A DNA stretch of 64,000 nt, from the NCBI GenBank assembly GCA_958496175.1, contig OY292277.1:48991050-49055049 (forward strand), in the 5' to 3' direction. Origin of the DNA: Sisyra terminalis (Eukaryota > Arthropoda > Insecta > Neuroptera > Sisyridae). Shown here in pieces: positions 1 through 64,000 of this stretch (positions are counted from its first letter, which is position 1; the number at the start of each line of letters is the position of its first letter). The position numbers were made by a program, and so were the translations under genes. The notes under the pieces are model-generated. The model was given only the letters and a program-made list of their open reading frames with translations, was not told the origin of the DNA and made no database searches.

Positions 1-1771
1 AAGCAAAAAAAAATCGATTTTTTTAAATTTCTAACCAAAATATCCCCTTAATCTTCAAAAAATTTAGTCTTCGACAAAAAACGTATTCAATTTCGCAAAG
101 GATGTTCTTGGCACCTTAAATTGAAAGAAAATTTCTTTGTTTAGATCAATGTTGTTGGTCAGTAAACCTCCTGATATTTGAAAGAATCTAATCAGCAAAA
201 AAAGTTTGTTATTTTTATCCTGCTAACAATAAATCACGGAATTTTTTCAAGCAAAAACATAGGATTTAGGCTTTTAAAATATATAAGCTTTTAAGACATC
301 TAGAAGGACTGCTATGCCCCATTTTAAGCAACAAAATTAATTAACAGGAAAATAAAGTTTTACTTCTAATTTTTGGGTAAAAAACAAATAATCTTCCAAA
401 TTAAACACACAATCTCCCTAAACACATCCATGTCTGCTTAGCGTTTTCCATAAATCCATCTTCTCGATGGTTTCATTTATTTTTAAAATGATCGATTGCC
501 AATTTGAAAATCTACAGTTTCTGCAATACAAAACGTTTCAATATTTAATATGAAATTATTTGCAATAGTTTCAGAATATATCAACAATCATCAATGCGAA
601 TATCTATCTCTATATTTCTATTGTATACAAATCTGCATGATGCATTTATTAACGTTCATGTTTATGATAGAATGATCCCAATGGACTTAAATGACGTTAA
701 ACGATGCAACAGAGATTTCCTTTGGGACACATCCACCATATTATCATAATACATTTTCCAACTGTATGAAAACAAACTGACAATAAACAGCAATTCGGAT
801 TTAATCACTATTTTCTATAAATTAACATTAAAATATTGTCATTGTTATGAGAAAAAGCTCAAATGAAAATTGAAATTATTTTCATAATTAAAATAGGTTC
901 TCAAATTAGAGAATAATAATGAATTTTAAATGAAAAATATTACTAAAATTTTATATGGAACTTTTTTTAGACTCAAAAACTTTCAATTAGCAATAGAAAT
1001 ATTAACGAATTAAATTGGTCCCTGTGTACCTAGTAACTAGTAGGTAATTAAAGCAATTAAGCTTATGTAACATTGAATGAATGAAACAGTAATCTAATAA
1101 TGTTATTTCAAATAAATATATGATTATGTTTTAAATTTGATAGCGAGAGCAAAATGTTAACAAAATTAATCTTTAAAAACGGTCTATGCAATTAAATTTA
1201 AATATTTGTTAATTCCACTGAATCCTCACGTGTGTATAGGGATATAGAGGAAGCAAATTACAATGTTAATACCTACAATGCAATGCTCTTCTATTTCTAT
1301 ATGTGGAATGTAAATATGATGTAAATGCCTAAACTAAAACCGTTATTATAAAATACTTGTAATACTCCGAACGTCTACGTATTTCTAATTCATAGAATTT
1401 GAGAAGGAAAAATATTTTTTTTTGAAATAAAAAAAATGTATACAATTTTCAAAACAACATTTTCAAATAATCGTGATGATTTCATGGAAAATATTTTTCC
1501 TCAGGCACCGTTTGCATTTGGCTCTACTTCACATAAGTCCAGAATTTCTGTTCGGTTTTCTTTGATATCTTCCAAGAAAATCGATTTTTCTTACAGTAAT
1601 TTTAATCTTTTATCACCATATCGATCATTTGAACCATTTTTTTTTAAATTAATTAATTATGACATTTGATTTTTTCCCAACATCAATTATAATATATTGT
1701 TCAAACCGAACTCTGTTGGATCCTAGATTAGGAATCATACGAAAGCTGGTTGGATGGTTTTTGCAAGTTAC
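1..1771. other. AT-rich stretch, no gene seen
   Basis: I see no coding exon, RNA gene or mobile element with clear ends here. Open frames are short, low in complexity and resemble no protein I know. It may be intergenic or an intron of a gene lying outside the window. Confidence 0.5.
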
Positions 1772-1879
1772 CTCATACACTAAACAAAGAAAAGTTGTAA
1801 ATATTAACAACAATTTTTACTTTCCTGTTTTTAGATAGTTAATGTTTTTGATACCTAAAGTGGCACATTCCATCAATAG

Positions 1880-2156
1880 CAGGGATCCCAAACTCGTGGC
1901 CCAGTCAAAAAAAAAATATCCGACGCAAAGTAAAAATAAAATAGAAATTTGAAGTAGAAAAGGAAGAAGCATATAAAATTATAATATACTTTGTTTATGA
2001 ACTATACTAAACTGTATTAGTAACGCTTACGTTGGATCAATTTTGAAAGTAGTCTCAGTTAAAAAAAAATTTCTCCCGGAAAGATAGTAGTCGAGAAAAG
2101 ATGTCAACTATCAGGACGTAAACAATAGTTTTACTTTATGAAATGTTAATTACAAT
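1880..2156 (+). mobile_element. hAT-like MITE, 5' part only
   Basis: It begins CAGGGATCCCAAACTCGTGG and is homologous to the complete element at 2949-3365. Its 3' part is missing because the copy ends at the junction with the hAT element at 2157. The CAGGGATGTCAAACTC type of end followed by GGCCC is typical of hAT superfamily ends. Confidence 0.6.
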
Positions 2157-2829
2157 CAGTGGCGTAGCTACCTAGGGGCTCAATCTAAGGGGGCCCTCGA
2201 ACCCTTACTAGAAATCTCGATCGAACTGAAATTTTGGAAATTCAGTTGGAAGTTTACCAATTATTTAAGGAAATAATGAGCAAATATGGAGTGCTAGAAT
2301 GCGACCTAACCGAAGTATTTACAGCAATATTATTATTTTTTACAATTCCTGTCACTTCTGCAGCAGCTGAAAGGTCATTTAGCAAATAAAAAATAATAAA
2401 AAATTATTTAAGAAATAATATGGGCCGAACTCGACTCCAACATTTATCGCTAATAGCAATTGAAAACAAAACTGCATCAAGCCTGGATTTAAACGAAGTC
2501 ATTGATACTTTTACGAAAACTAAAGCTAGGAAAAAATTTAAATATAATTGTTATTTAGTCAGTTGGTAAGTCCGACCTTTATGTAATAAACTCTTGAATA
2601 TTCTCTATTTCGTTTTATTAGCCAAATCTACCCCAAGTTTTAATTGTAATTTATGTTGTTACTGTTTAATATTTTTATTCCCTGCCCTGCAGTGCACAAA
2701 AAAGAGCTTAAGTAGCTTAGCATTTTTAAAGTATTTGTATATTCCATATTTTTATTTGATAAAACCTAACCAGTGGGGCTCCATTTTTTAATTTGGCCCA
2801 GGACCCTTGGTTACCTAGCTACGCCACTG
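2157..2829 (+). mobile_element. Non-autonomous hAT element, copy 1
   Basis: Ends CAGTGGCGTAGCTACCTAGG and CCTAGCTACGCCACTG form short terminal inverted repeats. The interior reads as the C-terminal dimerisation end of a hAT transposase (block ERSFSK, then [16 protein letters not shown], then LSLIAIEN), interrupted here by an in-frame stop after the Lys of SK. The rest of a transposase is absent, so this is an internal-deletion derivative. The flanking 8-mers ATTACAAT and CTCACATG do not match, unlike most other copies. Confidence 0.85.
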
Positions 2830-2948
2830 CTCACATGCTAAACTAAATGTAAGCAAAGAAAAGTTGCAAATATTAACAACAATTTTTACTTTCTTGTTTT
2901 TAAAAGGTTAATGTTTTTGATATCTAAAGTGGCACATTTCATTTATAG

Positions 2949-3365
2949 CAGGGATGTCAAACTCACGGCCCAAGATGAATACTTTTGCAGCCCAGTTCAT
3001 ATATCCGACGCAAATTAAAAATAAAATAAATATGTTAAGTAGAAAATAAATTAGCATACAAAATTATAATATACTTTATTTATAAACTATACTAAATTGT
3101 ATTAATAACGCTCACGTTAGGTCAATTTTGAAAGTAATCTCGGACAGTAAATTTTTTTCCGAATTTTCCCCCGGAAAGACAGTAGCCGAGAAGAGATATC
3201 AATTATCAGGACATAAATAATAATTTAACTTTATAAAATGTTAATTACAATATACTTTTCAAATAAAAATATTCGTTTTTATTGACAACGATTATTTTTT
3301 TTTTGCGGCCCACCTAAAATTAAGAATTGTTTGGTCCAAGGAAGCTTTTGAGTTTGACATCTCTG
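2949..3365 (+). mobile_element. hAT-like MITE, complete copy
   Basis: The left end is CAGGGATGTCAAACTCACGG and the right end reads AGTTTGACATCTCTG, giving inverted repeats of about 16 bp. Inner GGCCC and GCGGCCC blocks are mirrored. Flanking 8-mers ATTTATAG and ATCTATAA agree at 6 of 8 positions, as expected for an aged hAT target duplication. No coding sequence remains. Confidence 0.7.
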
Positions 3366-3376
3366 ATCTATAATAA

Positions 3377-4130
3377 GCGACCATTTTCAAAGTTTATTAT
3401 GAATTTTTTCATTTAACGAATTTTGTTACTAATTTTTTTACCAAAATAAAACATTTTTTAATTTCATTGATTGATTGTCCAATTTTGGCGAGATTTCTAT
3501 TGAAATATTAGAATGTAGACTTGATCCAAAGGAGCTTTTTTTTCTTTTGTCTTCCATTAGTGGTTCTTCTTCTTGAAAGTTTTCCTTCTTGGCTTTGAAA
3601 ATTCATTTATTCATTGTAATCTAGAAAAGATAGGAAATTTAATGACTAATGTGGATTGGATTTTTATAGTAAAAATATCAAAAGATTTTCTTCCACTGAT
3701 TATTTTTTTTGCGGCCTCCCTAAAGTTAAACATTGTTTATTTGGCCCAAGTAAGCTTTTGAGTTTGACACTCCTGATTTATAGTATAATAAGCGACCATT
3801 TCCAAAGTTTATTATTCAATTTTTCTTTTAACGAATTTTGTTGCTGTTAATTTTAACCATAATAAAACGTTCTTTAATTTCATTGGTTGACTGTCCATTT
3901 TTGGTGATATTTCTATTTAAATATGAGAATATAGGCTGTACATTGGGTCCAAAGGAGCTTTTTTTTCTTTTGACTTCCATTAGTGGTTCTTCTTCTTAAA
4001 AATTGTTCTTCTTGGCTTTGAAAATTCGTTCTCTCATTGTAATCTAGAAAAGATATGTAACCAATTGACTAATATAGAATTAATTTTTACAGTTAAAATT
4101 TCAAAAGATTTTTTTCTTACCGAAATAATT
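3377..4130. repeat. Second local tandem duplication (~410-bp units)
   Basis: The block GCGACCATTTTCAAAGTTTA at 3377 recurs at 3788. Downstream features repeat in the same order: ACGAATTTTGTT, AATTTCATTG, CCAAAGGAGCTTTTTTTTC, CTTCCATTAGTGGTTCTTC and GGCTTTGAAAATTC. A third 3' end of the GTCAAACTC-type MITE is included at about 3697-3775. No gene is seen. Confidence 0.7.
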
Positions 4131-5008
4131 AATTTACTGTATTGAAATCATAGAATTAAGATCAACAGTTGTTTAAACTTGTTTTTTGTTGTGGTTAAAT
4201 TTATACAGGTTTTTCGGTGAAAAGGACAACAAATTGGAATTAACTACTGGTCATTGTCATTTGATGTTATCTGAAGTTTTTATTCGCACCATTTCAGCAC
4301 CTGAAACATTCAGAGGAGAAAAAATGTTACAATTTAATTTGATATCTTATCAGCAATAAAAATATACCAAAAGTTTAATTATTTGATAAATCATTTGTGA
4401 AAAGATTTTTTTTTCATTGCTTCAACAGTTGTGATACTACTATATTCAAATTTCCGTTTCCCATTAATTTACATTGAAGGCATTAAATTATATTTACATT
4501 TATATTTTGACATTGAGTTTCAAGGGAAGTGCTATAAACATCATATGGGTCAAATCAGGTCCTTTATGCCACGGAAATTCATCAGGAAAGCGAACCATAG
4601 AAAGGGCGAGGAATGCCATAAATTAGAACAAAGCAAACTATTATTTTTAAAAATTATACTTTGTATAATGCAAATAAAATTGTCTATACAATAAAATAAA
4701 TTGAATCAATTCTAAGTCCTTAAATAAAAGTTTTTAGATGCAACTATACTGAGAAAAATTCGTCATTAATTAAAAATTCAAAATCTTTTGAAATTTAACT
4801 ATACTTCTGATGAAGATTTTATTCACGTATCAAATACAAAGGGAAATCTCAAAGTATAGACTCTTTAGTCGGAAAGTTTGTAGATAAACCTTTGTATTAA
4901 TACTGCTGGAAACAATAAAAATAAAATTCACAACTTAAAAAACCGTACGTATATAAGTCTCTATTATTTACAACACTGGAATGAACTCCATTTATTCTCT
5001 TTTTCAAG
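4131..5008. other. No recognised gene; two short unassigned open frames
   Basis: There is an open stretch of about 50 codons after a splice-acceptor-like site near 4209, and a weak 87-codon frame at 4431-4694 containing GKCYKHHMGQIRSFMPRKF. I do not recognise either. They may be relics of the upstream part of the broken SLC22-like gene that follows, but no family motif supports that. Confidence 0.3.
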
Positions 5009-8000
5009 TGTAATCTATTCGGTGATGAGAACTTATGGAAAATAACATTAGTTGGAACTATTCGTAGCATTGGACAATTTTTCTCAACAGAAATAATAGG
5101 AGTTTGCTCGGATATGTGAGTAGTTTTTCAACTAATATCAACTGTTAACAATAATAAACGTATAGGATTTTCAAACTAAGCTAGTTTTTAAAGTTGTCCG
5201 GAGAACTGAAACAAGTTTTTACAACAGTACGAGGGAAACTAAAAGTGCAATCTATCAGTAACCAACGGCCAATTATTTTAAGTACAAGATAAATTTAAGC
5301 TATTGATAAAAATGTTATCGGTGAAAAAGTGTTGAAACTTTAAAAATTTCTAATATTACCGCAAACTTTTCCACTGCTATTGAGATTAAATAACTTTTAA
5401 ACTTTTTTTCTACGTCTATATTTGGTTTTTTGTGGGAATTAAATTTAATTAGCAATCTTTTTTTAGTATAAAAGTTTAATAAGACGCATTTTTTACAAGT
5501 GTTCATCAATTTTTTCTCGGTTTTAATAGGCATTAAATTCAGGCATGCAGAAATAATGATATAAGTAAATAATGATATGATTAATTATTGAGATAAAGAA
5601 AAATAACTAGCTGTATTTTAGAAATCAATCATTCTGAAAAATATTTAGTTTAACTCATAGCCACTTGGGTATGAACTTTCTGGATAACAGCAAGGAGACT
5701 ATTAGACTGAAGCGCCTGACATTCCTGGAGCTTCCCTACAGGTGGTGAAGTATAGGGCACCCCAATAGGGGTGCCCTGTAGTCTCGTCCATGCGTTCAAC
5801 AGATTCGCTTATTGTCCTGGGGCAGATTGCGAAAGAACAAATTATAATAAAAAAAAAAACTTTTAAATCTCTTGTTAACTTTTATCATGCATAATCCTAC
5901 ATAGTTCTTAGTCCTACTACCTGTATTATAGAAATCAATCATACTGGAAATTATTTAATTCAACTTTTAAGCCAATTATTATCTTTTATAATGCGTAATC
6001 TTACATGTCCTTGTTCGATTTTTTCAGAGTTAATTATCACAGTTAATTAAACTTAAATTCAAGGCTTCGATTTTCAGATATAAACTTTATAGATTCTGGT
6101 TTCATTCAGATCTATAAACGAGCGAATCCATTGGGGTAACGATCCCAAATCTTGGGTTACTGACAGTGGCGTAGCTAGGTAACCAAGGGTCCTGGGGCAA
6201 ATTAAAAAATGGGGCCCCACTGCTATGTAAGCTGATTAGGTTTTATCAAGTAAGAATATGAAATATAGAAACACTTTCAAAATGCTAAGCTACTTAAGCT
6301 CTTTTCTGTGCACTGCAGGGCAGCTAATAAAAATATTAAACAGGAACAACATAAACTACAATTAATACTTGGGGTAGGTTTGGCTAATAAAACGAAATTG
6401 AGAAGAATAATGGGTTTATTATATAAATGTCGGGCCTACCAACTGACTAAATAACAATTAAATTTACATTTTTTTCCTAGCTTTAGTTTTTGCAAAAGTA
6501 ACAATGACTTCGTTTAAATCCAGGCTTGGTGAAGTTTAGTTTTCAATTGGTATTAGCGATAAATATCGGAGTCGAGTTGGGCCCATATTATTTCTTAAAT
6601 AATTTGTTATTATTTGTAATTGGCTAAATGACCTTTCAGCTGCTGCAGAAGTGACAGGCATTTGAAAAGAATAATAACATTGCTGTAAATAATTCCGTAA
6701 ACTTCCAACTGAATTTCCAAAAGTTCAGTTCGATCGAGATTTCTGGTAAGGATTCGAGGCCCCCCTGATCTTAAGGGCCCCGGGACACTGCCCTGCCTAG
6801 TCACTAAGTAGCTACGCCACTGGTTACTGATCTAATTTTAAAAAAATACTAATAGGTAATCGCAATTATCATAACTGCGTTCATTAATTTGAGTAATTAA
6901 AATTGTTACTTAATTATAACCGGATTTAGTACAGGTAGGGTAGATTCCATACATTGTTGATGGGACTTTATCATATTAAATAAATTTCATAAATTTTTGG
7001 TTGAAAAAATGAACAGTGGAAATCTAGATACTGCCTTTTCAGCATAGTCTATATAATATGGTCATGAATGAATTACTCATTCTTTTATTGCTATTTTTTT
7101 TAGGTTTAACGGAAAAATATTTTAGTCATAATTCTTTTGGGTGGTATGTGTTTAAGCTACTTCAAAACTTTCGTTTTTAAATACATCTACATCATATTAG
7201 AATTTTTAGAAACTTTGATAAATGGGGCAAAAATCTCGATGATTTTTGTATTAGGTAATGTACATACACAAAATGTGCACTTCTAATCGCGTTTAATACA
7301 CTTACGTACAAAGGAACAAAAGGAGTTATTTATAATTATTTATAATAATAAATAAATTATTTAATTCAAGTTGTGATTGAATAAACATACTTTTACACCG
7401 AAGTATTCCTTGAATGTTAGTCTTAATTAATCGGCATATCTCATTTATCTAAGTCATACTAATCCTTAATCTAATTCATTGTAGGCTGTGAATTCGTTAG
7501 TACATCAAAGAGAAGTTTAATTGCTTTAATGTTAACGATCACATTTTCAATTGGTGAGGCATTAGCTGCTCTAGTGGCATGGAATGTTGGCTCTTGGCAA
7601 AATTTCATATTCATAACGTATCTCCCAATCATATTATCAATCTAATCTTTTTGGATCTTTCCGGAATCAATTCGATAATTGCTAGTCAAGAACAAATGTG
7701 ACATGGCAGAAAAATCAATCAATATCGGAAAGTGTTATCTAATATTTGGATGCTTTGAAAACTAATGAAGTAAGTTGCTTATTTAAACTTTTTAGTCAAT
7801 TCACCAAATTTTTTTCTTCTAATTTCAGATTGAATATTGTTGTACATAATTTCTAAATCCAATTTCTTTCGTTTGATGGGATGTTGTTTTTTGTTTATAG
7901 CAAACGCATTTATTTATTATGGGATTGCTGTTAATTTAGTTAAAATAGCTGGCAATTTTTATATCCTTTTTATCATAATATTTTGTTAACGATTATCTAA

Positions 8001-8954
8001 ATTATTATTATTATAAATTATAATTTCTCGAACCGTTTTAAGAATGTACTTTGAAATAAGTATATTTAAGCATTTAGTATTTTCAGGATCATATATATAT
8101 CTAAAGCAGTAGGGAATCCAAAGGATTAAGAGGTTCGAATATTCCCTCCCGCTGAAGCATTTCAGTTCCCGTGTGACAAATCAAATTTGAATACTTTTTT
8201 ATTGTTTATTTTGGTAAAACCTAAGGTTCCCTAATACTCAGCCGGGTCCCTTCCTTCCCCATAATAAAAAAATAAAAACCAGGATCCATTAGGCTGATAT
8301 CTTTATAACAATCTCGGTAATGATTTAATGACTTAAGTAGCCTTTTTTGTTTCGAAATAATGAAAACATTAAATCATTTCCGAATAACTTCTATCGCTGT
8401 TATTTTTAGAAAAAGATACTTCCTGCTTTCATAGGCCTAGGGGGAATTGTTTTTTTCGTTTCATATTCTCAGAAACTTCATAATACGTCATCTTTTAATT
8501 ATTGCCAACTATTACATAAGGATCCACAAATCTTAAATTACAAATTCATTGGAAAATCTGAAAAACATTCACATCGCTAAATTTGTTTCTGTTTTTGCAG
8601 ATATTTTTGTATTAAATTTTCTTCTATATTTAAAATACCAAATATAGTGTGGTAGCCTCTGTTCAAAATACGTAAATTTTTTGCACCAAATTATTTCCGA
8701 CGCCAATTCGTCAAAGCTTTTTAGATTTCAGTATGATGGTTGGCATATTAGGTGCTATATTCGCCCCTCAATTACCTCATTTGATGACTTTTCTAATAAA
8801 AATTCATGGAAACTGAAAAAATTAAGTAAGTCTTCAATTGTAGGCTAAAATTACCGCTTTAGATTATGCTTTTATCCCATTAATGTTTCCAGAAACGAAA
8901 GAGGTGGATTTACCTGATACTATTGATGAATCGATTTATATAAATAAAAAGTAA
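5009..8954 (+). pseudogene. SLC22 / organic-cation-transporter-like pseudogene
   Basis: Exon-sized blocks in order match an insect organic-cation-transporter-like MFS protein. 5009-5115 encodes NLWKITLVGTIRSIGQ and SD before a GTGAGT donor. 7104-7254 encodes RKNILVIILLGG through FVL. From 7485 the frame reads CEFVSTSKRS, then the PESIR block. About 7850-7960 gives ANAFIYYGIAVNLVKIAGN. 8405-8470 gives KKILPAFIGLGG, 8675-8810 gives LFPTPIRQSFLDF and GAIFAPQLP, and the last block ends PETKEVDLPDTIDE at a TAA (8952-8954). It is broken: in-frame TAA codons lie at 7643, 7676 (where the family has Trp in PESIRW) and 8673, and an apparent 1-nt frameshift lies near 7110. The family moves organic ions across the plasma membrane. 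The N-terminal exon was not found. Introns are kept, so this is a decayed gene or segmental copy, not a retrocopy. Confidence 0.75.
6164..6822 (-). mobile_element. Non-autonomous hAT element, copy 2
   Basis: Same family as the element at 2157, in reverse orientation, with CAGTGGCGTAGCTAGG ends. It is flanked by a perfect 8-bp target duplication, GTTACTGA (6156-6163 and 6823-6830). It lies in the large intron of the SLC22-like pseudogene, and the transposase remnant is degraded. Confidence 0.9.
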
Positions 8955-9337
8955 TATTTTAGTTTCAAAGCTGAAAAAAGTTTAAGGAATTTATGAATAA
9001 AAAAAATGTTCAAAATTTAATAAATTTATTTTGATTTAAACAGTATTCTGTAGACTAAGAAGATATAAAAATACAATTAATTATTGCACAAAGCTAAAAA
9101 TGAGAATTATATACGTATATAGATTTGCATTTAAGGTTCTGTGTATATCAGGCAAGATAATATAAATTATATTTAATCAAATTGAGCAATATTTCAGTCA
9201 TTTTTTCTTCATATAGTTCTCAATATAATTTATAAAAAAAGAGTTAATTTTTTTTAAAAAAATGATTATATCACACATATTGATTACATTTTTTTTTCAA
9301 ATGGCAGTTACGGATAAAATCAATACTTAATTTTAAA
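8955..9337. other. Spacer between SLC22 pseudogene and MFSD8
   Basis: AT-rich 3'-flanking sequence shared by two convergent genes. A TTTATT (AATAAA on the minus strand) at 9025-9030 could be the MFSD8 polyadenylation signal, about 310 bp beyond the stop. Nothing else is seen. Confidence 0.4.
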
Positions 9338-12300
9338 TCATCTAAAATCATTTTTTTCATCCAAAGATAATTCCCCCTCATCCTCCTCGTGGTATTCAAC
9401 AGACGGATTATCTCCACTAATTGGATTCATTTCAATATTTCGTTCATTATTTGTGTTAAGTGGAACTGTTAATGGTGATGTTCCTGCTGGAGGCACTCGC
9501 TCTTCAACCGGTATTAATCTCTTATTAAAGCATAATAACCATATCATACAAAGAATCATCATTACAGTCGTCAAAGAGAATGTCCATATTGTTCCGTAGA
9601 TTGTATAGATGTAACTAACGAAAATCGGTCCCATTACACGCGAAAAACATCCTGAGCCGGTTATTAAGCCCATCCAGACACCCTAAAATATAAATAACCA
9701 ATGTATATTTTTTTAATTATGTAACTTTATTGATTTTTCACTAAGGCTACCACACGTTTCTTCATAAAGACTTTCTACATTAAAATAATGTAATTTTAAT
9801 TCAATTTGGTGATAACAGGGTGAGAAAATTATCACTGATTCCCACCAATTTTCAAATTTATATCCATCTAATGCTATTCCACTTTTAATATATAGTTTTC
9901 TTTATATAAATTCAACTCTTTCGTGTTTTTTGTGGATTTTAACATTGGCAAGCACCAAAGCATAAATGTAAGATGGGTTGCCTACACGCTAGATTATTCA
10001 TTGAGTATAGTGAACTTTCAATACGGGTTGGCCCCATATAGTTAGCCGAAAAAACTATACCTAATCGATAATATTAAAGTATTTCATTTTATAATGAAAG
10101 AATTAATAGTTTTCAAGCAATTAACCGTCTTTTCAAGCATATATTTAGCAGACATCTAATTGAAGGGGCAAGTTTTGATAGAATTCTATTGATATAATAT
10201 ATGACTATATGTATGTATATTAGACAGATTCAAAAAAAATGATGATTTTTTTTTCTTAATTATATCGAAAATATTATTGGGAATAACAAAAAAAAATCCT
10301 GTGAAAGTTAACGCTCTTAATATTAATATTAAGAGGTGCCGTATCACAAATTTCGATTTTCCATTGAAATAACATGGGAACAATATTCTCTTGCACTTTG
10401 GAATTTTATAGCTCACGTTGGTGACAATATTTCGGATAATCAATATATATTTTTTTTATTTAATTATGTAACTGTGTTTATTGATTTTTCACTAAGGCTA
10501 CCACACGTTTCTTCATAAGGACTTTCTACATTAAAATAATGTAATTTTATTATTCAATTTGGTGATAACAGGGTGAGAAAATTATCACTGATCCCCACCA
10601 ATTTTCAAATTTATATCCACCTAATGCTATTCCACTTTTAATATACAGTTTTCTTTATATAAATTCAACTCTTTCGTGTTTTTTGTGGATTTTAACATTG
10701 GCAAGCACCAAAGCATAAATGTAAGATTGGTTGCATACCTGCTAGATTATTCATTCAGTACAGTGAACTTTCAATACGGGTTGGCCCCATATAGTAAGTC
10801 GAATAAACTATACTTAATCGAAAATATTAAAGTATTTAATTTTATAATGTGGAAATTAATAGTTTTCAAGCAATTAACGGGTTTTTCAAGCAAATATTTG
10901 GTAGACATCTAATTTAAATGGCAATTTTTGATAGAATACTTTTGATATTATTTCTATTGATATAACATATGAATATGTATATAAGCATTTAAAAAATAAA
11001 TGATGATTTTTTTTTTATTTATATCGAAAATATTGTTGGGAATGACAAAAAAACATCCTGTGAATGTTTAAGCTCTTAATATTAAGGGTGCCGCGTCGCA
11101 AATTTCGATTTTCAATTTAAATAACATGGGAACAATATTCTCTTGCACTTTGGAATTTTATAGCTCACGTTGGTGACAATATTTCGCAATGACCAAGGTA
11201 AATTCTGATAGAAAATTGAACGATCTACAAAAAAGGTCTCGTACAAGTTTTTGATATATTTATTCCTTCAAAAGTTATTCGAGGTCAAAGTTGAACTAAA
11301 GAGAAATTTTAATATATTTTCAATTTTTTGACGCAACCATCAATTTTATGAGAAAATTTTATAGGACATTTTTTGTGGAGCACTTTTTTTCCTATAACTT
11401 ATTTCCATAAAAGTTTTTGATATCATATTTTTCACAAGTCCTAAGTTATTTGCATTAAACTGAAAATTCCTTAACTTATTATATTTTTAACATAAAACTT
11501 ATTTTTTTTATTTTAATTAACTAATTTAGGACCTGTGAAAAATATCAAAAACTTTTATAGAGATAAGTTATAGGAAAAAAAGTGCTCTACAAAAAATGTC
11601 CTATAAAATTTTCTCATAAAATTGATGGTTGCGTCAAAAAATTGAAAAACTATTAAAATTTCTCTTTAGTTCAACTTTGACCTCGAATAACTTTTGAAGG
11701 AATAAATATATCAAAAACTTGTACGAGACCTTTTTTGTAGATCGTTCAATTTTCTACAAGAATATACCTTGGTCATTTCGAAATATTGTCACCAATGTGA
11801 ACTATAAAATTCCAAAGTGCTAGAGAATATTGTTTCCATGTTACTTCAATGGAAAATCGAAATTTGCGATGCGACCCCTCTTAATATTAATATTAAGAGC
11901 TTAAACTTTCACAGGATTTTTTTGTCATTCCCAACAATATTTTCGATATAATTAAGAAAAAAAAATCATTATTTTTTTTGAATCAGTCTAATGTTTATAC
12001 TTTTAATTTGTGTTTTAAGCAAATAACAGTAAAACTTTCAAATTTTTTCAAACTTTCTTCTTCGAATTTATATTTGTATTTTTTTTTATGATTTATTCGT
12101 ATGGTATCCTTTTATTAAGTTATGAAGTTAGAAAGATCAATTTTGGCAACAATACCTGAGGTCTTGGTCCTAAAATTTTGGAAAAAATCGTTTGAATCAA
12201 TGTCACCCCGATCGGGTATCCCATCGAAGTTAGAATATATCCAAAAAGGAACTGGAATAGGGTTAATCGGGGCGTATAAGAACACCACTCTTGACTAGAC

Positions 12301-15300
12301 GGACATCCAACCAATTCGGGTTCCGTACCATTTCCATTCAACGTCAAATTTAGTTTTAACGAGTCATCAAATATCACCGGTGGTCCATCACCCCATGGCA
12401 GGAATACAGCTCTACCCAAACACATAAATAAAAATCCTCCCCAAATCATAACTTGACTTTCCGGGAAACATTTACATAATGGACCAATCATCAGGAAAGT
12501 GCAACACGCTATCACTGCTCCCACCGACATTAATAATCCCATATAATATAACGCCTCGGCTTTAGTCCAAGCAAACTGATCCATAGTTAATGACGTTCCC
12601 AATCTATTAAAAAGAAAAATTAAATTAAATTTCTTTTCATTTCAATGGCAAAAATATCTTTATGAGAATCTAATTGAAAGAAAGATTTTAATCGCAATCA
12701 ATTATAATGGGCGGACAAAAAATATAACAAAAACCAATACTAACGTTTCAAGAATCATAAAATTGAACACCATCACAAAAAAGGCTACAATCAATGTCCA
12801 AGCGGAAAAGTAATCGGGTTTGATAGCTTTCCATGCTGCTTTTTCTGAAAATAAAGTACGTTGTTAAAAAGTCTCTCTTATATTTGAAATGGCTCGTTAT
12901 TTTTTTATCCGAAAGACCAACTAAATGTTCTTAAAGCAATGTCATTTAGTTTCAGTGCAGCTAAAACAAACACCAACAGTAAGTTGATTAAATGATAATA
13001 ATATAATTAGTTATAACACAAACATTGGCAATGCCGTTAAGAAGAACATTCTATTTACTATTTTATCTGGCTTAGTTCCGTTCTCTTTCCCAGATTATAA
13101 TATGCAGAAATATATACGATGTGTATATATGCAACGGATGAACGCTTTATGCATTTAAATATATTCGCGTGAATAAATTTTATGAATTCAGTTGAATATA
13201 ATCTTATATTGATCATATTATTCTATCAGTTTCTTATTTCACGATAGGGGATCAGTGTTGCAAATAGTGCATTCAATTGAATCGAAACTTCAATGAAATT
13301 TTGAAATGTAAAATATTTATTAACTGATTTATCCCATCATAATCAGTTCCGAATTTCGAAGTATTGTTAAAATGAATTATTTAATTTTCAATTTACAATA
13401 CTAAATAGCTGATAAGATAGTGTACAAACCTGAGCCGGCTCCGTGTTTCAACATTGCTTCTTTGGCAGCGATTTTATGCTCTTTAAACATAAACGGCAAT
13501 AAACACACGAAGTTAATTGCACTTAAAATTACATTAATCCATCCAGCTGCTGTGTACATATTTAAAGCAAGACGTCCCGGTATTAGTGGCACACCTTCAC
13601 CGCCCAGAGGCACAACAAGTGCCTGGAGTCCTGGACCGATGATAAAGCCCAACACTTGTGCCAACGATACAATTGATACCGCACCGGTTCGTTCACTTAT
13701 CCTGGTGGCCGCCGATAGATAAGAGCGACAAACTGCCGTATTTGCTGCAAATATAATTAAAATGTTCCAGTTCCAAGTTTCGAATTAGTTGCGTTACATT
13801 TTACCAGAGCTGATGCCCACTAAAAATCTGGACCACAACATCCAATATTTGCGATGGCTATCGAAAATCTCCAGCATTGAATACATTGAACTTGCAATGG
13901 TGAACACGGCCAGTGAAACGAGTAATGGGATTCGATTAGAACCCAGCTTGTTACTCCACCAGCCGAACAGTGGTGAGAATAACATTTGACCGAAGGGGTT
14001 GGCTCCGACGACATATCCCATAAATTCTTTCCCAGCGGTTGGATCCAACTGAAATTTGTTGGGAACATCATTATTTTTATTTCAATTTATTGATTTACAT
14101 TCATTCAACTCTAATTATTTATTTAAATCATTAAACAATTTTGGCTACTTTATTGCTTATTCTTCTTCAATAATCAACATTCCTGATCTATTTTGAGGGA
14201 ATTTTAAGTAGTATAATTTTTTTTTATTAAAAATTATTGTATGAATCATAAACTTATTAATTTAAGTCGTTGCAGAATATCATTACTTATCATTTTCACC
14301 TTCAAAAAATATCATAAAATGCCTTAAAAAATTAACTTTGCGGTATAAAATAACTTAAATATGTATCTGCTAATTAAAAAAATAAGTCATTTTATGATTT
14401 ATATCTTAACTTTAAAGGATTACCATTAGAATTTTACAAAAATAGAGTCGTAAAGTAAGCCAAAAGCGAAGGAAAACCCGTAGGTGTAAGTTGGTACCAT
14501 ACACTGGCGTAGCTATCTAGGGGCTAAGCGGGGCAGGGCCCTCAAACTCAGGGGGCCCTCGAATCCTTACCAGAAATCTCGATCGGCCTGAACTTTTGGA
14601 AATTCGGTTGGAAGTTCTCCAATTATGCAAGGAAATAATCAGCAAATATGGAGTGCTAGAATGCGACCTAACGGAAGTATTTACAGCAATATTATTATTC
14701 TTTACAATTCCTGTCACTTCTGCAGCAGCTGAAAGGTCATTGAGCAAATTAAAAATAATAAAAAAATATTTGAGAAATAATGTGGACCAAACTCGACTCC
14801 GAAATTTATCGCTAATAGCGATTGAAAACTAAACCGCATCAAGCCTGGATTTAAACGAAGTCATTGATACTTTTGCGAAAACTAAAGCTAGGAAAAAATT
14901 GTAAATTTAATTGATATTTAGTCAGTTGGTAGGACCGAGCTTTATTTAATAAACCATTGAATCTTCTCTATTTCGTTTTATTAGCCAAACCTACACCAAG
15001 TATTAATTGTAATTTATGTTGTTACTGTTTAATATTTTTATTACCTGGCCTGCAGTGCACAAAAAAGAGCTTAAGTAGCTTAGCATTTTTCAAGTATTTG
15101 TATATTTCATATTTGTATTTGATAAAACCTAATCCGTTTACATAGCAGTAGGGGCCCATTTTTTAATTTGCCCCAGGGCCCTTTGTTACCTAGCTACGCC
15201 ACTGATTTTAATATCAGTATAATTTGTGTAGTAATCTATCTATTATTATAAAGAGGAAAGATTTGATTGTTTGTTTGCTTTGAATAGTTTCCGAAACTAC

Positions 15301-18300
15301 TTGACCGATTTGAAAAATGCTTTCACTGTTAGGAAGCTACACTAATTCCGGTGAACAAAGGCTATATTAAATTTTCAAAAAAATTAGGGATCCATATTAA
15401 AACTCCAATAATGTGTGAAAAAATTGCCAAAAAACTTTCTTACATCGCGTGCGCTGGTGATTTAACTAAAGAAGAATTTGAATTTAACTGAAGAATTTAT
15501 TGAACTTGGCGATATTTTTTATGTGATGTATGATGTAGTATGATAATATTTTTCGTTAAAAGAATAAGAAAAATGAAATACGTTACGCAGACGAAGTCGC
15601 GGGGATCAGCTAGTGTAGTATAATTTGGCGTTTTTCATTAAAAACGATTGTATGAATCATAAACTTAATCATTTAGGTCATTACAAAAGATTATTAGGGG
15701 AACCTGGGGCGGAACAGAGTACCTAAGTTTTAATTATAATTTACGGGAGATTTAAAGGAACAATCTCATTGTTTTGTAATTTAAATATTTATTTAAATCA
15801 TTCTTTACAAATAAAAAAAGGTTTTTTTGATTTAAATTAATAATTGATATTAAAAATTTAGGTTTCAAAAATAAATGGAAATTTCCCATTCTGCCCCACG
15901 CTCTGGGGCACAATGGGAAATAAGCCTGGGGCGCAATAGGATACTTGTTATTGACTTAGTTCGCAGATGAAGACACTGTCATCATAGTGTTTAGCACAGC
16001 ACATGCTAAATGTGCCCATTTTTGACAAATACTGCAGGAACACCAGCTTTCATTAGATTTGGAGTTATAATCCTGACAGTATAAGCAGATTTCCTCTGCA
16101 TCTTCCAACCTTTCTTATATATGCACTGTCGGCTAGGTTTCCTTATATATGTACGCACTATCTGCTGATAAAATAAAAATGTCTATTTGAATGGGAAATA
16201 CTATCTGAATAGTATATCCCATTCCGCTCCACCCATTGTGCCCCAAAGCACCTTTCCCACAAGGGCGACTATTATGGCAGGGTATATTGGCTATATTTGA
16301 ATTATCACAAGGGTTTTAGTTAGTCAACAGTATGTTTTAACAAACATGTCATGTTAATATTCAAACCAAAAATAGAACATAGGATAACTACCTTAGTGTT
16401 ACTTTGCAAAAATTAGAATTCGGAAACGTTTATTTCGATTTTTGATAAAAATAAAAACAACTACACTCTTTACTGGCAATAGCCACTTTTATATAATGCA
16501 GCACAGTTAATTGAACATTGGGTATGATTTTTACGCGTTTTTGTCACCTGTAACAAGCGCTAATTTTATTTCCCATTCTGGCCCATTTTCCCATACCTAT
16601 CATTTTCACCTTCAAAAAATATCCTAAAATGCTTTAAAATATTAACTTTGCGGTATGAAATAACTTAAATTTGTATCTGCATAATACTAATAAGTAATTT
16701 TATGATTTATATCTTAACTTTAAAGGATTACTATTAGAATTTTACAAAAATAGAGTCGTAAAGTAAGCCAAAAGCAAAAGAAAGACCATAAGTGTAAGTT
16801 GGTACCATAGAAATTTTGTATTTGTACTTTTTATTTTTTTCCAACATTAATACAATTTATTTTTTCAGGAAGGTCCACCAAATGCATTATAAAAGATGGG
16901 AGGATATTTGTAATATAATTGTATTTCACTTGAAATATTTTTAATGACGAAAGTTGCCCTCTTCACCCACGCGTACAGTAGTGGAGTTATCAACAGAAGT
17001 AATCCAGGAAAAATGAAATATACCAATTAAAACCAGCGTTGATAGGTATTGAAAAAAATCGCAAATTTTTGTTAGTATTTTAATATCGAACCAGAGATTT
17101 TATGGAGCTTTTTAATTAAACATGAAACTATCGGATATTTGAATTAAAAATCTATCCAAATCTGTTAAAAAAGTGTTATATTAATTCAAATAGGAAAAGA
17201 TTTTAAATGAGATATCCTCTACTCATTAAACTGTAAAAAATTGTACGTATTTTCTTTTGACACTTCCTAAAAAGTCTATTTATATTTTAATTCTAAATGA
17301 TTACTATAGGAATTTTGCAAAAATTGAGTCGTACAGTAAGCCAAAAGCGAAAGAACAATCATCAACATCGTAGGTGTAGGTTGGTACCATAAAAATTTTG
17401 TATCTGTATGGTACCATTTATCTATAGACTTCTTTTTCCAAGATTTTTTTTCCATATTAATATAATTTACTATTACAGGAAGGTCCGCCAAATGCATTTT
17501 AAAAGATGGGCAGATATTCGTCATAGAATTTTATTACACTTGAAAAAAAAATAATTAGGAAAATTACCCACTTCACCCATGCTTACAGCAGTGGAGTTAT
17601 CAACAGAAGCAACCCAGGAAAAATTAAATATTCAAAAATTAAATATATAAATTTTCGTTAGTATTTTTGGATCAAACCAGGAATTTTTTGGAGCTTTGTA
17701 ATCAAGCATGAAACCATCGGATATCTTGAACTAAAAATGTATCCGAATCTGTTAAGAGTGTTAAATTAATTCAAATGGAAAATGATTTTAAATAAGATAT
17801 CCTCTACTCATTAAACTGTAAAAAATTATATGTATTTTCTTTTGACACTTCCTAAAAAGACTATTGTATCTGGAACTATTCGAAACTATCAGATAATCCA
17901 GAATTTCATATACATAACACATGCAAGCTTTGTGTGTCAGATATTAATTTTGTTAATGAAAATTATTTATAACTTTTAAGATAAAAACCACCGAAATTTT
18001 TGGAGTTTCCGATGGGGATTGGGAACTCTTTAAGAATCTATTTTTTAAAGGTTTTTAGTCACTTTATGACTATTGATCTTTAACAACTTTTGAGAGTACT
18101 TTTGGCCACACAATCAAAATTTACAGTAAATTGAGGAATTCGAATCCATACTCATTTAAAGGAAAAACGATGATCACCACCTCTACTTAAAAGTGGGTCA
18201 CCGTCAGAACGTAAAAAAAAATGACTTTTTCATAAGTGCTGCCATTTTTTTAGAGATATTAAAAAACGGTGTTCGGCATGTAAAAGTTGAAGTTTTGCAC

Positions 18301-21300
18301 TATTTTTTTTTCTTTATTTGCCCCGATATGCCCCCCCCCCCCCTTCCCCTTTTACAGCGCTTTGAAAAAGGGTCCTCAAAAATGAGGAGGCAAACGGGAG
18401 ACAAGTTTTCTCGGAAACCGGAAGTCGGATCATGATTTTCCAAAAAATGTAGGTTTTGGTAATGCGTCTTCTAGGTACTCAACTTCGAAAATCCGAAAAA
18501 AGTTGAAAATTCACAAAATGGCGCGACTTTGAAAAAAAAGTTTAAAAAAACGACCTTTTTTTGGACCTTTCCCCCTCTCCCACTTTGAGGGAGGTGGAGG
18601 TTTGGCCAATTTCAGAGGTTCAGTACCAAGAAGACGTGTTGAACTATAACACTGTCCAGTTTCAAGTCAATCCGTCGGATAGTTTCTGAGAAATCTTGTC
18701 TCCCAGTTTTAAAAAGTTGATTTCGGGAAAAACGCATTTAAAGTTTTTTTAAGATATTTTTTTATGTTATTATCAATTTATTCAATTTTTATCAGGGAAA
18801 ATACATTAGTCAGCTATTCCAATCCTTTTAACACGTTATTCTTGAATGTTATAAGACATTTATGTAAAAAAAAAAATCGATTTTTTTTTTCTGACGGTGA
18901 TCCATCCTTAAGTGGTCCAGGCAATGGCGTAGCTAGGTAACCAAGGGCCCTTGGGCAAATTAACAAATGGGACCCCACTGCTATGTTAACTGATTAGGTT
19001 TTATCAAATGAAAATATGAAATATACTAATACTTTAAAAATGTTAAGCTACTTAAGCTCTTTTTTGTGCACTGCAGGGCAGGTAATAAAAATATTAAACA
19101 GTAACAACATAAATTACAATTAATACTTGGTGTAGGTTTGGCTAATAAAACGAAATAGAGAAGATTTAAGGATTTATTATATACAGGTCGGGCCTACCAA
19201 ATGACTAAATAACAATTATATTTACAAATTTTTCCTAGCTTTAGTTTTCGCAAATGTATCAATGACTTCGTTTAAATCCAGGCTTAATGCGGTTTTGTTT
19301 TCAATTGCTATTAGCGATAAATATCGGAGTCGAGTTTGATCCATATTATTTCTTAAATAATTTTTTATTATTTTTAATTTGCTAAATGATCTTTCAGTTG
19401 CTGCAGAAGTGACAGGAATTGTAAAGAATAATAACACCGCTGTAAATACTTCCATTAGATCGCATTCTAGTACTCCATATTTGCTCATTATTTCCTTACA
19501 TAATTGGTGAACTCCCAACTGAATTTCCAAAAGTTTAGTTCGATCGAGATTTCTGGTAAGAATTCGAGGGCCCCGGGGCACTGCCCCGTCAAACCCCTAG
19601 GTAGCTACGCCACTGGGTCCAGGACTTTTTATATTCTTTACAGCAAATTTTATTGCTTATTATTTTGATACTTTCTCCTTCCCCTGGTATATTTGAACTT
19701 TCCTCTTTATTACTTTACCACATTTACGATTTCCATCTTTCCTATCATCTCCAAATTTTTCTTCTGATCCTTCATCTTAAACGACTTCATTGCCCTATAA
19801 TATCTCAACGAAAATAATATATTTCTTTAAACCAAGACGATTGGGGACTTGGAAAATAATTCACGACGAATTATTACCAATTTACGACCGCAAATACTGT
19901 GGAACCCTCAGCTATTATTTGCCAAATTAAAATGGTATATAATTCTCTTGAAATTAAAGCCAATTAGTGTAATTTTCGTGTTTCAAGTCCATTGTTATGT
20001 TCTATACCATAAACTACTTTTTACTAATATAATGATTTACACAAATCAAATGATTTAAATTAAAAAAAATAAATAAAACGAACAATAAATCATTTCAATT
20101 ACTCACACAAATCAGCACAAAGAAAACACAATGTTTCATAAAAGAAATATTTCAACACAAATCCATTAGCATGTTACAAGAAATCAATAAAATTTAAGCC
20201 AAACACTTCTTTTTTATTTGAGAAGATAAATGTTAACAAAGTTCAACAAAAAAAAATGACAATACCCTGTTCGCTGTGAATGTTTAGAGATCAATTTTAT
20301 AAAAAAAAATACCTTAAATTTTCTTTTGAATCTTTGTTTTATAATAAAACCAAGGCAAATAATTCAAGAGGACTTTTTTTCATGAACCGAAAATGAATTC
20401 TTGTAGTAGTTTCATTGTAACAAAAGCTTCAAGTCGCAGACTACAAATCTCAAAGTTGAGCAATAATTTCATGTAGGTACTTATTTGGACTTAAATTTCA
20501 GCTCTCCAGATAACAATAGAATTAATTTAACTAAATTCATTTAAATGTACGTCAGTTTCTTAACGCGAAATTTACATTCGGTACGTGAAATAAAATATAA
20601 ATAAATTGTAATATTTTCGTTTATATATTTACAAGGTCTTCTATTACGCGAATAATATTTATAAGGCAAAAAATTTACATTTTAGACTGAGTGAAATAAA
20701 AACGAAATATATTCATCAAAGACTCAAAAAGTTATACGTTGTATTTTATGTTCTAAAGACGAATGAAATGAGCTGAAAACATTGAAATAATTATTTAAAT
20801 TAGCAATTATTTTAAGAATATTTTATACATAATATTGTTTTACTAATATTGACTAATATTTTGCTTCTGATAAAATGATATTTATATGAAAGTTCAAAAT
20901 AGGTCCTTTATATTTTTCTTGTACATTAACTCCAGTGATAGCGATTTATCAACAGTGCATACTTGTAAAACTTTTACTACTATTTTCTACACAAAATTAA
21001 GTCGCAATCAAATGCTATCATACTATTTTATAACTAAATTAAAAATAATGCCCTTATGGACCAACATCCAACCCAATATGGCCTAAACGATTTTAGTTTC
21101 GTTGATTCTATTCCGATAATTTCGACATCAAAAATGCATTACAGTTTGGAAGATCAACAGATTACAGTTTGGAAAATATTGGTCAAATCTTTGAAGTATT
21201 CCAAATGGGCAAAAAGATTAATGCTATCTTTATATCACCAAAGAACTGAAAATCAGGAGTTTATTTTTCGTGGAAAAAATGGATTATCTTGGGAACAAAT

Positions 21301-24300
21301 AAAACATCCTGTTGCATTTCCTATTTAAGGGTGGATCACCGTCAGAAAAAAAAAATAAAAGGATTGGAATAGCTGACTAATGTATTTTCACAGATAAAAA
21401 TTGAATAAATTGATAATAACATAAAAAAATATCTTAAAAAACTTTAAATGCGTTTTTCTCGAAATCAACTTTTTAAAACTGGAAGACAAGATTTCTCAGA
21501 AACTATCTGACGGATTGACTTGAAACTGGTAAGTGTTATAGTTCAACACGTCTTTTTGGTACTGAACCTCTGAAATTGGCCAAACCTCCCCCCCTCAAAG
21601 TAGGAGAGGGGGAAAGGTACAAAAAAAGGTCGTTTTTTTAACTTTTTTTTCAAAGTCGCGCCATTTTGTGAATTTTCAACTTTTTTCGGATTTTCGAGGT
21701 TCAGTACCAAGAAGACGCATTACCAAAACCTATATTCTTTGGAAAATCATGATCCGACTTCCGGTTTCCGAGAAAACTTGTCTCCCGGTTGCCTCCTCAT
21801 TTTTGAGGACCCTTTTTCAAAGCGCTGTAAAAGGGGAAGGGGGGGGGGGCATATCGGGGCAAATAAAGAAAAAAAAATAGTTCAAAACTTCAACTTTTAC
21901 ATGCCGAAGACCGTTTTTTAATATCTCTAAAAAAAAAATGGCAGCAGTTTTAAAAAAGTCATTTTTTTTACGTTCTGACGGTGATCCACCCTTAAACTCT
22001 CGTGTTTGCTTTATGTGGGTAGTCCAAATAAGACCGCTATGAAGATATAGAAATCCAGAATATCCAGACATTTGATCGTGTTTTTTGGTGGGAAGCTCAA
22101 GTCGCTGATAGTAACAGGGGAACATGTTCCTCTTTGTAAGGTAAAAGAACCATGCATTTCTTGGAGACTTAAGAAAAACCGCAAGTTAATTTCCGGAACT
22201 AAATTTCATCTACAAATCTTTGATCAATCGTAAAGAAATCGAACTTTTTTTAAGGAAAATATTAGCAGAAGATAACAAAAGAATTCCATACAAATTATCA
22301 ATGATTGAAGACTGCTAGAGAGGGGCTAATGGAGGGCAAACAAGGATAAATATTCTGGATGATTTTACTCTGTATATGATAAGTCTGGAAGAATATCGTT
22401 TACCATGAATTGCTGGCCAAGAATCCAAAGCTTATTTTAGACTTCCTCTACCCAAAATCGAACCAATTACCAATAGCAAATCATCAGAAGAGACCTCAAA
22501 AGATCAGTAGTACATATATTGTATTCTGCCAAATCTCAGACGTCATAAGACTTAGATAACCTGGCAGAAGTTCCAGAAATTTGGGTGAGAAGTTTTTAGG
22601 CATCCAAGTGATAGTTTGGATTTGGTACCAAACGATTATCCTTTTTTTTTCCCTTGGTAAACACTCCTGATCGTGTAAAATTGATTTCCGGAGATGGTTG
22701 TGAAAATTGATTTAAAAAAATTGGCCTAATTAAATTACCTTTTTAACAAAGGACCCGTACTAAAAAAATATATATTTTATCGTCATTTATTTATTTTTCC
22801 AATAGAGTTAATAACCAGCATTATACGAATGAGAACACAAAAACTTTCTTTTCATTTTATAATTGCAGAAAATACTTATTTCAATTTATTAACTTGTTAG
22901 ATACATCCAATTAAAAAACGCTATTTATAATGTTCTTCATAAATAGCTATTATAAAAATGCAAATATATTAATGAAATATGAATTGAATATATGATTTTA
23001 TTATAACGACAACTACAACAACAAAAAAATATGCCAACCTCGTACTAGTTCAAGCTATGCATTCGATAAATCGATACATTGGAAATGAATTGATTTTTAC
23101 ACAAATCATATTTGTTGAATATATTTCTAATAATATTAACATATTATAATACTTTGTGATATTAGGTAAGTAAGCAAAGATTGGACTCAAAGTGTTGACG
23201 ATAGTCAAAGATTCAAAGTCTAAAAAGATAACAATTATGTTAAAATTAATAGCAGATATTAAAAATCCATTTGAAAAAACTCTTCAAAAATAATTATATT
23301 TTTCCTAAGTAATCATTTCTTTCTTAAAGTTATTTAACTGTGACATTTTTTTAAATAACTGTAATGTAAGATTCTAGTAGCCAAAAAAATATATCTTTGT
23401 ATTGCTAATAATTTTAGAGGGATTAATTATTTTCGTGGAATTCAATGTTTCGGAAATTCCATTATAATTATTTTCTTTGGAATTTGAAAGAAATTAACTC
23501 TCTCTAGACAAATTTAACAGGTATATAGTATATTTTAATTCCTTAAATATTAAGAAAAATAAATGGTTGGAAGCTTTAAAAGCTCTGTTTAATCGTGTTT
23601 TACGAAATATAAATATATGTTGATTCTCTACAACTTTGTTCTATGATTGACGAAAACTTTAGTACATTATTATCTATTCTATAAAAAAAATACTTAACAG
23701 TATAAGAAATACAAATTTAAACGGCTTTATTGTTTAAAACTTTTACAATCTTGTAGTTTAGTGGTGAAGATTTTCAAGATTAATTTACACCAATAAGATT
23801 AATATTAAATGACTGTTAATAAATTTATTCTGTTAATGAATATATAGTAATTAATTTTATGATATATTTTAAAATTAACATTTTTTAGTTTTGAATTATC
23901 TAATTTACCTTAACTTTAGTCGATAGATCTAAGTTTTTTTTATCTTTTCGTAAGCAAGTGTTCTTAGTTAACTATACTGCGCTTAATGCACTTATTGCAT
24001 CTGCTCCAGGAGTGTAGATACCCTTACAATCCTGGCCTTCAAAAACAAGGTTAATTGGGATGGATGCCAAACCTCTAAAATATTAAAAGTGACAAAAGGG
24101 ATAGTGCTTTTGCCCGGTAAGGATCCCGAACAATTTTCACAGGCCCACAGCCTATACTTGATGTTAAAAAATCGATATTAAAAGATACCATCAAAGATTG
24201 AACTTGTAAAAATTAATGGACAATAAGGAGGAACAGAGAAAGCTCAGTAAAAGGATGATGGAAGAACCATTCTTGAAACTAACTACTAAAATATTTGGTC

Positions 24301-26273
24301 TCACAAGAAAGCAGATCATAATCTTATATAGCTCATGAACTTGTTAAATTTTAAGCCATCAATGTATACTAGACTGATTCAAAAAAAATTATGATTGTTT
24401 TTTCTTAATTATATCGAAAATATTGTTGGAAATGACAAAAAAAAACCTGTGAAAGTTTAGGCTCTTAATATATTAATATTAAGAGGTGTCGCATCGGAAA
24501 TTTCGATATTCCATTTAAATAACATGGGAACAATATTCTTTTGCACTTTGGAATTTTATAGCTCACGTTGGTGACAATATTTCGGAATGACCAAGGTATA
24601 TTCTTATAGAAAATTGAACGACCTACAAAAAAGGTCTCGTACAAGTTTTTGATATATTTATTCCTTCAAAAGTTATTCGAGGTCAACGTTGAACTAAAGA
24701 GAAATTTTAATATTTTTTCAATTTTTTGACGCAACCATCAATTTTATGAGAAAATTTTACAGGACATTTTTTGTAGAGCACTTTTTTTCCTATAACTTAT
24801 CTCTATAAAAGTTTTTGATATTTTTCACAGGTCCTAAGTCATTTAATTAAAATAAAAAGAATATTTTTTTTTTTTTTAAATATAATAATTCAGTGAATTT
24901 TCAGTTTAATACAAATAACTTAGGATCTGTGAAAAATATCAAAAGCTTTTAAAGAGATAAATTATAGGAAAAAAAGTCCTCTACAAAAAATGTTCTATAA
25001 AATTTTCTCTTAAAATTGATGGTTGCGTCAAAAAATTGAAAAAGTATTAAAATTTCTCTCTAGTTCAACTTTGACCTCGAATAACTTTTGAATGAATAAA
25101 TATATCAAAAACTTGTACAAAGACCTTTTTTGTAGATCGTTCAATTTTCTACAAGAATATACCTTGGTCATTCCGAAATATTGTCACCAACGTGAGCTAT
25201 AAAATTCCAAAGTGCAAGAGAATATTGTTCCCATGTTATTTAAATGGAAAATCGAAATTTGCAATGCGGCACCCCTTAATGATAATATGAAGAGCTTAAA
25301 CTTTCACAGGATTTTTTTTTGTCATTCCCAACAATATTTTCGATATAATTAAGAAAAAAAAATCATTATTTTTTTTAATCAGTCTAATATATACTTATTG
25401 CTTTTACGTTCCTATGGAACATTTCCTATAATCCACTGCGAAAATAGAAACATTAAATAGCCCTCCTCAAAGTCATATAGACCACCCCTGTGTAGAATAG
25501 TAGAATAGAACCTTAGTATATTAGCTCCAGTATTGGAAATTTGGCTAAAAATTCAAGTAATGTAGGTTTTTTGTGTTTCAATAAGTGTCCATTGGTTATC
25601 TATGAATAAAACCACAAATTTCTGACCAATACATTGGCGAACATATTGGCCAATGTTTTGGAGGGTACTTAAAAGACGACATTAATTGTATCACTCTACC
25701 AAACCAATCAAAAAAACAGTTTATATAACTTTATATTAAAGATATAGTTATATTAGTAAATAATTTTTACAAAGACCTCGACTGATAAAAATGTATAGTA
25801 TTAGTTTATAAGTAATTTATTTCATAAAAGGTGTCTTTTAATTAAAACTGGTTTTGTCACAAACCCAAACATATTTTTGTACATATTTAAATAAATTTCC
25901 ATGCAACAAAAGTATAAATTAAAAATAGAATACAAAAGTTTTTATTGTTAGCTTCAACTAATTTGAATTATAACTTTAGATAGCGACAACTGATTTTTAA
26001 AGTGTTAAAATATTAATTTCTTTGATAATGTTAATTTAATTACATAATGTTTTAATAGAAATTTACGAGTACCTTGTCTAGATAAGGCCATACGCCTGTT
26101 AAAATGATACTAAATCCTAGTGACATAGAAAACATTGTGAAATAAATGATCCGTATTGAGGTCCATCGTTGACGATATTCCTCAGGAGTTTCCAAACCAT
26201 CGTTCACATGCGAATCGTTCGAATCTGGCGAAGCCAGTTCAATTTTTTTATATTGTCTTCGTAACCAATCCAT
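9338..26273 (-). CDS. MFSD8: MFSD8/CLN7-like lysosomal MFS transporter
   Basis: Six coding exons on the minus strand join in phase: 26273-26073, 14048-13805, 13744-13430, 12844-12745, 12603-12156 and 9682-9338. They give about 550 residues (the human protein is 518). Hallmarks in order: [23 protein letters not shown] then [29 protein letters not shown] and [20 protein letters not shown] and [41 protein letters not shown]. This order follows vertebrate MFSD8 closely. The family has 12 membrane segments in lysosomal membrane; human mutations cause neuronal ceroid lipofuscinosis 7, and a chloride-channel role has been reported. Short tails face the cytosol, with an acidic C-terminus ([11 protein letters not shown]). 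All introns use GT-AG. Intron 1 is about 12 kb and intron 5 about 2.5 kb, both loaded with transposons; the others are short. The start is the first Met of exon 1. It is divergent from the mitochondrial gene at 27307. No damage is seen. Confidence 0.93.
9703..10920. repeat. Tandem duplication (~735 bp) in MFSD8 intron 5
   Basis: The segment from about 9703 recurs from about 10443. Shared blocks include GATTTTTCACTAAGGCTACC, CACACGTTTCTTCATAA, GATAACAGGGTGAGAAAATT and GGTTGGCCCCATATAGT. The first unit ends inside the left half of a long-TIR element (10221-10437). The second unit runs into the full element at about 10986. Confidence 0.8.
10221..10437 (+). mobile_element. Long-TIR MITE, truncated left arm
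   Basis: It starts TAGACAGATTC and matches the first 215 bp or so of the complete elements at 10986-11990 and 24370-25386. It then stops at GACAATATTTCGGAT, where the tandem duplication begins again. Confidence 0.65.
10986..11990. mobile_element. Palindromic long-TIR MITE (~1 kb), copy 1
   Basis: Nearly the whole element is two inverted arms of about 480 bp. The left arm blocks ATAACATGGGAACAATATTC, TAGCTCACGTTGGTGACAAT and AAGGTCTCGTACAAG return as reverse complements on the right (11700-11870). The right end reads GAATCAGTC followed by TA, so a TA target duplication is likely (Tc1/mariner type), although the left end is degraded. No coding sequence. A transcript would fold into a long hairpin inside MFSD8 intron 5. 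Confidence 0.8.
14502..15204 (+). mobile_element. Non-autonomous hAT element, copy 3
   Basis: Ends CACTGGCGTAGC and GCTACGCCACTG. It keeps a 78-codon remnant of the transposase C-terminus ([17 protein letters not shown], then LSLIAIEN). The flanks GTACCATA and ATTTTAAT do not match, so there is no target duplication. It sits in MFSD8 intron 1, at the junction of a local tandem duplication. Confidence 0.85.
15235..15613 (+). mobile_element. Helitron-like non-autonomous element
   Basis: It begins TCTATCTATTATTATAAAG with AGGAAAGATTTG downstream, and ends GACGAAGTCGCGGGGATCAG then CTAG. The base before is A and the base after is T, the expected Helitron insertion pattern without target duplication. 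A short GAC-GAA-GTC stem lies just inside the 3' end. At 379 bp it has no helicase, so it must be non-autonomous. The assignment rests on ends I recognise from insect genomes. Confidence 0.65.
15697..16593 (-). mobile_element. pogo/Tc1-like element remnant with zinc-finger end
   Basis: It interrupts the duplicated MFSD8-intron sequence between TA dinucleotides (15695-96 and 16594-95). The ends are imperfect inverted repeats (GGGGAACCTGGGGCGGAA versus TGGGAAAATGGGCCAGAA on the other strand). The minus strand at about 15955-16120 reads [28 protein letters not shown], then an FICEL end. This is a PHD-like Cys/His finger of the kind found at the C-terminus of insect pogo-like DDE transposases. 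The rest of the transposase is missing. Confidence 0.55.
16730..17870 (-). pseudogene. Tandem exon-like units, possibly NRF-6-like acyltransferase relics
   Basis: Two units of about 555 bp (16730-17284 and 17285-17870) repeat in tandem, and a third piece lies at about 14430-14501. On the minus strand, unit 1 reads [20 protein letters not shown] then [13 protein letters not shown]. Lower in coordinate, all three copies give MVPTYTY followed by [12 protein letters not shown]. The order of a hydrophobic segment, a PP loop and a glycine-rich membrane segment resembles insect nose-resistant-to-fluoxetine (NRF-6) membrane acyltransferases. Stops interrupt both units. The match is from memory and weak. 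An alternative frame in unit 2 (17276-17524) is open for 82 codons but is not conserved in unit 1. Confidence 0.4.
18187..18911 (+). mobile_element. TTAA-flanked piggyBac-like MITE, copy 1
   Basis: It is bounded by TTAA at 18187-18190 and 18908-18911. Inverted ends are AAGTGGGTCACCGTCAGAA and TTCTGACGGTGATCCATCC. The TTAA target is characteristic of the piggyBac superfamily. The interior contains a C14-like run near 18331 and no transposase. It abuts the hAT element at 18922. Confidence 0.75.
18922..19615 (-). mobile_element. Non-autonomous hAT element, copy 4 (longest remnant)
   Basis: It is flanked by a perfect 8-bp duplication, GGTCCAGG (18914-18921 and 19616-19623). The minus strand at 19581-19222 is open for 119 codons. 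It encodes the hAT C-terminal dimerisation region: [56 protein letters not shown]. This is the best-preserved copy in the window. A full-length element would carry the BED finger and DDE core that are missing here. Confidence 0.92.
19616..21324. other. MFSD8 intron 1, unassigned stretch
   Basis: AT-rich with no recognised element. A 90-codon plus-strand frame at 21056-21328 (with [19 protein letters not shown]) runs into the TTAA element at 21325. It resembles no family I know. Confidence 0.4.
21325..21995 (-). mobile_element. TTAA-flanked piggyBac-like MITE, copy 2
   Basis: TTAA occurs at both edges (21325-21328 and 21992-21995). Perfect ends are GGGTGGATCACCGTCAGAA and its complement TTCTGACGGTGATCCACCC. 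It is homologous over its length to 18187-18911 but in opposite orientation, including the G/C homopolymer (G10 near 21839). The open frames inside are not conserved as proteins. Confidence 0.85.
21996..24369. other. MFSD8 intron 1, unassigned stretch
   Basis: No complete element recognised. 22020-22620 has a less AT-rich composition than its surroundings and may be a decayed coding fragment, but frames are broken by stops. A terminal-exon-like segment at 23972-24074 is listed separately. Confidence 0.4.
23972..24074 (-). other. Terminal-exon-like open segment, unknown
   Basis: On the minus strand an acceptor (TATTTTAG) is followed by 33 open codons ending at TAG. They include [15 protein letters not shown] and [14 protein letters not shown]. 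The composition looks coding and is richer in GC than the flanks. I found no upstream exon and do not recognise the family. It lies inside MFSD8 intron 1 on the same strand and could be a captured exon. Confidence 0.3.
24370..25386. mobile_element. Palindromic long-TIR MITE (~1 kb), copy 2
   Basis: A complete copy with TA at both borders. It starts GACTGATTCAAAAAAAATTA and ends TTTTTTTTAATCAGTC. Two arms of nearly 490 bp are inverted around a short A/T spacer near 24860. It is the same family as 10986-11990, also within an MFSD8 intron. The TA target suggests a Tc1/mariner-driven foldback MITE. No coding sequence. Confidence 0.85.
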
Positions 26274-27306
26274 TTTTTCAAAACTATACTTGCACTACTT
26301 TAAAAAAATTCAAAAGTCGCGCCAAATTTTTTCACAAACTTTTTTTACAAGTGCACAATTGTTGCTAGCAATCATGTATTGTTTATTTTACTTAGCAAAG
26401 TTAGTAAATTGTTCAACACAAACATAATTTATTGTTTGATTTTATTTCAAGTAAGTTTTGAACAGATTTTACTCGTTAACTATGTACGGTTGTGTGTTTA
26501 AATTTTTTATTTAACATACTTAAGGTTAATGGTTTGTTTATTTTAGCAAAAATTTAGCGAAAATTGCTGAGACACATTTGGACTCGTAATATTGTCAAAT
26601 GACTAAAGACTATTTTAAAAAGCGTCTTGATTATATTAAAATATCATATGTGGAATGCACCGAGAAAACACGAACGACAAATCCGATCTTTCACAATGGA
26701 ATACGAACTTTCTCTGAGTAATATACGTGCGTCGATCTGACTTAAGCGACTTAAGTCATATCGTTAATGACTTAATTAATTGAAAGATAATTAATGAAAA
26801 AAAACTTTGCTGATATTATCAAATTAAAAAAAAATGTATAAAGACCTTTTGATTGTCATTTATTCTTGATTAAAAAAGATCTACTTATGGCTTTGATTTA
26901 CTTAAGCTACATAAGTATTGATGAACTTACTTAACTTTAAACAAAACGTCCTCTACATTAATTTTCCTTGAATTTCCTTTTTTATGTTGAATAAAAATAT
27001 TCCAAATATTTCTTATTTTAGTTGACCATGTATTTTTCTTTTTTATTGAACATTAATAAATGAAAATATTCAAAAAGAAAACACAGAAAAGTTTCGATTT
27101 GAATTTGAATGAAGTGGTAACTTGGAGCTTTGTACGACAGATGGCGTTTATAAAATTTTCTTCGTCTGCGCATGTGTCAAAATCCATCTAATCAAATTGA
27201 TCTCGGAGTAGCAAAACGAGGATTTTTTTTAAAAAAGAAACCATTATTACAGTAATTTAGATAAAACTCAGAAAATAGTGCTATTTTAATTTATATTCAA
27301 CCGAAA
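26274..27306. promoter_or_regulatory. Divergent intergenic region, MFSD8 / mitochondrial gene
   Basis: About 1 kb separates the start codons of two divergently transcribed genes, so both promoters must lie here. The segment just upstream of 27307 is noticeably richer in GC (around 27120-27240) than the rest. No TATA box or named motif can be asserted. Confidence 0.5.
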
Positions 27307-27840
27307 ATGCAGGCCGTACGTAATATTACAAAGCGAGGTAATACAGAATTCATTTTCAATGACATTGCCATGTCCCTAATTAATTTTCTCAATTTACCAA
27401 ACAAATCCATAAAAAAAAACACAAAATTGATATGAAATTGTCTTAAATATCATATTTTATTGTAAAAATCATAACATTTATACATATTTCACCTAGAAAA
27501 GTTTATAAAATTACGTAAGCCTTACATAACCTCAAATATTCTTCTTTAAACTAAGTAATTTTAATGTCTAAATTTTACGAAAATATTTCCTTATTATTTA
27601 GTTGGTGTTCGCAATTTGGCACATAAAAGCGGTGGTCCTGCTGAATTAAAGAAAACGACAATGAACGACTTGCCGACACCTACAGGATCATGGATTGAAA
27701 ACCACAATGCAGTAAATAGAGCCCATAATCGAAATTTAGCCGTTGGTGTTTTAAGTTTTGTTGGAGCTATTGTTTATATGAAAACATTCGGCAACTTTTT
27801 CTTCAACTACAACCCACCAGATGCACCAGCCGATTCCTAG
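27307..27840 (+). CDS. Small mitochondrial protein, prag01/COX7B-like
   Basis: Two exons, 27307-27337 and 27602-27840, join in phase to give 89 residues. The N-terminus, MQAVRNITKRVGVRNLAHKS, is basic and lacks acidic residues, as a mitochondrial targeting peptide would. TMNDLPTPTGSW follows, then one membrane segment (LAVGVLSFVGAIVYMKTFG), then NYNPPDAP. The DLP-P-GSW block plus a single helix is the signature of the insect deltamethrin-resistance protein prag01 family, which I understand to be a small cytochrome c oxidase-associated subunit of the inner membrane. The start is the only upstream Met in frame across a GT-AG intron. A polyadenylation signal lies at 28044. The gene looks intact. 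The family name is from memory; the exact complex IV subunit equivalence is less certain. Confidence 0.85.
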
Positions 27841-28043
27841 GAACTTAATTTTTAGACGCCTCGTTCCGATGCAATATTTCAAAATTAGTATTGTATAGCT
27901 ACTAAAGTGTTGTATACACACGAAAACTTAAAATAACAATATTTATGTTATAAAAAAGATGCTTTTTCTTTGGTACCAAATATTTATTCATGTCCTTAAT
28001 TTACCTGTTAAGAAAAAGTAACGTTTCATTCATTTTTTTTGAC

Positions 28044-28049
28044 AATAAA
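28044..28049 (+). terminator. Poly(A) signal of the prag01/COX7B-like gene
   Basis: AATAAA lies about 200 bp beyond the stop at 27840, in T-rich 3' sequence. It is the first good signal downstream. Confidence 0.5.
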
Positions 28050-28400
28050 ATGTTGATATATTGAATCATCTTTTTAATTCTATTTCTAGTTTTTACAGTT
28101 AATAATATTTTGTTTGTAGGATGAAAATATGACTGGAATTTATTATTTAATTTCTCAATTATAATAGTCTAATGAGTAATATATAGCATTACAGATTCAG
28201 GAGAGTTTAATAAAATCTACTAATGGACAAATGGCCACGCATATAAACTGGTACGTTCTGGATTCGAATTTTACGAAGATTTAAGTATTTTTCTATTTTG
28301 CCCTACAGGACTACTTTCCCAGTAGCAAAGGAACAGTTAAAAATAACTATAAAACAATATACTTATGTATCATTTCTAGATAAATAAATAACATTCCAAG

Positions 28401-29071
28401 CGGTGGCGTAGCTACCTAGGGACTAGGCGGGGCAGTGCCCCGGGGCCCTCGAATCCTTACCAGAAATTTCAATCGAACCGAACTTTTGGAAGTTCACCAA
28501 TTATGTAAGGAAATAATGAGCAAATATGGAGTGCTAGAATGTGACCTAACGGAAGTATTTACAGCAATGTTATTATTCTGTACAATTCCTAACACTTCTG
28601 CAGCAGCTAAAATGTCATTTAGCAAATTAAAAATAATAAAAAATTATTTAAGAAATAATATGGGCCAAACTCGACTCCGATATTTATCGCTAATAGCAAT
28701 TGAAAACTAAACCGCATCAAGCCTGAATTTAAATGAAGTCATTGATACTTTTGCGAAAACTAAAGCTAGGAAAAAATTGTAAATATAATTGTTATTTAGT
28801 CAGTTGGTAGGCTCGAGCTTTATTTAATAAACCCTTGAATCTTCTCTACTTCGTTTTATTAGCCAAACCTACCCCAAGTTTTAATTGTAATTTATGTTGC
28901 TACTGTTTAATATTTTTATTACCTGCCCTGCAGTGCACAAAAAAGAGCTTAAGTAGCTTAGTATTTGTATATTTCATATTTTTATTTGATAAAACCTAAT
29001 CAGTTTACATAGCAGTGGGGCCCCATTTTTTAATTTGCCCAAGGGTCCGTGGTTACCCAGCTACGCCACTG
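28401..29071 (+). mobile_element. Non-autonomous hAT element, copy 5
   Basis: Perfect 8-bp target duplication ATTCCAAG (28393-28400 and 29072-29079). Ends CGGTGGCGTAGCTACCTAGG and CCAGCTACGCCACTG. It contains a 91-codon transposase C-terminal remnant ([17 protein letters not shown]) in which the conserved ERSFS Glu-Arg has decayed. Confidence 0.9.
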
Positions 29072-29084
29072 ATTCCAAGAAGTC

Positions 29085-30275
29085 TGGTCTAAAATTTTAG
29101 ACTGATATCATCAATTTACTATTGAAATTAATTCTTTAAGATGTTTACAAATTAATGTTTTCTAAATGCCTGTTCAAGTAGGTGTTCCTCAAGGAACAAT
29201 TCTGGGCCCACTGCTCTTCATTTTGTATATCGATGATATTTTTAATTGTCTACCTGAAGGGACTCTAGTTTCATATGCGAATGATACAATAATACGCTGC
29301 TCGGGCAGTACTTGGGCTGAAGTCATCCTTATTTTAACTCAATGGTTGATCAAAATTGACTATTGGTTAAGAAAAAATCAGTTGTCTCTCAATATAGATA
29401 AGTCTACGTATATTACGTTTGGTAGTTACATTGATAGCATTCCTGATAATTTCCACCTTAAAATAAATAATTTTGATCTTAAAAGAGTAGTTAATTGTAA
29501 GTATCTGGGACTTATTTTCGATGCGCACATGAAATGGAACTTACATTTCTATGAATTGACAAAAAAATATGGTACTTTTCATTCATATTCTTTAAACTAA
29601 GCAAATGCTTAAGCCCCTCAGTACTAAAAACTATTTATCATGGGTTATTTGAAAATATAATCAAATATGGCATAATTGCATGGGATGGGGCTTATGAAAA
29701 TAGTCTCAGGGTATTGACTACTATTCAAAAAAGATTTATTAATTATTTCATCTCACGCAGTATTGTTGATGTACCTCTTGGTATCAAGGAATCATTTATC
29801 ATAAATGCTTTAACATACTACTATCATGAGTGTAAAGCCCAATATAATAATAAGAATAAGCGGACTAGATCTAATTTGTTAACGCTGCCTAAGACTAAGA
29901 AAACTATCGGCACTAAAAATCCATATCTTATTGCGATAAAAAAATTTAATAAATTGCCCAACCATCTTAAAACACTTAGTTTTAGGCAAAAAAAAAACTG
30001 AGGAAAATATTAATAAGCACAATGGGTATCTTTAGTGACTAAACACTGACATTATTTAATTTTAAATTAAAATTGTATTTATTTATTCTACTGGTAATTC
30101 TGTTTTAACTTTGTATCTTTTTACTTTGTTACTTTTAATTTTGTTAAACTGATTTAAATATATGCAATTGTACATTGCATTACATAACAATTGTAATATT
30201 TCAGTTCTATGTACAGATGCTTTGCATCTCTGTAGAATGCCTACTGGAAGTAAAATAATAATTTAAAAAAAAAGC
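29085..30275 (+). pseudogene. 5'-truncated non-LTR retrotransposon (LINE) relic
   Basis: The frame at 29166-29600 is the C-terminal half of a reverse transcriptase: VQVGVPQGTILGPLLFILYI, then SYANDT, then NCKYLGLIFDAHMKW. The catalytic F/Y-A-D-D box reads YAND, so the first catalytic Asp is lost. A frameshift near 29600 moves the thumb and C-terminal region (YGIIAWDGAYENS, KRFINYFISRSIVD) into another frame up to 30001. The 3' end is T/A-rich and closes with an A-rich tail (AAATAATAATTTAAAAAAAAA region). It is dead by truncation, frameshift and active-site loss. The clade (Jockey/R1-like) is uncertain. Confidence 0.85.
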
Positions 30276-30860
30276 TTCCCTCTACATATTAAATGCGGAA
30301 AATGAACATTTATGGGTTTCAACTGCTTTCAAAGAAATTTGATTAAACTTCTATATTTTCCCGTACGTGACTACTCTTAAAGATTACCAAAAAAAAAAAT
30401 TTTCAATTATCAAAACGACAATTAATCGTGAAGATCATATGTTTACCCATCAACAATATATTCTTATAGTATAGTTAAGTAGTACCGAAAAATTTAGCTT
30501 AGAAAAAGAAAATACAGGAGACATTAATGATTTCAAGAAATGGGCTTAACTTAATTTAAAAGCTAAACCTTTATCAGAAATTAAGGAAAAGATCTACCCA
30601 AAAATCAAAAAGTCAATATTGTTAATACTAATGGTATTCCTGAAATTGCAGAGTAACTTACCAAATCAAAAATTAGTCCCCGAAATAGACTAATTTTAAA
30701 CGAACTATAAGGACAATTTATACTTATATAATGATGGATATATCTTTTAAAAGCCATAAAATCCTATCATTATTCTTTTAAACGAAGTATAAAGACTTTT
30801 TAGGTAACAAGTTCTGGTTCTTTATCCTTATTCCTGTAAATTTATGTTTGAATTTATTTA
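30276..30860. other. AT-rich spacer, no gene seen
   Basis: Between the LINE tail and the U1 gene. No conserved frame and no element ends. Part of it is the 3' flank of the U1 gene. Confidence 0.4.
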
Positions 30861-31024
30861 TTCCGGGACAGCGCGTACGCAGTCCCGACTACCAAAAATT
30901 ACGCGCCCGAGTTATCCACATTAGGGATAATCGCAAGGGTCAGCCCAACCGAAGTGCAATGGAAGAGCCTCGCCCTGGGGGAACCGCCTTGTTGATCACG
31001 GTAACCCCTACGCCAGGTAAGTAT
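30861..31024 (-). ncRNA. U1: U1 spliceosomal snRNA gene (possibly variant)
   Basis: Read on the minus strand from 31024, the sequence begins ATACTTACCTGGCG, which contains the 5'-splice-site recognition sequence ACUUACCU. The four U1 stem-loops follow in order. The stem-loop II loop, CATTGCACTTCGG, keeps the U1A-binding AUUGCAC. The Sm site is AATTTTTGG. The final hairpin pairs CGGGAC with GTCCCG around 30865-30890. The length is about 164 nt, as in other animals. It is far richer in GC than its flanks. One oddity: stem-loop I reads GATCAACAAGG where insects and vertebrates have GATCACGAAGG, which changes two bases in the U1-70K-binding loop. An open frame of 74 codons on the opposite strand is only its antisense shadow. 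It may be a functional variant or a recent pseudogene. Confidence 0.93.
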
Positions 31025-32384
31025 GATTTGGCAAGGGCATTTTTAGCTTATGTACTAGCAAGGACTCATTAGACCTGCGCGAGCTAAAAATATAACTATA
31101 AGGAAGTAATAGCAATTTACATGTTTGTTATGTACGACATTTTGTATAACTCCAAGTATCATATTTAATATCAACTTTCTAAAATAAATCATTCATTGCT
31201 TAATATCCTTAATATTGTTTATTCACTGGGTAATTAGTAGTATTATTACTATGAGCTAAGCTTTATGATTCAAAGTTCAGTAATAATATTTACGTGAAAG
31301 AATTCCGTGGAAGAAGACTTTTACAATCAATACCTATTTTATTGTTTTACATATTTGTGTAAAGACGAGATGACGATAGTATCCGATAAGTCTAAATTAT
31401 TCAAGAATGTAAAACCGGTTCAAATGCCACATAATGTATATCAGTTATCGAAGAAATAAACTATAAATAAAAATTCTTACGTAGTACACTTTGTAGTAGT
31501 TATAAGACATTCTCGGTTCAAAAGAATAAATTAATATATATTTTAATCACAAGGTGAGTACTACAATGGCCTCGCTTCAATATGATACGGAGATTAAGGA
31601 GAATATTTTAGTGAAAAAATAATAATAATCGATTCTTGATTGGATAGTACATCTGTAGTCCAAAAATTATTTTTATCGAAAAAAAAACAATTTTTGAGTA
31701 AAATTAGAATCGATTTTGTTATCTTGATCTTCTAAAACTAAATATCTTTGGCATTTGTACACAGATTATATTAAGCAAGTTTTTTGTAAGTCTTTTAAAG
31801 ATATAATGAATGAAGGTTTTGAAATATAATTTCTTTAAGTACTTATTATGGATTAGTATCATAAATATCATGGATTTATAGACAATGGTAATACAAAATT
31901 TTCATGAATCTGTAAAAAAATGATCTGACCGATTCATCATATACTTTTTCAACTCTTTTTCGTTCTTTACTAATAATAAAAATCTACAAAAATCATAAAA
32001 ATTTGGCTTCAAATACTTTTATCATATTTTATTATAAATCAATAAAAAACCATTTAAACTGACCATAATTCGGATCCCGATAATAAGGAAGACTTGTGTA
32101 TTTTCTTTATAAAAAAATAAATATTATATCAGAAATTTGGAACAAACTTACATTAAAATATTTAAACTATTTCGTAATACTTTAGTGAAATTTTCTTATT
32201 AATTACGACGAAATTCTCAATAGTTTATAATCAACAATATTGTATTTAATATATCTATGAAACGTCGCTTATTATGTGAATGTAAGGACTTGAGTTAAAA
32301 AATAACAAATAATTTTATTTTTCATTGTTACATTTTTAGTTTTATTAACGAATAAGGAATAATACAATATATACAATAACAAAA
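31025..32384. other. Spacer between U1 gene and EXOC1
   Basis: No gene recognised. The first 100 bp or so is the 5' flank of the minus-strand U1 gene, where the snRNA promoter element should sit. I cannot identify it confidently without an alignment. Confidence 0.4.
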
Positions 32385-35300
32385 TTAATGAGACCTCGCT
32401 ATATCTGAAAAATATTCTAATATACTTTCAATAGTAAAATCTAAGGCAATCATTGAGCCGGGATAACAATGCTGAATTAGTTCCTCTAAATTTTTATATT
32501 GCGTTATAAACTCCTCCTGCATAGCTCTCCAAACCACCTTAAAAACCAAATAATTTTATCATTTATAAAATGATAATGGATAAAAATTACTTGAAGCAAA
32601 TTTTCTTCTTCGCTTAAATGTTTCTCGACTTTGCGATACAAATTTTCTAAGCCCTTCTTGACTTCACGCGCCGGATATTGTTGAATAACTTTACGTAGTT
32701 CTTGTTTTGAATATGCTAGTTGATAACTTATTTCCGATTCTTTTACACCTTGATTAACTTTTGCTTGTACACCTTCAAAGAATAACTAAAAAAAAGCTTT
32801 TAAGTTTTAACGTATGTCTTGATAACGATTATTTTCTATTACATTAAGTTTTTCTAAAGGCCTTCCGAAATATTGAGTAACGTAAGCTTTTAGAGCCTCG
32901 TTGTACTTATTTTTCGCTTCTTTACGCAACCCATCAAGAACTGTTATTTTCAACTGGGACAATAACGCATATAAATGATGAAAGTTTTCTAAAAATAATT
33001 TTAAAAATTAGCATTATTCTTAACAATTATATAATTTCAAGTTCCATCATACCCATTTTAACAACTTCTTGGGGCGTTTTATGATGTTCCGAAGCATGAA
33101 TTGGAATCATTTCAAACATCTTTGCCACTAATTGAACGTACCATTTTTCAATGTCAAGACGTCGATGCGTTTTAAATATACTTTCAGCAGTTTTTGCGAA
33201 TTCCTCAAAATTAGCTACATATGGCAATATTCCACATTTACTTTTCCGGTTCACTTTTGTGTTTTCAATCGACTGTTTTTGCGATTTCATAAAATCGTCA
33301 AAATTTCGCTTTACCTGAACCAAAACAGAGGCGAATGTCATGCTTAAAAATGAACCGGTATCTTGTGCTGACATAACATGTGCACTTAATCGAACGAAAA
33401 CATTCATACAATAACTGAAAAGTGAATAATTATGAAATAAATGTTTTGAAAAAGAATATATCGAGATTACAAATTGTCTAATTTTTCGTAGTGTGAAATA
33501 AAATGATTTAATTCGGGTTCCAAGCAATTGAATAGTTCACCCATCATACGACGAACTTCTTCATTAATTTGCTTTTCCATACGTTTTTGTGGCAGTACTG
33601 AAGTAGATTGAGTCATGGCGTTATCGACTTCAGTTTGATTCAGTGTTTCATACAATGTAGTTTCAGTGTTCTGAAAATTTATATAATCAATTTTAAATTT
33701 AATTTTTTAACATCCAAAATGAGTCTTTACCTTGGACGTAGGACTAAGAACATCTAATTGAAAAAATGACACACAAAATTGTTGTTCTTTTAAACAAACA
33801 GGCTCCAATTGAGCCAAAGCTCTTTCTAAAATGGCATCACAACGTTGTCTTTCATTTTGATCAATATCAACACTTTGCGGAGGCCATTGTTCACGTTCAA
33901 TTCCCAATAAAGGACCATCACTTATTGGTTTGGTGCCAGACGTAAGTCTGAGACGAGAAACGGACGAAGAAATTGTTGTTAAATCTTCCTTCGAACCATT
34001 TCCTGTAAATTACAAAAAAATTGCTTTTTTGTAAGAACGAAATACTCAAACTGTACCTTTTTTACCACCATTGACATGTTGTTTTGCTTCTTCAAAAAAT
34101 TTTCTTATATCCCTTTCGTAAAGTTTGCCTAATGCGTTTTCGTAAACTTTTCTTAGATCTGTATAGGCTTTATTATCCATAACTTTCATCCAATGCATCA
34201 ATTCAGTATAGGGAATAAGTTGTTTGTGCACTGAATTATGTTGCGGTAAACAAAGCTCATTTCTTTGAGAACTTATATTTTCACCCATGTCATTGCCTAG
34301 ATTGAAAAATGTAATTACAGAACTAAAATCTAAGGCTAAAATTGAATTATATACCTAAATGAATAAATAAGTTATTTAAATGTCTAGAAACGGTTTTAGA
34401 AAATTTATTATGCCATCGTTCGAAACGTTTGCGTTGTTCACGAACAGCACCCAGTTTTAATAAGGCAGGTTGAATTGAACAGTTCATTGCGGCTCGTAAA
34501 GCTTTTCCTGCAGCAATTGCAGCTGTTAAGCCTTTGCTGGTGGTTAATTCGGGATCGTCCAATGCAAGTTGATGTTGAACCGATAAATCTAATTGCGACT
34601 GAAAGGAAATTCAAATAAATTTTCGCCAAAAAAAATTATCGGAAAACGTACAATAAGATTATCCAATTCACTCATGAGTTTAATGTTATTCTGATGAGCT
34701 ATTGCAATTAAGGAGTTCTTATGTTCAACAGATTGCATTGTTTCACGAACGTGGCATAGAATTTCATCGTATGCAGCTAATCTACTTTCGATCATACCGG
34801 CTTCTTTTTCGGCTACGTCTAGCTGTTCCATTAGCGATTCAACCTAGAAAATATTTCAAAATTAAAGAAAAAATATTGGGAAAGAAACTACTTTTTTTTG
34901 CCTTTTTTTCTGATGCTAAAATAATTTGTACGTTTTGTCCGTCTAAAATTGATAAATCCTTGGCTAGCACTTCCATAAATCTCTCGGCATCGCTTACGGC
35001 AAAATCACAATTTTCAATTAGTTTACTAAGCTCTGCTTGTTCTTTTTCTGTGATCGCTTGAAAATCTTCAGCCGTTTCAATAGGATCGTTACTAATATCG
35101 GCAGGGGTGGCTATTACACTATATTCTGGTGAGAGGGCTATTTCACTGGTCCAATTTTCCGGGAAATTTTTGAAAAGTGGTTTTTGTTTTGGTAGATGTC
35201 GACAACATTGTTTCCAAAGGGTTGTAATGAAGTTTTGTCGTTCTTGTGGACTGGAGGCGAGCCAACGATAAACTTTATCGATGTGAATATCAAATTCATG

Positions 35301-35558
35301 CGAATCGAAACTTGCATTTTTCCCATCCACTATTTTAATATCCGATATTGGCCAAAATCTTTTCTTCTTGAATACGTTTTTGTCGTTCGTTTTCACTTGA
35401 CAAATTGTTACCGTTATCGGGGATTTTAACGTAGTTGTTATACATAGGAATGAAGTTTTTTTCTTTTTCAATAATTTACTAACGTGGCACACCGATAATA
35501 GTTTTTCGTCTAACGGTTGAAAAAGGTCCTTTTGTAACGAATGACGAATCGCTGCCAT
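32385..35558 (-). CDS. EXOC1: Exocyst complex component 1 (Sec3)
   Basis: Ten exons: 35558-34893, 34843-34652, 34598-34355, 34296-34057, 34002-33731, 33670-33471, 33414-33053, 32988-32843, 32785-32591 and 32537-32385. They give about 889 residues (human 894). Exon 1 holds the Sec3 N-terminal PH-like domain that binds PI(4,5)P2 ([13 protein letters not shown], then [14 protein letters not shown]). A coiled coil follows ([19 protein letters not shown]). Family blocks are [66 protein letters not shown] and the end SDIARSH, as in human. It tethers secretory vesicles to the plasma membrane as part of the octameric exocyst. The start is the first Met. One problem: exon 1 ends in an A8 run before the GT donor, and the joined frame works only with seven A. 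All other junctions are in phase. Confidence 0.95.
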
Positions 35559-36505
35559 TGTAATGTAAATATGAATTTAAATTATTAACTATTCGTTAAG
35601 TAAATCAAATTAGTAATAACTCCTCATTTTCTGACATTTACGTGGGCATGGGGCGCATGCCTCATCGTAAACCAATCGTCGTGAAGCCTATTGAATCATT
35701 TGAACTGATTTGAACTTTTGCAAATGATGTAATTTTTTTTACATGAATATTCATAAATTGTGTTGGAAATCCATAAGAAAATAAGTAGTGATTTAAATAA
35801 TATGATAACGAGGTATTGTACGCAAGTATTAACTTTTTACACTAACGTAATTGATTCATTACTTAAACCATAATCATTATTACATTATAAATGCATAATT
35901 GTTGCAATTGATTTTCCGGTATAACATTTGTTAAAGAATAGAGAGAGATATATTGTAAAATTAATAGCAATTTGTTGAAATATTAAAGCCTATATTCATT
36001 TTGTAGATTCGTAAAACTTAAGAAAAAGCCCAACTTTGATTTTATTTCAGAAGATTTCAGAGCTAATCAAGCTTCTAGAAAAACCTTTTTACCCTCAAAT
36101 CATTAACGCTTAGTGCTACAATCTCTACTAAAACTTATTCCTCTTAAAATATCCTGAAAATTTTACCTAAAAACATTAACTTCGTGGTATTTTACAAATT
36201 TTACAAGACTTATAAATGCATAACTGTTGCAACTGATTTTCCGGTATTACATTTGTTATAGAATAAAGAGAGATGTTTTGGGAAATTAATAGCAGTTTGT
36301 TGAAACATTAAAGCCTATATTCATTTCGTAAAACTTAAGAAAAAGCCCAACTTTTATTTTATTCTATTGAAGACTCCAGAGCTAATCAAGTTTCTAGAAA
36401 AACCTTTTTACCCTCAAATTATTAACTCTTAGTGCTATAATTTCTTCAAAAACTTATTCCTCTCAAAATATCCGGAAAATTTTACCTAAAATCATTGACT
36501 CCGTG
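35559..36505. repeat. EXOC1 upstream region with a ~320-bp tandem duplication
   Basis: Units at about 35888-36204 and 36211-36505 (continuing after the hAT at 37558) share TTGATTTTCCGGTAT, TTAATAGCA, ACTTAAGAAAAAGCCCAACT, TCTAGAAAAACCTTTTTACC and GTGGTATTTTACAAA. The hAT insertion at 36506 lies within the second unit. The EXOC1 promoter should lie between 35559 and about 35880, but no specific motif is assignable. Confidence 0.75.
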
Positions 36506-37557
36506 CAGTGGCGTAGCCAGGTAACCAAGAGCCCTGGGGCAAATTAAAACATGGGACCCCACCGCTATGTAAACTGATTAGGTTTTATCAAATAAAAATA
36601 TGAAATATACAAATACTTTAAAAATGCTAAGCTACTTAAGCTCTTTTTTGTGCACTGCAGGACAGGTAATAAAAATATTAAACAGTTATAACATAAATTA
36701 CAATTAATACTTGGTGTAGGTTTGGCTAATAAAACGAATTAGAGAAGATTCAAGGGTTTATTATATAAAGGTCGGGCCTACCATCTGACAAAATAACAAT
36801 TATATTTACAATTTTTTCCTAGCTTTAGTTTTCGCAAAAGTATCAATGACTTCGTTTAAATCCAGGCTTGATGCAGTTTTGCTTTCAATTGCTATTAGCG
36901 ATAAATGGCGGAGTCGAATTTGGCCCATATTATCAAATTTATCGGCTAGATCCTTGGGAAATTAAAACGGAAAGTTAAGGATGTATATGTATTATGTCTC
37001 TAACGTGAGAAGAAATGTGAAAAAAATTTTGTCCTGTGTGAAAAATGACACCCGCAATATCGTTTCAAAGTTTCAAAAAGGATTATTTTCAAGTTCATAA
37101 AAAGTATATAAGGGATGGTTTCTTTCCCTAAAATTGAGCAGAATTTTTATGACTGGATCATGTTTACCCAAATTGCATGAAAAAAAAAACAATTTAAAGG
37201 CTAGATCCTCGGGAAATTAAAACGGAAAGTTAAGGATGTATAAGCACATGCACCAAATTTGCCCTTAAAATTGGTCGTTTTTGAGGGATGCGATTTCCTT
37301 ATAAGGATATATTCCATCAACGGATTATCAAACAATGCTCTAACGTGAGAAGAAATGTGAAAAAATTTTAACATTGCGGTAAATACTTCCGTTAGGTCGC
37401 ATTCTAGCACTCCATATTTGCTCATTATTTCCTTACATAATTGGTGAACTTCCAAACATTCAGTTCGATCGAGACTTCTGGTAAAGATTCGAGAGCTCCC
37501 TGAGCTTGATGGCCCCGGGGCACTGCCCCGCCTAGCCCCTAGGTAGCTACGCCACTG
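36506..37557 (-). mobile_element. Non-autonomous hAT element, copy 6, carrying satellite DNA
   Basis: Ends CAGTGGCGTAGCCAGG and CCTAGGTAGCTACGCCACTG. The target duplications ACTCCGTG and ACTCTGTG match at 7 of 8 positions. About 85 bp of the usual interior (from the transposase RSFSK region) is missing. In its place lies a satellite fragment at 36933-37368, so a chimeric open frame spans the right junction. Confidence 0.9.
36933..37368 (-). repeat. Dispersed fragment of the ~340-bp satellite
   Basis: About 1.3 units of the satellite found at 48.97-64 kb lie here, including CTAGATCCTTGGGAAATTAA (twice), AAATTTGCCCTTAAAATTGG, ATAAGGATATATTCCATCAA and AGAAGAAATGTGAAAAAATT. The first unit has an internal deletion. 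It differs from array units at many sites (for example CTAACGTGAG for CTAACTCGAG), so it is an old or separate subtype. Junctions with the hAT are at CATATTAT|CAAATTTATC and AATTTT|AACATTGCGG. Confidence 0.88.
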
Positions 37558-37853
37558 ACTCTGTGGTATTTTACAAAACCCTTAGAGCACTGGCTTAATC
37601 GTCTTGTTCAATTTTTGATATAGGAATGCACTGACTTATTTTCATCATACAATTATTGCTTATTAAATTTATAAAAAATTCATTCAAGACACTTTTTGGA
37701 GATAAAAATAAAACAAAATATGAATTTTTATTAAAATCATGGCGTTTAAATTAAAACAATTTAACAATTATAAAGTTATTCAAGAAATACAGAAATGCAT
37801 TTTAGTACATATTTTATAATAAATTTAAATATACAATAATAAATATCAACATT

Positions 37854-40800
37854 TTAACTAAGCAAATCCATAATTTCATCTTTCGATAAACTTGTCGTAG
37901 TCTTACTTGAATGTGAACTATTAGCACTTGGCTGTAACAATGGTTGACTACTCATTAAAGATGATGGACTCGTTTGCATAGAACGTCCACTATTAAATGA
38001 ACCCCAAGCATCGCTATTTAAATTTGTTTGCGTTAAGTTTGAGTACATATTAGGGGATTGCATTGTAGTGGACCACTGATTATTTGAATTTGATGTATTT
38101 GACCATTGATTATTGGTTTGATGAGTGGAATTTGACCACTGGTTACTCATTTGATTGTTGGCGTTTGGCCATTGATTCACGACCGGATTTGCAGGTTGAT
38201 TCGGCCATTTTACGTTATTAGTAGGACTTTTTAAATTGAGGTTTATTTGTGAAAGATTCGATTGAATTAAGGATGATGTCAGGTCTTTAGGGGCTGAAGT
38301 GGTTTCTTTTTGCGCAGCAACGGCTGGTAAAATTGGAGTTTGGGTTTTTAATCGGTCGGAAAGTTCTTGTTGCTTGGCAATCCTGAAAATATAACATTGA
38401 TTATGATTTTTCTAACTATTTACTGAAATTAATTTGGCGAGTTTTAAATTAATATTAGTTACCTTTGTTTATCTGCAAGTGACAAAGAATCAGATTTTCC
38501 GTTCGGAATCAACGAATTAATCGAACTTGAAACTCCTTTTGATTCATTCTTCTGATTTGAATTAGAAGTTTCATTGGAAAAACTATCTAACCCTAAACTA
38601 CTAAACATTTGTTCAATATTCGTTTGCGGTGTGGGCATATTTAACGATGCATTAGTTGCTTGAAGATTCAAATCGAAAGATCTAAAAAATATTGAAGTTA
38701 AAGTTTGTTAAAAAAACTCTTCAATCGAATACTTGCTTCTGTTCTTTTTGTATTGAATTCAGTTGTTCAAGTTTAGTTCGATGTTCAGTCTCCACTTGAT
38801 TAACCATATCTTTAATTAACGTCACAATCGAATTGAATTGATTCAATGTAAGACCATTTTCGATGCATAACGGCATTAAGAATGGTAATACTTTTGTTGC
38901 CATACATTCCTTTGTGATTCCCAATTTTTTATGAGTCAATGCCAACTTGTAAATCCCTAAAATGCCCATCAAAACGGCAGGTTCTCTTGAGGGAATTTGT
39001 TGCAAAAACGGTAATATTTCATCCATCACCAACCACTTATCTAAGTGCTCTAATAATTTTCCAACAGTCAACAAACAATTTACACGAACCGATAAATAAT
39101 GTGTGGATATGCACAGCGTTTTAATACGCGGAAGAAGAGCATTTTTCATAGCCGGATAGTCGATTAGGGAAGCAAACGTAGGTAATACTGATAAGCAAAG
39201 TTCTTGTATTTGCTGAGCATCGGATTCAAGGGCTCTGTACAACATCGGTAATACATCACTTTTGATTTCATTCGGTGGTGTTAACTTCAGTAGTAATTCC
39301 ATTTTTTGCATAAACACTAGCAAAATTTGAATTGGTTCTTGAATTTTCATTACTGGTTGGATATAGGGCCAAACAAATTGCAAATATTCCTCTTTTGTTG
39401 TTTTTTCTGCTATTAGTAACACATTCGGTAGAACAAATGGAATCATTGGAGGGTTGACAAATTCTTTAACTAAACACCCCACCACGCGATAGACACAAAC
39501 TCGTTGGGGTAGTTTTTGAATGATTTGTGGCAATCCTTTATAAAACTGAGACTTTTGAAGATTATCCCATTGGAATAGGGAATCTAGATAGTTTAAAGTT
39601 TTTACACCAACATCATCGAAAAATGGAATCTAAAAATTAAAAAAAATATATAAAAGCAAAAGTAAACTTTAAAGGGTCTAAGTTGGTAAGCATATAAAAC
39701 GGGTCCGCTCATAAATTGGATTATTTTCTGCTTAAATGTTTTTTATGGGTAGAAATAGTAAACTAGATATTTATTGTCTACTTTCTATATTATTAGTAAA
39801 TGAGTCACAACCCTTAATTAACTTCATTTTTTCCCCTAAAGGTGCAGTATACTTGCTCTCTAGTATATATATATTTTTGCTACGTTTTTATATGCTTATC
39901 CGGTTAGACCCTTTAATAATTATTACTTTAATAAATTGATGAGCATCTGGACGTAATTCTGGTGTACAATTCAACATCATTTTTACATATTCACTCAATT
40001 CAGGCGGAATGCAATTTAATTTTGATTGCGGTAATTGTTTCAACTGAAAAATAAAAAAAAAATTATTAAAAGAAAAAAGAAAATAATGCAGTTAACTTAC
40101 ATCTTTGGAATGCTTTTTGAATTTATTGTAGTCACCAAAACATTGAGTGATTGGACGGCCTCCTGTTGAAAATAGCGCATATACAAGCATACCTAATGAA
40201 AAAATATCACTTGCAGCACTATGGCTTTGGGTTAATACAATTTCCGGTGCTAAATAATCTAAAGAGGGTTGCGTGTATTGGTTTAACGCTGGAGTATATT
40301 CCACAAAAGGCCAAAATGCCTACAAATTTCAAATATATCAGTAGAAGAAAAAAACTTTAAAAAAATAAAATACTTGTGCATCTTGTTTGTTCGAATTCGG
40401 CACACAGAAATCAAACCCGAAAATTTTCCACGCACCCTGTACATTGACAATAATCGATTCGGGACACACGTTTTTGTGTAGCAACTTAACATCCGTATGC
40501 AAAAATGCCAATCCTTCCCCCACTTGTAAAAGACCATATTTGATTTCGACTTCGAAAAGTTTATAGTTTTGCATTATTTCGGGAAGTGGTTGTGGCATGT
40601 TTTCAGTGTTCCCCAATATATTGGCGAGACTTGCAAAAACCGGTTCCGTGGCAAAAGCTAAACTTTCTCTGCTCTCCTCGAGGGGATGTTGTACGGTTAA
40701 GATCTGCGGATGTCGCAATTTTGTCAGTTGAACAATGCCACGTCGAAGAGTTTCCAACATCATTTCACGATCGCCTTTCGGCCATTTTTCTAGGTGCTTT

Positions 40801-41844
40801 TTTTCGAAGACAAAGATAGCCACTTCTTGTTTGGTCGACTTTTTGTAACCCTTGTATATTTTCCATAATAAACCTGAAAATAAACTTGTTATCAATATTT
40901 GAGATTTGAATTTTACCTTTGAGTTTCTAATTTATTTTTATACATCATTTTGTAGGCATTGGCACCAATATATCCTAGTTTAACCATTATCGTAAATTTT
41001 GAGTACATTCTCACGTTATTTTAGGCAGTATTCAATCATGAATAGGTAAGGAAATGGAAAATAGGACAGTTCTAAATTATTGGTAATCATTAGTTAAACT
41101 GTCTATTCTACACAGCATTGTTTTTACACTTAAATCGTATTTTTAATGTCTTTATACTTAACGTTTCTTATAAAAATTCTAGTTCTAAAAGTATAATTTG
41201 AATAATGTTTCTGAATTGTCATATTTTATGCTAATTTATACAACAATAACGAAACCATATGTGGAGATATAGAAGTAATAAAATTATATTTTTAAGGTAT
41301 TATATAAAAGATTGATGCATAAAAAACGATATTGTAAATCAATTATATAAATACGAACAATATAAATTACATAATCTGTGAAAAGTTCGTTTTAAGACTA
41401 AAAGTTTAAAAGAAAAACAGGAACAAAATTTTTATAACAATCCCTAAGATAGGATTTCTTTAATGAATCAAACAAAAGGAACCGAAATCTTCCAAATCCA
41501 ATTTGGTCTCTAATAATCCAGCGGAAATACTTTCCTTATTATTATTACATGTGTATACTTGGGGTAATAAAACAGCGTTTATCAAGGCTTATGAATTCAA
41601 GGTTTTTTGGAAATAATATAAAATGTGAAATCAAAAATTTCTTTAAAATATGAAATATTAAGGCGTAAGACTTTTTTTTAAATATAAAATACAAACACCT
41701 GAACAAGGAAAATTTACCTGGTCCTGCAGATGCAATGTGACATACGACTTCATATTCTCGAGTGACAGCATTTCCCGGTAAAACTCCAGATAAATGTGAT
41801 ACTGTACTACTAACCGAAGAATAAAGTTTGTTTATTACGTCCAT
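37854..41844 (-). CDS. SCYL2: SCY1-like protein 2 (SCYL2/CVAK104) pseudokinase
   Basis: Seven exons: 41844-41718, 40873-40374, 40319-40101, 40043-39927, 39629-38737, 38681-38463 and 38382-37854. They give about 867 residues (human 929). The N-terminus reads GNAVTREYEVVCHIASAGPG. A kinase-like domain follows with EVAIFVFEKK, LRHPQILTVQHPLEESRESL, TEPVFASLANILGN and GFDFCV. The catalytic HRD reads LHKNVCPES and no DFG is present, as in this pseudokinase family. HEAT repeats follow (EFVNPPMIPFVLPNVLLIAE, IDYPAMKNALLPRIK, LPFLQQIPSREPAVLMGILG). The Asn/Ser-rich tail has four spaced NQW motifs and ends SKDEIMDLLS. The family works in clathrin-coated vesicle traffic at the trans-Golgi and endosomes. 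Exon 5 to 6 is in frame only with a GC donor (AA|GCAAGT), giving KEQKSFDLN, which matches the vertebrate protein. Confidence 0.95.
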
Positions 41845-42199
41845 TTTGCTTTTAAAGTTGTCAAATATTGGAAATAATTAACTTTTTGCTAAATATTTAT
41901 TGACTTTACTCCATGACATTACTAATATCCTGAAAAGTCAAAATTGTAGCACTGGATTACACTTTGACACAAAATTGCACTGTACCTACACGGGATGACA
42001 CACCGCATGCGTATTATCATTTCTGATTCACCTGTATAAATTGACATTTGACAGGCTAATGTTGTCAAAATTTGGTAGTTCAAGAAAAAGTAATCATATG
42101 AAATTAATTTACTATGAAATTTAAAATAAGTTGCGTTTTCAATTTAATTTCTTCGAATTGTTTTAGTTGTAATAGTCGTTAAGTGAATAGTTAATTAAA
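41845..42199. promoter_or_regulatory. Divergent SCYL2/TM2D2 promoter region
   Basis: Only 355 bp separate the start codons of SCYL2 (minus) and TM2D2 (plus), so both 5' ends and promoters must share it. No TATA box stands out. A stretch of balanced composition lies at about 41970-42060. Confidence 0.6.
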
Positions 42200-42751
42200 A
42201 TGTACATTCCTATAGCGATAAATGTTTTATTAATACTATTTAAACTAAGTCGTCTCAAAGCAGACAGTGATATTAGTCAACCGAAAGCAGAAATTTGCGA
42301 GCCTTTTTCACCACGTGTTAACTGTTCATATTTGGCGGACGAATTCATCGAATGTGATCGACCAATAGACTTAAAAGGAAACCACACGGCCAAGGAGATA
42401 TTGGGCTACGGCTGTGTGAAATTCGGCGGACATCGCTACGAAGATGTGGAAAAGACAAAAGTGAATTGTACAGTTTTGCCCGATATCGAGTGTTGTGGAA
42501 ATAGGACGTTTCAGCGAGCCGGTGTCCCTTGCGTTAAATATTCGGATCAATATTTTACGACCACTTTGCTATATAGTATACTGCTCGGATTTTTGGGGAT
42601 GGATCGCTTTTGTTTGGGACAAACCGGAACCGCCGTTGGCAAACTGTTGACTTTGGGAGGGTTGGGAATTTGGTGGATTGTGGATATTATTCTTTTGATT
42701 ACCAACGGTTTAATGCCAGAAGATGGAAGCAATTGGAATCCCTATGTATAA
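42200..42751 (+). CDS. TM2D2: TM2 domain-containing protein 2
   Basis: A single exon of 183 codons. A hydrophobic signal peptide ([17 protein letters not shown]) leads to a cysteine-rich extracellular part. It has [36 protein letters not shown] and [17 protein letters not shown]. Then comes the TM2 domain: helix [13 protein letters not shown], the DRF turn ([15 protein letters not shown]), helix [18 protein letters not shown], and [10 protein letters not shown] at the end. It is nearly colinear with human TM2D2; the Drosophila counterpart is called amaretto. The TM2D proteins are conserved membrane proteins linked to Notch signalling and, in vertebrates, to amyloid-beta binding. It has no intron. 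A poly(A) signal lies 10 bp past the stop. It is divergent from SCYL2 and upstream of a BACE-like gene in the same orientation. No damage. Confidence 0.96.
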
Positions 42752-42760
42752 TGTGTTTTG

Positions 42761-42766
42761 AATAAA
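42761..42766 (+). terminator. Poly(A) signal of TM2D2
   Basis: AATAAA begins 10 bp after the TAA stop, so the 3' UTR would be very short. Confidence 0.65.
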
Positions 42767-43635
42767 TTTATTTATACAAATCTGTACTTAGTTTCTTTCA
42801 TCTAATTTGAATCGTTCGTATATTTGTGATGTTTTTCGTACCATTTGTTAACTATTTATCAAGATTTTTAATGGCATTACGTGATATTTGCGTTGTAATG
42901 GAAAAAAATGTTAAAAATAAATTTATAACTTTAATACAATAAATACTAAGATAATAACATACGTATGTTTTAAGTTTATTGAACAAATGCTTTTTTTCAT
43001 TTTTCCTTTTTATTTTTTATTTAAAAAAATCCAGGTATGATTCTCTTCATATAATTAAAGAAGAGATTAAGTCGGTCTAACATATATTAATACCGAATAG
43101 TTTATACGATATTCCAATTGACCAACCTGATACCGAAATTTCGATATAAAAGTTGACCTAATTTGTTTATGTTTTTACTAGTAATGTTACCAAAAAAACT
43201 ACTAATTTACAACTGTTAATCTAAGTTTTGCAACAGTATTTTATAAGGGATATTTCAATAACTGTAATAATAATAATGGATTGTTAAAAATAAAGGGAAT
43301 GAACCTAAAATTGATTTTATTCCGGATGCCCGGATGAAATGCATATAGGCAAACATATATGCATATAGGATATTGGGACAAACCAAAGTTTCCAACCAAT
43401 CTCTTTCAATGCACTTTATTGCTTTCCTCGTGTCCTCTTCTTTCCACATGCGTACGCTTTTGTCCAGCGGTGTCTTCTGTTTCACTTCTCTGGACGTCTT
43501 TCGTATGCTGTTCATGTTGGCTGAGATGCCTCTTGCTTCACAGATGCTGTCACCAATCGTTAACTTGACTATTTTTTATAACTTTTCAACGACAAAAATC
43601 TCGGAATTTTTGAATAAAATATTACATTTTAAATA
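42767..43635. other. Spacer with possible pogo/Psq-HTH transposase scrap
   Basis: On the minus strand, 43515-43255 reads RKTSREVKQKT then VRMWKEEDTRKAIKCIERDWLE. This recalls the N-terminal helix-turn-helix of pogo-like transposases (the pattern W-EE-KAI). Nothing more of the element is seen. The rest is AT-rich and presumably includes the promoter of the BACE-like gene. Confidence 0.35.
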
Positions 43636-46600
43636 ATGCAACAACATATTTGGACTTTAAACATTTCTTTTGGTGTATTTTTATTAGTTAGTTTGTCTGT
43701 GATTAGTCCAAAATACGTAAATTGTTTAGACCTAAATCTCAAAGGAAAACATGGAGAAGGATATTATTTAGATGTTGCCATTGGAAACCCTCCGCAAAAT
43801 GTAAGAAGTTACTCCTTATTATCTGATTTTAATAAAAATTTGGTGTTTTAATAATTTTTATATTAGTTTAAGGTGATCGTAGATACTGGAAGTTCAAATT
43901 TTGCAATAGCTGCAGCCGAAAATAATATCACTGATACTTATTATCATGCAGACAAGTAATGACAAAAAAATCGATTAAGGGAATATAATTTTTTTTTTAA
44001 TTTAATGTGCAAAATTTTAGTTCCTCCACCTTTGAAAATCTCAAGAAAAATGTTTCATCGCAGTACGTACAAGGACGATGGAATGGGAATCTAGGAAGTG
44101 ATATTTTAAATTTTCCAACTTTGTTTTTACCACTTTCGGTTCGAACTGATATTTCCGAAATTGAAAAATCGGAGAAGTTCTTTATTAACCAGTCTGAATG
44201 GCAGGTAAATATTTTGTCGTCTAAGAACAATATTTATCAATATTTAGATATTTTCTTGATATAAAGTGAGGATAAAGATCTCTCACGTTTTGGGTCACTA
44301 AATGGGTTTTAACGAAAATAAAAAACGGAAGTGTATACAATATATAAGATATATTGCAGTCCAATTTATGTAGTATAATTTAATATAATAATATATAAAA
44401 ATCATACCATAAACATAAATTTGAACAGAAGTTCAAATAAAAATATTTGTGAATCATCACAAAGCAGTTACGGAATGATCCAAACTACTTGATGACCACT
44501 GATGAAGATTGCTTGGCAATCGAAATACGTATCTGGGCAATACGTCACGAATATTTTTGTTTAAATTTATGTTTATGGTATGATTTTTATATATTATTAT
44601 ATTAAATTATACTACATAAATTGGACTGCAATATATCTTATATATTGTATACACAGTATAACTGTTCAAAGTCAGCGAAAAAATCTTATTTTGCTTAAAA
44701 AACGGAAGGATTTCATGTATTTTTCAATAGCCATCATGCGTTAGATGGATGAATATATTGATTTCATCGCTGAAGTATTTTATCAGAATAAACATTCGGT
44801 TGATTGAAAGATGATTTAGCAATGTTTTTGTAAAAATCAAAGATGGATAGAGAAATGAAAATCATTTAGTAGATTAAGTTCTGTTAGACCTCCAGAAGAT
44901 GTAGAAACAGTAATAGTTCCCATTTAGAAATCACCAACGTGTTTTATCTATAAGTTTATCTTGACATTCGGTACAGAAAGTCGAAATTTCAAGAAAATCC
45001 TTGAAATTTAATCAAAATTTTATTAAGGGCCATTCATAAAATACGTTCGCATACAAGGGGGGGGTCTTGCTGAGTGTGACAAGATGTGGCGTGGGGGGGG
45101 GTCTTCGGTAATGTGACGTTCGCCGTTCGTCAAAAAATTTAAATTAATAGTTCTTTCGACTATTTTTCTTTTTCAATTTTTATCATGATTAAAAGTCATT
45201 CATTTCGTATTTAGTAAATATTAAATATATAGAAATTTGTGCACTCTTAATTGAAATTTATCATATTCAGAGGGGATCTTAGTTTTGTGACGAAATATTT
45301 CTAGAGGGGGTCACAGAAAGTGTGACACAGCGTGACAATGGGGGAAGGAGGTCAGAAAAAACTTATTTTAGCGTGACGTATTTTATGAATGGCCCCTTAC
45401 TATATATAAAAATAACGAGAGAAGTTTCAGGAGAATTATTTACATCGAATCAAAACTTCATCCTGTCAAGATAATAGTGATTCTTCTGGCAGAAATAATC
45501 GTTCGATTTGTTTTTTAAAACTTTTTAAAACTCAGGATAATTTTCATTTCTCTAGTCCGTTTCATGATTTTTATTGAAAACAGTAGAGATTATTCAATAC
45601 TCCTGGTCGTTCTCCTCCATGGTGTGGTAAATAATTAATAATGTTCTTGGGAACTTGGATTTTAAGACATTATTTTTCAAATTATCTCAACGTTTCGTTG
45701 GTATTTATTTCCAACTTCTTCAGGAGAACTAAAACATAATAACAATGCATGTTGTTCAAAGCCAAATTACTTAAAAAATTAGCTTATCAATTGCTCACAA
45801 TGAAAATTCATATTTCACAATTAAATTACCACCTTCTGTAAGCAATGCAACTACTAAAGAAAAGTCCCTTTAATAAATTTTTTATTCAATACCACAATAT
45901 CTACTTTCTTTCTTTAACTCTGCTATACTTTTATATTTCCTTTGGTGTATTATATCTATAATTTAATATCTAAAGTTTAAAACAATAACAATTCATATCG
46001 GTCATAGGCGACGATTTTATTTTAAGCAGTGGAGAAATGAAGATGGATAAATTTCAGGGCATTTTGGGCTTGGCATATTCTGAATTATCGAGACCAGACA
46101 AATCGGTTCATTCGTGGATTGATGCTCTGCAAGCAGAAGGAAATTATTCCTCGGTGTCATTTTCCCTTGAACTTTGCGGAACGAGAACGGTTGGAAACTA
46201 TAATCACTTTGGAAACTTACAAATTTTTGGTAATTGATTTAGCACTGAATATTTGCTAGTCAAGAATAATAAAAGCATTTTTCTGTTTTGTAGTTAACGA
46301 GGAAAAACCATCTCTTCCGGCCAAAAGATTTACGGCTCCATTAGTACGACCATGGTATTACCAATTAACGATGATTGACATTAGTGTGGGACGTGAAAAA
46401 TTAAACATTGGTTGTCGAGATCTTAATGCTGATAAAGTGATTATTGATAGTGGTTCAACTAATTTAGTTTTGCCTCAAAAGGTAAAAAAATTATGTTTGT
46501 CAAGGAAATATGTTTTGACAATATAAACTTTTCTTTTTTGTGTTAGATTTTAGAGAAATTAAAAGCTAAATTTTACAACTATACAGAGGAAAATAAACTA

Positions 46601-47427
46601 ATATTGCTACCAGCATTTTGGAATACAAACGAAACATCGTGCTTCGATACGCCCCAAAAATGGAATTCTATGTTGCCAAATATTAGCTTATCAATTGCTC
46701 ACAATGAAACTTCATATTTTACAATTAAATTACCACCTTCTGTAAGCAATGCAACAACTAAAAAAAGTATCTTTACTAAATTTTTTATCCGATTCCAGTC
46801 CTACATCAGAGATGTAAAAAATGATGCAACAGACATTCATCAGCCGCTGAAGTATTGCTATAAAGTTGCTATTGAAAAGTCAAACACTGGAGTGATATTA
46901 GGTTGGGGAAAACCTACATAATTATTATGCGTTTACATTTTTTATTTCACGTTTTTGTTGCAGGGGTCATAACAATGGAAGGGTTTAAAATTGTTTTCAA
47001 CCATACGGCAAAAGAAGTCACGTACGCAAAAAGCGAATGTGGTCCGCAAGTCTTTTTAGAAGGATTGTTTATCAATGAAAAGGCAGATTACTTAAAAAAT
47101 TGCAATCGCAAAAAAGATCCAATTCATTTTTGGACATTTTTAAAATTGTATTTAATTCCACTTTTCATAATTCTAGGTGACTTATATAACATAATTTATG
47201 GAGATACAAACGAAAGAAATGAAAAAACAAAAATCGTTTAAAGAAGTTTTTATTTTCTTTCGTTCAAAACTCAATCATATACTAAAGTTCCTTTTTTTTC
47301 AGGAATAATGGCAGCTACTGCTTTGGCACAAATAGGTATTTGGTTTTTCCGAACCAAGCTAAGAAAATCTTCAACTTCTAATGTATTTCTTACACTAAAT
47401 CGAACTGAATTAATCAATGAAGAATAA
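43636..47427 (+). CDS. BACE-like (beta-secretase family) membrane aspartyl protease
   Basis: Nine exons: 43636-43800, 43867-43955, 44021-44204, 46058-46229, 46294-46481, 46547-46741, 46799-46901, 46964-47176 and 47303-47427. All junctions are in phase, giving 477 residues (human BACE1 501). A signal segment (FGVFLLVSLSVI) leads almost directly to GEGYYLDVAIGNPPQN. The active sites are VIVDTGSSNFAI and KVIIDSGSTNLVLP. BACE hallmarks: QGRWNGNLGSDIL, EKFFINQSEW, GILGLAYSELSRPD, KYCYKVAIEKSNTGVILG and ITMEGFKIVF. The six BACE cysteines are all present (LELCG, IGCRD, TSCFD, KYCYK, SECGP, KNCNR). A single C-terminal membrane helix (LKLYLIPLFIILGIMAATALA) and a short cytosolic tail make it type I. 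The family cleaves membrane-protein ectodomains in acidic endosomes. Unlike vertebrate BACE1 there is almost no prosegment. Two junctions are weak: a GTTGGG donor at 46902 and a 57-nt in-frame intron at 46742. Confidence 0.93.
44331..44654. mobile_element. Palindromic MITE in BACE-like intron 3
   Basis: Terminal inverted repeats of about 92 bp (44331-44422 and 44563-44654) begin GTGTATACAATATATAAG and flank a 140-bp centre. No coding sequence and no clear target duplication. Confidence 0.75.
45025..45398. mobile_element. MITE with GGGCCATTCATAAAATACG ends
   Basis: The left end AAGGGCCATTCATAAAATAC and the right end ATTTTATGAATGGCCCCTT are inverted repeats with a GTGACG-rich, G-run interior. 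This terminal sequence is widespread in insect genomes as a DNA-transposon MITE, but I cannot assign the superfamily safely. It lies in BACE-like intron 3. Confidence 0.7.
45778..45890 (+). pseudogene. Duplicated fragment of BACE-like exon 6 plus intron
   Basis: This intronic segment repeats 46684-46790 of the same gene. TTAGCTTATCAATTGCTCAC, CAATTAAATTACCACCTTCT, GTAAGCAATGCAAC and AAATTTTTTAT recur with scattered changes. It includes both exon and intron sequence, so it arose by DNA duplication and not from mRNA. In-frame stops in its intron-derived part and the lack of a good acceptor argue against use as an exon. Confidence 0.85.
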
Positions 47428-47914
47428 CTTCTTAGAAAAATTGCTATTTCAATATGTTTTTGTACTTAAAATTATTTTTTTATTTTTTTTATTTCAATTT
47501 TATATAAATATTTATGTATTATTTTCAATCGGATCGACTATGTAGCAAAAAGACGATTTAAAAATTATTTTAAACAGATTTGTGGGTTTTATTTAAAAAT
47601 ACAAATGTAAATATAACTGTGGCAACATAAACCAAATTCATAATTTGATATAATAAGAAAACAGCAACCTTAAAGAAATACCAATTTTATTACTTAAATC
47701 TTCGATTATTAATTTTCCTTTTACAAAGAATTTAATCCTTAAACCTTCCAACTGTTTCTTTAATAACCTTAAGTACTTCCTCACCAACGAAAAATTTAAA
47801 TTGGTAAACATAATTAATGTTCTCTATATTTTTTCTGCGTTAGAAATATATCTTTTATCTAAATTAGAAGTGGAAACGTGGTAGTTCCTCCAACATTGAG
47901 ATAAAGATTTTTTT
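47428..47914. other. 3' flank of the BACE-like gene
   Basis: AT-rich 3' UTR and flank. No gene seen. Confidence 0.4.
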
Positions 47915-48137
47915 GCTCAAGTGTATTTTAGCACACCCACAATCTGGCAACGTTACATTTTCGACTTTGTTTTTAATTTAATTCGCGATATTTTTGTTAA
48001 TTCAATTCTAATGTTGTATAATTCTCTCTTTTGTGGCTAAATTTTCACAATGGACCGATTTATTCGCGAATTAAATTAAAAACAAAGTCGAAAATGTAAC
48101 GTTGCCAGATTGTGGGTGTGCTAAAGTACACATGAGC
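47915..48137. mobile_element. Short MITE with ~70-bp TIRs and ~9-bp TSD
   Basis: Inverted arms (47915-47990 and 48060-48137) share GTTTTTAATTTAATTCGCG, AACGTTACATTTTCGACTTT and GCACACCCACAATCTGGC. GATTTTTTT flanks both sides, which fits a 9-bp target duplication of the Mutator-like type, although T-runs make that uncertain. Confidence 0.75.
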
Positions 48138-48971
48138 CGATTTTTTTCCCAAATAAGAAAAAGGGTGAAAATAAAAATTAAATTTTCTAATTACTTATTC
48201 TTTGATTTTAATATTTTTAAAATAACTGAATAAAACCATCTGTACTGTTCCTTTTTCCCGTCTGACAATTATCCAATTTTATAATAGGGACAAATCTATT
48301 AATTTTTGCTTTTTTCCAGGAAAAGTAAAGTAATTTTGTCATAAGCCATAGTAATTTTAATTATTCTTTATAAGAAAAAGCCTACCATCAATTACCGGAA
48401 TAGATTTATTAAAAGCTGCACTTATGCAACCCATGTAGCAGTGATGTAAGTAGATTGCATCATTATTTGATTTTCACAATATTTCTTATATTGTATGACT
48501 AAGGCAATTAGAGATTTAAAACTCAAAATAATTAATCAATAACGTGGTTAAGTATTCGATAAAGGAAAAAACTAATGATAAATAATTAAATTATGTGAAA
48601 CATTCATTGCAATTTAAAATTCATTATTAATATTACAAAAGAACAGTCGCTATTGAAAAAAGAAGAAAAAGACAAAAAATTATTAGAATATTTTCGAGAT
48701 AATCATATTTTACGAATAAAAATTTTTAAGAACTCTAAAAACTTGCAAAAAAAAATTTAATAAATGAGTCTTAACAACATAAATAGTTTAAATAGGCTCG
48801 TGGAATTATCAGCGAAGTTGAAGTTAAAAGTTTGAATACCTATAGATCAATGCGATGATAGCAATATGTTTTAACACTAAACACAATTTACCTTTACAAT
48901 AATTTTGCCAAAAACATTCGGTTTAATTTTAGGAATAAAACCACCACTTTTGTACCACGTTATGTACAATT
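48138..48971. other. AT-rich spacer before the satellite array
   Basis: No gene or element recognised. It borders the outer end of the left satellite array, so any target duplication of the large palindromic element would start here. Confidence 0.4.
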
Positions 48972-51900
48972 TAAAAATGTCCTTTTTGAAAATTTGAAAT
49001 GATGTTGCTAGTGTCCTTTTGCACACAAGACAATGATTTTTTCATATAACATTTCATGTAAGGGAATTGTTTAATAATCTGTTGCTAAAGTTAGCCCTCA
49101 TAAGGAAAAGTCACCCTTAAAAATTGACCCATTTCCGGGTTAATTTGGTACATGTTTTTTCACCTCCTTAAATTCCCGTTTTGAATTCCCCTGAATGTAG
49201 GAAATATTTGCAAATTATTTTTATGCAATTACATTAATGATGATTCAATCTAACATATCAAGCTCAGTTTCAGCGAAAAAAAACATCCCTTATATCAGTT
49301 TAATGCACTTGAAAATTGTCCTTTTTGAAACTTTGAAATGATATTGTGAGTGTCCTTTTGCACACAGGACAAACTTTTTTTCACATTACATTTCACGATA
49401 GGGCATTGTTTCATAATCCGTTGCTTGAATATATCCTTATAAGGAAATCGCACCCCTCGAAAACGACCAATTTTAAGGGCAAATTTGGTGCATGTGTTTT
49501 AACATCCTTAACTTTCCGTTTTAATTTCCCAAGGATCTAGCCGTTAAATTTGAATTATTTTCTTGCAGTTCGATTAAGCATGATTTAGACTTAAATATTC
49601 TGCTCAATTTTAGGGAAAGAAACCATCCCTTATATCCTTTTTATGAACTTGAAAATAATCCTTTTTGAAACTTTGAAACGATATTGCGGGTGTCCTTTTG
49701 CACACAGGACAAATTTGTTTTCACATTTATTTTTGAGTTAGAGCATTGATTGATAATCCGTTGATAGAATATATCCTTATAATGAAATCGCACCCCTCAA
49801 AAACGACCAATTTTAAGGGCAAATTTGGTGCATGTGTTCTAACATCCTTAACTTTCCGATTTAATTTCCCTAGGATCTAGCCGTTAAATTTCAATTATTT
49901 TCATGCAATTCGGTTGAGCATGATTAAGTCTTAAGTACTCTGCTCAATTTTAGGGAAAGAAACCATCCTTTATATCCTTTTTATGAACTTGAAAATAGTC
50001 CTTTTTGAAACTTTGAAACGATATTACGGGTGTCCTTTTGCACACAGGACAAAAATTTTTTCACATTTCTTCTCGAGTTAGAGCATTGATTGATAATCCG
50101 TTGATAGATTATATCCTTATAATGAAATCGCACCCCTCAAAAACGACCAATTTTAAGGGCAAATTTGGTGCATGTGTTTTAACATCCTTAATTTTCCGAT
50201 TTAATTTCCCAAGGATCTAGCCGTTAAATTTCAATTATTTTCATGCAATTCGGTTGAGCATGATTCAGACTTAAATATTCTGCTCAATTTTAGGGAAAGG
50301 AACCATCCCTTATATCCTTTTTATGAACTTGAAAAAAGTCCTTTTTGAAACTTTTAAACGATATTGCGGGTGTCCTTTTGCACACAGGACAAAAATTTTT
50401 TCACATTTCTTCTCGAGTTAGAGCATTGATTGATAATCCGTTGATAGAATATATCCTTATAATGAAATCGCACCCCTCAAAAACGACCAATTTTAAGGGC
50501 AAATTTGGTGCATGTGTTCTAACATCCTTAACTTTCCGTTTTCATTTCCCAAGGATCTAGCCGTTGAATTTGAATTATTTTCATGCAATTCGGTTGAGCA
50601 TGATTCAGCCTTAAATATTCTGCAGAGTTTTAGGGAAAGAAACCATCCCTTATATTCTTTTTATGAACTTTAAAATCGTCCTTTTTGAAACTTTTAAACG
50701 ATATTACGGGTGTCCTTTTGCACACAGGACAAAAATTTTTTCACATTTCTTCTCGAGTTAGAGCATTGATTGATAATCCGTTGATAGAATATATCCTTAT
50801 AATGAAATCGCACCCCTCAAAAACGACCAATTTTAAGGGCAAATTTGGTGAATGTGTTTTAACATCCTTAATTTTCCGATTTATTTCCCAAGGATTAAGC
50901 CGTAAAATTTGAATTATTTTCATGCAATTTGGTTAGGCATGATTCAGACTTAAATATTCTGCTCAATTTTAGGGAAAGAAACCATCCCTTATATCCTTTT
51001 TATGAACTCGAAAAAAGTCCTTTTTGAAACTTTGAAACGATATTGCGGGTGTCCTTTTGCACACATGACAAAATTTTTTTCACATTTCTTTTCGAGTTAG
51101 AACATTGATTGATAATCCGTTGATAGAATATATCCTTATAATGAAATCGCACCCCTTAAAAACTACCAATTTTAAGGGCAAATTTGGTGCATGTGTTTTA
51201 ACATCCTTAATTTTCCGATTTAATTTCCCAAGGATTTAGCCGTAAAATTTGAATTATTTTCATGCAATTTGGTTAAGCATGATTCAGACTTAAATATTCT
51301 GCTCAATTTTGAGGAAAGAAACCATCCCTTATATCCTTTTTATGAACTTGAAAATAGTCCTTTTTGAAACTTTTAAACGATATTGCGGGTGTCCTTTTGC
51401 ACACAGGACAAAAATTTTTTCACATTTCTTCTCGAGTTAGAGCATTGATTGATAATCCGTTGATAGAATATATCCTTATAATGAAATCGCACCCCTCAAA
51501 AACGACCAATTTTATGGGCAAATTTGGTGCATGTGTTCTAACATCCTTAACTTTCCGTTTTCATTTCCCAAGGATCTAGCCGTTGAATTAGAATTTTTTT
51601 CATGCAATTCGGTTAAGCATGATTAAGTCTTAAGTACTCTGCTCAATTTTAGGGAAAGAAACCATCCCTTATATCCTTTTTATGAACTTGAAAATAGTCC
51701 TTTTTGAAACTTTGAAACGATATTACGGGTGTCCTTTTGCACACAGGACAAAAATTTTTTCACATTTCTTCTCGAGTTAGAGCATTGATTGATAATCCGT
51801 TGATAGAATATATCCTTATAATGAAATCGCACCCCTCAAAAACGACCAATTTTATGGGCAAATTTGGTGCATGTGTTCTAACATCCTTAACTTTCCGTTT

Positions 51901-52440
51901 TCATTTCCCAAGGATCTAGCCGTTGAATTAGAATTTTTTTCATGCAATTCGGTTAAGCATGATTAAGTCTTAAGTACTCTGCTCAATTTTAGGGAAAGAA
52001 ACCATCCCTTATATCCTTTTTATGAACTTGAAAATAGTCCTTTTTGAAACTTTGAAACGATATTACGGGTGTCCTTTTGCACACAGGACAAAATTTTTTT
52101 CACATTTCTTTTCGAGTTAGATCATTGATTGATAATCCGTTGATAGAATATATCCTTATAATGAAATCGCACCCCTCGAAAACGACCAATTTTAAGGGCA
52201 AATTTGGTGTATGATTTTTCAACTCCTTAACTTCCCGTTTCGATTTCCCCCGGATCTAGGAAAAATTTGCAAATTATTTTTATGCAGTTACATTAAGGAT
52301 GATTCAATCTAAAATATCAAGCTCAGTTTCTGCGAAAAAAACCATCCCTGATATCATTTTTATGCACTTGAAAATTATCCTTTTTGAAACTTTGAAATGA
52401 TATTGTGAGTGTCCGTTTATGCACAAGACAAAAAATAATT
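48972..52440 (+). repeat. Satellite array, ~340-bp unit, left (about 10 units)
   Basis: Units recur every 340 bp. Each contains TTTTTGAAACTTTGAAACGA, GTGTCCTTTTGCACACAGGA, TTGATAATCCGTTGATAGAA, TATCCTTATAATGAAATCGC, CAATTTTAAGGGCAAATTTG and CCAAGGATCTAGCCGTT. Central units are very alike; those starting near 51,364 and 51,704 are almost identical. The outermost and innermost units belong to a different, more diverged subtype with GCAAATTATTTTTATGCA and ATCAAGCTCAGTTTC. Most units carry the same open frame of 60-71 codons, but 340 is not divisible by three and nothing indicates translation. Confidence 0.95.
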
Positions 52441-52810
52441 TCTGTTTATAATCCTCCTCCTGGCTTAATTTTATAAATCCTCAATAAAAGTTATCAGGAA
52501 ATATCATTGCACTTATCCGTTTATTTTCGAATTGTTTTAGTTAGGCAACCATTTGTACATGAATGTTGTTATGTTAGGCTGCAGCATTAGTCCGTAGTTT
52601 AAAACTTGATGTAAAATGGACGTATGACTTGTTTTATTAATTTAATTCAATGTAAATTTACAGATTGAAGTTACCTGAAAATTGAGGACCAGAGCAGTTT
52701 TGTTGGGATTGAAGAAATTTTCATCCTTTTGGCAGATTAATGTTTAGTAAGTGCTATTGTTGTTGAAACTTGTAAATATTGTTCTAACTGAATTTTTCAC
52801 TACCTACAGG

Positions 52811-53025
52811 GAAGCAGATCGAAGACATTAGAGAATTATTCATTGGATTTGAATTGTTCATCATTTCCTTATGGACTTTCGAAGAATGGAAGCGCAGCGT
52901 TCGAGAATCTTCAATCAAATTCATCAAGGATCCATCATTTTCCACAATTGGTATCTACCGAGAAGAATACCAATGGATTTACTACAACAATTAGTGGTGT
53001 AAATTTTGTTTTAATAATTCAGTGA
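52811..53025 (+). other. Open frame with splice-like signals in the left arm
   Basis: After an acceptor-like CCTACAG at about 52,804-52,810, about 70 codons are open to TGA. They include LDLNCSSFPYGLSKNG and LVSTEKNTNGFTTTISG. A GTAAGT lies upstream at about 52,747. The identical frame occurs in the right arm (59,434-59,252, minus). Composition is less AT-rich than the surroundings. I recognise no family; it might be the last exon of a small transcript of the element. Confidence 0.35.
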
Positions 53026-53756
53026 AGTAAAGTGATAAAGTGGTTTAAGTGATAAATAATCAATATATCAGAAAAATCAAATGCTATTTTATTAACCTAA
53101 TATTTTATATATGCTTGTAGCAATTGATACTTTTACATAATTTATATAAACAATTGTAAATATGCAAAAAACTATTATTGTTTTACTGTATTTATATTTA
53201 ATTGATATTTAACATTAATAAATTTTATATAAAAGAATACATTGTTTCAATTCGATTTACCGCACCCATCCTCTTGAATTTTATATTTCAGATTTTTTTT
53301 TTACAGTTAGAATACATATAAGAGTTAAATTAATAAGTAATAATGTAAGTATAATAAAAGATATAATAATATAGGTAGGTATAGTAAAATTAATAAGGTA
53401 AGGAAGTTAGGTAGATAGTTTTTCTATAACTTATTGAATAATTCGATAAAAGCCACTATCGAAAAATATCTTAACTTTTCCATGTCCATAATCGTTTTTT
53501 TCGATATTAATAAATGTCTTTATTTTATGAAGAAATTCTATTGAAATACAATTTTGTTTTTACGAAAAAAAAGGATCATGGATCTTAAAATGTTGCAATT
53601 TTATTACACAACTTTTCCAACTTTAACATGGAGCAGCTATGGTTCGAATATGGTTGGGAAATTCTAATTATTTCGATCGAAAGCATTTTTCATTTTTCTA
53701 CAAATCTCATTAGAATAGTTTATATATGAGTTTTAACGTCATTTACATATATCATA

Positions 53757-53838
53757 TGATAGCCGCATCGCTAAGGTCGCCGCCACTACCACCGGAGCTG
53801 AGGTCCCTGGTTCGAATCCCGAAGGGGTAAGTGTTTTT
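53757..53838 (+). ncRNA. tRNA-like pol III module T1 (left arm)
   Basis: An A-box-like TAGCCGCATCGCTAAGG and a perfect B box GGTTCGAATCC (53,809) are spaced as in a tRNA gene and followed by a T6 run (53,833-53,838), a pol III terminator. It does not fold obviously into a complete tRNA, so it is more likely tRNA-derived. Confidence 0.6.
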
Positions 53839-53943
53839 TCTTAAATATTATAATTGATTTCTATTCCTTACAGCTTATCCTGTCACTAATTAACATTAAT
53901 AATTGTTTCCAGACATTGTATCATCGAAATATTCGATCGACAG

Positions 53944-53965
53944 TTCCAACCTTTCGGGGTTGGAA
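53944..53965. other. Stable hairpin TTCCAACC-TTTCGG-GGTTGGAA
   Basis: A perfect 8-bp stem with a UUCG-like loop, set within longer weaker pairing (CGATCGA outside, ATCA/TGAT further out). The same hairpin, with one change or none, occurs at 55,516-55,537, 56,739-56,760 and 58,312-58,333. Confidence 0.7.
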
Positions 53966-54020
53966 ATGATCGATCGTTGATGCAATATATTTTTCATTTT
54001 ATTTTTGCTCATTGGTTTTG

Positions 54021-54079
54021 TGACGTCACTAAATTTCATATTTATGACGTCACACATACGTCACCATCCAATGACGTCA
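54021..54079. promoter_or_regulatory. Cluster of three TGACGTCA palindromes (left arm)
   Basis: TGACGTCA occurs at 54,021, 54,045 and 54,072, with two more at 55,443 and 55,456. The sequence is a full CRE/ATF-type site. The mirrored arm has five more. Factor binding is inference. Confidence 0.5.
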
Positions 54080-55640
54080 TTCTCGAAAAGTGATCGAATT
54101 TTCGATTGTCATGAAATAGTATACCGGGAATGGCTTAGTTACGTCACGGGAGGCCTAAAAAACATATCCCACTGTCAATTTTTTTGGTTTTTTTTCAAGA
54201 AAAATTTCTGCCCGATTTTTGAAAAATCCCAAAAATAGGCCAAATCTGCCGATATTTTGCACTTTTTTCAACTTTAACGCCGTTTTAAGCGATAACTATC
54301 GATCGTAGGTTAACGATAGTAGGCTCATTCGATAGCGCTTGAATTACTCTATCGATGGTGTAAATTTGGTCCCGGAAAACCTTAAGGAAAAAAAGTTTTT
54401 TTTTCAACTTGTCAGAAATTTCATTTCGTCGACTAAATGCACGTCGAATTTATGAATTTTTTTTTGTCGATTTTATTAATGAAATTTACACCATAGATGC
54501 ATTACATTACCATCAAAGCATATATATATATAAATCTCAACTTTTCGATATCGTTAATGGTTTTTTCGATTTTTAAATTCACCTATTGTGCGAGCTAATG
54601 TTATTTAAATAAAAATTAGTTTTGTTAGAAAAAGGATCAAGGACCTTAAAATGTCACAACTTTATTCAAAACTTTGCCAAACGTCACACGGAGCCGCTTT
54701 GGTGAAAATATTTCCGGAAAATTCCAAGAAAATCTCAAGGTCAAATCTTTTTCACCAGATCGATTTTCATGGAATTTTCCGGAAAAATTTAAACCATAGG
54801 TTCTCCATGTTAAGATCGGAAAAGATGTCAAATCACATTGCATACTTTTAATGTCCTTGATCCTTTTTTACCATAAAACATAAATGTATTCAAATGAAGT
54901 TACGTCACAACATTTTAATCTTTAATATCGAAAAAAACGATGAAGGGGATCGAAAAGTTGAGATCTTTTGGTATAGGGTTTTTGTTCGTAACATTCTGTA
55001 GCTATGGTGCGAATTTCATGGGAAAATGTGAATAAAAAATAAACAAAAAAATTTTTATAAAATCGACGAGCATCGGGTCGACGAAATGAAATTTCTGAGG
55101 AGTTGAAAAAAAAATTTTTTCCCTTTAAGCTTTTCCGGGACCAAATTTACACCATCGATAGAGTAATTCAAGCGCTATCGAATAAGCTAGCTATCGATAA
55201 CCTACGATCGTTAGTTTTCGCTCAAATTGACGTTAAAGTTGGAAAAAGTGTAAAAAAGTGTCAATTTTGACCAGTTTTTCAGATTTCTTGGGATTTTGGC
55301 CAAAAAATTTTCCCAAAAAAAAATGAAAAATTCAGAAAAAGGATATGATTTTTAGGCCTCCCGCAGCATCCTTATGCCATACACCAAATCCTATTTTACT
55401 AAAATCGAAAATTCGATATCCTCCCCCCCTTTTTTTCGGGAATGACGTCATTTGATGACGTCACATATGCGGGATCAAAAACAAAAATTTATAACTCATC
55501 GATCGATCGATCCATTTCCAACCCCGAAAGGCTGGAACTTCTCGATCGAATATTTCGTCCTTACAAACTCTGGAAACAAGGATTAATGTTATTACATGAT
55601 ATTATATGCTGTAAGGAATAATTATTAATTATAATATTTG

Positions 55641-55735
55641 AAAAAAAACCTGGGTCCTGGTCCATCCGGGAATCGAACTTGTGATCTTCCGCTCGTGAGG
55701 TGCCACTTATATCCACATTGCCACGTGAGTTATAT
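55641..55735 (-). ncRNA. tRNA-like pol III module T2 (left arm)
   Basis: On the minus strand, A-box-like TGGCAATGTGGATA, B box AGTTCGATTCCC and an eight-T terminator (A8 at 55,641 on plus) follow in order. It faces T1 across the older internal axis. Confidence 0.6.
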
Positions 55736-56035
55736 GTATTGTTCGTTAAAACTTATATTTAAACAATTCTTAATCAATCGAGACTTTGAAAATTTTTTCG
55801 ATCAAAATAATTTTGTAAGTAAGTGCCCAACAATTTTGGATCCAAACATATTTAAACTAAAATTGGTAGAGATGTCTCAATTTTTTAATATTTTTCTACA
55901 TTATTTAATTTTCTCAAAGTATTGATTAATCCAAATACTAATTATTTATTATTAATATTTGAGTTTAAAAAACTTAAAACTGAAAATTATACGACGCCGA
56001 AATGCGTTTAGAATTTCATTGGAAGCTTTGAGTTC

Positions 56036-56245
56036 TCCTTAAAATCCTATAGATGGCAGTAAAACTTTAAAATTATTTTCAACTAAATTTTTTATTAGTA
56101 CGGATCATAGCGCTGAGGTGCCGTAGTAAACTTAAGTTGGTTCAAATCTCAATTAGTTTTAAGAGTTTAGATATAGAGTCGTAGATGGCGACAAAAACAT
56201 AATTTGTATTTTAAGATTTCGTTGCCATCTATAGTAATATGCGCT
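56036..56245. repeat. Central spacer of the large palindrome, with tRNA-like T3
   Basis: The spacer is a poorly conserved continuation of the inverted repeat. On the plus strand at 56,105-56,160 a third tRNA-like relic shows TAGCGCTGAGG (A-box-like), then GGTTCAAATCTC (B-box-like) and TTTT. The main axis falls inside it. Confidence 0.5.
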
Positions 56246-56540
56246 GAACTCAAAGCTTCCAATGAAATTCTAAACGCATTTCGGCGTCGTATAATTTTCA
56301 GTTTTAAGTTTTTTAAACTCAAATAATTATTAATAAATAATTAGTATTTGGATTAATCAATACTTTGAGAAATTAAAATAATGTAGAAGAACATTTAAAC
56401 GTTAAGTAATCTTTACCAATTTTAGTTTAAATATGTTTGGATCCAAAATTGTTGGGCACTTACAATTATTTTGATCGAAAAAATTTTCAAAGTCTCGATT
56501 GATTAAGAATTGTTTAAATATAAGTTTTAACGAACAATAC

Positions 56541-56635
56541 ATATAACTCACGTGGCAATGTGGATATAAGTGGCACCTCACGAGCGGAAGATCACAAGTT
56601 CGATTCCCGGATGGACCAGGACCCAGGTTTTTTTT
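56541..56635 (+). ncRNA. tRNA-like pol III module T2' (right arm)
   Basis: Mirror of the module at 55,641-55,735: TGGCAATGTGG, B box GTTCGATTCC at 56,598, terminator T8 at 56,628. Confidence 0.6.
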
Positions 56636-58436
56636 CACATATTATAATTAATAATTATTCCTTACAGCATATAATATCATGTAATAACATTAATCCTTGT
56701 TTCCAGAGTTTGTAAGGACGAAATATTCGATCGAGAAGTTCCAGCCTTTCGGGGTTGGAAATGGATCGATCGATCGATGAGTTATAAATTTTTGTTTTTG
56801 ATCCCGCATATGTGACGTCATCAAATGACGTCATTCCCGAAAAAATGAGGGGGAGGATATCGAATTTTCGATTTTAGTAAAATAGGATTTGGTGTATGGC
56901 ATAAGGATGCTGCGGGAGGCCTAAAAATCATATCCTTTTTCTGAATTTTTCATTTTTTTTTGGGAAAATTTTTTGGCCAAAATCCCAAGAAATCTGAAAA
57001 ACTGGTCAAAATTGACACTTTTTTACACTTTTTCCAACTTTAACGTCAATTTGAGCGAAAACTAACGATCGTAGGTTATCGATAGCTAGCTTATTCGATA
57101 GCGCTTGAATTACTCTATCGATGGTGTAAATTTGGTCCCGGAAAAGCTTAAGGGGAAAAAATTTTTTTTTCAACTCCTCAGAAATTTCATTTCGTCGACC
57201 CGATGCTCGTCGATTTTATAAAAATTTTTTTGTTTATTTTTTATTCACATTTTCCCATGAAATTCGCACCATAGCTACAGAATGTTACGAACAAAAACCC
57301 TATACCAAAAGATCTCAACTTTTCGATCCCCTTCATCGTTTTTTTCGATATTAAAGATTAAAATGTTGTGACGTAACTTCATTTGAATACATTTATGTTT
57401 TATGGTAAAAAAGGATCAAGGACATTAAAAGTATGCAATGTGATTTGACATCTTTTCCGATCTTAACATGGAGAACCTATGGTTTAAATTTTTCCGGAAA
57501 ATTCCATGAAAATCGATCTGGTGAAATAGATTTGACCTTGAGATTTTCTTGGAATTTTCCGGAAATATTTTCACCAAAGCGGCTCCGTGTGACGTTTGGC
57601 AAAGTTTTGAATAAAATTGTGACATTTTAAGGTCCTTGATCCTTTTTCTAACAAAACTAATTTTTATTTAAATAACATTAGCTCGCACAATAGGTGAACT
57701 TAAAAATCGAAAAAACCATTAACGATATCGAAAAGTTGAGATTTATATATATATATGCTTTGATGGTAATGTAATGCATCTATGGTGTAAATTTCATTAA
57801 TAAAATCGACAAAAAAAAAATTCATAAATTCGACGTGCATTTAGTCGACGAAATGAAATTTCTGACAAGTTGAAAAAAAAACTTTTTTTCCTTATGGTTT
57901 TCCGGGACCAAATTTACACAATCGATAGAGTAATTCAAGCGCTATCGAATGAGCCTACTATCGTTATCCTACGATCGATAGTTATCGCTTAAAACGGCGT
58001 TAAAGTTGAAAAAAGTGCAAAATATCGGCAGATTTGGCCTATTTTTGGGATTTTTCAAAAATCGGGCAGAAATTTTTTTTGAAAAAAAACCAAAAAAATT
58101 GACAGTGGGATATGTTTTTTAGGCCTCCCGTGACGTAACTAAGCCATTCCCGGTATACTATTTCATGACAATCGAAAATTCGATCACTTTTCGAGAATGA
58201 CGTCATTGGATGGCGACGTATGTGTGACGTCATAAATGTGAAATTTAGTGACGTCACTAAACCAATGAGCAAAAATAAAATGAAAAATATATTGCATCAA
58301 CGATCGATCATTTCCAACCCCGAAAGGTTGGAACTGTCGATCGAATATTTCGATGATACAATGTCTGGAAACAATTATTAATGTTAATTAGTGACAGGAT
58401 AAGCTGTAAGGAATAGAAATCAATTATAATATTTAA

Positions 58437-58520
58437 GAAAAAACACTTACCCCTTCGGGATTCGAACCAGGGACCTCAGCTCCGGTGGTAGTGGCGGCGA
58501 CCTTAGCGATGCGGCTATCA
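58437..58520 (-). ncRNA. tRNA-like pol III module T1' (right arm)
   Basis: Mirror of 53,757-53,838, with B box GGTTCGAATCC on the minus strand and an A6 (T6) terminator. Confidence 0.6.
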
Positions 58521-59850
58521 TATGATATATGTAAATGACGTTAAAACTCATATATAAACTATTCTAATGAGATTTGTAGAAAAATGAAAAATGCTTTCGA
58601 TCGAAATAATTAGAATTTCCCAACCATATTCGAACCATAGCTGCTCCATGTTAAAGTTGGAAAAGTTGTGTAATAAAATTGCAACATTTTAAGATCCATG
58701 ATCCTTTTTTTTCGTAAAAACAAAATTGTATTTCAATAGAATTTCTTCATAAAATAAAGACATTTATTAATATCGAAAAAAACGATTATGGACATGGAAA
58801 AGTTAAGATATTTTTCGATAGTGGCTTTTATCGAATTATTCAATAAGTTATAGAAAAACTATCTACCTAACTTCCTTACCTTATTAATTTTACTATACCT
58901 ACCTATATTATTATATCTTTTATTATACTTACATTATTACTTATTAATTTAACTCTTATATGTATTCTAACTGTAAAAAAAAAATCTGAAATATAAAATT
59001 CAAGAGGATGGGTGCGGTAAATCGAATTGAAACAATGTATTCTTTTATATAAAATTTATTAATGTTAAATATCAATTAAATATAAATACAGTAAAACAAT
59101 AATAGTTTTTTGCATATTTACAATTGTTTATATAAATTATGTAAAAGTATCAATTGCTACAAGCATATATAAAATATTAGGTTAATAAAATAGCATTTGA
59201 TTTTTCTGATATATTGATTATTTATCACTTAAACCACTTTATCACTTTACTTCACTGAATTATTAAAACAAAATTTACACCACTAATTGTTGTAGTAAAT
59301 CCATTGGTATTCTTCTCGGTAGATACCAATTGTGGAAAATGATGGATCCTTGATGAATTTGATTGAAGATTCTCGAACGCTGCGCTTCCATTCTTCGAAA
59401 GTCCATAAGGAAATGATGAACAATTCAAATCCAATGAATAATTCTCTAATGTCTTCGATCTGCTTCCCTGTAGGTAGTGAAAAATTCAGTTAGAACAATA
59501 TTTACAAGTTTCAACAACAATAGCACTTACTAAACATTAATCTGCCAAAAGGATGAAAATTTCTTCAATCCCAACAAAACTGCTCTGGTCCTCAATTTTC
59601 AGGTAACTTCAATCTGTAAATTTACATTGAATTAAATTAATAAAACAAGTCATACGTCCATTTTACATCAAGTTTTAAACTACGGACTAATGCTGCAGCC
59701 TAACATAACAACATTCATGTACAAATGGTTGCCTAACTAAAACAATTCGAAAATAAACGGATAAGTGCAATGATATTTCCTGATAACTTTTATTGAGGAT
59801 TTATAAAATTAAGCCAGGAGGAGGATTATAAACAGAAATTATTTTTTGTC

Positions 59851-62800
59851 TTGTGCATAAACGGACACTCACAATATCATTTCAAAGTTTCAAAAAGGAT
59901 AATTTTCAAGTGCATAAAAATGATATAAATGATATAAGGGATGGTTTTTGTCGCAGAAACTGAGCTTGATATTTTAGATTGAATCATCCTTAATGTAACT
60001 GCATAAAAATAATTTGCAAATTTTTCCTAGATCCGGGGGAAATCGAAACGGGAAGTTAAGGAGGTGAAAAATCATACACCAAATTTGCCCTTAAAATTGG
60101 TCGTTTTTGAGGGGTGCGATTTCATTATAAGGATATATTCTATCAACGGATTATCAATCAATGCTCTAACTCGAGAAGAAATGTGAAAATTTTTTTGTCC
60201 TGTGTGCAAAAGGACACCCGCAATATCGTTTAAAAGTTTCAAAAAGGACTATTTTCAAGTTCATAAAAAGGATATAAGGGATAGTTTCTTTCCCTAAAAT
60301 TGAGCAGAATATTTAAGTCTAAATCATGCTTAATCGAATTGCATGAAAATAATTGTAATTTAACGGCTAGATCCTTGGGAAATTAAATCGGAATGTTAAG
60401 GATGTTAGAACACATGCACCAAATATGCCCTTAAAATTGGTTGTTTTTGAGGGGTGCGATTTCCTTATAAGGATATATTCTATCAACGGATTATCAATCA
60501 ATGCTCTAACTCGAGAAGAAATGTGAAAAAAATTTTGTCCTGTGTGCAAAAGGACACCCGCAATATCGTTTAAAAGTTTCAAATAGGACTATTTTCTAGT
60601 TCATAAAAAGGATATAAGGGATGGTTTCTTTCGTTGAAATTGAGCAGAATATTTAAGTCAGAATCATGCTTAATCGAATTGCATGAAAATAATTCAAATT
60701 TTACGGCTAAATCCTTGGGAAATTAAATCGGAAAGTTAAGGATGTTAAAACACATGCACCAAATTTGCCCTTAAAATTGGTCGTTTTTGAGGGGTGCGAT
60801 TTCATTATAAGGATATATTCTATCGACGAATTATCAATCAATGCTCTAACTCGAGAAGAAATGTGAAAAAAATTTTGTCCTGTGTGCAAAAGGACACCCG
60901 CAATATCGTTTAAAAATTTCAAAAAGGACAATTTTCAAGTTCATAAAAAGGATATATGGGATGGTTTCTTTCGTTGAAATTGAGCAGAATATTTAAGTCT
61001 GAATCATGCTTAATCGAATTGCATGAAAATAATTCAAATTTAACGGCTAGATCCTTTGGAAATTAAATCGGAAAGTTAAGTATGTTAGAACACATGCACC
61101 AAATTTGCCCTTAAAATTGGTCATTTTTGAGGGGTGCGATTTCATTATAAGGATATATTCTATCAACGGATTATCAATCAATGCTCTAACTCGAGAAGAA
61201 ATGTGAAAAAATTTTTGTCCTGTGTGCAAAAGGACACCCGCAATATCGTTTAAAAGTTTCAAAAAGGACTATTTTCAAGTTCATAAAAAGGATATAAGGG
61301 ATGGTTTCTTTTCCTAAAATTGAGCAGAATATTTAAGACTGAATCATGCTAAACCAAATTGCATTAAAATAATTCAAATTTTACGGCTAAATCCTTGGGA
61401 AATTAAATCGGAAAGTTAAGGATATTAAAACACATGCACCAAATTTGCCCTTAAAATTGGTCGTTTTTGAGGGGTGCGATTTCATTATAAGGATATATTC
61501 TATCAACGGATTATCAATCAATGCTCTAACTCGAGAAGAAATGTGAAAAAAAAAATTGTCCTGTGTGCAAAAGGACACCCGCAATATCGTTTCAAAGTTT
61601 CAAAAAGGACTATTTTCAAGTTCATAAAAAGGATATAAGGGATGGTTTCTTTCGTTGAAATTGAGCAGAATATTTAAGTCTGAATCATGCTTAATCGAAT
61701 TGCATGAAAATAATTCAAATTTAACGGCTAGATCCTTGGGAAATTAAATCGGAAAGTTAAGTATGTTAGAACACATGCACCAAATTTGCCCTTAAAATTG
61801 GTCATTTTAGAGGGATGCGATTTCATTATAAGGATATATTCTATCAACGGATTATCAATCAATGCTCTAACTCGAGAAGAAATGTGAAAAAATTATTGTC
61901 CTGTGTGCAAAAGGACACCCGCAATATCGTTTAAAAGTTTCAAAAAGGACTATTTTCAAGTTCATAAAAAGGATATAAGGGATGGTTTCTTTCCCTAAAA
62001 TTGAGCAGAATATTTAAGACTGAATCATGCTAAACCAAATTGCATTAAAATAATTCAAATTTTACGGCTAAATCCTTGGGAAATTAAATCGGAAAGTTAA
62101 GGATGTTAAAACACATGCACCAAATTTGCCCTTAAAATTGATCGTTTTTGAGGGATGCGATTTCATTATAAGGATATATTCTATCAACGGATTATCAATC
62201 AATGCTCTAACTCGAGAAGAAATGTGAAAAAAATTTTGTCCTGTGTGCAAAAGGACACCCGCAATATCGTTTAAAAGTTTCAAAAAGGACTATTTTCAAG
62301 TTCATAAAAAGGATATAAGGGATGGTTTCTTACCCTAAAATTGAGCAGAATATTTAAGACTGAATCATGGTTAACCAAATTGCATTAAAATAATTCAAAC
62401 TTTACGGCTAAATCCTTGGGAAATTAAATCGGAAATTTAAGGATGTTAAAACACATGCACCAAATTTGCCCTTAAAATTGGTCGTTTTTGAGGGGTGCGA
62501 TTTCATTATAAGGATATGTTCTATCAACGGATTATCAATCAATGCTCTAACTCGAGAAGAAATGTGAAAAAAATTTTGTCCTGTGTGCAAAAGGACACCC
62601 GCAATATCGTTTAAAAGTTTCAAAAAGGACTATTTTCAAGTTCATAAAAAGGATATAAGGAATGGTTTCTTTCGTTAAAATTGAGCAGAATATTTAAGTC
62701 TGAATCATGCTTAATCGAATTGCAAGAAAATAAATCAAATTTTACGGCTAAATCCTTGGGAAATTAAATCGGAAAGTTAAGTATGTTAGAACACATGCAC

Positions 62801-64000
62801 CAAATTTGCCCTTAAAATTGGTCGTTTTTGATGGGTGCGATTTCATTATAAGGATATATTCTATCAACGGATTATCAATCAATGCTCTAACTCGAGAAGA
62901 AATGTGAAAAAAATTTTGTCCTGTCTGCAAAAGGACACCCGCAATATCGTTTAAAAGTTTCAAAAAGGACTATTTTCAAGTTCATAAAAAGGATATAAGG
63001 AATGGTTTCTTTCCCTAAAATTGAGCAGAATATTTAAGACTGAATCATGGTTAACCAAATTGCATTAAAATAATTCAAATTTTACGGCTAAATCCTTGGG
63101 AAATTAAATCGGAAATTTAAGGATGTTAAAACACATGCACCAAATTTGCCCTTAAAATTGGTCGTTTTTGAGGGGTGCGATTTCATTATAAGGATATATT
63201 CTATCAACGGATTATCAATCAATGCTCTAACTCGAGAAGAAATGTGAAAAAAATTTTGTCCTGTGTGCAAAAGGACACCCGCAATATCGTTTCAAAGTTT
63301 CAAAAAGGATTATTTTCAAGTTCCTAAAAAGGATATAAGGGATGGTTTTTTTCCCTAAAATTGAGCAAAATAATTAAGTCTAAATCATGCTTAATCGAAC
63401 TGCATGAAAATAATTCAAATTTAACGGCTAGATCCTTGGGAAATTAAATCGGAAAGTTAAGTATGTAAGCGCACATGCACCAAATTTGCCCTTAAAATTG
63501 GTCGTTTTTGAGGGGTGCGATTTCATTATAAGGATATATTCTATCAACGGATTATCAGTCAATGCTCTAACTCGAGAAGAAATGTGAAAAAAATTTTGTC
63601 CTGTGTGCAAAAGGACACCCGCAATATCGTTTAAAAGTTTCAAAAAGGACTATTTTCAAGTTCATAAAAAGGATATAAGGAATGGTTTCTTTCGTTAAAA
63701 TTGAGCAGAATATTTAAGTCTGAATCATGCTTAATCGAATTGCAAGAAAATAAATCAAATTTTACGGCTAAATCCTTGGGAAATTAAATCGGAAAGTTAA
63801 GTATGTTAGAACACATGCACCAAATTTGCCCTTAAAATTGGTCGTTTTTGATGGGTGCGATTTCATTATAAGGATATATTCTATCAACGGATTATCAATC
63901 AATGCTCTAACTCGAGAAGAAATGTGAAAAAAATTTTTTCCTGTGTGCAAAAGGACACCCGCAATATCGTTTAAAAGTTTCAAAAAGGACTATTTTCAAG
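59851..64000 (-). repeat. Satellite array, ~340-bp unit, right (at least 12 units, continues)
   Basis: The same unit as at 48,972-52,440 but in reverse orientation. The innermost unit again is the diverged subtype. Higher-order structure is visible. A variant block (TTGCAAGAAAATAAATCAAA with GATGGGTGCG) recurs at 62,720 and 63,740, 1,020 bp or three units apart. Another (ATGCTAAACCAAATTGCATT) recurs at 61,347 and 62,028, two units apart. It runs off the end of the window. Confidence 0.95.

Follow-up and report, generated by a model that had tools for sequence, protein, structure and literature searches.

How did two long and nearly identical inverted arms come to lie between opposed arrays of one satellite? 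The question is posed by one end of a 64-kb stretch of Sisyra DNA (here called the window), where an initial annotation had described inverted arms of ~3.6 kb around position ~56,140, capped on both sides by a 340-bp satellite. Four explanations are weighed here: a nested inverted duplication, a foldback transposon, an artefact of assembly or library construction, and an element of chromatin or RNA silencing.

Results

The window is AT-rich animal DNA (30.4% GC) with gene pieces. Exocyst Sec3, SCY1-like protein 2, and a TM2-domain protein were recognized at 33.0 to 42.8 kb, the nearest of them ~6 kb from the palindrome and its arrays. Among the best 120 of 994 matches to TM2D2, the top match stood at 81% and the top named match came from a mayfly (78% over 82%), followed by mantis shrimp (67%) and ant (66%). 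The best 120 of 239 matches to SCYL2 included Homalodisca (77% over 95%) and Plutella (85% over 70%). Both proteins thus point to an insect or a close neighbor of the insects.

Reading from position 48899 to the end of the window, one meets a satellite array, an arm, a spacer, the second arm inverted, and a second array, likewise inverted. Inverted alignment of the left arm (52435 to 56073) with the right arm (59842 to 56208, on the minus strand) gave 98.737% identity over 3,641 columns, with 38 mismatches, 3 gap openings, and 6,462 bits, placing the outer axis at ~56,140 and bearing out the arms as originally described. Tandem-repeat and self-alignment evidence likewise upheld the satellite caps in inverted orientation. 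Between the arms lies a spacer of ~134 bp (56074 to 56207) that retains no residual symmetry: comparison of positions 56067 to 56140 with 56141 to 56214 scored 17, which 287 of 300 shuffles equalled or exceeded and which is not above chance. A trace of the duplication mechanism was looked for in the spacer sequence, and none was found. The outer part of the left arm in the arm alignment, region X (52435 to 53471, plus strand), occurs only in the two arms according to a profile search of the window, save for two matches at an E value of 8.8. When the whole arm was searched against positions 1 to 48900, the only matches were of 22 and 26 bp (E value of 0.004; one random control sequence gave 0), and no further copy of the arm or of its internal module, u, was found within the 64-kb window.

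Such a layout is also what would be seen if the locus were a non-autonomous foldback transposon of the Tetris, Rehavkus, or FB kind, moved by a transposase encoded elsewhere, a reading that we regard as a strong though less probable rival to an inverted duplication. In the terminal inverted repeats of such an element, positions 48899 to 49318 would form the outer domain, the arrays the tandem-repeat domain, and the arms the inner domain. Long, near-identical inverted repeats containing tandem repeats are present here, and the window carries a separate foldback element of ~1.05 kb in two copies plus fragments (the copy at 24353 to 25403 is 89.9% self-complementary), so that elements of this type do spread in this genome. 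Telling against a transposon is that its arm has no second copy in the window beyond the two short matches. The initial annotation had also reported no transposition protein, a claim that held for the 10 open stretches scanned out of 84 (≥50 amino acids) in 48972 to 64000: no Pfam family reached its cutoff in any of them. This, too, speaks against a transposon, although a non-autonomous copy would lack a transposase. One hAT-like RNase-H match was rejected (E value of 0.0091; 16.6 bits versus the 27 required).

Both arrays have a repeat unit of 340 bp; telomeric repeats of Chironomus are also ~340 bp long. The left array, on the plus strand, holds ~10.2 to 10.4 units at 48899 to 52434. The right array, on the minus strand, holds at least 12.2 units from 59843 to 64000 and runs past the window end, as detected by TRF and profile search. 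With only a lower bound on the right, against 10.2 units counted by TRF on the left, the difference in unit number stated in the initial annotation is at most provisional. TRF reported the left array from 48974, and the start had earlier been set at 48972; the profile search moves the beginning of satellite homology outward to 48899, in a decayed partial unit, with a score that is partly owed to the adjoining first unit. When the left edge was tested over ~340 bp, scores of 71, 61, and 67 failed to beat the respective shuffle maxima of 80, 87, and 74. Over the 90 bp beside the array, similarity exceeded that of shuffles for two core-type tails (0 of 2,000 each) and for the first unit, L1 (8 of 2,000), and was not convincing for the tails of the two border units (81 and 117 of 2,000).

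Unit composition was compared across 20 units, 10 from each array, setting aside the end pieces and a 680-bp double unit in the right array. The left array proved to consist of a decayed, distinct outer edge (48899 to 49318), a homogeneous core, and a last full unit that is chimeric. Core units (L3 to L9 and R1 to R9) share 92 to 99% identity, and L2 is 89 to 91% identical to the core. The outermost left unit is 71 to 75% identical to the core and 79 to 81% identical to the two innermost full units. Those border units, L10 and R11, are both chimeric, switching from core to edge type at about position 170 and sharing the same edge-type half. Compared with the core consensus in steps of 34 columns, their first half is of core type (91 to 100% in 10 of 10 steps), and their second half is of edge type (59 to 76% in 9 of 10 steps and 91% in the other, the partial last step being omitted). 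Because the switch falls at about the same place at both array/arm borders, the arm either took the border along when it was duplicated or received it afterward by copying from the other side. Identity between left and right units reaches at most 96%, compared with up to 99% within an array, so each array seems to homogenize separately.

These arrays bear on the transposon reading in two ways. A transposon would be expected to keep its ends conserved, yet conservation here is lowest in the outermost left units; the fading of the left array into a decayed unit resembles an ordinary satellite edge, and we count it in favor of an inverted duplication. However, in Tetris too the tandem repeats adjoin a separate outer domain. 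A distinct unit at the left edge therefore does not decide between the two readings: instead of marking where a satellite ends, it could belong to a foldback terminal repeat as its outer domain.

The initial annotation held that the arms differ at scattered sites. We found instead that the differences are zoned. On the array side, no arm difference occurs across 1,668 bp (52351 to 54018). The middle ~1.6 kb (54019 to 55638) holds 15 differences, comprising 14 substitutions and 1 indel (~0.9%). In the axis-proximal zone of the left arm (55813 to 56073, plus strand), the 254 bp closest to the axis (55813 to 56066) differ from the other arm by 24 substitutions (~9.4%) plus indels. Excluding the axis zone, the probability that 15 differences placed uniformly over 3,462 bp leave 1,668 bp in a row untouched is 0.00088. 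The inner paralogue described below allowed 11 of the 14 middle-zone substitutions to be polarized, the other 3 having no paralogous base: 8 appear derived in the right arm and 3 in the left, single calls being fallible with a paralogue only ~76% alike. Zoned identity fits the pattern expected from arm-to-arm conversion that spares the axis region, and conversion is the process we infer from it; other causes, for instance mutation where an axis tends to break, may also explain such a gradient. In gene-converting palindromes, arms are too alike for their age; the zoned identity is compatible with this description, with age read from the axis zone alone.

The zoning also bears on whether the palindrome is an artefact, either because a single arm was read forth and back or because two haplotypes were joined with one of them inverted. 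Parts of the arms are 100% identical, and the 0.9% divergence of the middle could be a haplotype difference. A fold-back read or single-molecule chimera, though, would leave arms differing by random error alone and no eroded axis zone; here the highest divergence is confined to the 254 bp nearest the axis, the spacer is nonsymmetrical, both arms carry apparently private derived changes, and the arrays differ in unit composition. We therefore consider an artefact improbable. The earlier argument against simple read-through is strengthened by the private changes, as far as these can be called from the sequence, and by the erosion of symmetry at the axis.

Each arm proved to be an old palindrome itself, as the initial annotation had proposed in calling the structure nested. 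In the left arm, this inner palindrome spans 53472 to 55989 around an axis at ~54,750 and consists of module u (53472 to 54748, plus strand) and its inverted second half, u' (54749 to 55989, minus strand), which are 75.8% identical over ungapped columns. Inverted local alignment of 53472 to 54734 with 55989 to 54762 scored 797 (68.4% identity counting gaps), compared with at most 47 across 30 shuffles. In the global alignment of u with u', the best block reaches 82 to 92% at 54278 to 54457, and a further step reaches 83% at 53934 to 53990. Since u aligns inverted with u' inside each arm, the modules alternate as u, u', u, u' between two copies of X. A u-module profile retrieved four full-length copies and weaker partial matches, every one inside the palindrome, and had no match in positions 1 to 52400 at an E value of 10, a further point against a mobile element. 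The inner axis folds into a hairpin with a z score of −8.05. Rfam matches to microRNA precursors sit at the tip of the inner palindrome and were rejected (best 26.9 bits versus the 95 required). A 69-amino-acid open stretch of u' yielded no candidate in a search of the protein collection.

The modules had been described as tRNA-like. This description survives in part. The Pol III B-box pattern RGTTCRANTCC, which was picked after the motifs had been read, matches four times in the window, all four in the arms, where 0.31 matches are expected and 0 of 100 shuffles gave 4. These amount to two independent motifs, which the palindrome duplicates: the B-box motif GGTTCGAATCC in u (53809 to 53819, plus strand) with its right-arm copy (58458 to 58468, minus strand), and the B-box-like motif AGTTCGATTCC in u' (55669 to 55679, minus strand) with its right-arm copy (56597 to 56607, plus strand). 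As read from the sequence, a T run follows each of the two independent motifs after 15 to 21 bases. By eye, the modules seem to resemble arginine and leucine/serine tRNAs. A tRNA proper was not recovered: two stretches of the palindrome given alone to Rfam had no tRNA match even at an E value of 10, and ARAGORN called none at its default threshold. The 210 calls it made across the whole window at a lowered threshold, those listed all lying ahead of the palindrome, were dismissed as noise. We thus speak of B-box-bearing modules and not of recognized tRNA genes, given B boxes whose surroundings do not match a tRNA model; annotated tRNA genes were rejected, and of the two marks of a tRNA gene or tRNA-derived SINE, a tRNA-model match and an internal B box, only the B box was found. 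A U4 match in the palindrome (E value of 0.2; 15.5 bits versus the 46 required) and other subthreshold Rfam matches there (E values of 1.8 to 8.4) were also rejected.

Paired B boxes beside satellite DNA invite a functional explanation, in which the inverted repeats would act as a barrier next to satellite heterochromatin or the palindrome would form a hairpin yielding small interfering RNAs (siRNAs). The confinement of all B-box matches to the arms and the strength of the inner-axis hairpin are compatible with such an element, and B-box inverted repeats do act as barriers in fission yeast, according to excerpts of the published work. We nevertheless consider a silencing element very unlikely: the pattern was chosen post hoc, its surroundings lack an Rfam tRNA match, the nearest recognized gene is only ~6 kb away, the arrays show only 10 to 12 units, and a strong hairpin is to be expected of any palindrome. 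By analogy, there is only a slight chance that the B-box inverted repeats organize the two opposed arrays, whether by forming a barrier of the TFIIIC type or by giving rise to hairpin siRNAs that silence the satellite, and it is just as doubtful that arm-to-arm conversion would preserve the symmetry for that purpose. The likely role of the locus is none beyond that of a structural repeat of the foldback class.

The satellite also occurs once apart from the arrays, which is another point against the transposon reading of the locus. BLAST, alignment, and profile search placed ~1.3 units at 36933 to 37369 (minus strand), inside a nonautonomous element of a 690-bp family. This family has ends near CAGTGGCG and six copies within the window; duplicated 8-base flanks are readable at 6164 and 18921, as in the hAT superfamily, to which the family probably belongs. 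In the copy at 36505 to 37557, ~435 bp of satellite replaces part of the interior. There the satellite starts at unit position 54; the arrays end against the arms at 57 to 58, no more than ~4 bases off. The insert and the array/arm border may share a break-prone spot, although two events make this only suggestive. Exact-word searches found the satellite and the arm 0 times each in viral contigs and the satellite 0 times in prokaryote and virus genome contigs, and the arm had no match in phages; as these collections cover viruses and prokaryotes, the zero counts say little.

Discussion

At roughly even confidence, we interpret the locus as a real inverted duplication, old and nested, that lies where a satellite array ends and whose arms have been kept alike by arm-to-arm gene conversion. 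Its history would have three steps. First, the inner palindrome of u and u' would have formed when a module of ~1.27 kb gained an inverted copy of itself. Second, the segment comprising the satellite border, X, and u-u' would have been duplicated again, inverted, by fold-back or template-switch repair, producing the present order from array to array; this step is supported by the chimeric unit that both array borders share. Third, to judge from the zoned identity, the arms would later have copied each other. A recent conversion tract would have wiped out all differences across the 1.67 kb beside the arrays, and older exchange would have left the lesser divergence of the arm middle. Conversion would have missed the 250 bp nearest the axis, a stretch that pairs with difficulty and breaks easily, and this stretch would have eroded. 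The arrays would meanwhile have evolved separately, by unequal exchange within each.

The separate satellite piece and the fading left edge favor this inverted duplication. Against it stands the architecture, which is by analogy typical of foldback transposons, and homogenization of terminal repeats in such a transposon would yield a similar identity pattern and the same shared chimeric unit. Under either reading, the chimeric unit shows a common origin, or later copying, of both array borders.

The locus unites satellite arrays, foldback-type arms, and arm-to-arm gene conversion, which are usually described apart, and much of its history is readable in one place, from two palindrome generations, a shared chimeric border unit, and zoned identity. 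If other copies exist, they would define a foldback family bearing a 340-bp satellite, as Tetris and Rehavkus-1_TC bear theirs. If the locus is single, it would be a small natural case of the persistence of a long palindrome and of its erosion from the axis.

Foldback elements and Galileo had been named as the nearest described class, and with its long noncoding inverted arms and tandem repeats the architecture fits. The combination had also been called unfamiliar. It is less foreign than that, since palindromic arms with tandem repeats are an already known kind, with precedents in Tetris, Galileo, and Rehavkus-1_TC; what we did not find described in the open-access literature searched is four old modules alternating in two arms with B boxes. 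The comparisons that follow draw on excerpts of the published descriptions. Tetris of Drosophila virilis agrees with the present architecture in having an outer domain, an inner domain, and, inside its long noncoding terminal inverted repeats, satellite-size tandem repeats of ~220 bp; its satellite also forms arrays outside the element. It differs in that its terminal repeats measure up to 1,735 bp, include that outer domain, and have target duplications of 8 to 10 bp in several copies, whereas the Sisyra arms are palindromes themselves. Rehavkus-1_TC of Tribolium castaneum (9.5 kb) likewise holds satellite in its inverted termini, but with a 164-bp unit, and Rehavkus has a MULE-related transposase, unlike the open stretches scanned here, and 9-bp target duplications. 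Galileo copy 112, the longest in Drosophila willistoni (9,021 bp), is made up solely of its two terminal repeats, 4,246 and 4,680 bp long, which carry direct tandem repeats and no transposase segment, a layout similar to the one described here; it differs in its identical flanking target duplications, its membership in the P superfamily, and its being one of 191 described copies.

Outside the transposons, fission yeast centromeres and barriers have inverted repeats with tRNA genes or B boxes next to heterochromatic repeats, together with CENP-A or TFIIIC; the likeness of the present locus to them is one of sequence analogy. Palindromes of primate X chromosomes share large inverted repeats, arm-to-arm gene conversion, and an unstable spacer, but their median arm is 37 kb, with about one arm difference per 2,200 bases, and the excerpts mention no satellite borders. 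Macro-dyad arrays of Tribolium madens likewise set satellite head to head around a diverged inversion site; their subarrays meet directly and extend over megabase regions, whereas the present arrays are kept apart by 7.4 kb of other sequence.

Inner palindrome and dispersed repeats

At 54690-54810, the tip of the old palindrome lying inside the left of the two inverted arms, the hairpin predicted by folding was strong (-49.5 kcal/mol, z -8.05), and its matches to microRNA models were sub-threshold. Within block 54278-54457, the two halves of the inner palindrome were 82 to 92% alike, a higher value than for most of the module.

Elsewhere in the window, we observed a foldback element of ∼1.05 kb with 89.9% end-to-end self-complementarity. 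It was present as two copies (24353-25403 and 10972-12002) with ∼91% mutual likeness, plus fragments, including a partial copy at 10213-10454. A tandem repeat with a 423-bp unit (1.8 copies, 3369-4137) and a reverse transcriptase fragment (29166-29600; RVT_1, E 1e-11) were also detected.

Six copies of a 690-bp nonautonomous element were located at 2149-2830, 6164-6823, 14502-15207, 18921-19616, 28393-29074, and 36505-37557. In the last of these, the interior was partly replaced by a separate piece of the 340-bp satellite, ∼1.3 units long (36933-37369), one break of which fell no more than ∼4 bases from the position within the unit at which the large satellite arrays meet the arms. The element has termini near CAGTGGCG, with 8-bp target duplications legible in at least two of the six copies; we take it to be hAT-like.
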